Positions 1 to 64,000 of a stretch of DNA of 64,000 bases are shown here, piece by piece. A model generated the notes under the pieces. The model searched no databases and was not told the origin of the DNA. It saw nothing but the letters and a program-made list of their open reading frames with translations. The position numbers were made by a program, and so were the translations under genes. The DNA comes from Brachionus manjavacas (taxonomy: Eukaryota > Rotifera > Eurotatoria > Ploima > Brachionidae): positions 186,001-250,000 of the forward strand of contig JAHQIY010000004.1 in NCBI GenBank assembly GCA_019054805.1. The letters are read 5' to 3'. Positions within the stretch are counted from its first letter, which is position 1, and every line of letters begins with the position of its first letter.

Positions 1-330
1 TTTTAACTTTGTTACAGAGAGTTTTTTTTGTTTATCGAAATAAAAACTTGATAATTCCGAAAGGTCTTCCCGTGTTGGAAGTTTAAAATTCGGATTTAAA
101 TAATTGCAAAATGGCTTGAAGAATTGATTATCAACGCAACGAAAAGGTAGACTTGCAGTGATAATAAACATAAGGAGAAAATAAGATGGATCTTTCTCCC
201 TTTGATTGTTTTCAAATTTTTTAAATAATTTTATACCATGTTTATTGTCCGAATGACGAATCATTTTGCCAGTTGAATTGTCATTTTCGGCAAATTCCAA
301 ATTACAATTTTCATTACTTTTTTTTACCAT
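1..330 (-). pseudogene. hAT/BED-type transposase N-terminal fragment, cut by window edge
   Basis: Reading the minus strand from an ATG at 328-330 gives an open frame of about 110 codons that runs off the window. It contains an H-x4-H end of a BED-like finger (IRHSDNKH) followed by a stretch with LPFRCVDNQFFKPF, LNPNFKLP and R-x-L spacing. That arrangement is typical of the region after the BED finger in animal hAT transposases (ZBED-like proteins). A TAA lies in frame a few codons upstream of the ATG, where further finger cysteines would be expected, so the N-terminus is probably damaged. The fragment is not next to visible terminal repeats; the rest lies outside the window. It could be a domesticated ZBED gene rather than a transposon. 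Confidence 0.55.
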
Positions 331-420
331 GCATTTTTTTTACTCGACTTGGCAAAATGTCACCTTTTTCATTTTGCCTACCAATGAAATTTAATTTAAG
401 CATTTTCAGTTGAAAATAAT

Positions 421-1920
421 CCCAACATTTGGATGTCTTTTTATATGATAATTTATCTTTATTTATGATAATTTATAAACTTGCTCAGTAACTAGATTTT
501 AATTTAAAAAATTTCCAATGCACACTATAACATGGTTATAAACTTCGAAGTCATTTTTCTTATGAATCATTAAAATTAGTATATTCAGATCTAGTTAATT
601 TTTGAAGTGGCATTTTCGAAAATATTTTTTGATTAATTAATTATTAATTTTAATTTCAAATATATATCCAAAGATAATTTTTTTTTATCTTAAATTTTTT
701 TTTAAAAATTGAAATAAAAAATTTAAAAAAAAAAATTATTTAAATGAAGTTAAACTCACAGAATAATAACCGGAACTTTTAATGTTTAGAATGGGTTTTT
801 TACTTTTAAAAAATTCTCAAATTTATTTTACATGTACTTAATTTTTTAATTAATATTATGATGAGGATTCATTTACACTACCGTTATTTTAAATGAAATT
901 TTTGCTAATTAACATCGCCCTAAAAGCCCATGAATTTGGTTTTTGACTCGAAAATATTGAATTATTCGATAGCAAATGTGAAAATCTAAGCAATCGGAAG
1001 CAAACTAATGACAAAATTTTAAATTTTGATTTTATATTAAGTCAAAAATACTTTTTTTAGGCTTCAAAACCAAATTCTTTAGCTTTTAGTGAGGCGTTTA
1101 AAACAAATATTTACTGTAAAAATTATATAAATTAGAAAATTAAATTTAGTGTAAAAAATCTAAATTAATTTTTTATATTTAATTTTTTATAAATAAAAAA
1201 TTAAATAATAAAAATTAAACGGTTTGATATAAAGTTTTTGCATTCTGATTAATATTGACGAGTAAATTGCTAATTGTTTAACTTAAAAACTCAATAAATA
1301 GTTTTAATTGATTCGTTTAAGAACAAGTATCTGTGGAAGGATTTTGTTTTATAGAGTTCAGGTACCGCTGCTAAACTCTCTGCCTCGTGGTGAAAAAGGT
1401 TAAAAAATTAGATATTTTTGCCAAGTTTGAAACTAATTATTAAAAATACAATCTAGTTTAATTTCTAATTGGTTTAATTTTTTGTGTTTGAATTACAAAA
1501 TGTTTCCAATATTGAAATTACATTGAAAAAGTGTCATGTCTAAAATTTTTTTTTGATTAGTCTCAAATAAAAAAAAAGGTTTAAATTTATATTGCATGAA
1601 AACCTTTGTTTTTTTTTCATCTGCAGTTCTATGGATCATCGTTTGATTTTGACGAATTTTTAATTTCAATTCCACAAACATTACATTTTACCAAATCAAA
1701 GTCACAAAAGAAGCGAAAAGAAGCTCCCAAATTAATTCAAAAAAATCACTATAATATTTTTAAAAAAAAATCTTAATTTCTTACCATTTTTGCCTAATCT
1801 GATAAGCTGTTTGTTAGGTTAAGGTTTTTATTGTTCCTTAAAATAAAGTTCAAATTTCTTGAGTCATTTTTCTTTAATTTTTCTTTTAGATTTAGCGGGG
1901 AATAGAAATGCAATAGACAT
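421..1920. other. AT-rich spacer, no gene seen
   Basis: Homopolymer-rich AT sequence with stops in all frames. No conserved motif, TIR pair or RNA gene was recognised. A segment near 1820 (aggtttttattgttcctta) recurs near 13205 in the same orientation. Confidence 0.5.
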
Positions 1921-1923
1921 TTA

Positions 1924-2005
1924 TGATTAATTTTTGAATTAAAGAACAAATATATTAACCAACAAACGATTCCTTTTTAGATGAGTAAAAAGGTTTCTAT
2001 TTTTT
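1924..2005 (+). repeat. Remnant of an LRAT-gene 3' flank
   Basis: This stretch (attaaccaacaaac and tttagatgagt) matches, in matching gene orientation, the sequence just downstream of the stop of the second LRAT gene (11758-11830, minus strand). It sits directly upstream of the first LRAT unit, which begins near 2080. The simplest reading is that an LRAT copy once lay upstream in tandem and was deleted, leaving only its 3' flank. Confidence 0.5.
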
Positions 2006-2231
2006 AGGAGATGAATGATTAATTATATTTCTTTTTTTAAGATAAAAAAATAAAAAAAATAGGTATTGGCACTAGCCAAAATCTATAAAGCACACGTGAA
2101 AAATTATCATTTAAAAATTATTTTGGGAATTTGACCCAAAAATTTAAAATGATAATTCTGATTGAAAAAAATTAAACTTTTTTTTTCAAATTTAGATAAT
2201 TTGCATTTAAAAAGAATTCTGAATCAAAAAA

Positions 2232-3053
2232 ATGAATGATACAGAATTTTCGAAAATTTTGTCTAATTCTCTTCCAATTAATGTAATCAAGCAAATAAAC
2301 GATACAACTATTTTGGGTCAGAAATATGTGATTGTTGTGAATAAAATTTTGTGGTACAAAATAAGAGTTTTTTTGAAAGAAGATCATTTGGATAAAAGAC
2401 AAAAATTAACTGAGTACCATTGGTCGCAGCATTTAACAGAAGAGGGTGTTGAAAATCACATTAAATGGATTAAAGCACGTCTCAACAGAACTCCTTTGCT
2501 ATTTTTTGAACAAATCGATCATTTGCGCCAAAATCTAAATTATTATATTTCTAAAATTAAAATTGACGATGGATGTAAAATTAATCCAGAAAAATATTTT
2601 AATGCAGGTGACCATCTGTCTTTTACCCGAAAAGATGGTATTTTCGACTGTATTTATATTGGCAATAAGAAAGTAGTACATATTATTTCCGAAAAAGAAG
2701 CTTCGTCCAAAAGATGTGCAAAAGCCAAGGAAGTTTCGTGGGAAAAGTATGTTGGAATTGACGACAATGGCAACGTTCCATATCATGGGACTGTTTATGT
2801 AGTCGTTCAAAGACTTAGAATAAGAAAACCAAAAGAAATTGTAGAAGGAGCGAAAGAGCTTTCTTCAAAAGTGTATCCAAAAGACCGATACAATTTTTCA
2901 TGGAAAAATAGTCAGCACTTTGCTACATATTGCTGCATTGGTAAGGAATTACCGTATGGAGTTATGCAAATTTTTGCTAATACGAATATTAGGCAAGAAC
3001 CAGGTCCATTTCAAATCTTAAGCGAATTATCCTCTCCTTTGTTAATAGACTAA
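2232..3053 (+). CDS. LRAT/NlpC-P60-like protein with catalytic Cys replaced by Ser (copy 1)
   Basis: Intronless, 273 residues, ATG at 2232. An N-terminal region of about 100 residues of unknown function precedes an LRAT-type domain: FNAGDHLSFTR near residue 125, CIYIGNKKVVHI near 141-152, and YNFSWKNSQHFATYCC near 224-239. In LRAT and HRASLS enzymes the last block is normally N-C-E-H-F, the Cys being the acyl-accepting nucleophile; here it is N-S-Q-H-F. The second family His (VVH) is kept, whereas the first catalytic His aligns with Phe. The protein is therefore probably a pseudoenzyme or uses another chemistry. No signal peptide or membrane anchor is evident. Its first ~90 residues and its upstream region are nearly identical to the inverted copy at 11.8-12.7 kb. 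Confidence 0.75.
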   Translation: MNDTEFSKILSNSLPINVIKQINDTTILGQKYVIVVNKILWYKIRVFLKEDHLDKRQKLTEYHWSQHLTEEGVENHIKWIKARLNRTPLLFFEQIDHLRQNLNYYISKIKIDDGCKINPEKYFNAGDHLSFTRKDGIFDCIYIGNKKVVHIISEKEASSKRCAKAKEVSWEKYVGIDDNGNVPYHGTVYVVVQRLRIRKPKEIVEGAKELSSKVYPKDRYNFSWKNSQHFATYCCIGKELPYGVMQIFANTNIRQEPGPFQILSELSSPLLID

Positions 3054-3439
3054 CGAAATTGTTTTTTATTTTTTTAGGCAGCTAATTGAATTTTTTAGGA
3101 GCTGAAAATAAATCGATTTGTGGAAACTTTAATTGACCTTCACAATAAAAATATAAATAAAAAAAATTAAAAATTTATTTAAAAACGATATGTTGAAATT
3201 TAGAGACAAAAAAAGTTAATAAGAAAAAATTAATAAAAAAACAACTAATTGAAAAATGCTCGATTTTTGTATTTATTAATCTCAATAATTACTATTCATT
3301 TTTTTCTTTTAAGTCAAATTAAATTTGTTTTTTTTTTCCGCTTTTCGATTCGTTCAAATCGAGCTTGGAGTCTATATTAGCAGACCATCAGCGATGGATA
3401 CTTCATTCAGGGTAAAAACAGATTTTTTTCCTTGCAAAA

Positions 3440-4300
3440 TTAAGTTTCTGAGAGTTCAGGAAAAAAAGACCAAATTGTTAGGTATCACTTACACAATGGA
3501 GTTGGATATTCGATATTTCTTGATTTGAAACCTTGTCTTTATTCTTCCACCAGTCTCACGACCAGTGGTTCAGAATGACTGAATCCTGCCCTAACATATC
3601 TCTCACTAAATTAAAAAAGTCTATTGGAAACAGTTAGTAGTTTAAATTAATTTGAAAGCCTCTTGATGCATAATTTTCGAGGGGTTATCATGTTTCAGCT
3701 TCAAAATAGATCGAACTGCTGAATTTTGAAGTTGAAGTTTTTTGATGTTTGTTCTTGAGAATGATTTTAAACAAGGAAAAGCATAATCCAAGATTGTTCC
3801 TATCTAAGATTTAAAAAGATTACCTGAGGTTTTTCATTTTAGACCACATTTCCTATTTGAGAGATATTTTATTAAGTTGGGCCTTAAATTACAGCCTTCT
3901 TTTAATTCATCAAACATTTGAACAAATGTATATTTTGAGTCCAATGTGTTGCCTTAGAATTTTACTTTTTCTTCATTATTTAAATTGTTACCATTAATTT
4001 TAAGGTCAAAATTGATTCTGGTTTTTCTCACAAAGATTATGTAACATGAATTTTCAATAGAATTTTTAATTTTCCATCTGAAAAGCCATCTTTCAGATAA
4101 AGAGGTAAATTAAATTAAATTAGCTTGTAATTTAATCCATCGCGCCAATTTCTATCAAAAGCTTAAAAATTTCGAAAAAAAAGAGAACAAACTTTTTTCG
4201 TTCGATTAAAGGACTCTTCAACTTTTTGAATAAGAGAGAAAAGATTATCTGCAGTGCGTCTAATATGCTTAAGCTTTTCATTATTTTTCATAAAAAAATA
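3440..4300 (-). mobile_element. LINE-A fragment (RT C-terminal region and 3' part)
   Basis: The reverse complement matches the 3' half of the longer LINE at 6.3-8.9 kb: the conserved C-terminal tail (agagatatgttagggcagg, actggtggaagaataa) lies near 3540-3600. The N-S-A-V-R-S-I-L-K region follows near 3720, and an upstream RT piece with RRTADNLFSLIQK spans about 4180-4260. It is decayed by stops and short indels. Confidence 0.7.
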
Positions 4301-4379
4301 GAAAAAATAAAAGACTTTCTTTGATGATGTGTTTGTTACATTTATGAAATACAATATTTTGGAAGACAATATTTTTATC

Positions 4380-4760
4380 TAAAACTTAGAATGACGAATC
4401 TATATTTCTTAGATTCTTCTAGAATTATTATTTTGTTGTTTTGTTTCTAATTAAAATTCCATTTATTATTATTTTACAAAAGATGCCGATGATAGTTTAG
4501 AATCTTCTAGATGATATGGTTTTAATAAAATAACATTATTAAAATAATGGACACGTATTAGGTGTGCCATCAAATACTGTAGAATTCTATCTTTATAAAT
4601 AGGGAATCGAATTCTTAGCTAAATCATTATTCACTTCGACTAACACAATTTATATTTTATTTTAAATAAACAATTAAAACAATTAATAATATTCTTATAT
4701 TATTATTCTAATACCTTGTTATAAGTCCCATCTCAGTGCGCAGCAGACCGAGACCTGTAA
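4380..4760. other. Possible LTR remnant next to gypsy pol
   Basis: The stretch contains a TATAAATA box near 4594, polyadenylation-like motifs and a change to higher GC near 4735. It abuts the gypsy-like pol fragment at 4.79-5.15 kb, so it may be part of an LTR. No TG..CA ends or second LTR copy were found, so this remains a guess. Confidence 0.25.
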
Positions 4761-4789
4761 CTTGTTTTCTAATCTTCCTAATCTTCCGA

Positions 4790-5145
4790 ATCTTCCTTCA
4801 TACGATGTTAGGTCCGCAATAGTGCAGGTGCTCTTGATGAAACGCGGACTCCATGAGAGACTGCATAAGAAACTACGCAACGTTTTTGCATCTTTTGGCT
4901 TTATTGCCTCTTTGATGGCTCTGACGCGGTCTTCCGTTGGCGAAATGTCATCTGGGTTGAACTGCAGACCGAAAAACGTCAGATCTGGTTTGTAAAATTT
5001 GGATTTTTCAATATTTAGCGTGTTAACCTTTTCCTCTAGACGTTATAAAACTGCCATTAAGTTGTTGTGGTGCTCTTACTGTGTTTTGCCGCGAATGTCA
5101 TCTGTCATGTTGATTTGGCCTGGGATGTCCGCCAACATTATTGAT
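4790..5145 (-). mobile_element. Ty3/gypsy-like pol fragment (RT end and connection region)
   Basis: The reverse complement encodes, with a few stops, a sequence with D-D-I near its start, GKTQ-EHHNNLMAVL, LTFFGLQFNPDDISP, then DRVRAIKEA and AKTLRSFLCSLSW with RFI. This is the order seen downstream of the catalytic motif in Ty3/gypsy reverse transcriptases: H-x-x-H-L, then FFGH, then KV-x-AI, then RSFLG and the ..RFI.. motif. The GC content is clearly higher than the flanks. The plus-strand open frame here is a shadow. The remainder of pol is missing. Confidence 0.75.
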
Positions 5146-5169
5146 CGAGAGACTTAAATAAAAATTTGA

Positions 5170-5290
5170 TTCGACTTTGAATTGAATCAGAGATATGTTG
5201 GAGCAGGTTTGAGTATTTCTGTTTCATTGGTTGTCAGACTGGTGAAAGAATATAGAAAGGATTCCGAATCAAGACATACTCTTTAATCAA
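5170..5290 (+). mobile_element. LINE-A 3' fragment
   Basis: Short plus-strand copy of the LINE-A C-terminal tail (agagatatgttggagcaggt, gttgtcagactggtgaaag) matching 8550-8625. It is 5' truncated, as is usual for target-primed insertions. Confidence 0.6.
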
Positions 5291-5349
5291 TTTTTTTTTA
5301 AATTTTACATTTTTCAATTAATAAAATGTAAATTTTTTCATTTATACAA

Positions 5350-5605
5350 ATTTTTTCTGTAGATGGGGGCTTATTACAAAAAAGAAAAGTTAAATTTTCA
5401 TTTTGAGCTTGAATTTCAAGAGAAATTGCTTCAAACTCATTATGAAATAAACAATTGATAATTTTGATGTTTTTTTTATCAAAAAAAGTAAGCCTTCACC
5501 GTCTCTTGTCCTTTCTTTGAGTTAAATTGATAATTTGGTTCATTGAAAAAAGAATGAGGTATTGCTTCATCTAGTTTTGTTTCGTTCAGTGAAATTATGT
5601 CAAAA
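5350..5605 (-). mobile_element. LINE-A endonuclease fragment
   Basis: The reverse complement encodes SLNETKLDEAIP followed by FEPNYQF-like residues and further on EFEAISLEIQ. E-T-K-L is the metal-binding glutamate motif of the apurinic-type (EEP) endonuclease of non-LTR retrotransposons. It lies upstream of the part of the endonuclease kept in the 6.3 kb copy. Frames are broken. Confidence 0.6.
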
Positions 5606-5610
5606 ATCTG

Positions 5611-6290
5611 AAGTGAAATAATTCTAAGTATCTCATCCTTTTTTGAAAATGGTGGACTATATTTAAATGTAAAATATTCAAATTATTTTTATGAGAAGTA
5701 TCTTTCTCGAATTTAAATTTGCATTGGACAACAAAGGTAATTTTTAACCAAAAAACCATGAATAAAAATTCAGATAAATTAAAAATTATTGTCCCCTTAA
5801 TTGTGTGTTTCTGGTTAAAAAAATTGATTGAGAACAGGTATGCTATCGTTATCAATCGTTTAAAAAATATTTAAGATTATTTTTTTATGCAAAATTACTT
5901 AATTTAACAACTGAATTAGTAAAAATAAAAAAAAAATTATTCTTATTTACAAATCTAAAACCTTTTTTTTCGTTAACGTTATTAACATTTTTTTTTCATT
6001 TTTTTTTTGACCAAATATTAAAATAAAAGATCAAAGTCGATGCAATTTTAACAAGAGGTTAAAGTTTATTTAGTGTCTAATTTAGTTTTTTCTAGTGTCT
6101 AAAATAATTTATTTAGAATCAATGTAAAAATTTCTAAAATAGTTTTTCTAACACCTAATTTGATTTAATTAGTACATAAAATAGTAGCAGTAGTACCGAA
6201 ATGTTAATTGATTAAATGTTCTATTTAAAGAAATAAGTGAATAGATTCTTAGCTGTTACACTTGAGTAATTAATAAAAAAGTTATATAAA
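5611..6290. other. AT-rich spacer, no gene seen
   Basis: Low-complexity AT sequence between two LINE-A pieces. No supported feature. Confidence 0.5.
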
Positions 6291-6297
6291 ATGAATC

Positions 6298-8906
6298 GTG
6301 ATTCTAAAAAAAATGAACTTAGGAAAGAATAATGAATTGTTTAAATTCAGTCTTTATAATCCACCCAATATGCTTCTGAACTTTGAGTTTTTTAAAACTG
6401 TTAATAAAAATTGTAGAAACTACATTTTAGGTGGTGATCTTAACGCAAGAACAAAGCAAATAGGCTGTGTAGGGGAAAATGAAAACGGCCTAATGTTGGA
6501 AAGAATAATCAACGAGTTAGACTTCTCAGTAATCAATGATAAGCGTCCTACTTTCAATATTTTTAATAGGAATTACTTTGAAATTCTTGATCTTTTCTTA
6601 GTTTCATCTTCATTAATTGACAAAATTACCGACTTTTGTGTCCTAAATAGTCAAGACATGACTAGTGACCATTTCCCAATCGAAGCATCGATTTCTATGG
6701 GCTATCAATTAGAAAATAAATCAGCAGCTAAAAAGTTTAACTATAAGAAAGCAAACTGGCAATTATTCAGCGAGATTTTAAATTCTCAAATAGTGAATAT
6801 CACTGAAAGTTCCCTCACAATAGATCAACTAAATGATAAAATTACAGAAAAAATTATTTCTACTTCACATAAAAGCATTCCTTATCATTCGCAGAAAATC
6901 TACAAAACCAGTCTTCCCCCGAACATTGTTATTCTGATAAAAGAACGCAGGAAAGTAAGAAGAAACTTTCAAAAAACTCGCTGTCAAAAGCTCAGTAGAT
7001 AAAACCCACTTACAAGTAGACCTTTTTGGAAAAAAATCAATAAATTTAGAACAAAAAAAGGATCAAATTTAATCCCAAATTTGTTTTCAAATGACAATGA
7101 ATTCAAAACTAATGAAGAAAAGGGAAAATGCTTTGGAGAACTCTTATCTTCAATATTTAGTCCTAATTCTGATTTAATTGATACTAAGAAAGATTTCGAA
7201 ATACTTAATTCTAACTCTGAATTTTTAGAAGTATGATCAGTGTAATTTTAATGATCTAATTTGCTTAAATGAATTAATAATTGCTTTAAAAAGATTGAAA
7301 AATAAACCGGCATCAGGACCTGACCAAATACATAATTTAAATTTATAAAAAACTTACCTAGAAATTCATCAATAGAAATCGTAGAACTTTTTAATTTATC
7401 TCGTAGAAAAGTAAGGTCTCGAAAGCGTAGAAAACTTCGAACATTATAATGATCCAAAAAAAGGCATCTAGTTTACAAAATCCTTTAAATTATAGACCAA
7501 TTAGTATAACGAGTCGCTTAGGAAAGTTACTGGAACGAATAATTTATTCAAGATTATACAATTTTTTGGAACATAATTCACTCCTTATCCAGGAGCAATC
7601 TGGATAAGGAGTGAATTGAGTGAAACCGGCGAACATCAGATAATTTATTCGTTTTAATTCAAAAAATTGAGGAATCATTTAATAGAAAAAAAATAGTTTG
7701 TGGCCTTTTTTTGATATTTCTTAAGCCTTTTTAGGGTTTGGCATGAGGGTTTACTCTTTAAATTGATTAAAATAAATCCACCTCATTACTTGACTAACTG
7801 GATTAGATCCTTTTTAGATAGTAGGACATTAAAGGTAAATGTGAATGACCACTTGAGCGACGAATATCAAAAAACTGCCTTTAAGGCTCAGTAATTAATA
7901 CTCTTTTATTTAGTAAATATATTAGTGACATTCCCAAAAAAACAAAACAAATGACGAAGTCTCTCTGATTTTCGCAGATGATCTAGTAACATTCTTCATT
8001 TATAATAAAAAGGGGAACTTGGAAAATAAGTTAAATAAATACACCAACGAACTAGAACAATGGCTTATTAAATGGAAAATGAAGATATCAGTTGAAAAGT
8101 CGTGTTCAGTAGTCTTTTCTAGGTACAAAAAAGAGGGTGATAATCTAAACTTATAAATTTATGGAAAAAGAATAATGAACCAAAAAGAAATCAAGTTTCT
8201 TGGTATAAAATTTGATTCAAAATTAAATTTAAAAATATTGGTAGACGAAATTAAAGAACGCTCCAACAAAAGGCTAAATATTATTAAGATATTGTCAAAT
8301 AAAAAATGGGGTCTCAATCAAAACACACTAGGAAATTTATATAAATCTTTAGTCGGATCTATTTTAGACTATTCTTTTCCTTGCTTGAATTCATTTTCAG
8401 AAAATAATATCAAAAAACTTCATGCAATTCAGAATTCAGCAGTAAGATCAATCCTTAAATTAAAATATGATACTCCCTCCAACATCGTGCATCATGAAGA
8501 TTTTAATAAACTTAAATTACTAGCAGTCTCAAATCGGCTTTTTGAGTGTAGTGAGAGATATGTTGGGACAGGACTAAGTCATTCTATTCCATTGGTTGTA
8601 AGACTGGTGGAGGAATAGAAAGAAGGTTTCGAATCGAAATTTATTGAATATCCAACTCCATTGTGTAATTGCTACCTTACTATTTCCTCCTTTTTTCCTG
8701 AAACCTGAACTTTGTAAACATTTGCCACATGTAACAATCTATGTCTTCTAAACTTTCGTTTTTTTTTTTTCAGCTTATTTATTTTATTTTGATTTTTTTA
8801 TCTCATTTTATTAACTTTAATTTTATTTTTTATTTTGATTTTGATTTTTCTTAATTTATTCTGAAGGAGCCCTAGCTCGCTACAGAAAACAAATAAATTA
8901 ATTAAA
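6298..8906 (+). mobile_element. LINE-A copy: EEP endonuclease plus reverse transcriptase, decayed
   Basis: The longest copy of the main LINE family. The endonuclease is in a frame at 6298-7002 with [19 protein letters not shown] and the catalytic SDHFPI near its end. The RT follows in broken frames: KRLKNKPASGPDQ near 7290, NPLNYRPISI near 7480, FADDLVTFF near 7972, [17 protein letters not shown] near 8060, then a clean frame 8175-8618 (FLGIKFDSKLN to RLVEE). A 3' tail with ctgaaggagccctagctcg leads to aaataaattaattaaaa near 8906. The 5' end is truncated inside the endonuclease. EEP plus RT with a C-terminal tail fits the Jockey/CR1 side of LINEs. An unusual perfect hairpin interrupts the RT at 7576-7616. 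Confidence 0.85.
7576..7616. repeat. Perfect 17-bp inverted repeat inside LINE-A RT
   Basis: Arms 7576-7592 and 7600-7616 (ctccttatccag / ctggataaggag) with a 7-base loop. The second arm stands where the RT frame should continue after SLLIQEQSG; the normal frame resumes soon after with RTSDNL-like codons. The second arm looks like a templated copy of the first. Confidence 0.8.
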
Positions 8907-9189
8907 AAATAATAATAAGCTAATAAAGAAATTTTATACAATACCTTCTATTTCAACACATGAGTGGACATTGGGTCACAATTGGTATACACTCAAAAAA
9001 CGAATAATCCAATTGAAAATTAATGATAGTTAATGATATTTTGATAGTTAATTAAAGGGGTTTGGTACACATTTAATAATTAACATCAACAGTGAATCTT
9101 GAGAATCTTTTCAATGTAGTTGTCCATATTGGAAAAAACACTTTTTTTGTAAAAATATCATTGGGATTGCATACTCACTTTTATTTGAA

Positions 9190-9471
9190 AGATTTCCAAG
9201 TTTAGACCTGGGTATTGAAAAAAAATCACAGAGAGGAAAGAGAGGAAGAAGAAAAAGATGTGCTCCAGCGTTACAAAGAAATTCGTTTGGACCTCTAAAA
9301 TCAGCACTTTTTAACTATACAGTTCCATCTACTTCAACAGCTTTACAAGTAACAAATGAACCTTCTCCTAAGAAGCCAGGAAGACCTAGAAAATTAGTAG
9401 AAACTCAAACGCCAGCTGTTGAAACTCAAGCTAAAAAAAGAGGAAGACCAAAAAAAGTTTGCCTTGAATAA
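9190..9471 (+). pseudogene. C-terminal fragment of an AT-hook protein
   Basis: An open frame without a local ATG ends at TAA 9469-9471. It contains a basic cluster (RGKRGRRKR) and two AT-hook cores, KPGRPRK and KRGRPKK, the latter a few residues from the stop. AT-hooks bind the minor groove of AT-rich DNA. C-terminal AT-hooks are common in transposase genes, which fits this TE-rich block, but no transposase domain is preserved upstream, so the parent gene is not identified. Confidence 0.5.
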
Positions 9472-9644
9472 TACTCTTCTATTTGTTTTTTCTTTATTTT
9501 TTTCATTTTCGATTATGAGCTAGATAAATTGAATTAGACATTTGGTATTGTTTTTATGTGTTTTATTGAATTTAATTAGACACTGAAAGATTAGTAATCC
9601 TTTTTACAAGTAACATTAGCTTTAAATTATTAATTCTACATCGA

Positions 9645-9776
9645 GTCCAGTTGAAAGACAAAATAGTGACGACACGGATTATGAAATGGATTATAAACAT
9701 AGAGAAGTGAATCAGAGTGAATTTGCTGAAAAAGCTAAAAATTATTTTGATAATTTCTCAACAACCAAGAGATAGG
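9645..9776 (+). pseudogene. Short acidic coding fragment, unrecognised
   Basis: Open frame with SSPVERQNSDDTDYEMDY and a following charged helix, ending at TAG 9774-9776. It has no start codon and no recognised family. It follows the AT-hook fragment on the same strand and may be another piece of the same lost gene. Confidence 0.25.
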
Positions 9777-9779
9777 GCG

Positions 9780-10735
9780 AGAATTTCTCAGTTACGAATT
9801 GACTGATTTTTGGAGAGTGATATTCTTCTTACAAGTTATTAACTTCTTATCACATAGTTATTGACTTCAGATTATAAAAAAGAAAAAATTTCATTTTAAA
9901 GTTTCTTCATCATATTTCTATATAAGAACCCACTTCAACTTCAAATATTGGTATTATGATGAAGGGAATCAAAAAATTGACGCTGTTACGAACCAGTGAT
10001 TTAAAAAAACTAAGAGATCTTCGAAACTTATTAATGGGCTACATAAATTTTTTTTTCTATTTTCTCAAGTAATTTTTCTACATTTAAAAAAAAATATTTT
10101 AGTCGGCTTCAAAGAAATATAGTCGACTTTTTTAATTTAAAGTCGATTAACAACACTAAAATTGATATCATTCAATTTAACGTCTATTGGTTAAGCGAAT
10201 GATCCTGCTAGAACTAAGAACTCAAAATTCTGGTATTTTTGACTCAGTGAATTGTTTTACACAGAAAAAATAAAAGTTTAGAACGAAGGAGAGATCTTAT
10301 TTACTGCTGCCAAGATCTAAATAATCTTTTTAAATTTTCTTTTTAGCATTTAATGTGATACGAACGCTTTTAATGCATAATAAAAAAACCTACGAAACAA
10401 AAATTTATAGTACAAAGACGGTTGAGTTTAGCATGTTATTATTTTTTCCAAAAGCGCAAAATAAAATGCAACAAAGATCAAAAAAAAACATTTTCGCATT
10501 AAATTTAATGAGTCAGATGTTGTTGCACCTTTAAAAAAGTGTGGTAAGGGTATTGTGTATGAGTTTGTTCAAAAAATTTTCTGATCAAAATTTCATGTCT
10601 GACTTTAATACAAAAAAAAACGCAATCGGATTGATCAATGTTAATGTCATTCATGTCATCAATTGAGTCGTCTTGGTGATTATTAGAGTGAAACTCTGGC
10701 AATAAAGAATCAGTACAAGACATTTTTTAAAATTA
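9780..10735. other. Spacer with a weak minus-strand frame
   Basis: AT-rich sequence. A 72-codon minus-strand frame at 10505-10723 starts with an ATG and has an acidic N-terminal part (DDSIDDMNDINID). It matches nothing I recognise, and I do not call it a gene. Confidence 0.3.
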
Positions 10736-10739
10736 TAAT

Positions 10740-10835
10740 GATTAGGGATTTATTATTTTATTTATCTATTTGCTTTCTGTCCTAAGCTAGAGCTTCTTCA
10801 GAATAAATCATAAAAAGAAAAAAATTATAAATTAA
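10740..10835 (-). mobile_element. LINE-A 3' tail
   Basis: The reverse complement reads ttattctgaagaagctctag and continues to gcaaatagataaataa, matching the LINE-A 3' end at 8857-8906. Only the tail is present. Confidence 0.5.
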
Positions 10836-11265
10836 AAAAAAAAAATTAAAATAAGGTAATTAACCTAAAAAAAACTGTAAAGAAAGTTTAAAAGACATAT
10901 ATTGAATAATTATTAAGCAAAGATTTTAGAAACATATATATGATATTTAAAAAAAATTAATTGTCAAGTAATTTATTCGGTTTACAATTTGATTTTTCAA
11001 TGTTTAATTTGAATAGTCTTCATTTAATTTAATTATTATTTTAATTATTTTTTTTAAGTTATTTATTTTATTTGTCATATAGTAATTAATTTCTCAGTAT
11101 ATTAATTAATTTAGTCAGAAAAAATTTGTCAGCGAATAATTTATTTTAGTCAGAAGGTTAAATACAAGCCTTAAAAAAGTGCTTCTAAATTGAAATAATC
11201 GAATTGAAACCAACTTCCTAACTCAGACCTCTAGTTGTCACAGAATATCCAACCTTGTAAGACCA

Positions 11266-11560
11266 AGAAATTTGTTAATTAGAGCTGTAAGCATTCAGCG
11301 TCTGACCAACGATGCTAGTCAGTGTGAGTGACGCTATGGTAGGTGTAGTCGGTAATGAGGCCATCTAAGCCGAGTAAATACCGTTACGTGAGACGCCTGG
11401 TCTGTCGAGCTCGCACTCGAGCCTTTATTCAGGTACGAGAGAGACACTTCCTGCCGAAGTGGACACAACGACATTAGTAGCGAATCAAGCGGACACTGCG
11501 TCTGGGGGAGGTATGATTGACTTGACTAACTTGACCTAATCGATAATAAGCTGGTTTATC
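11266..11560. other. GC-rich island without an open frame
   Basis: About 290 bases much richer in GC than either flank (for example gtctgtcgagctcgcactcg). Frames are broken on both strands. The minus strand has an AATAAAGG signal near 11430 followed by a GC-rich stretch, reminiscent of the R-U5 part of an LTR. No rRNA or tRNA was recognised. Confidence 0.4.
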
Positions 11561-11842
11561 TAGATCAAATGTCATTAAATTTAGAACCTCAATAATAAAT
11601 TAAAATTTTTTTACATCAGCGTCATTTGTTTAATTCTAAAAAATAGTTAACAAGAGAGAATTTTCAAATTTTATTTAATTTTTTTTTTCTAAAAAAAGAA
11701 AAAAATTAATCAAATTAAATTAATCATCAATAAAAATACAATTCCTTAAAAATAAAAGAAATTTTTGACTCATCTAAAAAAGTATTGTTTGTTGGTTAAT
11801 AAATCTTTTCGTTATTTCAAAAATTAATTCACAATCTTCTAG

Positions 11843-12676
11843 TTAGTTTGCTTCTAATGGAGTCGTAAAAGTTTTGACCACAACCTGAGATGTTTGAGGA
11901 TCCCTGCCAACATCCATTAGTATTTTTAAAATTGAATCATTTAAATTAAGTGCCCCAATTGAAAATTCTTTTCCAGTACAGCAGTATGTAGCAAAATTTT
12001 GACTATTTTTCAAAGCAAAATTGTATTGACCTTTTCCATATTCATCTGAAGAAAGCATTTTAGCTTCTTTTAATATTTCTTCAGGCTTTCTAATTCTTAG
12101 TCTATAAACAACTATGTAAACAGTTCCCCAATATGGAATACTATCATACTCGTCAATTCCCACATAATTTTCCCAAGAATCTTCTTTTACAATTGGACAA
12201 CTTATCGACGAATTTTTATCAAGAATGTGTACAACTTTCTTATTTCCCATATAAATACAGTCATGAAGATCATTTTTTCGTGTTATAGTCAAGTGGTCAC
12301 CTGCATTAAAATGTTTGTCTGGATTTTGTTTACAATCATCTTCAATTTTGATGAGAGAAAAATAATATTTTAAGTTAGTACTCAATGGGTCCATGTGTTC
12401 AAAATGTAGCAAAGGAGTTCTGTTGAGACGTGCTTTAATCCATTTAATGTGATCTTCAACACCCTCTTCTGTTAAATGCTGCGACCAATGGTACTCAGTT
12501 AATTGTTGTCTTTTATCCAAATGATCTTCTTTCAAAAAAACTCTTATTTTGTACCACAAAATTTTATTCACAACAATCACATATTTCTGACCCAAAATAG
12601 TTGTATCGTTTATTTGCTTGATTACATTAATTGGAAGAGAATTAGACAAAATTTTTGAAAATTCTGTATCATTCAT
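11843..12676 (-). CDS. LRAT-like protein with Ser in place of catalytic Cys (copy 2)
   Basis: Intronless, 277 residues, ATG at 12674-12676. The first 90 residues differ from copy 1 at only two positions, while the remainder is clearly diverged. The LRAT-type blocks are FNAGDHLTITR, LHDCIYMGNKKVVHI and YNFALKNSQNFATYCC. As in copy 1 the nucleophile position is Ser (N-S-Q), and here the following His is Asn as well. The first family His, lost in copy 1, is kept (LHDC). It is probably not an ordinary LRAT acyltransferase. The C-terminal tail differs completely from copy 1. The 5' flank is shared with copy 1 for about 150 bases, to near 12830. Confidence 0.75.
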   Translation of the reverse strand: MNDTEFSKILSNSLPINVIKQINDTTILGQKYVIVVNKILWYKIRVFLKEDHLDKRQQLTEYHWSQHLTEEGVEDHIKWIKARLNRTPLLHFEHMDPLSTNLKYYFSLIKIEDDCKQNPDKHFNAGDHLTITRKNDLHDCIYMGNKKVVHILDKNSSISCPIVKEDSWENYVGIDEYDSIPYWGTVYIVVYRLRIRKPEEILKEAKMLSSDEYGKGQYNFALKNSQNFATYCCTGKEFSIGALNLNDSILKILMDVGRDPQTSQVVVKTFTTPLEAN

Positions 12677-12839
12677 TTTTTTGATTAAGAATTCTTTTTA
12701 AATGCAAATTATCTAATTTTGAAAAAAAAAGTCTAATTTTTTTTCAATCAGAATTATCATTTTAAATTTTTGGGTCAAATTCCCAAAATAATTTTTAAAT
12801 GATAATTTTTCACGTGTGCTTTATAGATACGATATTTAA

Positions 12840-13395
12840 TCAGAAGTTCTAATTTCAAGGTTAATCAACAGGCTAGTGTCCATGCCTAATTTAACTGATT
12901 AGTACTTCATTCATTTAAAAGATAAAAAAATAATTAAAATAAAAATAAAAATATTTACATTAAGAATATAAATGAATTATAAAAATTGAATAGGGCTTTT
13001 GATTTAATTGTTATTTGAAAAAATTTAACAACGATTTAACAATTTAACAACGCTATTTAAGTTGAATAATTCAAATTTAGAAACAATTGAAACAAATTCT
13101 GTGTAAATTAAATGTATGTAATTGTAAATTGAAAGCTAAAACGTTGAAAACTTCAACATTGATCTATTTTCTTCAATTTTTGATTTCGCCATTGGTTCAA
13201 TTAGGTTTTTATTGTTCCTTAAAATATAAATAAATAAAAATTCTCTTGATAAAAAAAACTTACCTATTAACTTGAATTGATAAATTAGATGAAAATTTGG
13301 TAAAATTAAGATCTTGATCTATTATGAAACCTAATAAACACATTTCTTTAACAACTAATATGTCTTTATTACCTACCTTAATCTTATCAGGATAT
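12840..13395. other. AT-rich spacer, no gene seen
   Basis: Low-complexity sequence upstream of LRAT copy 2. No supported feature. Confidence 0.5.
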
Positions 13396-13399
13396 AAAT

Positions 13400-13915
13400 T
13401 TTTCCTATTTACAAAAATCATGCAAAAATTTTGTTAAATATACACCATTCGTTAAAATATTTTGTTTTAACATTTAATTTCTTCCCAGCTTTTTCAAGGT
13501 CTTTTTCATAGATACTTATTGTTGTATCATCAGCAAACATTTTGATACTTAAATTCTTAAATAAAAATGGTAAATCATTAACAAAAATAAGAAATAGCAG
13601 TGGACCCATGACAGATCCTTGCGGGATACCTAGCTTTAGTTTTACTGGATTAGACATTTCACATCCAATTCTAACTATCTCAGATATTTTTTCAAAATAG
13701 TTTGAAAGAAGATCCAAAGAAGAATTTTCAAAACCATAGTGAAAAAGTTTTAAAAGTGATAAATTTGAATCAATAACGTCAAATGCTTTCCTGAAGTCAA
13801 TAAAAAATGAAACCGTTGTTTGTTTTTTTACTTGAGCTAAATTTTTTTCACTAATATACTCATGGATTACTGTTTGACATGAATGTCCGTTTCTAAAGCC
13901 ATTTTGTCCTTAAAA
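13400..13915 (-). mobile_element. LINE-C reverse transcriptase fragment
   Basis: On the minus strand, RT motifs occur in order: QNGFRNGHSC near 13900, SFFIDFRKAFD near 13800, then GIPQGSVMGPLLFLIFVNDL near 13620 and the catalytic MFADDT near 13535. The last two are in one open frame, 13418-13717. The sequence differs from LINE-A. Both ends are lost. It lies downstream of GMPPA on the same strand. Confidence 0.85.
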
Positions 13916-14220
13916 AAAAATCTTATTCGATTCGAAATATATTAATATTCTCGAAACCTAACCCATTTTATTTTAGGATTGCAAAAATAAGATTTATTTT
14001 TACTGTATTTGAAAAAAGATTCATAATTAAGAATAATTCTTAAACAAACAGCAAATAAAATCTATTTTTTAATTATTTAAAGGAACTGAAAAAATGAAAA
14101 TAAAAAAAATAAATTAAAATTTTATTCGATTAAAATATTAAAGTAAATGCAAACATGCTAAAATTTGACGAAAATCAACTTTTAAAAACTAGTGTCATAA
14201 TTAAATTTTTTGCCAATTGA

Positions 14221-17200
14221 TCATAAAATTATTTCATTTTTATAGCTGTGGTTTAGTTCCTTGTGAGGCAAGATAATGGAATTTCTGACCAATATTTCGG
14301 CTGGTACATTCACGTTCGATCCAATAATGGTTATCGAAGGATTCAATTTGCCTTTAGTAAACAAATCCTGATGTTCTATCTTTGCATAAGCTTTGTTCGG
14401 ATCTGGATCCGATGGCGTGCCCTCAATTCTTGCCCAAGCACCAACAATCGAATTCCACCCAATGATGCTGTGCAGCACACAACAATTATTCTGTAAAACA
14501 CTATTTCCCAGAATGATTGATTCACGTATTCTGGCTCCTGGCCCTACTGTGACTCCAAAGCCCACCGAAACATTAGGGCCTAAACATGCACTGGGGTCCA
14601 CATTTGCCGATGGATGAATAAACACATCACCAATTATTGTCGGCTGGCCGTCACCATTTTTGGCCAAACGGTTCAAATTGAATTTCTTGTACAAGTTAAG
14701 ATAGAGTCGATTGGCAAAAATCGCTGAGCCAGCTGATTTAATTGAGCTCCAGGCATTTTCGGTTTTGAATACGTAGAATTTTTTTGTAGAGCTCAATATT
14801 GGAAATATCTTATTCTCGATCATTATTGAATCACGAGCATAGTTGACATCTGGTGGAAACACACCTCTTCAATTTAAAACAATCAAAAAAAAATAAAAAT
14901 TGAAGTTAAGATCTTAGGACAGGGATAAAAATTAAGAAAAACGTCATATAAATTAGTAAACAAGAAAGTAAGAACGTATCAGAAAAAATGCAAAAGTTTA
15001 TTTTTTTTACATATTTAGATATTATTTTGAACATCCCAAACTGAAGTAAATTTTTCAAAATCACATGCAATTCTTGCGTGTGTTTTTTACTTACTTTTAA
15101 CCCGTAAATGAAAAAATGTGTGAAAATATACGGTGTCAGTCATGAATGAGTAAATGATTTTTTTATAAAAAGAAATAAAGCTTTAAATGTATGAAAAATG
15201 ATGGGAAAATTATTTTTTTTAAATACTTTTCAATTAATCACAAAATGTTTATCATTTTAAAAAAAATCCTTTTTCTTTTCCAAATGATCTTTAATTGATT
15301 TTTATTAAAATTAAAAAAAATTAGAATCTAACCTTTTTTTAAATCAAAAACTATAATTTTAATTTTTTTTTTAATTTAAAATTTTAATTCGATTGATCAT
15401 AAACTTCAGTTTGCGCAAATTTAATTCCAAATTTTGTTTCAAAAAATAAGGAATTAAAAACAAACGAAAAAAAAAGGAAAATCTTTCGGAGAACTTTTGT
15501 CTTCAAAATTTGGTGCTAATTCTGATTTAATTGATACTGCAAAAGATGGCATAATAACTTTTTTTTAACTCTGAATTCTTTAAAAATTACAGATTAGTTT
15601 TAATGATTCAATTTGCCTAAATGAATTATGACTTTAAAAAGATTGAACAGTGAAGCAGCATCAGGACCTGATCAAAACGCAATTTAATGTTAAAAAGTTT
15701 ACCTAGAAATTTACTAATAGAAATCATTGAACTTTTTAATCTATCTCTTCGAAAAGGTAGAGTTTCGGATGCATGGAAAACTGCGAACATTATTATGATT
15801 CCAAAAAAAAAATTAAAATGAATCCAACTCATTACTTGACTAACTGGATTAGATCCTTTTTTATAATCGTGGAAATTTAAGCTGAATTGAAAGTAACAAC
15901 TGAGGTAAGAATGCCAAATAAATCGCAGGTGTCCCTGAAGGATCAGTAATTAGTCCCCTTTTATTTAAAATACATATACGTATACTAATGGCATTCCCAA
16001 AAGAAAAAAAACAAACAATGAATACTTTCTGCTTTTCGCAGATGATCAAGTTACATTCTTCATTTACAACAAAAAGGGGAACCTAGAAAATAAGACAAAT
16101 AAATACACCAACAAGCTTGAACAATGGCTTATTAAGTGGAAAATGAAGATATCAGTTGAAAAGTGATGTTCGGTAGTCTTTTCCAAGTACAAAAAAAAGA
16201 ATGATAATTTCTACTTAGCCAAAAATAAATTAAGCTTGGGTCTTGTTAATTAAGTGAACAAATGATCACATAATTTTGCAAATTAAGTGAACCTTAAATT
16301 ACGTGAACAAATAAAAATAAAAAAAAAAAGTGTGTGCACATAATTTCAAAATCAATAATTAGGTGAACAAATCTGTTAATCTTTAAATTAGTTATCAAAA
16401 ATCAAAAGATTTTTGGCTTAGAGAACATAATTTTTGCACTTAATTTTTATAAACAACTGTATATTCGTAAAAAAACGAATTAAGCAATCACCCGCTCGTC
16501 TCATTTTGGGTTTACGTTTTGCGTGAACAGATTGCGTTCTAAAAGAAAACAAAAACTTAATTACTAATACTATTTTCTTTTAGTTGATATAATTAATTTA
16601 TTCAAAAGAGCGACTCATTGGCATTAAATGTAAAAAAAAAATAATTAATTAAATATTAAATATTTTAGCAAGTTTGATAATTCGTCGTAAATAAATTTTT
16701 TTTATGTGTTCACATAATTAATTATTTTTTTTTTGTTCACCTTTATGTGACCACACATTTAACCTTTGTTCACCTATTTTCAAAATTAAGTTTCTCACGT
16801 AATTATGTGAACTAGTGCGCACGTAATTAACAAGACCCTTAAGCTTCTTGGTATTAAATTTGATTTAAAGCTAAATTTTTATTTATAGTAATAGCATAGC
16901 TTAAACAGTTATTTAATTTACTGAGCCACTATTACATACTTTATTTATTCTTTTATTTTTACCAAAGCAAAGGCTCCTTCAGAATAAAATTAAACTAAAA
17001 ACAATAAAAAGTAAAACCAAATTTAAATATCTTTCAAAAAAAAAGAAGAAATAGAGATTGTGAAATTTATTAAAAAATGATAAAAAGAACAGAAAAAAAT
17101 GCAGACTTGTTTATAAGTCACAGTTTAAAGTCTAAGTTATGACTTGACTTAAAATGACTTAAATTTTTTTTTAATAATTAACAATCACAAAAATCATAAA

Positions 17201-19166
17201 TGTAAGAAAATTAAATTCTATTTATTTAAGAAATGTAGGAATGGACAATTCATAGAATTTTTTTTTCATAGAAAACTTAAGTCATAGAAAAATAATTGAT
17301 AGAATACCTTTATTAATTATTCATAGAAAAAATATTCGTAGAAAAGATTGTCATAGAATAAAATTACATAGAATTAATTTAAAGTCAATTGGTTAATTAA
17401 TAAAATGTTTATCAATTATTCGCTATTCAAATTTAAGTTATTTATTTGGTCAGCTAGACTGTCTTGAACTTGAACTTTAATAATTGATGTTTCATAATTA
17501 AGTCATCATCGTCAAAATCAAAATTGTTTAAAAAATCACAAGTTTCTACAGGTTCTTTAAAGTTGTTCGACGACTGATTGAAAATCGCCTACTACCGTAT
17601 TCTTTGATTTTATTTTTAACTTAGATGCTGCTAAGTTACTAACATTATAGCTTTTGTTTGATCTAAGCCTATTAATAATTGGTGAGTTCAAATTCATTTT
17701 ACAATTTCAAGTGTTTGCAATATATATTTGAAGTGAGAAAATCATAAAAGAGAAATATTCTATGAAAAAAAAACTACGAGTTTAATTCTATTAGAATTTT
17801 TTTCTATGAAAACATCATTCTATGATTTTTGTCTTCTATGAGTTTACATTCTATGAATATTGTTTTCTATGAGATGTCACTTCATCAAGAAATGTATCAC
17901 CTATTTATAAATGTTAGTTATTCAACGAAATATATTTTTGTCTAAAGGCTGAACCTTATGGATAAATGCAAATAACTCTGACCGATACTATTTTAAGATT
18001 ATGGTCTATTTAGAAATTTATTTCATTAAAAAAAAAATTTAGGTCATTGACTTGGCTTGACTTAAGACTTGTGACTTAAAAAAACAAGTCTGAAAAATGT
18101 TAAAAAATTGAATAAGTTTTTTTCTAAAAATTTAAACTTAATTCTGTAAATGCAACATAGTCTGCTAGATTTGCAGAGTTTAGCAGAAATTAAATTTCAA
18201 TATAATCGAGCGTAGTGCATTTTGCAGAGATTTTGCACACCATTAGCAGACTTTTACAGTTGATACAACTTTGAATGTTGCACCATGATGCATTGACAGA
18301 ACTAATTTTAAACTTTTAGAAAAAAATATTTAGTTTTTATACACTTTGTTCAGTTCTTTTTTACTGAACTTTACTGAACTAGGAAATAGTAAGGTGGCAT
18401 TTAAAAAATGGAGTTGATTCAAAACCTGCTTTAGAATAACTCAGTCCTGTCAGAAGAATTAGTTGGCGAAAAAAAAAAAAAAAATTCTTACGTTGAATAG
18501 TCGGTAGAATTGTTTTTAGTCAGTTCATCTCTGATGTAATCAAAAATTTCCAAGCTTAGAAGATAAATACCACAGTTTATCAACGAACTGACATAGTTCT
18601 CTGGTTTTTCGACATAGTGTAAGACTTCATGAGTTTGTTTGTCTTCTACAATGCAGCCATAGTTGACTGATTGATTTTCGGTGGCCTCTGTACCGAGAAT
18701 CGTGAAGCTAGAATTACTCTTTAGGTGAAAATCGAGCATGCCATTCAGCGGAAAGTCTCCAGCAGTGTCTCCATTTAGAACGAATATTGCTTTCGGATTG
18801 CCACTTCGAAGCACGTCACGAAAGTGATAAATACCACCACCAGTTCCCAAACTCTTGTACTCTTGTAAATAACGAATTGGTATTTTAAATTCTGTTTGTG
18901 CATTGACAATAAATCTGTTCAAGTCTTCATTTGGCTGATAAAAACCCATTATGTAAATTTCTTTTACACTCTCAATCTGAATTAATGAATTGTTTAGGCT
19001 AAGATTAACGAATGATAATTTGGCCTACTTGGCTCAGAGCGTGGATGTGATGGTAAATGATGGGGTAGCCGGCAACAGGAAAAAGCGGCTTTGGAAGATC
19101 AAAGGACAGCGGTCTGAATCGGGTGCCTTTTTGGGGGCCGCCAATTAAAATTACACCTTTTATCAT
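14221..19166 (-). CDS. GMPPA: Mannose-1-phosphate guanyltransferase alpha (three exons)
   Basis: Exons on the minus strand: 19029-19166, 18492-18976 and 14221-14866, total about 422 residues, the usual length of GMPPA. Exon 1 gives the start [20 protein letters not shown], the nucleotidyltransferase signature loop. Exon 2 has [18 protein letters not shown] and [11 protein letters not shown]. Exon 3 has the left-handed beta-helix repeats ([27 protein letters not shown]), [19 protein letters not shown] and the family C-terminus SIILPHKEL. Splice sites are GT..AG (donors gtaggcc and gtaagaatt) and phases join. GMPPA is the regulatory partner that senses GDP-mannose and restrains GMPPB in the cytosol. 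The second intron (14867-18491) is full of transposable elements; the first is 52 bases. Confidence 0.93.
15395..16900 (+). mobile_element. LINE-A copy in GMPPA intron, split by a MITE
   Basis: Plus strand, antisense to GMPPA. Recognisable pieces: ASGPDQ near 15660, a Q-G-S-like block near 15940, [16 protein letters not shown] near 16036-16080, [16 protein letters not shown] near 16125, and the LGIKFD region resumed at 16848 after the insertion. It is internally deleted relative to the 6.3-8.9 kb copy and has many stops. Confidence 0.75.
16238..16838. mobile_element. 601-bp MITE with 8-bp TSD TTAAGCTT (Merlin-like ends)
   Basis: The element begins GGGTCTTGTTAATTA and ends TAATTAACAAGACCC, flanked by TTAAGCTT at 16230-16237 and 16839-16846. 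The ends carry repeated gtgaac/gttcac words. Removing it and one duplication restores the LINE-A sequence found uninterrupted at about 8195-8215. The GGGTCTTG tips are shared with the element at 60034-60775, which carries a Merlin/ISXO2-like transposase remnant; Merlin elements make 8-9 bp duplications. It has no coding capacity of its own. Confidence 0.9.
16930..17000 (-). mobile_element. LINE-A 3' tail
   Basis: The reverse complement reads attttattctgaaggagcc, matching the LINE-A 3' tail. It lies just upstream of the next MITE. Confidence 0.45.
17249..17873. repeat. Opposed TCATAGAA iteron arrays
   Basis: Eight copies of TCATAGAA or a one-base variant occur at 17249-17382. About seven copies of its complement TTCTATGA occur at 17757-17873. 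Spacing is irregular, 10-25 bases. They face each other around a 370-base core, as in subterminal transposase-binding arrays, and may be a separate element nested in the CAGACTTG element. Confidence 0.75.
17454..17697 (-). pseudogene. Short acidic coding fragment between iteron arrays
   Basis: From an ATG at 17695-17697 the minus strand reads about 45 codons ([18 protein letters not shown]). After a frame change near 17570 it continues through [19 protein letters not shown] to a TAG at 17454-17456. It is not a recognised family. Its position centred between the arrays suggests it once belonged to the element. Confidence 0.35.
18100..18381. repeat. MITE-like repeat, copy 1 (pair with 37.87-38.20 kb)
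   Basis: Shares over 200 bases with 37868-38200, including the exact stretch caatataatcgagcgtagtg and gcagagatt-tgcacaccatta. The interior is itself an inverted repeat (ttctgtaaatgca / tgcat..acaga), and the right end repeats agttcagta-like words. It lies in the GMPPA intron, 8 bases beyond the preceding MITE. Confidence 0.75.
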
Positions 19167-19489
19167 CTTAGTCTAAACTTTTAGAAAAATTTTTAAACTT
19201 ATTTGAATAATAAAAATTTGATGATTTAAAATTAAATTTTTTGAATGTTGATTTTTTTCCAATTTTTTAATTGAAGAATTCAAATGTTTCACAAAAACCC
19301 TTTTTTTTCATTCAACATGCGGAGAATAGAATTAACCTTGATAAATGCAGTAAATCTATTTTTATGTGCAGCAAGCATAAAAATTTTGCAGATATTTGCA
19401 GGCACTAAAAATTCCGTTTTAAATTATTTGTTTACTTTAAAAATAAACTTCTGCAGTAAAATTTTAGAAAAAAATTTTTTCAATTCTTC

Positions 19490-19615
19490 AAACCATACTA
19501 TTTCTTCTTTTTTCCTCAAGTCTCAACTATGTAAACATGTGTCACTATTCTTCTTTATGATTATTCTTTATCTGAATGATCTCTAGATCGGCACAGATAA
19601 CCAAATAAATTGATT
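19490..19615 (+). mobile_element. LINE-A 3' tail upstream of GMPPA
   Basis: Contains ttcctcaagtctcaactatg and gatcggcacagataaccaaataaatt, matching LINE-A 3' ends at 28.3-28.4 kb. It overlaps an open frame at 19284-19586 that I do not regard as a gene. Confidence 0.6.
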
Positions 19616-20520
19616 ATTTTTATTCGCAAAATATTAATTGATTCTATATACATTATAAAAAAAATACTTGATATTTATTAAGATTAATAATTAAATTTTC
19701 GTTTTATTTTTATATATTTGTATGAATATTTATTTTTAAAAATCCTCAGGCCACTCAGCATAAATCTTAGTCCTTCTTTTAAAAATTAGATAAAAAACTA
19801 AATGATTACATCATAGCAAAAAGAAAAATATTTATCAATTTAACTAGATACTAAGATAAAATAAACGAACTTGAGAGTTAAAGTAAAAAGTTAGGTTTTT
19901 TGTTTTACTGATTAATTTTTTGAATGCATATATTATCACTCAATATGAGTGAGAATAAACAATATTAATTAACTCAAATTGAGTGTGAATAAATATTTTT
20001 TTTACCTTTAACTGTAACTATTTAACTATTTTTTTGAGTATCAAATCTTCAAAACATAAACAAGCTCAAGTCTTTTGATAACAAATTTTGTTATCAGTTA
20101 CGAAACTTGATGAAAAATTTTAACATTTGATAACAAAAAAATTATTTTGAAAACTAATTTCTTTAAGCTATTACATGACACATTTTAAGTTCAAAATGTT
20201 TAGTTTTAACTGAAAAAAAGTTTTAGTCCAGAAGGTGAATGAAATTAAAAAATAGACAATGAATAGAAGTTACCAATAGCACAGCTAAATCTTGGAGACC
20301 TCCCTCAAAAACTAAAACATATTTTTTTGTAATAATTTTAATTTAATAATTCAATGATTTGTACTAAAAAAAATTTTGAACTGCTTAAAGTGAAAATTTT
20401 TTTGTTTCACCTTTTAAAACTATCAGAAAAATCTGAAGTACAAAATCCAAATTTTTATTAATAATTTGAATTTTGTATTGGAATTTTTGTATGAAAATTC
20501 ACAAATAATTTTAGGTTTTA
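19616..20520. other. AT-rich intergenic spacer
   Basis: Between GMPPA and the next element. A small motif pair (actcaatatgagt, actcaaattgagt) is near 19938-19975. No gene or RNA recognised. Confidence 0.45.
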
Positions 20521-20905
20521 CTTAAAAATAGTGATTAAATCGAATTAATTATTTTTATGCAAATTGAAACTCGAAAAAAAGCTAATTACAAATTTAGATT
20601 TTTGATTTTTAAATTTGAAAATCACAATTTTAAATTATTGAAATCGAATAAATTCTTACTTGATATTGAAATTTGATTTCTGAAAAATTCAAATTAATTA
20701 TTTCAATTTTCAATAATTCGAATGCATTTTTCGAATTTATTAATCGATTTTAAAAATCAGTTTTCGAATTTTAAACTTGAATTTTTCAATATTCGAATAC
20801 TGATTTCGACTTCTTTTAAAATCGAATGATAAATTCGAATTTATCAAATATCAAAAAAATGCAATTTTTGATAGATTCGGAATAATTTTTTATTTTTTCA
20901 TGGAT

Positions 20906-21716
20906 AGACAATGAGCTTGAATTTGATCTTAAAAATGCTTTTGTGTCCTTTACTTATAATGAATTTAATATTTTCCTATAGTGTCCTTTACTGTCCTTTA
21001 CTGTCCTTTAGTGTCTTTTACCATGTGTTCATGATATTTTGTCCTTTTGTGTCCTTTACTTATTACAGAATTAAATATTGTCCTTTAGTGTCCTTTACTA
21101 TGTGTTCATAATATTTTGTCCTTTTGTATCCACACGTTATAAAGAATTAAAAATTGTCCTTTAGAGTCCTTTTGTGTCCTTTACTTTTAAAGAATTAAAT
21201 ATTGTTAAATTTGATAGAATTAATTTTTTTTTTAATTTCTTTTTAATTTTGTTTTCATAGAAAAAAAATTTATTCTTGATTAAAGAGCATCTAAATAAAA
21301 AAAAATTTTAATTTTACTTTATAATTTTTCGACAAAAAAATTATTTTTAAAATCTGAGATTAGTAAAAGGGGTACGGGGCGTAGCCCTGGTTTAGGGATC
21401 TGACTATGCATGATTATTGAGAAAATTTTAGAATGTTTTTAAATTCATAAGGACTTACTGTATATTTTAAAGATTTTAATTAATTTTTTGTTTTATTTAA
21501 AAAACTGTATCGAGAATTTCAAATTTAAATTAAATAATAATGAAAAATATTTAAGAAATGTAATTAATTGATTAGTAGGATAGTTATTCTTTAATTAAGT
21601 AAGGGACACAAAAGGACAGAATATTCTTCTAACAAAGAAAAGGACACTAAAGGACAATTTTTAATTCTTTATTAAGTAAAGGACCCAAAAGTATAATTAG
21701 CTTTAAAAACACGCTC
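20906..21716. mobile_element. Nested element with TGTCCTTT iterons
   Basis: Inverted ends ATAGACAATGAGC (about 20906) and GCTCATTGTCTAT (about 21716). The left arm (20940-21190) has at least ten copies of TGTCCTTT(A/T); the right arm (21601-21695) has four in the opposite direction (aaaggaca). Target duplication not resolved. It lies inside the TAGTGAT element. Confidence 0.7.
21353..21415. other. GC-rich patch with small hairpin
   Basis: ggggtacggggcgtagccct stands out in the AT-rich core of the nested element, and GGGC-GTA-GCCC can form a short hairpin. Function unknown. No Helitron-type CTRR end follows at the right distance. Confidence 0.35.
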
Positions 21717-22318
21717 ATTGTCTATAGCTCATTTTTTTCTGAACTGAAAAATGCTTTTTTGTTATTTAAAAAGAAGTGATTCACTAAAGTTTAATAAAAC
21801 AAGTGTATTTACAGTTATTCATTTTGAAATTAAATCTTTTTTAAAATTTTAATGCAAATCCTTCTAAATTATAACTACTTTAGTAAAAAAATATAACTTT
21901 AGTCATTTTTTTGCATTTTTTGTTATTATATACATTTTATTCGTTTTGTATTTTAAAAATATTTTTAATTTTTTTTTAATCAAATACTTGATTCGATTAA
22001 TATAAAATTCGAATATTAAAAAATTTGATTTTTATATTCGATTATTCAATAGTTCGAATATTTGATTAGATTTTTAGAAAAATCGAAAACAAAAATCAAA
22101 CTTTTAGAGAATCAAATATTGAATTCAATTTTTTTTTAATTTAAATTATTATTTTTAATATTCTTCAATTTAAATATTTAATTCAAATAAATCGTTTTTC
22201 AATTAACTTTTTCGGAATTTTTTTTAAATATTTTATTTGAATAATATGTTATTCCGAATTCTTAGTTATTTGAATTTCGTTCCGAATATTGATATTCGAT
22301 TTCATCACTACTTAAAAA

Positions 22319-22890
22319 ACATATTTTTTTTGCAATCTGCAACTTTTTTTACATATTTTGAATAAATAAACTAGTTTATTTTATTTTAAAAAGCAAATCT
22401 TATAATTGAGCCTTTGAGTGTTAACTATTTAATATAAATTACATATAACAAAATTTTTTATCACTCCAATAACATAATCGGCTGGTCAATAATTTATAGA
22501 ATATTAAGATGATAACACCGCCAGGGAGGCCCCTTTCATCTATTAATTAAATTCATTTATTTTGTATTAGCTAGTTAAATTGATCCTATGCCTTTTCAAT
22601 TAATATTTTTATATTTTCTTCAGACTAAAAAATAAAAAATAAAATTGGAAAATTTTAAATTTTTTAAATAAAGATTTGTCAAATCTTTAAACCAAAAACA
22701 AAATTAAAAAAAGTAAAACGAAATTTTTTATTTTTAAATATTTAAAAAAAAAATTCGATTTTCATATCTCACATAAACAAACAAGAAAAAAAAAAACATA
22801 AAAACATCTCTCATTTTGATGAAGAATAATGAAGTCAAAATCGCATAAAACATATCACCGTCTGATACTAAAAACATCACGTCCCAGTAG
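22319..22890. other. SEC16 3' flank
   Basis: AT-rich region downstream of the SEC16 stop (22891-22893). On the minus strand AATAAA-type signals occur near 22727, suitable for polyadenylation. No further gene. Confidence 0.4.
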
Positions 22891-25800
22891 CTACTGGTGC
22901 GAGTCGAGAGCAGGGTTGAAGTACAAGGCTTGTTGCGGGACCGGCTCGTGCTGCTGCTGTTGTTGCTGAGGCTGCACGGACGCAGCGTTGGCGTCGGGGA
23001 CAAAAAACCTCGGAGGCAGCTGGGAAGGCGGCGGCAAATTGGAGGCCATGGGCGCCAACACTTGAGCCTCGGGCTTTTTGCTCTTGTCGGCCATGATGTC
23101 CAGCTTGGCGTAGTAGTTGCTAGGCCGCTTGGTGCTGGTGTTTCTAAGCGAGAATTTATTGGTAGAAGAATCGGCGCCAGCAGTCGTGCTTGGCTGACTG
23201 GGCGCCGATATCGGCGGTGGCCTCACACTCTCGGTGCTAGCTGCCGTCGATCCGTCCTCTTTGTTCACATACTTTTTGAGCTTGTCGTCCCAGACAATTG
23301 TTTTTTTTCTGTCATCGGGCAGGATCATTTTTTTGGGACCAGCCGGCTTTTTGAACCAGTCCCACAGGCTTGCTTTCTTTGACTCCTCTGCCTTTTTGCT
23401 CGCTTCCGCCTTCATGTCCTCCTCTTCACTCCGAGCCTCTCCTAACTCATTCGCCACCTCTCTAGCCTGCTTCTCTTCACTCGCTCTCTCTGGCTCTTCG
23501 GCTATGTTGGCCTCGGGCGTAAAAATCGCCTGGTAGTAATTGGGATCGTAGACTTGAGCCGGTGCCAAATTGTTCTCTGTGGACGTAGAGCTGGCTCTGG
23601 ACCTAGTTGCTATTTGGTTGTAGACAGCCGGTTGGCTGGTGGGGTAGTAGGGCTGATAGTTGAACTGGTGATGAGCTTGCTCGTTTGGTAGAAAGGTCGG
23701 CGCCTGATGACCAAGAGAGTGTATTGATGATTTGCGAGACGGTGGCTCTTCGGTGGCTAGTGGAGTCTGGTGGTTGTAGTTGGAATAGTTGGAGTAGTCC
23801 TGGTAGGTGTTTTGGTCATAGGCAACATTCTGGACGGCATTGGGCTCGTGGACTATGTGTTCAGCTGGCTGATAGGCCACTGGGTGTTGGGGCTCGTAGT
23901 TGAGCGGCGGCGGTGGCTCCACAAAGCTCATTTGCTCACACTTGGCTTCAATTTTGCACTCTGGCCTCTGCTCCGGCGGACTTGTGACCAAGTGAGAGAT
24001 GTTTTTTGAATAGAGATTGGAGTAGTGTTGATTGAGCTGTGTGAGGAAGAGCGGCTGCTGCCACTCGGACTCCGACTCTTCTGGATTGAAGTAGTCGGGG
24101 TGGTATATTTTGAGCCGATTGGCCAGGTGGAACACTGAGGCCAATTTGTCAGTGTGCTTGGACACATTGTTGTTTATGGTGTGGGCAATTATTTCGGTGT
24201 ATTTGTAGGCCTCGTGCATGAGGCCGTGCTCCACTAGTTGGTTCGCGTAGATCAGCTTGTATTTGAGGAAGTTGTCCGAGTTGAATGTGTTGGTGATGGT
24301 GGTGGTGGAGGAGTTGAGTAGTGACTGGGCGAACTCGAATATCTCGGTGGCCTGGATGGCGCTGATTTGGCAAAATTTGCTGAACTCTTGGTTGTGAGAG
24401 GAGCCGATGAGAACTAGTTTGCTGGACTTTTTTTCGTAGGTGCCAAACGAACAGTTGGAAAGGAGGTAGCAGAAGTGGCTGGCGGCAGTGCGGCCATTCG
24501 ATGCCAAGCTGTCGCCCATTGTTTTTATGGTGTTCAGGACCAAGTGCTGGTTGGTCTCGTCCACATTCGACACTATCATGGCCAAGTGGCGTCGCCATTC
24601 GTTCCATTCCGATTTGGACAAGCTCTGAATTAAGGTTTAGTTTGTGTGATCAAAAAGTGGGAGCAATAAAGGTCAAGAAGATAAATAATTTTCCAATTTA
24701 TAAAAATAAGTGAAATATTAAAAGCCCAAAAATAAAGAATTCTTATAAAAATTTTAGAAATTTTTCAAAAAAATTATTAATTTTTTTTTTCAATAAAGAA
24801 ATTTATTTTTTTTAGCAGAATTTTTGGTGAATTTGTGGAAATTTTGGTAAATTTTCCTCTTAAATAATGGACTTGAATTGAAAAAATACCAAAACGAAAC
24901 TTTAATATTTTATTTTCAAACGAGTGATCAAAATATTGATATGAATATTAATTAGCCTCTCTTTGATTACATATAATAAAAATTTTTTGTTAGTATCATG
25001 CATCGGCCAAGAATAAGACACTCGACCTTGACCAAAGCTATTCAAATCGTGGGTCCTCAAAAATTTAGATTTTAGTTTTCCGAATTTTGTACATAGTTAG
25101 ATAGAAATTGTCTCTGGATTAAAATGATATAAAGTTTGTTTTAATATCATGTTCTGTTCAAAAGCTAAAATAAAAAAACCTAATTTTTACACATTTTTTA
25201 TAAGATTAAAAAAATGGGTGTTTTTTAGTTTAAAATGTTGGCTGACCGGTGGCTTGACCACGAGTCAGTCGTTTTTATTAATAATTAAAATTCTTGAGCG
25301 AAATAAGCGATTAACAAAAAAAATTTTAAAAATTTTAAAAACTAAATTATGGAGGACACGCGGGCTGAATAGCTATGGTCAAGGTCAAGTGTGAAATAGC
25401 GACATTTTTGGAAAGATATCACTGGAAAGTTGATAAACTTAACCATGAGCATTTAAGTTAGCAAGGAGAATAAAAATAATTGCTGCTCCAAAAAATAATT
25501 TTTTTTAGAATCCAAAGGATTTATAAAATTATTTTTGAAATAATTTAAATTAAAACATGGCTGTTTTCAAAAATTAATGAAATCTTGGCAGAAGGTAAAT
25601 AATTGACTATTTTATTTTATTTTCTATAAATCGCTTGTTTAAAAAAAAAATAATTTAAACCTTGTTTTTGGAGCCAAAAATATTTTTTCTTTTTAAAACA
25701 TTATTTTCTTTAATCGACTCAATAATGCTTGCTTTTTTCCTTAAAAATTTATTTTCGAATTCAATTTTGTAGTGTTGAGATTTGTTGGAAATGTGGATAA

Positions 25801-28800
25801 GCAAAAATGTTTAAATAATATTTTAGTCAAGATGTTGATCCTTAGGAAGATAAATACATATTCAAGTATTTTAATCACTCTTACTTTCACTTTTTAAATT
25901 AATATTATTTTACCAAGAATCTTGTCTCCTAAAGTGATTCTATTAAATAGAAGCATTTTTCTTTATCAACAAAATTTTTTGACACTATTTACCAAATTTT
26001 AAAGTAAACTTGAATATAATAATTTTAGAAATAAACCAATTTCAATTTATTAAAAAATGATCAAAAGCATTTTAAAATGAAGGTTAAAATGAAAATAAAT
26101 ATTTTCTAAATTTAGTACTTCCCTTCTGTTTAAGGTTAAAATTTGACTAAAAGTCAAAATGACAAATTGACAACGGTAATTTTTTTTCAAGATTTGTTAT
26201 TTATTTACTAAAATTGCTGAATTTTTTTTGGTTTATATAAACGACTTTCCGGAATGTCTGAATAATGTGTGTAAGATTTTTGCGGATGATAATAAGGTAT
26301 TAGCGGTTAGAGTTTGGAGTTGAAAACAAACTACAATACGATATAAATAATGCAGTCTAATGGCGTTGAACTTAATGGTTTAAAGTGTAAAGTGATGTAT
26401 TTTGGCATGGTAAATCCAAAATAGAAGTACTTAATTGAAGAAAATGGAAGTGAAATGGTACTGAAGGAAACTGACAGAGAAAAGGACTTGGGAGTAATCA
26501 TAACAAATGATGGTAAATTTTCAGCGCAAGTTGAAGCTGGAGTAAAAAGAGCGAGTTAGATGTTGGAGAGATTGAGGAAGACTTTTAAATATTTTGACAC
26601 AAATTTGGGCAAAAATTTGTATCCTACCTTTGTAAGAACACACTTTCAGAGTTCGCGTCATCAGTATGGAACAATCTATCATAAAAAGAAATTAAAAAAT
26701 AGAGTGTTAGAGTAATGTGAACAGCTTTGAAGCTAAACTGGATGCTCAAGTGGTGTCCGGTGATCTGAAGATAGGTATACCGAATTTAACCATTTGCAGA
26801 ACAGATAAGAGCTGATATGATACAGCTACATTCACTTCTAATACTACTACTAATATTATTTATAATAGTTTATCTAAGTCGTAATAAAATTATAAATAAA
26901 GCATAATTTTACTTTAAAAATTAGCAATTAACTTTTTGATTTTCATTAATTCTAATCCGTGGTTCAATCAGAGATAAATTGTTTGTTTGTGCTAGAAAAG
27001 AAGATGTGCGCCTCTCCATTAACCACTAGGATATAAAAGGGACAATTATTTTGATCTTTACCATTCTAATTGACTATCAAAAGCTTTAGAAATGTCAAAA
27101 TAAAGACAAAAGACTTTTTTATTTCTATTAAAAGACACCACTACTTTTTGATAAGGATAATTTAAATAAGAGTTGCCCAAGGGTCAGTTATTAGTCCACT
27201 TCTTTTTAGCATTTTCATAAATGACATATCTAATAGAAGTAAAACAAACAGCCAATATTGACTTCTTTTTTCAGATTTATTTTATTTATTTAAATAGTTT
27301 AAGGAATACCTCAGGCAGCTCAGAATGGTTCAGAGTCCCTCTTATCAGCCTAGCGATTGAATAAAAACATAAAAAAATAAAAAAGATAAATGACTAAGGA
27401 TAAATAAGTGAAAATAAAAATTGACTAGTTTTTGGTAAATAATAAAAAAAAAAAAAAGGAAAACATTGCATATTTATCTCCGGATGTCCTGTAAAAAAAT
27501 ATTCAACTTTCCAAAAAATTTTTGATTCAAATCTGGAAAAGTACTTTTATAAGTCGCTGTTAAATTGATGATGCTCAATTCGTTTATGGAGAAACCTGTC
27601 GAGTTCGGATCTTGTAGCTAACATGTCGAGTTTTAGATGCTAGTGAATTTTGGTTATTCTTGTCTTGATTGAAAAATACTTAATGTGCCTTAATATTTTG
27701 TTCTTTAGTTTTTGTAGATTTGAGCTTATTTTTTGCGTGGAGTATGAAATCGGAATAAAAGAGTAATCGAACTGGGAACGAATAAAGACATTCTTTTTGC
27801 ATATGACTTGGCTACTTTTTTATTCTAAAAAAGATAGGAGATCTCGAAAACATGATTAACAAGTACCTAAAAGAAATCGAAAGATGGCTTTTCAGATGGA
27901 AACATCTCTCGAAAAAAAAATGGAGTCTAAAACCAAAAGCACTAGGTGATCTTTGCAAATCTTTGATGAGGATCAATCTTGGATTATGCTTTTCCTAGTA
28001 TAAATTCATTCTCAAGAACTAACATCAAAAAAATACAAGTGATTCAAAATTCAGCAGTTCGATCTATTTTGAAGCTGAAACATGATACCTCCTCGAATAT
28101 AATGCACCAAGAGGCTTTCAATAAGCTTAAACTACTAACAGTCTCAAATCGACTTTTTGAGTTGAGTGAGAGATATGTGAGGGCAGGATTGAGTCATTCT
28201 GTTCAATTGGTCGTCAGACTGGTGGAAGAATAAAGAGAAGGTTTTGAATCAAGATTTATCGAAAATCCAACTCCATTGTGTAATTGCTATCAACAAATTC
28301 CTCTTTTTTTTCTGAACTATCAGATATTTAAACATGTCTAACCTCTAGCTATTTCAACTTTTCGTTTTATCCAGAAGAAGCATTAGCTCGGTGCAGATAA
28401 CCAAATAAATAAAACTTTTTTTGCCCCAATTTCAATTGTAGATTTTTTAATAATTTTCCTAATATATTTGTAATCATTTTTTTGGGTGTGTATGATTAAA
28501 AAAAAATGTAATTTTCTGATAAAAAAAAAACAAGTAAAATTTAGATTGATAAAAATAAATCTCCAGCTTTTGTTAGAAAATTTTTGTTGTTGTCAAGATG
28601 GCCTTAATTTTGTTTTGAAGAAAAAAAAAAAAAAAGTTACCGAAGCAGCAGTAGGAACTCTTCCCATCAACAGTTGGTAGCATGTGACTATGGGATCGTT
28701 CTGGCACAATGAATTGACAAATCTGAGCTTGACTTTGGTCAAAATCTTGGACTCGGCGTTCGAATTGACCAAAAGGGGCTTTGACTCGGACAACGATTGA

Positions 28801-30448
28801 GTCTGAGACGAAGAGTTGAAGGTGGACGAGGCCAAAAAGAACGAATGCGGCCACATGTTATGCTTGATGGTGTAGTCAACGGCCTCGGACTTTTGTCCGG
28901 CTCCCAACAACTGCCTCAGCCGGTTCAAATTAGCCTCGTCCTCTTTGGCACCCGACGCGTCCTCGTCTCTCTGCTTGACCATCACAAAATCCTGTGCCTG
29001 ACTCAACGCCTGGCTCGACCCGCAGCTTCTCAGGCTACTCTCCGGGCTCTCGACCAAGCCCGCGAGCAACAGCGGACTAATGTCGGTCTTCAAGTCGACG
29101 AGCCCGTTCTGGCGCACCAACAACGCCAGAAAATCCCACAATAGAGCATGCGACTGAGGATCTATCAAGCTAGTGTTCGACCACAAACACTCTTTGACAT
29201 TCTTGAGACAAAATTGGATGACGTGCGCCTTCGACGTGTTCAGCTCTTTGCTCAACGGGCCCGGAAACTCCTGCACCAATCTGTAATTGCTCAATATTTG
29301 GCTGCGGACCTCGTCGTTCATGTAGTTAAAGTCGTCCAGCTCGTGTTTGTACTCGAGCTCGTTTTCTTGCAGCTCGTGCTCCTGCTGATGCTGCTGCTGT
29401 TCGACGCCCGACTTTTTCACACTGGACAAATAGTTCTCCATAAAATCGGCCAAATTGAACACATCGACTAGAGCGGGCTGCCCGTCGCACGGGTCGTTCG
29501 CTCTCACGCGAATCAGACCATTGAACGAAAAGGAGCAGCGCACATGCGGCAACTGATGCAGCAGAGGCGTCATTCGGTTCACTTTTTCGCTTTCTCTCAT
29601 CATCATCGCCTCTTCTTGCTTGGCAAACTGGCTCTGGCTCAAATGCTGCATTTCCCTGTTCAACTCGACGAGCTCTTCGCTGATCTTGTGCTCGGGCATC
29701 AAGAGACCGGCGGGCGGGCTCTGCTTCAGCTTCATGTGGTCGACGTGCTTCTCGCTGCGGGCGTCCAGGTCGACGAAGCTCTTGATGGAGCGCTGGTCGT
29801 CGTCCTGGTAGTAGCGGCTCTGGTTCATTTGGGCAATTGGATTCATTTGATTGAGTGGCGGGTATGGGTAGCCACCGTAGGCCGGCGGGTAGCCAAATGG
29901 CGCGGGATAGGCAGCCGCTGCCGCAGCCATCATGTAGTACATGTACGCCGGGTCCACATATTGACTATTCATTTGCTTCGCGTTGGCGTTTTTTCTTAAA
30001 AATTAATTTGAAAATATTTCAGACTTTTTTGGCGATTTTTTTATTTAAAATTAAAATTTTTTTTTTTGAGCAAAATTTATGGAGCATCAGAGCAATTAAA
30101 TTTATTACAAAGAGTCCGGTTTAGTTGGCCGTTGTTTGTGTGATTGTTTAGAGCTAGTAGATAAAAGAGGATGAAATAGAAGAGGCTGAGAGAAAGAGAG
30201 AGAGAGAGAGAATGTGTGTGGACTTACTTGTTGATGTCGTCGTATGGGGACTGGTTGAATTGGTAGGGGTTCCACCAGTCGATGTGGGGCGGAGGCATGA
30301 AGGCGGGCTGGGGCATCGGAGGCGGAATGTTGGGGTTGAAGGAGGCGGTCGAGCGGCCTGATATCGACGGAGGTGGTGGAGGATACTTTGGGGGTGCTGT
30401 TTGGGCGTCGTTTTGAGCGGCCTGTGTGTCGTTTGGATTTGTGTTCAT
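22891..30448 (-). CDS. SEC16: SEC16-like ER exit site scaffold (three exons)
   Basis: Exons 30228-30448, 28641-29994 and 22891-24624, phases joining to about 1102 residues. Exon 1 is Pro-rich (PPPPPSISGRS) and disordered. Exon 2 starts with a Tyr/Pro-rich part with an Ala run, then the central conserved domain: LPHVRCSFSFNGLIRV, EFPGPLSKEL, ALLWDFLALLVRQNGLVD, and the helical ACE1 part RLRQLLGAGQKSEAVDY, MWPHSFFLAS, LCQNDPIVTCYQLLMGR. Exon 3 continues with SEWNEWRRHLAMIVSN and a long disordered tail containing WDWFKKPAG and a Gln run (QPQQQQQQHE). SEC16 organises COPII assembly and binds SEC13 through this domain. Donors are gtaagt and gtaact. Intron 1 carries a (GA)n run; intron 2 (4.0 kb) is TE-filled. 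The coding exons are GC-rich against AT-rich introns. Confidence 0.93.
25017..25393. mobile_element. MITE in SEC16 intron 2
   Basis: Imperfect inverted ends of about 60 bases: CACTCGACCTTGACCAAAGC on the left and CACTTGACCTTGACCATAGC as reverse complement of the right end, continuing with cctcaaaaatttag / cctccataatttag. The target duplication is not clear. Plus-strand frames inside are not genes. Confidence 0.65.
26210..26830 (+). mobile_element. LINE-B reverse transcriptase fragment
   Basis: Plus strand, antisense to SEC16. Reads YINDFPECLNNVCKIFADD near 26235-26290, then REKDLGVIITNDGKFSAQV and MLERLRKTFKYFDTN near 26480-26600. This is the RT palm end and thumb of a CR1-like LINE, related in layout to the 36 kb copy. 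Several stops. Confidence 0.7.
26985..28415 (+). mobile_element. LINE-A copy in SEC16 intron 2, split by a LINE-C fragment
   Basis: Near 27170 it reads [20 protein letters not shown], then is interrupted after the codons for L-F-S-D (27276). It resumes near 27790 with D-L-A-T-F. It continues with the C-terminal block 27979-28233 (INSFSRTNIKKIQVIQN to VRLVEE) and the 3' tail near 28375-28412 (gctcggtgcagataacc). A minus-strand piece with CLYFDISKAFD lies at about 27040-27130, so rearrangement preceded this state. Confidence 0.75.
27276..27785 (-). mobile_element. LINE-C 3' fragment nested in LINE-A
   Basis: The minus strand encodes FIRSQFDYSFIPISYSTQKI near 27770-27700, then NKILRHIKYF, the C-terminal domain of a non-LTR RT. 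An AT-rich tail follows (aaataaataaaataaa near 27280). Similar sequence flanks both sides (gacttctttttt-cagat near 27265 and gacattctttttgcatat near 27785), consistent with a diverged target duplication. Confidence 0.65.
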
Positions 30449-30888
30449 TTTTTTGTGGACATTAAAAATATCTAAAATAAATTATTTTTATTTGTCGGGT
30501 TTATGTTTGTCATCGTCATCATTTCAATTTGGCTTTAATTCATAAAAAAATTTAATTATCATTTTTGCTCGCTTAATGCATGTAGTTTGTCGGGTTGTTG
30601 TTTTAGTAATGTTCAGATTTTTCTTGATTTTGGTCGCTTTCAATCGAACATATTTTTTTATTACTAAGAACTTTTTAGTTTTTTTTTGTCGAGTTTAGAA
30701 AAAAAATGGGTTGTTGCTAAAGCTCGGACTTGAACTGCACCACAAACACAATAAAAAATTTTTTTTAATATTTTATATGTTACTTTTTCGGTTAATATTA
30801 AATATTAATAGTATCTATTGAATCACCTGCATTTTATTCTTTTTCATTTTCCAAGTTTTCACACAATCTCTTAAAATTTTATATAACT
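30449..30888. other. SEC16 5' flank
   Basis: Non-coding AT-rich region between SEC16 and the FLYWCH element; the SEC16 promoter should lie here. No specific promoter element can be supported. Confidence 0.4.
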
Positions 30889-31600
30889 CAAAAACAGGGC
30901 TCTGTACTATAAGAGCAGGTAATAAAATAGCAAAAAAAAAATAACTCGTTTAAAATAGCAAGAATAAAATAGCCAGGTCGAAATCCTTACCTGTAAAATT
31001 TATTACTAATTTAATAATTTGTGTTCAATCCAAAAAAAGTTAATTAATATTCAAGAATAAGAGTCATACTAACTCAAAATGATAACTCATTTTGGATAAT
31101 AAGCTCCCATTAAGAAATCCTCATATTAAAAATATTTAGTATTTTTTTTTTTAATTTTTGATAAAAAATAAATAAATTTTTTTCTAAAATAAAATATTGA
31201 ACGCCTAGACCGGACAGTTCTGTCGGACGACATGACATGACAGATTTAGACCGGCAGGATCGTTGGCGCTGCGTTTTTATTAGAACCGCTGTAAATAAAG
31301 TTTAATATTAATATTTTTCTAAATCAGCAGATAAAAATCCATATGAATAAAAATATTATTAAATATTTTTGGAAAAATACTTTTGGTATATATAATCCAC
31401 CCTTTTAATATACAATACAATTTATAAGCCTTTTAACAATATTTTTGAGGCCGTTTTTGTATATTACAAGATTGGATTATTATCCAAATATTTTAATTTA
31501 TGCTGTTATATTTATATAAAAAAAAACAAATCTATCAAAACTAAACTTTTTACTCATACTTTACAAATTTTAAATGATATTTTAAGCCTTTTTTTGACTT

Positions 31601-31718
31601 TAGTGACATGTCACTAACTTGGACACTAAACTTTGTAAAAATCGTCATTTTTAGGCCCTTTTCGACTATAGTGACATGTCACTTTAGCCGAATACCCAAC
31701 TATAGTGACATGTCACTA
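31601..31718. repeat. Three copies of palindrome TAGTGACATGTCACTA
   Basis: Exact 16-bp palindromes at 31601-31616 and 31703-31718, and a 15-base match at 31669-31683 differing only at the last base of the palindrome. Preceding bases are also similar (tgactt, cgacta, caacta). Repeated dyads like these are typical binding sites for a dimeric protein. Confidence 0.9.
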
Positions 31719-31777
31719 AAATCGAGAAATTACGTTATCATAAAATTGTTCAAAATTATCCTTTTTATATTGACTGC

Positions 31778-32938
31778 AGCTATGCCTAAAAAGCGGAAAA
31801 CGGAATGCGGAAAACGGAAATTCCGCCACTGATTTTCCGCAACATAATTCCGCAAAATTAGCGTCTAAAAAGCGGAAATTCCGCACTTTAGGTATAATGT
31901 TTTTAAATGCGGAAAATCTATAAAAAAGCGGAAAAAATTTACGGAATGCAAAAAAATTTTTATTGGAATAATTAAAATTTGTAAAATTAACTTAAATTTG
32001 AAACTAAAATAAACTAATTTATTTCATAATACTTTATTACAATTTATTTTTTGCAATATGTTTTATTAAAAAATTGCAAAGCAAATGATAAAATTGTAAT
32101 ATATAAAAAAGTTTAAAAAAGTTTAAAAAGGTATTGATATTTCAAATAGTTATAAAATACCAAATATCGCCCAAATGACCAAAACTAAAAATTCTGGCGT
32201 TACCGGTCGTAAAAAAGAGGTCATGCTATTAATTCAAATGATCCTACCACAAATGAAGTTAACAGGTCTTATGACGTATCTTGTTATCTAAAAGAATTAT
32301 AATTGGATAATTTTCATGTTTCAGTAGATAAAATTTTGGCCAAGGATATAATTATTAATGCGAAGATGGTGATAAATGATCATACAAAGCTAAGTGACAT
32401 GTTTCTCAAACAAGTAGATTTAAATTTGTTGAGCGAATATTTTAATAAAAGTACATGGAAAAAAACTAAAACTTTGATTGATACCAAAATTGAGCATTGT
32501 TATTGCTCAATATGCTCGCAAGTTTGTTTGGAATCATCAATAGAATGTGACAAGTGTAAATTCTGGTATCATTATGAATGTGGTAATGTCAACATTTTTT
32601 ATAGATCGGGTCGAGGAAAAACATGGATCTGTTCTAAATATGGATTTACATGTGTTGGTATTTAAATTTATTAAAATATAAAAAGTGAAATTAATTTATT
32701 TAACTAAAAAATCGAACTTAAAAAAGAAGATTTAATTATTCGAATTTTAAAATATATTTTGCTTAAATAATAACTTTTTTGGATTCCGTAAAATTTTTCC
32801 GCTTTTTTATAGATTTTCCGCATTTAAAAACATTATACCTAAAGTGCGGAATTTCCGCTTTTTAGACGCTAATTTTGCGGAATTATGTTGCGGAAAATCA
32901 GTGGCGGAATTTCCGTTTTCCGCTTTTTAGGCATAGCC
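31778..32938. mobile_element. PHD-finger element, ~165-bp TIRs, 8-bp TSD TTGACTGC
   Basis: TIRs (about 31778-31950 and 32775-32938) begin RGCTATGCCTAAAAAGCGG and are almost identical. The left has an extra 14-base copy of tgcggaaaacggaa, and GCGGAAA words recur. TTGACTGC flanks it at 31770-31777 and 32939-32946. It contains a PHD-finger reading frame and no transposase. TIR identity implies recent movement. An 8-bp duplication fits hAT or several other superfamilies. Confidence 0.9.
32303..32665 (+). CDS. PHD-finger protein fragment inside TIR element
   Basis: Open frame to the stop at 32663-32665. Its C-terminal part is HCYCSICSQVCLESSIECDK, then CKFWYHYEC, TWICSKYG and a final Cys: the C4-H-C3 order of a PHD finger (C-x2-C, C-x2-C, H-x2-C, W-x-C). 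PHD fingers read histone H3 tails and also occur in transposases. Upstream sequence is open in the same frame before a TAA just before 32303 (..DVSCYLKEL), so the protein may be truncated or need another start. No ATG is present at 32303. Confidence 0.55.
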   Translation: MDNFHVSVDKILAKDIIINAKMVINDHTKLSDMFLKQVDLNLLSEYFNKSTWKKTKTLIDTKIEHCYCSICSQVCLESSIECDKCKFWYHYECGNVNIFYRSGRGKTWICSKYGFTCVGI

Positions 32939-32963
32939 TTGACTGCTGATATTTTTCAATCTC

Positions 32964-33188
32964 TCATCTAGAAGATCCTACAATACATCCATTTGTTTCA
33001 AAAGTAGAACTACAACTTGGGTGAGTACAGCGCCAGCCAAATTTCTTGGTGGCAGTAAGGTCTTGTTTGGTATCTTTAAAACGAAAAAAATGACCTTTGT
33101 AAGAATTTAGTGGTTTATTTTTCTGGGAAAGTGTAACAAAGCCGTGCTCGATATTAAGGTTATTGAAGCAATCAATAAATTCGTCCAT
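32964..33188 (-). CDS. FLYWCH-type zinc finger protein, short
   Basis: ATG at 33186-33188, 74 codons. After a 13-residue N-terminus it reads GFVTLSQKNKPLNSYKGHFF, a K/T-rich loop and GWRCTHPSCSSTFETNG, matching FLYWCH layout (Y/F-x-F, W-x-C-x4-C, T). The usual H-x-H at the end is not clear. FLYWCH fingers are found at the N-terminus of MULE-type transposases and in a few host factors. The frame stops 17 codons before the PHD element insertion site. Confidence 0.55.
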   Translation of the reverse strand: MDEFIDCFNNLNIEHGFVTLSQKNKPLNSYKGHFFRFKDTKQDLTATKKFGWRCTHPSCSSTFETNGCIVGSSR

Positions 33189-33419
33189 CTAAATAAGTTA
33201 AATCTATATTAATTTTATTTGTCAGTTCTTGCTATTTTAATTGATGAAACCAAACCAAGTTGCTATTTTTTGCTAATTTGATTATGCTAATTTAAATGTG
33301 CTATTTTAATCATTGCTATTTTAAGATACTTCCCAAAAACAGTTTACAAGAGATGGGACTTCTGACTCCATAAGACTTTGCATGGGCAATCTCAAACTTA
33401 ATCACTAAATAAACTGCTG

Positions 33420-34242
33420 AAAAATTAAGGAGACTCATTTTCTAGGTCTTTCTTTTTTTCTAAATGTGTTCAATTTTCAAAAGATGCTTTTTTTTGTTTA
33501 TTTCATTTGTATCTATCAAATTTTGAGATCAAAACGATCATTTAAAATTCTAAAACTTTATAAATCTAATGATTTTGAAAATTTTTAAGAAATAAACACT
33601 AAATATTACTTGACATTTTATGCTTGAATATGTATTGTAAATGATTCATTTTTAAAAATTAAGATAGATTCAGACTAAAGCGAGTTTTTTAAGAATAAAA
33701 ATTTGTTGTTTGTAAACAAAATAAAACAAAATTTAAGGTCAATTTTAATTCATAATTTTAAATTTGAATCAAAAGATGAAAAGTTTTTTTGTAAAAAATG
33801 TTCTAATTTAAATTGTAAAATTTGTTGTTTTTTATTTGAATCATATTATTTAGAATTTTCTAATGTGTATATAGCTATGAACAGTAACAGTGATTGTAAT
33901 TCAGTAGGTTGTGTTTATATAGTCAAGTGTAAAAAATGTAATTTGTTTTATGTAGGTGAAACAAGTAAAAATTGTAAAACTAGAATTTATCAACATTTGA
34001 ATAACATTGCACGTTTTAGAAAAAACATTATAAAAAGTCTTGAAAATTTTGACTCTAACTCAGAGATGGCAAACCATTTTGGAAAAGTAGACCGTGATAC
34101 ACATGATTTTGTTTTTGTTATTTTCGAAAATAATCTAATTGATGATTCAATTAGAAAATCATTAGAGACTGAATTAATACATTTATTCAAATGTTTAAAA
34201 ATTCCTTTAATTAACATAAAATACCGAATTATCAATTCATAA
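33420..34242 (+). mobile_element. Penelope-like element: RT tail, linker and GIY-YIG endonuclease
   Basis: The clean frame 33703-34242 contains a cysteine-rich linker (FCKKCSNLNCKICCF). A GIY-YIG domain follows: GCVYIVKCKKCNLFYVGETS, then KTRIYQHL, the catalytic-type Glu near ETELIHLF and a terminal NIKYR. This linker plus GIY-YIG at the C-terminus is diagnostic of Penelope-like retroelements. The RT part upstream is limited to about 33420-33700 with broken frames. It inserted just right of the FLYWCH element. Confidence 0.85.
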
Positions 34243-34774
34243 AAACATTATCTTTTTTATAAATAATAAAAATTAAATTTAATTAAAGTAAATTAACAAA
34301 CAATGTTGTTTGTAAAGTTTGGAAAAATATTTTTTAATTTTTAAAATTTTCTTTGTTCTTCTTTGAAATTAAAATGAAATTTATTTATTTATAATTTATT
34401 TTGAAAAAATGTGGAAACATTTTATAGAAAAAGAATTTTTTGTAAAAAGTAAGTTTTCATTAAAATCAATTAAAATATTTAAACTTATTAATGTTCGATC
34501 AAAAGGTACATTTTAAAATAAACTTGACATGACATGACAAGTAATTGCTTTGGAAAAAAAAAATTTCAATTTATATTTTGATCTTTTGATCTTGATCTCA
34601 AACTTCAATTTGCCTTTTTATCTTTATTTTTCTTTTGAACGTTTAAATTTACTTCTCCTTAATAGAAAGTTAATTTAATTAATTAATTCAAAAAATTAAC
34701 TGAAGTAAATGTCACTGAGTTAAATACCCATTGAATTAAAAATATGGAATCAAAATTGTTTTTTTTTTAGAAGA
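34243..34774. other. AT-rich spacer
   Basis: No gene recognised. gacatgacatgac near 34525 repeats a word near 31235. Confidence 0.4.
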
Positions 34775-34900
34775 TGGGGAAAAACTCAGTGTCAAGCAAG
34801 CCTTTTTGCAAAATAATAGATAAACTTAGATCAAAGAAAATATCAAATTTAATTCCCCCATTGATGCCAAATAATTACTTAATAATTAGTAATTAGTAAT
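34775..34900 (+). mobile_element. LINE-A fragment
   Basis: Matches 7010-7100 of the LINE-A copy (caagcctttttgcaaaataa, atcaaatttaattccccca). Short, both ends lost. Confidence 0.5.
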
Positions 34901-36060
34901 GACCCGGTCAAAAAAATTTTTAAGACTTTTAAAAGTTTTTTAAAGGTCTTGGGACTCTTTTTCTTTAAAATTCTTTAAATAATGGTCTTTAGAATTTCAG
35001 TATATATTCTTAAAAACTAATTATTTAAAAGAGTATTTAAAAAACTAATTTAAAATTTATATAAAAAGTCTGTATTTTTCTTTTAAGATTAGAAAGTTAT
35101 TAATCAATTTTAGATTTTTTATTTTCATTGTGACATCATCAGAAGTTAGATTATTATTAAAAGAATTTTATTAGGATTTGAAGATAAAATGACTTGTAAT
35201 TGAAGTATGCATTTATTTGAATTTTAGCGTATTTACTTGTACAGAATCAATGTAAAAATTACCCGAAAAAAATTATATTTTATTAAAAAATTAATTTTTA
35301 CTTAATTAAAATTAAAAATATTTATGCATGCAATGATAACTGTGTGTTTAAAAAAAATTAATTTAAATCCAAGATATGATGATCAAATATTTAGAAAAAA
35401 GCTTTGTGAAATTTAGCTAAAAAGAAATGCACAAAATGAAAAAAAACTGAATAAAATTAAACATTATTTAATAAACTATTTAATGTTCACATATATTTGT
35501 ATAGGATGCCTTAGTAGCATGGAATTTAGGTTATACATAAAAGACGGATCGGGATCGAGTTTTTAAAATAATTTTCAAAAAATTTTAGTCAAAGTCAAAG
35601 TCATGATTTTAAAAATGTAAATCGCATTTGGAAATGCATTAATGGGGTCCCTAGGGTCTAAAAGTGACCATGCTCAAAAATTTAGGTATTTTCAAACTAT
35701 GCCAAGACTTCTTGACAAATTTTTTAAATAAAAAATGGTATTTTTAAAATCTCGCGGAGATGACTTACTCGGAAGCCATCTATGGTAGCTAATTGCGCAA
35801 AAATCGAGAGATTAATTAAGGAACTACAATGAAAGTAACAGAGACGAAACTGAGGTACAAGACGAATACGAGAGATTATACAGATTAATGTGATTAAGTA
35901 GATTAAAAGTAATTCAAAAAATTATTCATGAATAAAAAATAAATAAAAAATGAATTAAATAATGGTTCAATAGTATAAAAAACTAAGAGATGATTAATTA
36001 CATAAATAGGTTAGTTACAATTGATTATTGATTATATGATAAAAAAAAAAAAACAAAAAA
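34901..36060. other. AT-rich spacer ending in LINE-B 3' UTR
   Basis: No gene up to about 35740. From roughly 35745 to 36060 the sequence is probably the 3' untranslated part of the minus-strand LINE-B copy, with a long A-rich tract at 36043-36066. Confidence 0.35.
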
Positions 36061-36067
36061 AAAAAAA

Positions 36068-36730
36068 TTAGCTAAATAAATGAATGTTAAGAAGACTTAA
36101 ATTGAATTGGTTAACCGAGGTCGATTCAGTAACTGGCGGGGGCAAAGCGTTCCACTCGTTGATGACCCTGTTGGTGAAGAAGTTTGCTCGCTGCTGACAT
36201 TTGGTCGTGACTTGGCCAGAAAGTCTTCTCCTGTGTCCCCTAATATTACCAGCTGGTCCTGCTTGCGAGAGAGAGTTGCAGTGTTCCATAGGTTTCACCC
36301 AGCATACAGCGTTGAATCCGCGGTAGAATTTGAACAGTTGGATCATGTCTCCTCTCAAACGGCGCTCCTTAAGTGTCGTGAGTCCTAATACAGCGAGGCG
36401 ATCAGCATAGCTCCAGTTCTTGTATCTGCTCACTAGCTTTGTGGCCCTCCGTTGCACAGATTCGAGGATTTTGATGTCCTTTTTGCTGTGAGGAGACCAG
36501 ACTGTTGCAGCGTACTCAAGGTGGGGTCTGACGAAGGCACAGTAGAGGATTCTGCACGTATCGATGGTCCAGTACCTGAATGTTCTCTTTAGCTGTCCGA
36601 GGATGGCGGTAGCCTTGTTAACCTGGATTCTAATGTGGGTGGAGAATTTCAGGTTACGTGAGAGGGTGACTCCGAGGTCTTTTTCGGTTTCGACATATTT
36701 CAGGGTGGTGCTTCCTTTGGAATCACCCAA
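36068..36730 (-). mobile_element. CR1-like LINE-B, RT C-terminal part, GC-rich
   Basis: 220-codon frame reading KYVETEKDLGVTLSRNLKFS, LGQLKRTFRYWT, CAFVRPHLEYAATVWSPHSK, ILESVQRRATKLV, LGLTTLKERRLRGDM, and RVINEWNALPPPV near the end. This is the thumb and C-terminal region of CR1/RTE-type animal LINEs and is intact over its length. It is far richer in GC than its surroundings and than LINE-A, suggesting a young or recently arrived copy. The 5' end is truncated near 36735. Confidence 0.85.
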
Positions 36731-37059
36731 ATTAATTTACTTTTTAGAAATTTGAAGTCAATTAAAAGGAATTTGAGGTGTAATGAATCAAAAGATATTT
36801 GACGATCACTTTTCTTATTTTGCTTTTTATGCTCTTTGAACCGTCAAAGGGAGTTTAGTTCCAGGTTACCTTAATGAACATATCTTTGGGAAAAATATTC
36901 TTAAACAATTCGAAATTTAATTTAAAAAGTAATTCCTAAAAACTGAAAAATCTGTACCTAGCCGAAAATATTTCAGAATTTCAGAAAAAAGTTAGCAAGA
37001 AAAAACAATTAAATTAACTTAAAATCTTTTCAATTGTTAGTCTAATTTCGGTTCGGATT

Positions 37060-37695
37060 TCATTTAATAACAAGCAAGCAATTTTGTCAATCGATTGTCG
37101 ATACCACTTAGACCTGTAGGTGAAACTAAACTTGGTGAACTTGTTATCAGGCAAAATTTACTAATTTTGAAAATGGTTGATATAAAGAAATACGCCAGGC
37201 TCAGACCGATGTTAGAGGCTCTACGTCTTGAAACGGTAGAACAAATTTAAATGAAACACAAGATATTTTTTATGAAACAGCTTAAAAGCAGTAAAATCTG
37301 TTGGGAGTTACTCCTATTTTTACATTCGGATTACTCGACTTTTGAAAAAAAAAATGCCTCATATTACAAAAAGCTCAAGAACCTAGAGAAAAAGATACAC
37401 TTTGATCCGATGGAATATAGTACAAAGACTTCAATAGTCATAATTGATCATATATTTAAAGATAAAAATCGTGGCTTGGTTGACTCGGTTAAGTTTGTGT
37501 GCTCGCAAATAAAAATCAATATGGAACTAAAATTGGATTACTTTTTTTAAAATTTTAAATGATCTTCTGAGAGTAAAATTTTTTACTTAGTAAGACTAGT
37601 GCAATTTTCTTTCTTTTTTTAAATTTAACTCGAATTTAATGTAATTTTTTGTAATTTTGCCTATGGGGCTTTAAACTAATAAATAATAATAATAA
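37060..37695 (+). mobile_element. LINE-D 3' end with (AAT)n tail
   Basis: A frame from about 37105 reads KKYARLRPMLEALRLETVEQ, has one stop at 37246-37249, and continues through the 99-codon frame to 37550 (LDYFF end). Then comes a non-coding stretch ending gcctatggggctttaaacta followed by ataataataataa. A short trinucleotide tail after such a 3' UTR is typical of several LINE groups. The RT core is absent. Confidence 0.5.
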
Positions 37696-37867
37696 TAACA
37701 ATTTAATAAACTGGTGTCAAAAAATAATTCTGAAGCACGGTCTAAAATTTTGTAAATTGACACACGAAAACGCCACAATTTATGATAACAATAATAACAG
37801 TCTTTACAATATCCATTAATACGTAAAAACACGGTGTTGTATTTTATTGTACCATTCGCGGTTTTGT

Positions 37868-38200
37868 GAAATTCAGTACTAAATGAAAAAAAGAACAGAA
37901 AAAATGTAAAAAAATTGAATAACTTTTTTTCTAAAGGCTTAAACTTAGTTCTGTAAATGCAGCATAGTGCAATTTTCAAAGTTGCATCAAATATCAAAGC
38001 CTGCTAAATTTGCAGAGTTATGCAGAAGTTAAATTTCAATATAATCGAGCGTAGTGCATTTTGCAGAGATTCTGCACACCATTAGTAGAATGTTGCACCA
38101 TGCTGCATTTACAGAATTAATTATTAAATTTAAAAAAAAATTATTAAATTTTTTAATACTTTGTACTGTTCTTTTGTACTGAACTTCACAAAACCATCAT
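37868..38200. repeat. MITE-like repeat, copy 2
   Basis: Pair of 18100-18381. Inverted ends of roughly 95 bases (ttcagtac..agaacag / ctgttcttttgtactgaa) and inner ends gttctgtaaatgcagcat. At both outer edges the sequence ggttttgtgaa-ttcagta extends outward and can be read as G-F-V-K-F-S-T-K. Confidence 0.7.
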
Positions 38201-38390
38201 TCGCGTACATGACTGAACTTTTTGGTATAATTTTACGTGGTTCGTTCACAGCTTTTGAAATTTCTTTGTTGAAAATTGGCATATAATCACCTACCAACAT
38301 GCTACAATTAGGATTTTTGTAATCCTGATGTTTTTTTTTGAGTATTTTCTCAATATCAGAGACAAGAACCGAAATTTTATATTCATCCAT
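38130..38390 (-). CDS. Hypothetical 86-codon frame running into a MITE
   Basis: ATG at 38388-38390 (MDEYKISVLVSDIEKILKKK). The frame ends inside the MITE copy, where the last 16 codons (GFVKFSTKEQYKV) lie in its terminal repeat. Mixed charged composition, no recognised family. Either a first exon or a truncated gene whose end was replaced by the MITE. Confidence 0.35.
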   Translation of the reverse strand: MDEYKISVLVSDIEKILKKKHQDYKNPNCSMLVGDYMPIFNKEISKAVNEPRKIIPKSSVMYANDGFVKFSTKEQYKVLKNLIIFF

Positions 38391-39440
38391 TTTAGTTTCA
38401 AATAATTTTTTAAATAATTTTTAGACATGTTTATATTTATTTCAATTAATTTAGTATCGGGACATTTAAAAAAATCGAAAATCAGAATTTCAAAGAAATT
38501 TCGTTAAGAAATTTTTAATTTTTACATTTCAAACAACACCAAGGTTTACTTTTGGGAATGTTTGCATATTTTCGTTTAGAGGTTCGAAAGAATTTTATTA
38601 AAATTTTATGTAGGATAGGATAGGATAAACGTCTTTATTTAAATAAATAATCAATAAATAAATATTGGCTCGAGCTTTCGCTCCTTTGCCAAGCTTAAAT
38701 AAAATGTTTCAAAAAACAAAAAAAAAAAAGAAATATAAAATAAAATTTTATGTCAGGTATATATGTATCTATGTATTAGGGGCTCATCACGTCAACAGAT
38801 TTGTCTTTAACAATTAGTACAAAAATAACATCTTTATTGAGTATTTAAATGCACGAGAGAGCAATTTTTATGTCGATTTATTAATTGAGTTGTTATTAAA
38901 ATTTATCTTTTGTCACTTATTTATTATTTTTTAAAGCTTGCTTTTTTGGCAAAATATCATTTTTTGGAGATTTTTACATTTTTACATTTTTGAGAATTAA
39001 AAATTCATTTTGTGCAAAACTAATTGTAATATTTCAGAAATTTTTGAACATAAGAATTTGAATTATAATAAAATTTTTTTATTTTTTTGAACATTTTTTC
39101 CATTGTAATAAAACGTTTATTTTAATCAATTTCTTTTTGAATTTTAAATATTTAATTAAAAAATACTATTATACTGAATTTTATTTTAATATAAAGATTT
39201 TATTTAAAATGCTTTTAAGGAAAAAGATCAATAAAAAATCTTCTTTCCTTAATATTGAAGGAATTCAATGAAAAATAGGAAAATTTTTTGGGTTAAATTT
39301 TTTTTTTGATTGGTGATTGAAAAGAAAAGACGTTTTTTTGTGAAACTTTTATTTTAATTGGTTAAACAAAGTAACAAAATTTCCAAAAAAAAATGAAATA
39401 AAATAAAAATGATACAATCTTAATTTTTTTTGCTTTTTTT
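38391..39440. other. Spacer with a LINE 3' end bearing (TATCC)n
   Basis: At 38610-38720 the minus strand ends in gacgtttatcctatcctatcct after a stretch with AATAAA-like words and aagcttggcaaaggagcg. This is a LINE-like 3' end with a pentanucleotide tail. The remainder is AT-rich with no gene seen. Confidence 0.4.
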
Positions 39441-39668
39441 AACATAAAAACGGAAAATAAAAGTATTAGTAAAAAGTCAATCTTAAGTGAGCTAGAAGGA
39501 ATCTTTTCATGTGAAATTAGAAACAGCGAAGAACTAAGCAAACTCTGCGATAGTAAAGTAAAAGAAATGTGTCGAGAGAGTAAGGAGTTAGAGAAAGATG
39601 GAATTATTGAATCATTAAGATTCTGCTTAAATTCAAACTTAGCTAATAAAAAACAAACAAATACTTGA
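39441..39668 (+). pseudogene. Coding fragment, charged helical, unrecognised
   Basis: Open frame without ATG, ending TGA at 39666-39668. It includes KKSILSELEGIFSCEIRNSE and KEMCRESKELEKDG. Composition is protein-like against AT-rich flanks. It may be a piece of a retroelement ORF1 or an exon of a host gene. Confidence 0.35.
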
Positions 39669-40265
39669 GCTCCTGACTAAATCGTCCTAATAAAACTAAA
39701 TCTGAAAAATACTTACATAATGCTTTTGAACTTCCAGCAAATGCGAAGATGAAGTTACGAATATTGACGTCCATCGTTGAAGTGGTTCGGATCGATTTTG
39801 GCTTAAATTGTTTGCTTTTTGTTCTCCTAGCTCGACTTGATCGTGATTTGAGTCCTTGAGTGGTTTGGTCGCAAATATAGAAATAAGAAAACAGAAACAA
39901 GAAAATAGAAATCTCACAAACTAAAAACTTGAATAATAATTTAGAAAATTAAAGAAAAAAAAAAAAATTAATTATGAAAATTTAAAATTCGCTATGGAAA
40001 AGTACTTTTTTTTGTCTTATTTTATTTTATTTTTTTTTTCATCGCCTACAAGGCGTTCATTGAATAAATAAATAAATAATAAATAAAAAACGGAAAATAG
40101 CCTCGTTTGATGAAAATAAAGTTTTTTCTTGTAAATCCTTTCCGAGGATTTTTAAAATCCTGGGAGTTTTTAACTTAATTTGAAATGAATTTTCATCAAT
40201 TTTAAAAAAATCTTTTTATTGATTAACCTTTCCTTAATTATCCTAAAATCAAAAAGAAAATCTTT
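39669..40265. other. Spacer with simple-repeat LINE tail
   Basis: At 40040-40090 a catcgcctacaaggcgttcattg segment runs into (AAAT)n, resembling a LINE 3' end. Two overlapping minus-strand frames at 39643-39917 have weak start context and are not called. Confidence 0.35.
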
Positions 40266-40268
40266 TGC

Positions 40269-40553
40269 TTAGCTATACCTTTTTTGAAAATTATATGTCT
40301 TTCTCAAATAACTAATATTTTTTTTTTCAATTTTGATTTTGAATTTTCTCAAAGCTGAATTTCTTCGATGAACTTTTAAAAGTTTGCCGATGTTGTAATT
40401 GATCTCATTGATAAACTCATTGTCATTTTGTTTGATGTATTTTCTTGTTTTTCTAGGCTTTGTCGTTGAAATCTTTGGTGCGTCTTTTTGGAGTCTTTTT
40501 AAATTGTAGAAACCAGGTTTATATAAACCCAAATTTCGAGTATTATAAGGCAT
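40269..40553 (-). CDS. Hypothetical basic protein, 94 codons
   Basis: ATG at 40551-40553 (MPYNTRNLGLYKPGFYNLKR), Lys/Arg-rich throughout (KPRKTRKYIK, NSALRKFKIKIEKK). It is arranged head to head with the plus-strand frame starting at 40570, with only 16 bases between start codons. No family recognised. It may be an exon of a larger gene. Confidence 0.35.
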   Translation of the reverse strand: MPYNTRNLGLYKPGFYNLKRLQKDAPKISTTKPRKTRKYIKQNDNEFINEINYNIGKLLKVHRRNSALRKFKIKIEKKNISYLRKTYNFQKRYS

Positions 40554-40569
40554 TCTAGATTAAAAAAAA

Positions 40570-41402
40570 ATGATTTTTATTCAATTAGATGATTTTCAAA
40601 TTTTATGTAATAGTGTTAACATATTACATCAAATAAACACTAGACTCAAATATGAGAACGATACAAAAGACGCGGTAATTGGAATTTTGAAAAAGGAAAA
40701 AATGACCTGGCTGAACGAATCATTGATTTGGATTCAAAAAAGTGCCGGTGTTCACCTGGAGTTAGAGGAGTTCAAGAAAGAAAGAGAAAAAACTTTTTTA
40801 ATCTAACTAATAGGCAGACAATTAATGTGAGAGGAAAAATAAATTAAGTATTAAATGAATTAAACAATTATTTTGACTCATTTGAGCTAGATTTATATAA
40901 AGTAACACTGTTAAAAAAACAGTCTAGTGGTACATCCCATGAACTTGAAATTTTACCGAAAATTTAAAAGAAATGTACAGTTCAAAGTTGTTTGTATTTT
41001 AAAGACAAATATTTAATTTCCGATCATACTTATAGATCGTTAAGAAAAAATTTAGGTTTAGATATACCGCCTACTGATGAATTGATTTTAGAAAGAAATA
41101 AAATTAATTCAATTTTTAGTATTTATCAAATTGACGAAGGTTTTTATACGGATGTGAGAAAGCAGATAATTGATAGATTGACTTATCTGTATTCTACAAA
41201 AAAAATTTCGGATAATTTGATAAAAATCAAATTGACAGCTGACGGAACAGTGCTCTCACGTTCAATGAAGGTGATCAACTTCTGTTTCTCTATTATCAAT
41301 CAAGGAAAAACCGCTGCAGGTTTGAACGGGATATTTTTTTTGTTTACTTTAAACAAGAAATTATTAAATAAATTATTAAAATTTTCGACAATTAAGAAAT
41401 AA
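40570..41402 (+). pseudogene. Unrecognised mobile-type protein fragments
   Basis: Two frames: 40570-40806 (with EKMTWLNESLIWIQKS and a C-terminal coiled region) and 40992-41402 (from PPTDELILERNKIN to LTADGTVLSRSMKVINFCFS). Stops lie between them at 40806 and 40845. The L-x-x-DGT-x-x-S-R-S-x-x-V-x-NF block resembles a motif I associate with uncharacterised repetitive proteins in invertebrate and fungal genomes. Past AAG the frame turns low-complexity at a possible donor (gcag|gtttga). Probably broken. Confidence 0.4.
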
Positions 41403-41559
41403 TATTTTTTTTTGACACCAATAGAATAAAAAGAAGTCGACTTAGTAGAAGCAAAAATGAATTTTTTGACTCCGACAACGAATAACAAGAAATAGTGGAG
41501 CGAGGCGTAGCAATGGTCAAAAAATTAGCCAGCACAGAAAATTGGTACTAAAATCTCAA

Positions 41560-42010
41560 TAGTCCAAAGTAGTTCTTTTTTTTGCCCAACTTATTAAATA
41601 CATGCATAATCGACGCCCAAAATTTTTGCTCATTCGACTTCTCCGTGCTCATTTCTTCTTTTGCTCATTCGCTTTGGTTCAAGGTGGCCTACAATTTCAA
41701 AATATTCAAACTGGAGTCGTATTTGAGCAGTCGCTCTTTAGCCTGGGCTCGACAGACTACAAAAGAGGCATTGTGGCACTGATCTTTGTTCGACCAGTCC
41801 GATACATCACATTTTCCTTTTCATAAACAATCTCACTTACCTAGACCAAAGTAATCAGACATTTTCAAGTGTTCCTGGCCAAATTTGGCGAGCTGAACAG
41901 TCTCAATTGTCTAGTTGCCGAGTTCCGTGAGCCCAAGGACCTAAATTTAGTATGGCTCCGCCATAAAATGGTGCAGATCGGGTGTCCATGACCAAACAGG
42001 ACAAACAAAT
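41560..42010. pseudogene. GC-richer decayed coding fragment
   Basis: About 450 bases with composition unlike the AT-rich flanks. On the minus strand short open segments (LAKFGQEHLKMSDYFGLG, CHNASFVVCRAQAKERLLKY) are separated by stops, with a good splice donor gtaagtgag following the first (near 41838). Plus-strand frames 41582-41826 are alternatives. I cannot identify the gene; it looks like a relic of a host gene or an exon. Confidence 0.35.
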
Positions 42011-43010
42011 CACCTATTTTGACTACAATTCCTACAGTAAAAATTCAATTATTTTTATTTTAAAAATTTTTTTATTATTGTTTTTATTTTTTTTGACAAT
42101 TTTCCTAAATATCCTTTATATTTTAATTTATTTTATTTTATTTTAATTTATTTTATTTTTATATTTAAATTAAAATGAATTCGTATATATATTTAATATC
42201 CATAGCTGGATGATCAATTATTGATCTAAATGTCTTTGCGACATGAAAAATTTCAGCTAATTTATTTAAAAAATAAAATTCAGAAACTATTAAATAATTT
42301 TTTAATGCGTAATAATAATAATAATTATTATTATTTGTTTGCTTGATGATTCAATTTTAAAAAGTTTTTTTGTAAGCAAAAAGCAACTTATAAGTTTTGA
42401 ATTTGAGCTTTCTGTAAGCTAAAATCAGTTAAGTTTTTTATTTGATTTTTTAATAAAAGATCATATCAAAATTTTTATCTTAAATTGGTATGTATAAATA
42501 AATGAAATGGCATGTATTTTTCAATTAAATAAAGTAAGATAATATGACATTTTATAATTTTTATTCAAATAAATAATTTTGATTTATAGTTTGTTTAACT
42601 AAAAAAAGGCTCCATTAACTTACAACATCCTTTTTTTAGAACTGGGTTCTTGTTTTTTTGACATATCTTTGACTCAAAAGAAAGATTTTCTTAAAAGTAT
42701 TTAATATTTTTTCTTCGCTTCAAAACTTAAATTTTCAGAGAATTTTCGAGCTTTATTGTAGGGATAAATCGACGTTTAGATATTTTAATTTGGAGGATAA
42801 TATTTGAAATAATTGAAATAATATTAATTAAAAATTTTTATTGAATAAATAATGAAATATACAATTAAATCGATGATCTAAACAAAATTTCATAAACTAT
42901 GTATAAAAATTAAAATGTAAAAACAATAAATGATGGTTAAAATAATATGATAAATGAAATGTATTTAAAAAATTATTTAAATAATATGATAAATGAAATT
43001 TTTCAAAAAA
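42011..43010. other. AT-rich spacer
   Basis: Homopolymers, ttattttatttta runs and an aataataataattattatt palindrome near 42310. No feature supported. Confidence 0.5.
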
Positions 43011-45527
43011 TTATTTTTTATTTATAGAGGAACATAAACAATGTAGCAATGACTTCGAACAGTTATGACACTTGTCTACTTTAGAAATATGAATATTTGG
43101 AACATGAAACATTCGACCACAATACATGCATGATTTTTTACGATTACAATTTGGATTCTTAATAAAAAAATTAAATCAATATAAAATCAGAAAAGTTCAT
43201 CATACAAAACGCGAATTACACAATTGATCATTACCAGTTGGAGTCGCAAACGAAGGTGGTGATGTATCATTAATCTTAAAAAAAATAATTTTTGTTATTC
43301 TTTTCTATAAACAGCTAATAAAATAACAATTTGATCAATAAATATTTTATTTTTAAGATTCTTTAAATGAAAAAAAACTTCTTTATTATCAGAAAATGAC
43401 ACTTTGTTGTCAAATTTTTGCTTATTTAAAAATTTTAATTTTCCTGGTGAAAAATAATTTCTTGTAAACGATTTTAAGAATAGAGGACAAGATAAAATTG
43501 AATAGTGTGTTTTATATTTTGGATTGACACTACCAATGCCGCTACAAAAACAAAAACCACAATTTCTCTTCTTCCTAATCTAAAAATGTATTCATTAAAA
43601 TCAAAATTTAAAAATTTTTACAAATTAGCAATTTATTTGTTAAAGACAAATATTTTAGCTAATTTTTAAATATATAAAAAAAGGTACCTGATTAAAAGTA
43701 CGAGGAGTCGAATTCGGAGTCAAGATTTTTGAAAATCCAAGATTTGAATCATCAAACAAATTTGATGAAAATTTAGGTGAAAGAATAAAACTTTGTTGAG
43801 CAACAGTGGATTTCTCTTTTTCAAAATGATCAATTTTAAATTGTAAAAATTGATTCTTCCTGACTATTTCATCGTTTGAGTCAATTTTCTGTAACAGAGA
43901 ATGCTTAAAAAGAATATTTAAAAATAATAAAAAAAAACTTATAATATATTACATTTTCGTCAATATAGCTCAGATTTTTTTGATGCAATCGTTGATTTTC
44001 TTTACTCAATGACTCAACATGTAATTTGAAAAAATTGCCATGAAGATTTGTATTTTCAAACTTAAGAAAAATTTAAATTTATTTCTAAATTTTTGTAAGA
44101 TTAAAGTTTCACATTTTCTCTTTCAAGATTATTTATTGTCTCATTTAGCTTTGATTTTTCAAGTTTATTTTCATTATTGTTGACTTTAAAATGCTCATTT
44201 GATGTTGAAGCTCTTCGATGGAACTGCTAGATGTAGTAAATTCGAGCTTAAAATGAAAAAAAAAATTAATAAAAAAAAATTTTTAAAATATAAAAAAACA
44301 TTTTTTGACTCAAGCGTTTGTATTTTCTGCTTGAGTTTAATATTTTCTTGTTCAGCTAAGACCATAGAGGATCCGAGGCTTTCACATTGCTGAGTTAGTT
44401 CATTATTTATTTCATTTGATTGTTGTAGCTCAATTTCTTTTTTCTTTTTTTCTTCAATTAATTCATATTTCTCTATATTCATGATTTCATCACTGAAATT
44501 GTCCATGTTTCTTTTTTCTTGTTCCTTTATTTCCATATTTTTTTCTAAATATTCAATTTTTTTGAGTTGTTCATGAAAAAATGGACATTGAGATAGCACA
44601 AAATGTTTTCTCTTCTTTAAGTCTTTATTTTCATTGCCATCACAGTTTGGGAAAGGACAGCATTTTTTTTTCTTTTATTTTATCATTTAAAAGTTTATTT
44701 TCCTCTTCCAATTTAACAATTTCATCTTTTAATTCCACATTTTTTTTTAAATTTTATATTTTAGTTAAATCTTGCATATTTATGATTTTCCATAATATTT
44801 TTTACTTTTTTGATCAAATTACTTCTTCTATCTAGATTGGTTATTTTATCAATTAGATTTTTATTTTCATCGAAACTTTGTTCTAGTCTTGCTTCTATTT
44901 GATAGTGCTCTTTTTCACAGAATTTAACAAACTGATTTGTACTATCTTTCTGTGCTTGCTAAATGAAATTTTATTTTTATTAATAAGGAAAAAAATAATT
45001 TGAATGGTTTCTTCAATACTTCTTTTTCTTGGACATTTTCTAACTTTGATTTGAGTTCTTCATTTTCTTTGACAGAAATATATAGCTTTGTTTCAATTTC
45101 TTTACATTCCGACAGAAGCATTTCAAATTTTGACTAAATTTTTTCCAAAAAGTTTTTTAGGTCATTATTCTCAGTTAGAATTTCATTAAAATCCTGCATA
45201 TTAAACGATATGTTGAAAAGATCATCATTTTTAGTAAAATGATTAGTATTAGGTTGAACATCAATCAAACGACTGCTTTGAAACAACTTGATATTTTTTG
45301 TTGGAGTTTGCTTAAAAGCAATGTTTACAATCGTACTTCCAATTTGTTCTTTAATTGGCAATTCACTTATACAAGAAATTTAAAAAAAAACTATCAAAAT
45401 TTTACTTAAAAATGAACAAACTTTTTTCCAATTAAATTCTCTGATAAAACAATAGTTTTATCTGGCTGAGCATTTGCAATGCTTTCTGAGCTGAGCTCAA
45501 GCGAACTTTGCTTTTTTTTTGATTTTT
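43011..45527 (-). pseudogene. Coiled-coil protein with MYT1-type zinc fingers, multi-exon, damaged
   Basis: Minus-strand exons with GT..AG borders: 45422-45527, 45020-45365, about 44640-44958, to 44300, 44113-44246, 43953-44060, 43688-43903, 43379-43579, 43206-43274, 43011-43157. Long heptad-like Glu/Lys/Asn segments alternate with zinc clusters. Two match the MYT1-type C-x4-5-C-x-G..H-x5-CP form: CPFPNCDGN..KHFVLSQCPFFH near 44650-44570, and CGFCFCSGIGS, KYKTHYSILSCPLF near 43540-43480. A third cluster ends the protein (CMYCGRMFH, CHNCSKS, CLCS). MYT1-type fingers bind DNA. Damage: a TAG near 45130, a frame change and TAA near 44740, and a frame change in an A9 run near 44670. The first exon was not found. 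It lies 0.6 kb outside the 17 kb element. Confidence 0.6.
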
Positions 45528-45961
45528 CTAGAGTGAAAAGGTTTATTGTTTTTTTTTTTTTTAATTTTTGGAAAATAAAAATTTGTTTATAACGGATATA
45601 AAAAAACGTGTTTAGGAAAACGTGGTTGATTAAAATTTAATTAAATCTGTGATAAAAAAATTTGAGAACATGTATAAAATTTTTAATGGATAGCCTAAAT
45701 AATATTGTAAGGGATAAATTATTTTTTTATGCAAAAATTACAACCCAAGAATCAAAGCATCCAGCATTAAATCCAACAAATATAAAATGTTGAAAAAAAA
45801 GTCTGTTTTTTTTCCATGGTCACCTTAATTCCATCTTAATTGTGAATTTAGCCAATTTTTTACAATGTTAAATATGTAATTAATCTTATATATGATAAAA
45901 CTAATTCTGTTTTTTTCCTTTGAAGAAATTAATTCTTTTTTTTTAAGCCCTAGATTAAACA

Positions 45962-46122
45962 ATGAACAACATTAATAGTTTATTTAAATTAACTATAGAA
46001 TTGTGTAAAGAATATGTTATAGATGACCTTTCTTCTGTTCCATTTTCTGAAAATATTGATTCTATTTGGTCAATTATCTGTTTTCAATATTTTCATAACA
46101 ATGATATAAAAAATTTGACAAA
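45962..46122 (+). pseudogene. 5' part of a gene cut by the 17 kb element
   Basis: ATG-initiated frame (MNNINSLFKLTIELCKEYVI, DSIWSIICFQYFHNNDIKN) that enters the left TIR at 46123 and stops there at 46153. The pattern of hydrophobic residues resembles the F-box or leucine-rich-repeat helix region of substrate adaptors, but this is only a resemblance. The frame beyond the right TIR (63411 onward) could be its continuation. Confidence 0.4.
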
Positions 46123-46935
46123 TATATGGCAAGAATTTTTTTCTATTATATAATTTCAATGGTGCTTTTAAAGTTTAAAATGCCCGGCTTTTTTCGATTT
46201 CTAGACAATTATTAATAGGTATTGATATAGCTAATTAGTCAAAAAATATGAAAATTAAGTCATTTTTGAACTTTATCTTTTACTAGAGATAAATTTAATC
46301 AATTAATTTTTTATGAAATTTAAAAATTTTTAACAAGTAAAATTGTTAAGTTTTTATTGTTAGTTATATTAAAATTTTTTCATATAGATAAAATTTTATT
46401 TTTGGAATTTCTATCCTTATGATATTTGCTATTAAATAAATTTTTTGAATAATGAAAAAAGCATTATAAGAAACCTTTTTTAAATTTTCTGATTCCATAG
46501 GCATTGCATTTGTCTATAATTTTAATATAAAATAAAGTTATTGATTATCTTAGTTTATCAATATTATCGAATATTCCGCAAACTTTCGTTTAGATTTTTG
46601 TTTGTTTATATTTAAATTAACCAATATAAAAATTTTATCAATTTTTGACGATCAGTTTTTTAATTATATCGATTTTTGCATGATCAACATTTTTGTTTCT
46701 AAAAAACCATTAAAAAGAATTTTTATCTACTTTTAAACATTCTTGGTTATTTTCCTATAATAACTTAAATTAAAATTCTTAATCAAAATTAATTTTAGTA
46801 TTTATAATAGACCATTTCAGCTTGAGCCACTCAAACGATTCCGTAACATAGAACTGTAGTAAAGTATCGTCGTTATCTCAACTTAAAACCAATCTGTTCA
46901 GCCGTCCAATGAGACTGAACCATATGTCTTAAGTA
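46123..46935 (+). repeat. Left terminal inverted repeat
   Basis: Inverted copy of 62512-63410. The outer 535 bases are near-identical and the inner part diverged, ending with gtcttaagtaagctgt. No reading frame inside. Confidence 0.9.
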
Positions 46936-47577
46936 AGCTGTCAACTTTTTTTAAGAAACTTTTTGTAATTTTACACTAAACAATAGTAATTTTTCGAAAA
47001 ATAAAATATAGTTTTTATAAAATATAAATATAAAAATTTTATTTTACTTATTTTCCACTTTCCGGCGTAAATTTTCGCATGTCAAAAAAATATTTTGAAT
47101 TAAAAATAAACTTAAAATATTTATTATAATTTTTAAAATTAAAGATTGCTTTGTGTTAAATAATTGAAACTATTAAGCTAAATTGGCGATTAAAATATTT
47201 TAGATTAATAAAAATTGATTAAAAATTTTTTTAAAAATATTTTTTTTTAAATGTGAATAAAATCTGCTTTTAAATGTTGCTTCGTAATCAATCCAAATGA
47301 ATTTTTACATTTTTGCCAGAAAATTTAATAATGTTTATTTCAATTGGATTACATTGTTTCATCTATTTGAGATTATCTAATTAAATTTACTTTAAAAATA
47401 TCCAGTTCGATTTTTTATTATTAGAATCTTAAATTAAATATTTAATTTAAGATTCTAATAATACGTAAAATTTTCCATGGAAAATTTTACGTCACAGTTG
47501 CTATGCTGATGTAGGGAAAAATGCTAGAGTAAATCATGTCTTGCTGTTTTTGATTGTTTTTATTTACTAATAAAAAG
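46936..47577. other. Non-coding left arm of 17 kb element
   Basis: AT-rich. A perfect 22-base inverted repeat at about 47428-47464 (attaaatatttaatttaag core) and a ttttccatggaaaatttta palindrome near 47470. 47490-47560 is homologous, inverted, to 59770-59820. Confidence 0.5.
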
Positions 47578-48001
47578 CAGTCTTGTATAAAAGTCACAAG
47601 TCAAGTGCAAGTCAGGACTTTGACTTTTTTTAAAAAAAGGAATTAAAATATATAAAAAAATTATAAGTCTTGAATTTTATTATTAAGGGAAAAATAAAAT
47701 TATTTGTTAAAATTTCTTTTTCAATGTAAATATTGAAACATGATTTTTTAAACAATTCACATAATTGACCTATTCTTGTTAAGTGAATTTATTAATAAAA
47801 AAAAAAAAAATAATAGATATTAATCAAACAAAATAAAAGAAATAAAATAATATATAAAAAATAAAATTTATGACTAGTAATTTTTAAATTTTTGAAACAA
47901 GTTGAGACTTGTTATTTTTTAAAAATTTATTTTCAATCCAAGTCATACTTGGACTTGTTTTTGACTTGTTCAGATTTTTTTCTGATTTTTATACAAGTCT
48001 G
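47578..48001. mobile_element. 424-bp hAT-like MITE in left arm
   Basis: Tips CAGTCTTGTATAAAAGTC and, as reverse complement of the right end, CAGACTTGTATAAAAATC. Flanking octamers ATAAAAAG (47570-47577) and GTAAAAAG (48002-48009) differ at one base. Internal acttg/caagt words. The homologous right arm (near 59760) lacks it, giving an empty-site comparison. Related to 17102-18092. Confidence 0.8.
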
Positions 48002-48181
48002 GTAAAAAGCAATAAAACAATAAACAAAAATTGAGTAAATTTATGCCACTGTTTTAAGCTCTCTTGGTGGCGATTAAAGTATTTTATTTCAATTTTAAAG
48101 ATAAATTAGATAATCTAATTAAAAGCATCTTTTTTAAACTTCAAACTTATTTATTAAAAATTAATAATATAAAAAAAATTT

Positions 48182-48430
48182 TTATTCCTTGAAAATAGCC
48201 TCAGCATCTTTTTTAAGGATAAAAGTAAGTATAAATGCACTTGTTTCTTCTTCAATTACAAAATTTAGACCGATTACTTCCTCTTTTAGGCTTTTTGAGA
48301 CTTTATTGTCATCAAATTTATACCTGTTGTCTTCGCAATTTATGAATTTCTCCAATATGAAAAATAACTGCATTAAAATAGAATATATGTGATTCCAACC
48401 ATTTGGAAGTATTTGAAGTATAAACAATTT
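48182..48430 (-). pseudogene. Inverted, broken copy of USP C-terminus
   Basis: Ends YKFDDNKVSKSLKEEVIGLN to DAEAIFKE, closely matching the USP at 59.46-59.59 kb. Upstream the homology (HIFYFNAVIFHIGEIHK) is in another frame, and the codons for the catalytic-His box GHYVIYINP are deleted. It cannot encode an active protease. Part of the long inverted homology between the element arms. Confidence 0.8.
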
Positions 48431-48652
48431 CTTCCCAGAAAAAAGACTTAAAAGTTGGCTATAAAATTAAACTATTGTCAATAAAATGATATTTTTATAG
48501 GACAAAAATTACTTAAATAAAAATAATAATTTGGTATAATAAATATTATATTTATTTATTTGTTAAATTTGATTAAATATAATTTAAAATATTTGATTAA
48601 ATAAAACTAAAAATATTAATAATATATAAAAAAAAAATGAAATTATTATGAC

Positions 48653-49726
48653 CTAAAACTCTTCTGTATCAGATTCCGGCAATCTAGCTTCACGTTTATA
48701 TTTTTCAATAAAAAATTGATTTTGCGCATCTTTGTTTATTTTGAATCGCATATCTCGTGATCCGTCAACATTTTTTCCATGTTGAAGATATTTTTTTCTA
48801 TTATATTTTTTTGTCATGTTAGGCGTTCCATCCATATTGAAATCACGACATTCCAATAAATCACGCAACAAAAAACCATTGAATTCTGGCTCAATTAATG
48901 TGCTTTGTAGATTTGGAAGAAAATTGTTTCTTGAACTCTTTAAATTTAAAAAACTTTTAATTTTAATGCTTGATAATTAAAAACAATTTAAGTTACTGTC
49001 TCCATTCTTATTGAATTTGGATCTTTATTTACCTTGAAGCTTTTGTTTCTGCTATGATCAACCTATAAGATAAAAATAGAATAACTTTAAAATTTCAAAA
49101 CAAAAAAAAGTACATTTTCTTCAACTTTTACATAACTAGTACTTGTGTTTTGGATCTTAGATGTGCCATAATTTTTAGGAGGATAATTTTTTTTTTCTTC
49201 ATCAATAATTTTAATTGCCTTTTTTCTTCTAAACCTCTACACCCTTCATTTACATTTAACTTTTTAGACAATATTTCCTTTATTAAATAAAAAAAATGTT
49301 TTAAGACTGAAAATGATAAAATAAGAGTACCTGTTGCCTACAAACTTTATCAAGTTTTATTTGCTGGGTTTCATACTTTTCCAAAAGATTAAAATAAAAT
49401 TTTCTAAGTTTTTTAAGTTTTTCGTCTTGAATTAAAATAATTGCTGCAAAGTCCATATTTCTTTCGATGAGTTTGGTTGAATTATCTTTATTTTTATGAG
49501 AACCACCAAAATGAGTTTCTAAAACTGAAACATTATTAGAACCTTCACATAGATTTTCAAAAGCTTGATCAATGCTGCTTAAACATTCCTGGTCATCGAA
49601 TAAAAAATTGTCATGCGGAACACAATGTTCTGAATTAAAATTTCCCTCCTTAATATCACCATTTTTCATTTTTTCCTTAATCTTGTCTACCACATCAATA
49701 AAATCATCACAAACATAAGGTTTCAT
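48653..49726 (-). CDS. Element cargo gene, unrecognised, several exons
   Basis: ATG at 49724-49726 (MKPYVCDDFIDVVDKIKEKM). Exon 1 (49331-49726) is acidic then helical, with LRKFYFNLLEKYETQQIKL at its end and a donor cag|gtactc. Exon 2 begins after ttaataaag and passes from NEGCRGLEEK into a second frame (KIIDEEKKNYPPKNYGTSK) within an A run, so one base is gained or lost. A short exon (VDHSRNKSFK) follows. The last exon (48653-48943) reads LIEPEFNGFLLRDLLECRD, GTPNMTKKYNRKK and RLPESDTEEF then TAG. No known domain. Same strand and spacing style as the two genes upstream of it. Confidence 0.5.
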
Positions 49727-50049
49727 CGTTGCATTTGAATCGAGAAATAGTTGTTTTTTTTTTAATTCATTTTTAAAGAAAATTTTAAATAATCTTAAAA
49801 TTTATAATGAATGTAAAAAAACTTGTATGGACTCAAAAAAGTTAACAAGCAGTTTAGACTAATTACTGGGAAAGGCACTTGCATCCTTCACTTTTTAATT
49901 TTTCAACATGCTTTAAACACGTTTTAGTTAAAAAAGAGAGTTTTTAATTTGTTTAAAAAACAATAACTGATTTTTAAACTATTAAGGTTAAATAACGAAA
50001 CAAAAAATTTAACAACAAAATTAATTTATTATTTTAAATAATTACATGA

Positions 50050-50445
50050 TTATTGATTAATAATTTGATTTTCTAAACATTTAATTTTGCTGTCTTTTTC
50101 AATCACAATTGCCTTTAAATGCTCAACTTCTTCTTCAAGCTTCCTGATATTTGGATTAATTATTATCAAATCAGAAGGTTTTAAAATAATCGAATAAAAT
50201 TGATTTTTTGTTTTTTCTTTAAACAAATTTCTTGTTTTACCACCTTTTTTAAACCAAGATCGTTTAATTGATACAAATTTTGAGGTTATATTTTTTTCTA
50301 ATGACGATGAAAGCGGATTTTGAAGCTTTAACTTGAATTTACTTTCGATATGCATTGATAATTCAATTAACAAACGTTTATTAATTGTATAATTATTCAT
50401 TTTAAGACTCGTGAAAATAATTTCTTTGCCTATTTTGATTTCCAT
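50050..50445 (-). CDS. Element cargo gene, 131 codons, basic with C-terminal coiled coil
   Basis: Single exon, ATG at 50443-50445 (MEIKIGKEIIFTSLKMNNYT). The middle is Lys/Arg-rich (SIKRSWFKKGGKTRN). The last 30 residues form a heptad pattern (LEEEVEHLKAIVIEKDSKIK). It may bind DNA or act as a multimerising partner; no family recognised. Lies between two other minus-strand genes of the 17 kb element. Confidence 0.5.
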   Translation of the reverse strand: MEIKIGKEIIFTSLKMNNYTINKRLLIELSMHIESKFKLKLQNPLSSSLEKNITSKFVSIKRSWFKKGGKTRNLFKEKTKNQFYSIILKPSDLIIINPNIRKLEEEVEHLKAIVIEKDSKIKCLENQIINQ

Positions 50446-50705
50446 ATTTTTAATTTAATTCTGAAATTTAGATTCTTTGATTAAATAGCAATTGTTGCTG
50501 GTCTACAAGAATTCATAATCTTTTTGTTGAAACTTCAGGCTAATAACTCACGTGAATATTTTTTATTAAAAAACTTGGTTTCGGAATACAATGTTAAAGG
50601 CTTTAAAAAAAATGAATATAATAAAAATTTTATTTAAATTTAAATCAATAGATAAATATTTTGCTAAAATAAATTTGTAAAATTTGATAAATAAAAAAAA
50701 TAACT

Positions 50706-51600
50706 AATAAAATTTGCTTCTTTTAAATTCATCGAATTGTTCTGGTTTATTGTAGCTTTTTTTGATCTTTAGATTAATTAATCCCTTTTCATCGCTTCTC
50801 GATTTAGCGTTTTTTTGACAAATTATCTCTGATTTTACCGTTTCTTCTTTTGTAACATTCTAAATTGAATTTTTTTTACAAAATATACAAAATTACAATT
50901 TTTTTTTTTAAATACTATCATTGCCAAACTTGAATATTTTGATTCAACCGATAAAGACTTGATTTCTTTAGTAAAAATATTACTGATGCTATTATTGCAT
51001 AAGGAATTTGCTTGAAATTGTCTTGAATTCAAATTTTGATTGTCTGTTTTTTCAAGATCATTCATTTTTAAAATTCGCACTGATTGACCTGTCGAAGAAT
51101 GCAAATTTGAACTTATTGGTGAGTAAGATGTGATTTTATCTAATTTAAGCAAGTTGAGATTTTCATCTTGATAAAACAGTGAATAAAAATCAGTCTGTGT
51201 TCCTGAGCTTTCGGTTTCAATCTTATTAACATGCATTTCATCCAAATTTAAATTCAAACTACCCAAATCACCTAAACTCTTACTTCTTATTAAAAATTTT
51301 GATCTGAGATTTGGGTTGAGATTCAAATTATTATTTTGAATGAATAAATTTGGAAATTGTATTCCACATTCGTAATTCTTTTCAATCTTCATTTTTTTAG
51401 GGTCATTTTTAATTTTATCAAGATGAAATCTTGTATAGTGAGCTTTAAGTCGATCTGAAAAGTCTGTTTTCCATTTTGGATTGCAATAAAGACACTGATA
51501 CTTTTCCTGAAAGAAACACATTTATATTATGCTTTTTTCATAAATAATAAATTACGCTGGTGGTAGTGATGTTTGATGAGCTACTATTTGTTCTTTTCAT
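50706..51600 (-). CDS. Element cargo gene with C2H2 zinc finger
   Basis: Exon 1 starts at ATG 51598-51600 (MKRTNSSSSNITTTS) and ends at donor gtaattta. Exon 2 (to about 50915) begins after tttctttcag with YQCLYCNPKWKTDFSDRLKA and HYTRFHLDK, one C2H2 finger (C-x2-C-x15-H-x4-H). A Ser/Asn-rich, disordered stretch follows (SLGDLGSLNLNLDE, SSGTQTDFYS). After a third intron ending caatttag, exon 3 (50706-50860) encodes NVTKEETVKSEIICQKN and ends RSKFY, stop. A single finger with a disordered tail suggests a DNA-binding accessory factor. Divergent from the transposase gene across a 3 kb spacer. Confidence 0.6.
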
Positions 51601-54577
51601 TCTTGAATATATAATCTTTTATGAAAATCTTTCTCGTTTTTTATAGAAAATATAATTTTAAAAGCTAAGCAATCCTTCAAGAAGTTGATTATTCTTAATT
51701 TTTCAACATGCCAATTTCTAACAAATAATCAAATTTTTTATTGTGAAATTTAATAAAACAAAATGGTTGCTTGAAAATTTTATTTAAAAAATTTTTTAGA
51801 TTTTTTTGACAACTCTAACATGAATTTAAAACAACGCCCAGCGTTGTGCATGTCTATACCAAGCATATATAGCCAATCTATAAAAAATTCTTTGTTTTTC
51901 TTTAAAATTAACAATTGACCCATCATATCTGATAACTATTATGAAAAAAATAACACATTAAAAAAACATTTAACGAAATTAATGTATTGTTTTGCGCATT
52001 TTTTTGTATTAAGCAGATTATAATGCGCGCTTAAAGGAGATTTTCAATATTTCATTGGCTATTACCATGATGAATTCTTACGAATTATTGAAAATCGACT
52101 TTAAACCCACGTTAACAACGGTTTAATACTTTTTTGCAAAAATAATTTTTTGATATATTTTTAAGAAAGAATGGTAGTAAGAACTATGCGGTAAAGTAAT
52201 ACTCTAATATTAGTAGGCGAAACTACTATGCGCAAGCAGTAAGGATAATTATAACAAATTTACTTTGAAAAATCCATTCATTTTTAGAATTTTTGAATAT
52301 GCTGGTCCTATTCCTGCAATACAAATTATATCTAGTTCGGAAAAATTTTTGTTACTCAAATGTTTTTTCTTAAACATTTTTTAAATAGTCAAAAATAAAA
52401 AGAATAAAGGCTTATTATTTTAAATAAATCAACTATCCTTTTCGGAATTAATGAATTCATCTTATATTAAAATAAAATTTCAAAAGATTTCACAACTAAA
52501 ATTTTCATTTTGCCTAAATTCTAAAATTAGACCTTATTAACAGTTTAAGAAAAAATTCATTTATTTTATATCATATAAATTTTTCTTAAAATAGTTTTTT
52601 TAAGCTAGCAACCGTACGCTTGTACGCTTCACTGGTACGGTGTAAATTTACAATCACTGTTTGATTCAGAACTAATAATTTTTGGATAAATTTAATTTTA
52701 AGTTAATTTATTTTCCTGAAAACTTTTCAAATGTTAATGGTGAAGGAGAAGAAATTGATCTATTCACAGGAATAATATATTTTTAATAATAGATTCATTT
52801 TAATTTTTTGGTTTTAAATAAAAATTAAATTTTTAATTTGATTAAAAAGCTGAATCAAATTTTTATTATCGATGTATGAAACAGTGAACGATGAAAATAC
52901 AAAACCATTTTTCGATTTCTTAAATTTCTTTTCAAAACTCTTCAATATTTTGACTCTAATTGAGAAAAAATTAAAACCAAATTACTGTGCTTCAATGTTT
53001 TTTTTTACGAGTTTTGAGAAAATGCTGACCTTCCTTTTAATTTAAAATAAAATATAAAATTAACAATAATTTCATAAAACTTTAGATTTTGAAACAATTA
53101 AATTTATAAACTGTAATTTTGATAATCAAAAAAAAAAGACGCGTAACGTGTTTTAATTTTTCCGTCAGTTAGAGAAGAAAACTATCAATCATTTAGTACA
53201 AAAAAATTCAACGTGCAACGAAAAAATATTAAAAAGTTTGTTTCAAAAGCAAAAACAAATAATATCAAAAATACTGCTGAATGAAGTTTATATTAGCGGT
53301 TTTATAGAGATGAGATGACGGTCATTTAATATTAAGCTTTATTCAAAATGCATCAAATGACATGAGCTCAATTCCTTTAAGCGATATAAGTCAAAAGCAA
53401 TCAACATTCATGTAAAAAATTGAATAAAAGACTTTCAACTAACATAATAAAAAATATAAAATCCCGAAAAATATTGACAAAATATTTTTCAATCGTTTTG
53501 TCTATTTCATCGCAGCAAATGGATTTTTTGTAAAACAAGTCTTCTTCAAAGCATTTAAAAAAATTCAAGCAATCAGAAATTCTTAAGTTTTTGTAACAAT
53601 TGTTTCAGCAACCATCAAACATATTCAAAAACATGAATATGTCAAATAAATATAACAATTATTTCATTATTTTATCAAAATTGATTTTTTTTATTTATTT
53701 TGTGAACTTTTTTTATTTATTTTATCAAATTATGTTTTTATTAGGGATCTTATTATATTTGATGCTTATTGAAAAAAAAACATTCAAAAGAAGTTATTTC
53801 CAAAGTTAAAGCGGTGTTGCGCACACTGCTCTTGTGCGCTGGGTTCACAAGTTAAAAACGTCCCCTGGAAAACTCTTTTTGTTGTTTATTAGAAATAAGT
53901 AAAAATATTAAGAAATGTAAGAAATATTTTAAGAGCTCAAAAATTTAAAAATAAAATGTTTAAAAAAAATAAAAAGTTTAAAAAAGTTTAAAAAAAATAA
54001 AAATTTACTTTTGTGAAAATCATTAAACCTTTGTTTGTCTTGTTTTAAAAACCTTTTTGTCTCCTTTGGGCTTTTTTTATTTTAATAGTTTACTCAAAAG
54101 AATTTTTTCAATGGTGTAAGTTTAATTGTATTTTGATTAACAAAAATTTGCTAGAAGTGCAGCAAGGTAATAAAACTTTAAATTACTATCCGGGTGATTT
54201 GTGTATTCTTTTATAGGTAAACGACAGTTTACGCCATAAAAATGACATAAATTACATACTAGTAATTTATCGAGCATATTAAAAGGCTTGAAAATTCTCT
54301 TACAAAAAAGGAAGAAATATTAAATAAATTATTTTTTTCCATTTTTAATTTTTTTAATTTATTTCCTCGTCTAAATCAAATTAATTTTTGTAGTTGTTCA
54401 ATTATTTTTATTTAGTCACTTTATTCAAATTAAATCTATATTAAATCATAAGACAAATAAAGAGACAATAATCTTTTAAAAAGGCTATCCCAGTATAATC
54501 AAAAAAGAATAAAAACAATTTAAAAAAATTTTACAAATTTCACAAAAATTTTATACTAAAATTTTAGTTAACTGAAA
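51601..54577. other. Central spacer of 17 kb element
   Basis: Between the divergent gene sets. Mostly AT-rich. Short open segments occur at about 52870-53040 and 53160-53330 (LEKKTINHLVQKNSTCNEKI) without starts, possibly relics. A hydrophobic 69-codon frame at 53600-53809 has no ATG. A gtacgcttgtacgcttcactggtac direct/inverted cluster lies at 52612-52638. Confidence 0.4.
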
Positions 54578-57500
54578 ATGAATCGATCTGATATAAATGA
54601 ATTCATTGAACAAAATCAAGCTTTTTTTGATAGAAGATGGACATCAAATTCTTTTATTGATCGAAGAAATTTAAAAAATTTTGTTAGAAATTTTTTGCTT
54701 ATTTTATCTGGTAATAAATTATCAAAATTAATATTCAAATTACTTTTTTTGCAAAATTTTATAATAAAAGGAAATGATATCAATGGAATGCTTAATGAAG
54801 TTTTGTATGATTTTGAAAAAAATTCATTACAATCAAAATACAAAATAGCACTTCGATATTTTTCTCGAATTTACAATGAAGCTAAACCAAAGGATAAGCA
54901 CCAATATTTGTATCCTTTACGAATTTCTGGATTAAAAAAAAAAGAAGCTGAAAGTCTTAACTTTTTTTCGACTTCTTACATGTGGCAAAAATGTTTGAAT
55001 AGAAATATAAGAAATATTGGTAATTTTTTATTTCCATTCTTGTAATACATTCTTGAAAAATTAATAAAATAGTTCATAGGTGATAAAACGTAAAATTTGC
55101 ACAGCATTAAAAAAGATTCCCAATACGCTCTTTAGAGTTTTACAAAAACCTATTTACGAGTCTTTGTTAAGAAATCAAAAATTGTTAAAAAATTGGATCA
55201 TTTTAAAAATTTTTTTTTCAAATTAGATCATTAAAAAAAATTCCAAACTAAATTTTAAATTTTTAAAGGAGGCAGAAATAGGTTGTCAAGTTTTTTTGTT
55301 GATCAAATTGAAAATCACATGAAAAGTATTAGTGAAATAGCAGCTAATAGATTTTTAAAAAAGAAACAAACTAACGCTTATTATACAAGCACATCAATGT
55401 TAAAAGCATACCAAAATTTCCAGTACAAAGATATTTCATATTCGTCTTTTTATAAATATGTTGATGAAAAGTTCAAAAAACCACATAGAATCTCAGATTT
55501 ATGTGATTACTGTGAAAGAATAAAGTAAATTTTTAATATTAATACAAAAAATTTTCTTTGTTAAAAACAAATTTAAAAAGGGTTTAAAGCAACAATTATT
55601 TAAATCTGCTTTAGAAAATGGATACGATGGACCTGATGACTATTCTTTAGTCAAAGAATTTATTATAATTAAAAAAACAAGGTGTTAATTGAAAAATTTA
55701 GAAATAATCAATTTTTATTAAAAATTTTATTTCTTTTTCCAGAAATGATCTTTTAGGCCAAATTGAATTGTTTTCAAAAATTGAAAGTATTAACCTTCAT
55801 TTTGATATAGCTAATAGGCAAAGAGATTCTTATAATTTAATGCGTTTAAATTTGGAACACGATTACATATTAATAGACATGGATTGGAAGCAAAAAATAA
55901 TGATCGGTTTGTATATTTATATTTTTTGTGTATTCTTAAAGTTTGATCTATCGAAGTTTTGGGCATTGTGAATTTTGGTACAAAAGTCAAAAAAAAAATA
56001 TTAAAAATGCCAAAGCTTAAGTTCTGAATGACCAAATCATGTTCTATAAATCGCAGCAACTGATACATCCTATGTACCACTAATATAATGATTCTTCAAA
56101 TCACTGCAATAATTCTGCAAAATTCAGAAAATTATGAATATTAGTACAAAAAACAAAAACAAAATATAAAAAAAGCTAGATCTTTAATCTAGAAAGACTA
56201 AAACATGTTCTGAAAATTGTAGCAACTGAAACATCTTCTTTACTACCCTTTAAAGTTGAGTTGGACTTTTAATATAATATAATATCCCAAATGCAGATTT
56301 ATTGCAGTGTTTTGCAGAATTAGTATATTGGTGGTACAAAGGTTATTCCAGTAAGAAACTAAATTTTTAAAAAAATCATTCATTCAAATTTTTTTTCTTT
56401 TCTTTTTCTCAGTTTTTACCAAATTTTACAAAATCCTTTCAGAATTATTGACTTTGCAAAAAATGTATTGATTTTTTAAAAAATGTTGGCAATTTTCTTT
56501 CCTTTTAATTGAATAACCTGAAATATCGATTATTTCGGTAAATTATTTGTATTTGGCTTTTAAGAATTTACAATATTTCACGTGAATTTACGTTTTTAGA
56601 ATTTCATTAATGATAAGTTAAATCACTTGAATTAACGTGAAATATTATAAAATATTTAGAGACTTGCTTTAAATTCTTGACAAAGAATTTTGAGACTTGC
56701 TTTAAATTTAAGTATTAATTTCATGATTAACATAATACCTGCAATTATAACTGATTTTATTAATATCGAATACAATTTCGTCATTTTTCAGATTAAAAAT
56801 TAAATAAAATTAAAATTTAAAAATTGAGAATGTTGAAAGATAGTGCAACTTTTTTATTTTAAAAGAATTTTTTTTTTCTTTTTTTCTATTTTTCAATGGA
56901 GCAAAAGTCAAAATTATTTTACTCTTAGAGTAGTATGCATGAGTTTACGGTATGTAAAAGTATTTTTTCTAATATCTTTTATTAACTTTATTCTTAATTT
57001 AAAAATTTAAAAATTTTTGTTCAAATTTATTTGAAATTCACAAAACCACTATTTTTTTGATTCAAAATAATGCAAATAACGGGTTTATCCTTTCATTTAT
57101 TCTCGAATGACTCGTTTTTTTTTCTATTGATGCAAGCCGCAATCGATTTTAGTAATTATTTTTATTTATTTATTTAAATTAAAATAAACTGAAATTAAGT
57201 AACTCATAATCTCTAATAATTTGAAATGAGAAAAAAGCTTTGCATCCGCTTTTATTTATATTTATTAATTAAAGGTCTTAGTCCAAGGCAGCCTAGTAAT
57301 GAATACAGAAACCAAGTATCAAGAACTTTATTTGGTTTTGGGATTTATTTCAAAAAAAATGATACTGTTGAGTGCATGAATATTGATTTGATTTCTTGTT
57401 TGCAAAACAGCGAAACTGGAGCAGAAGTAGTTAAAAACTTTAAGTAATTTTTGCTTGTTTTCTAAAAAATTTTTTCTAATAATTTTAGTAGATTTTTAAG

Positions 57501-58457
57501 AAATTTAGATGTTTTCAAAAAAATTGAAACAAAAAAATACATTATTTGGGCTGATACTGGAACTCACTTTAGGTGTTCTGAAGTCATCCATTATTTATTT
57601 CAAGAGCTTTCAAGAGATAAAATAAAAGTATGTTTGAACTTCTTTGTAGAAAAACACGGTAAAAATAGTCGAGATCAACATTTTTCCGCTGTTTCTAATT
57701 TTATAAATCAAGAATCTCTGGTTAAAAAATTAACTTGCTCTCAAGATATTGCTGATGCAATTAATAAAAATCAACTAATTTCAAATATTTATCGACAAAA
57801 AATTAAAAAACTTAAACCAATCCAAACTCTTGCCTATGTTGTCAATTTTACCAATTTTGAAGCTAACTTATCTTTTAAAAAAGTAAAAAATATCACAAAT
57901 TATTACAACTTTTTTAATAATGACGCAAACGAGCTTCGCAGTGTAATAGTTTCAGATTTGCGTATTTCAAAATTGGTTGAGTACGAAGATTCATTACAGA
58001 ATATAATAAATAATGAATTAGATTGTACAACGATAGAAAAAAAAGTAATAGAACCAAAGCTTCCAAATATAATTAGAAAAACAAAAATGCTAAAAAAAAT
58101 CTACGTTCTTTGCAAACAAATCAAAATTGCGAAATAAATGCCTCGCAAGAGTTGAGCATTGTATTATCGAATTTGGATGATTTAGAGGAAAAAATTGATA
58201 ATAATTGGTGTAAAGAAGAATGCAAAGACTGTACAGCGACTATCCGATTTAGATTAACTGAATTAACATGTGAAACCAGAAAAAACTTAGTTGATGAATT
58301 AAAAAGACATCAGCATCCGTCATCAAGAAGTAATCAGTACAAAAAAAATAGATCAAAAGATGAGGCAATGAATGAGTTGAAAGCGCATTATTTAAAAAAT
58401 CATAGGAAAGATAATTTAACTTTCGAAAACTCAAATATATTTTGTAAAAAAATGTAG
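54578..58457 (+). CDS. Spliced DDE-like transposase of the 17 kb element
   Basis: Exons: 54578-55019, 55269-55524, about 55578-55681, 55743-55906, 57275-57443, 57489-58457; most junctions keep phase (for example I-G|G-R-N-R, I-G|L-S-P-R-Q). About 700 residues. Exon 2 has SSFYKYVDEKF and CDYCERI, likely half of a zinc knuckle. Exon 4 ends YILIDMDWKQKIMIG, the first acidic residue. Exon 6 has YIIWADTGTHFRCSEVIHYL, the second, then LNFFVEKHGKNSRDQHFS with the candidate third. This D..D..E pattern on a predicted RNase H-like fold is what marks it as a transposase. The exon 2/3 join is one base off, and near 58090 the frame shifts in an A8 run before QTNQNCEINASQEL. Intron 4 (1.37 kb) holds a MITE. 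Superfamily not recognised. Confidence 0.6.
55966..56350. repeat. MITE in transposase intron 4
   Basis: Starts gtgaattttggtacaaaagt, with internal cagcaactgatacatc and tgtaccac. It contains two diverged inverted halves, the second ending ggtggtacaaaggttattcc. The homologous copy at about 59840-60805 is split by a Merlin-like element. Its presence lengthens an otherwise short intron. Confidence 0.7.
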
Positions 58458-58511
58458 CCAAAAATTTTTATGTTTACAGAGTTTAATAATGCATAAACTT
58501 AGACAAATAAA

Positions 58512-59593
58512 GTAGAATTTTGTGGAATTAAAAATTTGAAATGTAACTGTTTTTTGAACTGTATCATTCAATTGTTTTTTTTTATACCTATAATTCGGAA
58601 CAAAATTCTACATTTCGAATATTTAACAGATACTTCCTTGTTTTTGAAGGAATTACGAACTATGTTTTTACAGCTCAAAAATAAAATAGGTCCAGTTGAT
58701 CCAACCAAACTAATCAACTCTTTTGGTAACGAAAAAATTTGGTTTTCACAACAACAAGATGTAAATGAATGTTTCAAAAAAGTAAATATTTAAGATCATT
58801 ATAAATATTGAAACAACTCACTAATTTTTTTTTAGTTTATTGAAAAATTGGAAATAATTAACTTAATTGAATATTTTTTCGATACGATTATGGATTTATT
58901 TAAAGGAAATATTAAAGTTTGCTCCTTAAATTAATTTGGAAAACGAAAAAATTTTTTTTAAACCTTTTATTTAAGTCTATTTTAGTTAGCGAAGAAATTG
59001 GTTATAATTCAAATACATTTGATGATTTTATAGAAATAAATTTAGTTGTTGATGGAAAAAAAAATAGTATAAATGTATAAAATTAAATTATTTTTTTAAT
59101 ATTTTTAGTTTATGAATCTTTATGCGAACTACAACAAGCTACATATTTTTCAGGAGAGGATCAAGTTATAATTGAAAATCACGGACCTAAAGATTGCATA
59201 AAATTTCAAAAATTCAAAAAACTTCCTCCGATTTTGAATTTTTGTTTATTAAGATTTAAATATGATGAACAATCAAAAAAACAAATTAAAATCAATGATA
59301 AATTTGAATTTCCGGAAATATTAGATTTAAATAAGTACGTTATAGAAGGAGAATCTCAAATATTCTATTTATTTGCCGTAATTGTTCACATTGGAGAAAT
59401 TGACAAAGGACATTATGTAATTTATATCAATCCGAATTGCGAAAACAACTGGTATAAATTTGATGACAATAAAGTCACAAAAAGCCTAAAAGAGGAAGCA
59501 ATTGGTCTAAATTTTGGAATTGAGGAAAAATCAAGTGCATATATGCTTACTTATATCCGTAAAAAAGATGCTCAGGCTATTTTCAAGGAATAA
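58512..59593 (+). CDS. USP-type ubiquitin-specific protease carried by the element
   Basis: Exons 58512-58781, 58836-58916, 58976-59066, 59109-59593, about 308 residues, GT..AG introns of 40-60 bases. The Cys box reads VEFCGIKNLKCNCFLNCIIQ, aligning with the family G-x-x-N-L-G-N-T-C-Y-L-N; the catalytic Cys is kept though preceding residues differ. Next WFSQQQDVNECFKK, FIEKLE and NTFDDFIEINLVV, as in USP7/USP47-like enzymes. Then SGEDQ, the LNFCLLRFKYD strand, IFYLFAVIVHIGEIDKGHYV with the catalytic His, and NNWYKFDDNKV with the Asp. The zinc-ribbon cysteines are lost. It would remove ubiquitin from proteins, perhaps protecting the transposase. No ATG is apparent at the start, so an upstream exon or fusion to the transposase is possible (55 bases after its stop). 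Confidence 0.75.
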
Positions 59594-59740
59594 AAAAAAT
59601 TAAATAAATAAAGTTGTTTTTTTTAAATTATTAATTTTTAATAAATAAGTTTCATGTCTAAAAAAGATACTTTTAATTAGATTATCACATTTATTCGTTA
59701 AATTGAAGTAATACACTTTAAACGCCACAAAGTGAGCTTA
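59350..59740 (+). repeat. Inverted homology block shared with left arm
   Basis: Covers the USP 3' end and about 150 bases beyond (aaagatacttttaattagat). Matches 48010-48430 in inverse orientation at moderate-high identity. Confidence 0.8.
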
Positions 59741-60033
59741 AAACATACTTGCATAATTTTACAAGTTAAAAAAAACAATCAAAAATATCAAAACATGATT
59801 TACTCTAGCATTTTTCCATCCATCAGTAAACAGGCCAAAATACTGATTCTGCAAAATCCTGCAAAATTCAGAAAATTGTGAATTTTAGTACAAAAGAGTT
59901 TTGCAGATTTATTGCAGAGTTTTGCATAATCAGTATTTTGGTGGTACAAAGAATGTATCAGTTGCTAAAATTTACAGAACACTTTGGTCCTTCTGAACTT
60001 AAGCTTTGGCACTTTTAATATTTTGTTTTTGAT

Positions 60034-60775
60034 GGGTCTTGCCTGTTATGTGACCAGTGACTTTATGTCGATTTGGTGACCAGGTATTTTTTCTGACTGG
60101 TCACATATTCACTGGTCACCTAATATGTGATCAGGCAAATTTTCTTTATTTGGTAAAAATGTTTATAAATAATTTTAACCTGGTCACCTAATTAAACATT
60201 TGGTCACATAAATTTCAATTAAGTTTGATAAAATTTAATTGTAAATATAATAAAATAATTTCAATTGCAACTATACTTGGACATGAGGACATGAGAGGTT
60301 CAAAACGGTCCGAAATTCAAAGTTATTTGGATGAATTCACTTGGAGGTTCAATAATAATTTAAATATTCATCGAATATGGTGTAATAATTTAATGTTGAA
60401 TATTATAGCTAAGTATTTTAGGCCTGGTTCTAAGTAATTTAATAAAAAAAGCTCCAATTGCTTCTGAAGCGACACAGTCTGCAAAAATGAGCGTGGTGTA
60501 AAGCAACACATCGCAAAAATGCATAAATACTTTTTTATTGAATTTTTATAATTTTAAATTAATATACAAATTGGTCACGTAAATAAAAAAACTGGTCATA
60601 TAAATTTAATAACTGGTCACTAAAATAATAAAATTTTTTTTAAAAAAAATTCATTATTTTAATAGTAATATTGCCTGGTCACATATTAGGTGACCAGTGA
60701 ATATATGAACAGTCAGAAAAAATACCTGGTAACCAAATCGACATAAAGTCACTGGTCACATAACAGGCAAGACCC
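60034..60775. mobile_element. Merlin-like element with ~105-bp TIRs
   Basis: Ends GGGTCTTGCCTGTTATGTGA / reverse of TCACATAACAGGCAAGACCC, near-perfect over about 105 bases with repeated ctggtcac words. Flanking octamers TTTTTGAT and CTTTTGAT differ at one base. The uninterrupted MITE at 55990 supplies the empty site. The GGGTCTTG tip is shared with 16238-16838. Confidence 0.85.
60225..60437 (+). pseudogene. Merlin/ISXO2-type transposase C-terminal remnant
   Basis: 70-codon frame inside the element with KRSEIQSYLDEFTWRFNN. Y-L-D-E-F-x-W-R-x-N closes the ISXO2/IS1016 transposase domain used by Merlin elements. The catalytic part is absent, so the element is nonautonomous. Confidence 0.5.
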
Positions 60776-60805
60776 CTTTTGATTTCTGTACCAAAATTCA
60801 CAATT

Positions 60806-62511
60806 CCATTTAGCTCGACACAGATAAATCAAATAAATAATGATAATTTTTAATTCAATTTTTAAATCAATTTTTATACACAATTATGAAAAAATTCTAT
60901 TTTATTCTTTAAATTTATAATTTTTACTATTGTAATTTTTGTTTGTTTACTTTTTAAGAATGAAAAAACTATGTAATATAAACTATTCATTTTTTATTTT
61001 TATCTATCAACTATGCCTCTTGATTTGAGGAAAAAACTTAACTTTAAAATTCTAAAAACATAATTGTTTCTTTATTTTTAATTTTATCATCGCCGAGTCT
61101 GGCGTTATTTTGAAATAAATTAAATTTAGTGAAATTAAATTATTTAAATTTATTTAGAAAGACAAAAATGTATTTTATTTAAATTTTTTTTTACATCACC
61201 CTCGCGTTAGTTACTTAATAAATAAATAAAAATAAAATAATAGCTATTGGATGTAAAATTTTTCAATTTAATTAGAATGAATTTTCATCATCATGCTCTC
61301 ATCTTTAACTATCTGCCTGTTTTTTTAGCCACTAAATAGAGGTATTCAGAGACTTAGTTAAGGATTAATCAATTAAAAGAAAAAAGAAGATTTGATGGGT
61401 ACTTTATGGATTTAAAATAAATTTTTTTTATGGACAACTTTTTTGATTTAAAAAAAATCTTTTAATTCAAAAAACTTTTTTGATTTAAGAATTATTTCCA
61501 AAAATAACATAATTTTTTCACCATATTCTAAAATGATTGATTTGGAAAGTGAATCAGATAGGAGTTATATTAAAAGAATGGAAACTCAAGCATTTGCTAG
61601 ATTTAGATAAAGCCTTTATTAAGCCATTTCTTTTTGGCCGGACCAAAATGAAAGAAAAAGGCGTCTAGCATTTTAAAGTTTAAAAGCCATTATAAGATAA
61701 ATTTAACTTTCGAACAAAAACAAAAGTATTTTTTAAATAGAAAAAATTTTTGATAAAATCGTTTTAAATAAAAAATTGGACTTTAATTTTTTGATGTTCT
61801 AAAAAAAATTTTCTGCTTCTAAATAAAAATAAAAAATGCAATCAAATTTAACATCTTGATTAATAAAAAAAATATACAAATGATGTCAAACAATTTATTT
61901 TTTGGCGACAATTTTATTTTATTATAACTCTTTTTTTTTATTCTTAATCACTCAAGTGGCGTTATTTTTTAAGATACAAAAAATAATAATAATAATAATA
62001 ATATTCAATATTTTTTATATCACTTAAAAAAATTCAACCAATTGTGTAAAGAATAAATATAATTCTATATGTTTTTTGAATCAGTAAAATAAATAAATAA
62101 AAAAAATTTGATACCATTTTTTTATTTTATGTGAAATGATCAATTTCGCATCAGCAGCATAAAAAAAAACCCATTGAATTATATCAACCTAAAATATTCA
62201 ACTTTATAGTCAATTAAAATTATATCAACATTATAATAATTTTTCATTTTTTAAAAAAACACAAAAACGCAAAAAAATTTTATTTTTATTTTTTAATAAT
62301 CCTTAAAGGAGGTTAATTAAATTCAATAAGTAAATAAATATCAACCAATATTTTTAATATTTCTCTAATGCAGACATCACATATAATAAATTAATTTTTT
62401 ATCATGTCCTGAATTACATGTCGATAAAATAAAATATTATTTATTTTAATATTTTAAAAATTTGACTTTTGATTTTGATTACATGTTTTTTAAAAAATGT
62501 TTACAGCTTAC
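60806..62511. other. Right-arm spacer with LINE-A tail
   Basis: A LINE-A-like tail (tagctcgacacagataaatc) is at 60810-60840. The remainder is AT-rich with (AAT)n near 61983. This 1.7 kb has no counterpart in the left arm. No gene. Confidence 0.45.
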
Positions 62512-63410
62512 TTAAGACATATCGTTCGGTCTCATTGGATGGTTGAACAGTTTTGTTTTAAATTGAGATAACGACGATGCTTTACTCCATCTGTGTTACG
62601 TGTTACGGAATCGTTCGAGTGGCACAAGCTGAAAAAGGACAAAGAGTTAATAATACCGAGTAAAAGCAATTTAAAATAAAACTATTTTCGAACTAAAATT
62701 ATTTTCAAAGATCTAATTTAAAAAATAAAATTAATTTTTGATTAAGAAATTTAATTTTAGGTTATTATAGATTGAAAAATTTAAGAATGTTTAAAAATAG
62801 AAAAAGATTCCTTTTTTTTTAATCTAAATTTAGAAAGTAAAATGTTAACCATGGAAAATTTATTATAATTAGAAAACTGATCGTCAAAAATTGATAAAAT
62901 TTTTATATTGGTTAATTTAAATATAAACAAACAAAAATCTAAACGAAAGTTTGCGGAATATTCGATAATATTGATAAACTAAGATAATCAATAACTTTAT
63001 TTTATATTAAAATTATAGACAAATGCAATGCCTATGGAATCAGAAAATTTAAAAAAAGGTTTCTTATAATGCTTTTTTCATTATTCAAAAAATTTATTTA
63101 ATAGCAAATATCATAAGGATAGAAATTCCAAAAATAAAATTTTATCTATATGAAAAAATTTTAATATAACTAACAATAAAAACTTAACAATTTTACTTGT
63201 TAAAAATTTTTAAATTTCATAAAAAATTAATTGATTAAATTTATCTCTAGTAAAAGATAAAGTTCAAAAATGACTTAATTTTCATATTTTTTGACTAATT
63301 AGCTATATCAATACCAATTAATAATTGTCTATAAATCGAAAAAAGCCGGGCATTTTAAACTTTAAAAGCACCATTGAAATTATATAATAGAAAAAAATTC
63401 TTGCCATATA
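62512..63410 (-). repeat. Right terminal inverted repeat
   Basis: Inverted copy of 46123-46935. Slightly longer than the left one because of small insertions in the inner, diverged part. Confidence 0.9.
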
Positions 63411-63650
63411 CAGCTGGTGGAATTGCGACTATTTGGGCTATGCCACATGTGTTAGAGAAGCTTTATTGATTCAACAAGAAAATAATGAGAATTTATTTCA
63501 ACTTACAATCAAAAATACAGAATGGATTAAGGTTTTGACAACTGTTGCAGGCTTAAAGTCTCTGAGAAGATTTAATCGCAATTTCGACAAAATTATTAAT
63601 CAAAAGCTACTTGAGAAAAAAGTGAAACAAATTGCCTTCTCACAAGTACT
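63411..63650 (+). pseudogene. Continuation of the gene split by the 17 kb element
   Basis: Open frame from a TAG within the TIR through WWNCDYLGYATCVREALLIQ, NLFQLTIKNTEWIKVLTTVA and RRFNRNFDKI. It has no ATG at its start. Together with 45962-46122 it would form a single protein with an F-box-like or LRR-like helix pattern. The in-frame join depends on the exact duplication length, which is unresolved. Confidence 0.35.
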
Positions 63651-64000
63651 TACAATGGATTTAGAAAAACAGGTTCTCAAAAAAAAGATTCAAATTACTG
63701 GAGCGGTAGATTTAAATGCCTGAATAAAAACTGTACAGTCCTAAAAGCTAATATAAGTAATGAGCCTCAGATTTCAGATGATGTAATTATAAACTTCTGT
63801 GTTGTCAAAAAGAAAATAAATCACAACAGTTTGGAAATAAAGCAAAAGCTAAATGGACAAGAAAGAGAAAATCTGGCTCTAAAAGCAATAGCTGATGGAT
63901 CTGATGTGTTAAGGTCAAATATTATTCTCAAAAGATCTGAAACAAATCAAAGCATTAAAGGTGATTTTATACATGAAAACATCTTGACAAAAATAATATT
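63651..64000 (+). CDS. FLYWCH-type finger protein, runs off window
   Basis: In a frame one base off from the preceding one, the sequence reads YNGFRKTGSQKKDSNYWSGR, FKCLNKNCTVLKANIS and then IINFCVVKKKINHNSLEIK, open to the window end. G-F/Y, Y-W, F-x-C-x4-C fits a FLYWCH finger as found ahead of MULE transposases. It may begin at an acceptor (ttctcacaag) or be a frameshifted part of the split gene. Residues after the finger (LALKAIADGSDVLRSN) are helical. Confidence 0.45.

Follow-up and report, generated by a model that had tools for sequence, protein, structure and literature searches.

The 64,000-nucleotide stretch of Brachionus manjavacas DNA analysed here (the window) carries a DNA transposon of the TIR, cut-and-paste type, which is present in several copies with different flanks. 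Between its inverted arms lie a set of minus-strand ORFs, a spliced transposase-like gene on the plus strand and, behind it, a gene for a predicted USP-type deubiquitinase (Table 1). A preliminary description of this DNA had given the same layout, and the inverted ends that it placed around a 17.3-kb unit are equally clear, as the outermost 366 nt of the arms (46123-46488 and 63045-63410) show 99% complementarity. From there, arm similarity extends over 46123-46811 and 62712-63410 (94%, 700 columns) and 46815-47008 and 62442-62634 (80%), and then in collinear pieces up to 48395 and 59351. Additional sequence between 59826 and 62442 makes the right arm the longer of the two. The element runs exactly from TGGCAAG, beginning at 46127, to CTTGCCA, ending at 63406; the TATA on either side (46123-46126 and 63407-63410) is target sequence and lies outside it.

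Table 1. Features of the element, in positions of the window
Feature	Position	Strand	Remarks
Whole TIR element, TGGCAAG...CTTGCCA	46127..63406		17,280 bp; ends aligned across window, C12 and C41 copies and the clean C13 empty site
Left inverted arm	46127..48395	+	outer part (46123-46811) 94% alike to right arm, inner pieces 80-87%
Right inverted arm	59351..63406	-	exceeds left arm in length
Left target copy	TA 46125-46126 (element starting with T) or ATAT 46124-46127 (starting with G)		empty site GACAAATATATACAGCTG
Right target copy	TA 63407-63408 or ATAT 63406-63409		C13 empty site
Fold-back repeat inside right arm	60034..60775		112-nt arms, 94%; probably a separate insertion
Partial, altered copy of USP 3' end inside left arm	48182..48466	-	75% (amino acids) over USP residues 915-966 of P0024
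ORF	48653..48976	-	no Pfam match; no selection detected
ORF	49301..49801	-	Pfam matches sub-threshold only
ORF with coiled-coil-like end	50050..50454	-	short motif IKRSW recurs in C41 ORF (by eye)
ORF with C2H2-like motif (by eye)	50835..51521	-	no Pfam zinc finger; copies on C12, C13, C22
Transposase-like gene, exon 1	54578..55019	+	
Transposase-like gene, exon 2	55269..55524	+	C..C motif; frameshift common to C12 copy
Transposase-like gene, exon 3	55581..55681	+	
Transposase-like gene, exon 4	55743..55906	+	first D (IDMDWKQK)
Transposase-like gene, exon 5	57275..57443	+	
Transposase-like gene, exon 6	57489..58454	+	second and third acidic sites (WADTGTHFR, VEKHGKNSRDQHF)
USP exon with Cys box (GIKNLKCNCFLN) and QQD motif	58503..58781	+	PF00443 at 1.6e-13; aligned to USP7
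USP, probable second exon	58836..58916	+	borders by eye against P0024
USP, probable third exon	58976..59066	+	end approximate
USP, last exon, His box (GHYVIYINP) and catalytic Asp (WYKFDD)	59109..59593	+	PF00443 at 3e-27

Copies, empty site and related MITEs

The preliminary description had proposed several full copies with the same gene order as a check. A second full copy, with flanks that differ from those of the window copy, lies at C12:763053-780726; the two differ by 62 substitutions in 17,199 ungapped aligned bases (0.36%) and by 39 gap openings. A divergent element on C41 has the transposase followed by the USP, in the same order as in the window, and copies on C13 and C22 retain USP remnants behind the transposase. 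On C41 an inverted duplication runs past the ends of the element, and partial copies form an array on C22. All five copies (window, C12, C13, C22 and C41) contain frameshifts or stops, and we found no intact one. The window copy itself is broken by frameshifts and by the loss of about 0.43 kb at the USP start; any movement of it must either have been helped in trans or predate the damage.

Target duplications, also anticipated, are seen at a clean empty site for the window insertion (C13:1494425-1494432, each flank 98%). The site C26:569083-569090 is likewise without the element, but about 113 bp of the left flank is absent beside the junction, so we rejected it as a second clean site and regard it as partial only. 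Judged against the C13 site, the duplication is either NN (2 bp) or ANNT (4 bp), both being compatible; 12 of 13 MITEs and all three large copies match the two equally well. We have accordingly withdrawn a clean 2-bp TA duplication, since ANNT fits equally.

The ends are far from unique to this locus, as a search of the genome with the terminus gave 210 matches against 3 for a reversed control. Among them are MITEs of about 144 bp, bounded by the same TGGCAAG...CTTGCCA ends and found at many places. Flanking bases match in 12 of the 13 MITEs that we fetched and are unequal in the other; AA/AA and TT/TT flanks both occur.

A transposase-like gene with conserved acidic residues

The protein encoded by the spliced plus-strand gene has conserved D-D-(39)-D sites and an N-terminal C..C motif. 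Of 55 proteins scanned by motif, 34 have both the second and the third site, and in 31 of these the two are 39 residues apart. The third catalytic residue was first taken to be the E of EKHGK, a reading that we withdrew in favour of the D of RDQHF; P0047 and P0051 have P in place of this E, and C41 has K. A frameshift near 58092 interrupts exon 6, and the C-terminal C2H2 finger present in the C12 copy is cut short in the window.

Searches with the transposase gave no match in Pfam (to E 10), NCBIfam or a PDB profile, no relative in an IMG/VR profile scan, and no named transposase in three protein searches, the last two of which scored 8,000 candidates only. The relatives that were found are Brachionus and metagenome sequences, and rotifer gene sets label the family 'unnamed', 'hypothetical' or 'ubiquitin carboxyl-terminal hydrolase 7'. 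The earlier reading of the gene as a DDE-like transposase holds for the conserved D, D, D residue pattern and finds no counterpart in these family and structure profiles. The protein is a candidate for a DDE/D (RNase H-like) fold and the corresponding catalysis.

An adjoining predicted deubiquitinase gene of USP7 type

Judged from its sequence, the second gene is predicted to encode a USP (peptidase C19) deubiquitinase of USP7 type. Its PF00443 matches bear out the proposal of an adjacent USP-type deubiquitinase, and USP7 is the best solved-structure match, with Cys, His and Asp all aligned; the product would presumably have deubiquitinase activity. The gene does adjoin the transposase, but does not follow it at once as had been stated: in the fuller C12 copy the transposase stop and the USP start are about 0.3 kb apart, and the window has lost about 0.43 kb here, the USP start included.

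A host stretch (C1:8160976-8161470) matches human USP7 at 9.1e-87 over 192 aa, far better than the element USP does. The element USP shares with host USP7 and the PDB USP7 entries a catalytic domain that retains Cys, His and Asp at their positions; it differs in being 36-41% identical to the host stretch and in that the flanking domains of USP7 are not seen in it. Gene models from B. calyciflorus (P0023) and B. plicatilis (P0024) each join the transposase and the USP. These joined models may be annotation mergers; of 11 named Brachionus relatives, many of them partial, only 2 carry a USP domain in precomputed Pfam assignments. USP copies also occur on C2 (three) and C6 (one), with no transposase of this element's family within the 1.5 kb flanks examined.

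Selection on the two plus-strand genes and on the minus-strand ORFs

Both the transposase and the USP are under purifying selection between the window and the divergent C41 relative. Omega is 0.21 (0.14-0.29) for the transposase and 0.24 (0.14-0.38) for the USP, the latter at a dS of about 1; exon by exon it ranges from 0.15 to 0.26, with the USP last exon at 0.15. The window and C12 copies are too alike to tell by nucleotide alignments, which we used in place of a tblastn reading distorted by frameshifts.

The minus-strand ORFs present a different picture. Three cargo genes had been described; there are four ORFs of at least 90 aa between 48653 and 51521, in addition to the partial USP copy in the left arm. 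The C2H2 finger ascribed to one of them stands as a motif recognised by eye and has no Pfam zinc finger behind it. Against the C13 or C22 copies, omega is 0.38-3.16 with all intervals including 1, at low divergence. With no selection detectable at this divergence, we rejected a selected cargo module, and the description of these ORFs as cargo genes is unsupported.

Classification and alternative explanations

Several known classes do not fit these observations. Tc1/mariner elements make TA duplications only, and we rejected this class given the AA/AA and TT/TT flanks among the 13 MITEs and a transposase that matches no Pfam family. A CACTA or MULE element with Ulp1 was likewise rejected: there is no such Pfam match, and the peptidase is of the UCH/USP kind. 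Kolobok and piggyBac, which make TTAA duplications (PMC9587614), do not agree with the target duplications at the C13 empty site and the MITEs.

Size and long TIRs would suit a Polinton or other virus-like element. Polintons carry PolB, integrase, ATPase, capsid and protease genes, and a Pfam scan of 9 of the 11 inner ORFs (at least 90 aa) matched no polymerase, ATPase, capsid or integrase, in agreement with the hallmarks having been reported as lacking. This, the 2- or 4-bp target duplication and the empty IMG/VR scan make such an origin extremely improbable. We consider it very unlikely, too, that the structure is a segmental inverted duplication or a misassembly rather than a mobile element, as the C41 duplication passing the element ends and the C22 array could suggest. 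The same exact ends recur with different flanks, and MITEs bearing them lie at many sites. Because there is a second full copy with other flanks and a clean empty site, misassembly as the source of the inverted repeats, or a single-copy palindrome, is excluded; so far as the copies in the window and on C12 are concerned, this reading is refuted.

Whether the USP belongs to the element is a separate matter. It might be a passenger that the element picked up as a fragment of a host gene and that has no part in transposition: many copies have lost it or carry it damaged (the window copy lacks its start, and only remnants are left on C13 and C22), and USP-like copies lie without the transposase in the flanks examined. 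Against this, its omega between window and C41 is as low as that of the transposase at a dS of about 1, and the transposase-USP pair recurs in gene models of two species, so that we think a passenger role unlikely. A divergent Sola lineage that gained a USP would concern classification only and is compatible with our preferred explanation. The transposase may bear a general motif likeness to Sola, and the D-D-D residue pattern also fits; a Sola-like DNA motif pattern matches nothing in the genome. Sola elements are described as having a DDD transposase, 4-bp duplications, long TIRs and a size sometimes over 15 kb (PMC10741241), which the length, long TIRs and possible 4-bp ANNT duplication of the rotifer element resemble. 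No named family is matched in Pfam, NCBIfam or three protein searches, and the passages on Sola in that source mention no USP. We hold membership in Sola to be possible, though doubtful.

Discussion

The explanation that we prefer, with considerable confidence in it as a whole, is that of a low-copy, long-TIR, cut-and-paste transposon family belonging to Brachionus rotifers, with a transposase and a USP7-type deubiquitinase kept by the element. The transposase-like protein most likely binds the TGGCAAG ends, cuts the unit out and reinserts it at ATAT-like (ANNT) targets; it probably also mobilises the MITEs of about 144 bp that share these ends. The USP was probably captured from a cellular USP7-like gene before the split of B. 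calyciflorus and B. plicatilis, and would since have been kept under purifying selection as a component of the element. Its most likely task would be to prolong the life of the element's own transposase by stripping ubiquitin from it; alternatively, its target may be a host repair or chromatin factor. Transposase and USP both show signs of long-term maintenance, which suggests that the element gains by interfering with the host ubiquitin system.

Ubiquitin and SUMO proteases (Ulp1, OTU, VTD) occur in several kinds of mobile elements, where their role is still guesswork. The arrangement seen here had been thought undescribed, a claim that is too strong because transposase_11 and Peptidase C19 (USP) domains are on record together in one protein of Trichomonas vaginalis (Bao et al. 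2010, PMC2836005). That protein likewise brings a transposase and a USP together; its transposase_11 is a named Pfam family, whereas the rotifer transposase matches none. In Ginger1, as described in the same source, a cut-and-paste element has an OTU or Ulp1 protease at the transposase C-terminus; its transposase is integrase-like, the elements measure 2.6-7.1 kb and the protease families are others. Helitrons, too, are DNA transposons with a deubiquitinase, proposed to protect proteins needed for transposition, but they are rolling-circle elements without a classical transposase, and the enzymes reported there are VTD and OTU, not USP (PMC9741609).

A bolder proposal is that the transposase founds a superfamily of its own ('HFR...HGK..D', DD39D type), found up to now in Brachionus and metagenome sequences, whose autonomous members need the captured USP7-type deubiquitinase to transpose, directly overriding ubiquitin-dependent control of the transposase or of host repair. 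This we advance tentatively, as something that may well prove otherwise.

The finding corrects the annotation of this transposase family in rotifer gene sets, and the family, absent from Pfam, may add a superfamily. USP7 is biochemically well characterised, and laboratory cultures of Brachionus species exist; a USP7-type enzyme that adjoins a transposase, with purifying selection of about the same strength on both over a deep divergence, is therefore a testable case.

A mobile element in several copies

The element that lies in the window ends in TGGCAAG and CTTGCCA, as placed by end alignment of copies, and is 17,280 bp long. The outer 366 nt of its two ends match as inverted repeats at 99%, and the figure is 94% across 700 columns. 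Searching the genome (114 Mb, 61 contigs), we found a second complete copy on contig C12, in flanks unlike those of the window. Over 17,199 ungapped aligned bases there are 62 substitutions between the two (0.36%), and their alignment opens 39 gaps. The C12 copy retains ~0.43 kb in the region of the USP start, sequence that is missing from the window copy. The two window flanks (423 and 490 bases, 98%) are adjacent on contig C13, which reads GACAAATATATACAGCTG where the window reads GACAAATATA-element-TATACAGCTG. This element-free site gives a target duplication of TA if the element starts with T and of ATAT if it starts with G. Contig C26 is also without the element, and is only a partial empty site because ~113 bp of left flank is absent directly at the junction. 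The matching inverted ends, the C12 copy in other flanks and the C13 site with its duplication bear out the TIR-bounded element of the preliminary description. Partial copies on C22 are mostly 91-96% identical in their longer pieces.

Coordinates of the element, related loci and neighboring features (genome G000; window = C4:186001-250000)
Feature	Location	Strand	Remarks
Element	window 46127-63406		TGGCAAG from 46127, CTTGCCA to 63406
Transposase-like gene	window 54578-58454	+	six exons, readable GT-AG borders
Dispersed repeat	window 55982-56352, 59835-60032		transposase-gene intron and right arm; inverted and direct pieces
Fold-back repeat	window 60034-60775		112-nt arms (94%), nested within the element's right arm
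Long ORF	window 2223-3053	+	local gene pair with the next; first half nearly identical (MNDTEFSKILSNSLPINVIKQINDTT...)
Long ORF	window 11843-12697	-	see previous
LINE-like ORFs	window 6295-8618, 13418-13909, 36068-36736		resemble reverse transcriptase or endonuclease fragments by eye
C41 element	C41, 33.57-46.29 kb		
C41 inverted duplication beyond element ends	C41:33058-33568, 46287-47230		
Long tandem repeat array	C41:24000-31387		adjoins C41 element
Array of repeated partial copies	C22:500763-547829		element ends and inner genes; same flank recurs with some units
Distant transposase relatives	C29:607537-607996, C3:294338-294589		42-60% amino acid identity over matched pieces; no stops within them
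Host USP gene	C1:8160976		

A putative transposase

Protein searches with the transposase-like gene returned 55 different proteins, of which 11 are named Brachionus proteins, all from B. calyciflorus or B. plicatilis, and the others are unnamed or 'hypothetical'. The named ones suggest a Brachionus rotifer as host. Common to the aligned members are an N-terminal C..C motif, ILIxxDxKQK with the first D, WxDxGxHFR with the second D, and EKHGKNxRDQHF. In the 34 proteins where both of the latter motifs were found (the other 21 are without one or both, and many are fragments), the second D and the D of RDQHF are 39 residues apart in 31, 40 in two and 56 in one. The E of EKHGK is replaced by P in the related proteins P0047 and P0051 and by K in C41, the search pattern being limited to E, K or P there; the D of RDQHF is therefore the better candidate for the third catalytic residue. 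The B. plicatilis gene model P0024 has the same exons as the window gene, but the stretch with the third site is skipped. The transposase part has no match in Pfam, NCBIfam or PDB, and we regard the gene as a putative transposase from its residue pattern, location in a mobile unit and conservation.

The window gene is disrupted by a frameshift in exon 2, a second near 58092 and a shortened C-terminus. The exon 2 frameshift also occurs in the C12 copy but was not observed in those on C22. Where the window copy is shortened, the C12 gene continues into a C-terminal C2H2 finger, and it has its own small gaps that change the frame. The C13, C22 and C41 copies carry stops or frameshifts.

A USP7-like deubiquitinase beside it

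Two window USP exons match Pfam UCH (PF00443; 1.6e-13 and 3e-27), and the best solved-structure match of P0024 is USP7 (4.7e-47), the next different enzyme being USP28 (4e-20). The Cys box of the element USP, GIKNLKCNCFLN, aligns to GLKNQGATCYMN in USP7, in agreement with the USP-type deubiquitinase first proposed. A host gene on C1, with which the element USPs share 36-41% identity, matches human USP7 at 9.1e-87 across 192 aa. The USPs of P0024 and the B. calyciflorus model P0023 are 44% identical (113/258), and capture of the USP would predate the split of these species. The protein P0024, annotated 'ubiquitin carboxyl-terminal hydrolase 7', consists of the transposon's transposase together with its USP and is distinct from the host USP7.

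The pairing recurs across copies. The C41 element, whose ends are 67% similar to the window's across 307 columns, has the same order of transposase then USP. Its inverted arms (~1.87 kb, 99.6-100%) were probably copied together with their flanks, as the inverted duplication runs beyond the ends. Both C13 copies retain 81 bp of USP (88%) 3' of the transposase, with retroelement-like ORFs downstream of one by eye, and the C22 copies retain the USP start region. P0023 and P0024 each hold both parts in a single gene model, and a further relative, P0025, seems by eye to combine them, although Pfam gives it no UCH match. Against the pairing, precomputed Pfam annotation places a USP domain in only two of the 11 named Brachionus relatives, and around the USP copies on C2 (three) and C6 (one) the flanks examined contain no member of this transposase family.

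Selection on the paired genes

Omega was estimated from Nei-Gojobori counts, excluding stop-containing codons, with intervals from codon resampling. Between window and C41 it is 0.21 (0.14-0.29) for the transposase (460 codons) and 0.24 (0.14-0.38) for the USP (261 codons); between C12 and C41 it is 0.29 (0.22-0.39) and 0.31 (0.18-0.47), respectively. Nucleotide-based codon alignments of window and C41 gave 0.23, 0.21, 0.15, 0.26 and 0.15 for transposase exons 1, 2, 4, 5 and 6, all intervals lying below 1, and 0.15 (0.07-0.26) for the last USP exon (135 codons). For the USP Cys exon dS is saturated, with an omega interval of 0.06-0.23, and no alignment to C41 was obtained for the transposase end. 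Against C13, exon 6 alone keeps omega below 1 (0.29); against C22 it reaches 3.55, with an interval from 0.8. The less clear values in these closer pairs fit decaying copies, as expected. The minus-strand ORFs, initially proposed as cargo genes, show no detectable selection: against C13 or C22 they have omega of 0.38-3.16 and all nine intervals include 1, at low divergence.

MITEs and classification

A degenerate pattern of the terminus (up to three mismatches) matched the genome 210 times versus three for the reversed control. Among the matches listed, about half of the total, there are at least 15 close head-to-head pairs, and all 13 pairs examined in sequence are MITEs of 133-154 bp. Their flanking dinucleotides are equal in 12 (10 TA, one AA, one TT), the remaining one having TA versus AA. 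The same 12 MITEs and the window, C12 and C41 copies have ANNT on both sides, and so duplications of 2 bp and 4 bp both fit. Under the Repbase rule, as given in PMC4455052, equal duplication length and like terminal positions 1-11 would class the MITEs with the large element. The distant relatives on C29 and C3 are possible sources of activity for them. The element may belong to Sola, for which PMC10741241 describes a DDD transposase and 4-bp duplications, with TIRs reaching 1124 bp and elements that in some cases exceed 15 kb.

The view that the combination is undescribed is too strong, since PMC2836005 already notes a transposase combined with a USP in Trichomonas; transposase plus USP is thus a known kind. 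In one library of open-access literature we found neither this element, nor its transposase family, nor a DNA transposon that retains an enzyme of USP7 type.

A possible role for the deubiquitinase

We propose that the transposase would bind the conserved ends and mobilize both the element and the MITEs, and that the USP most likely would shield a protein against ubiquitin-dependent removal, be it the transposase or one involved in repair or chromatin. Published proposals of the same sort are a DNA repair role for the protease of Ginger1 (PMC2836005) and protection from degradation in VTD Helitrons (PMC9741609). The element's own transposase is a tentative candidate for the USP target; a host factor, almost as likely, may be the target instead.
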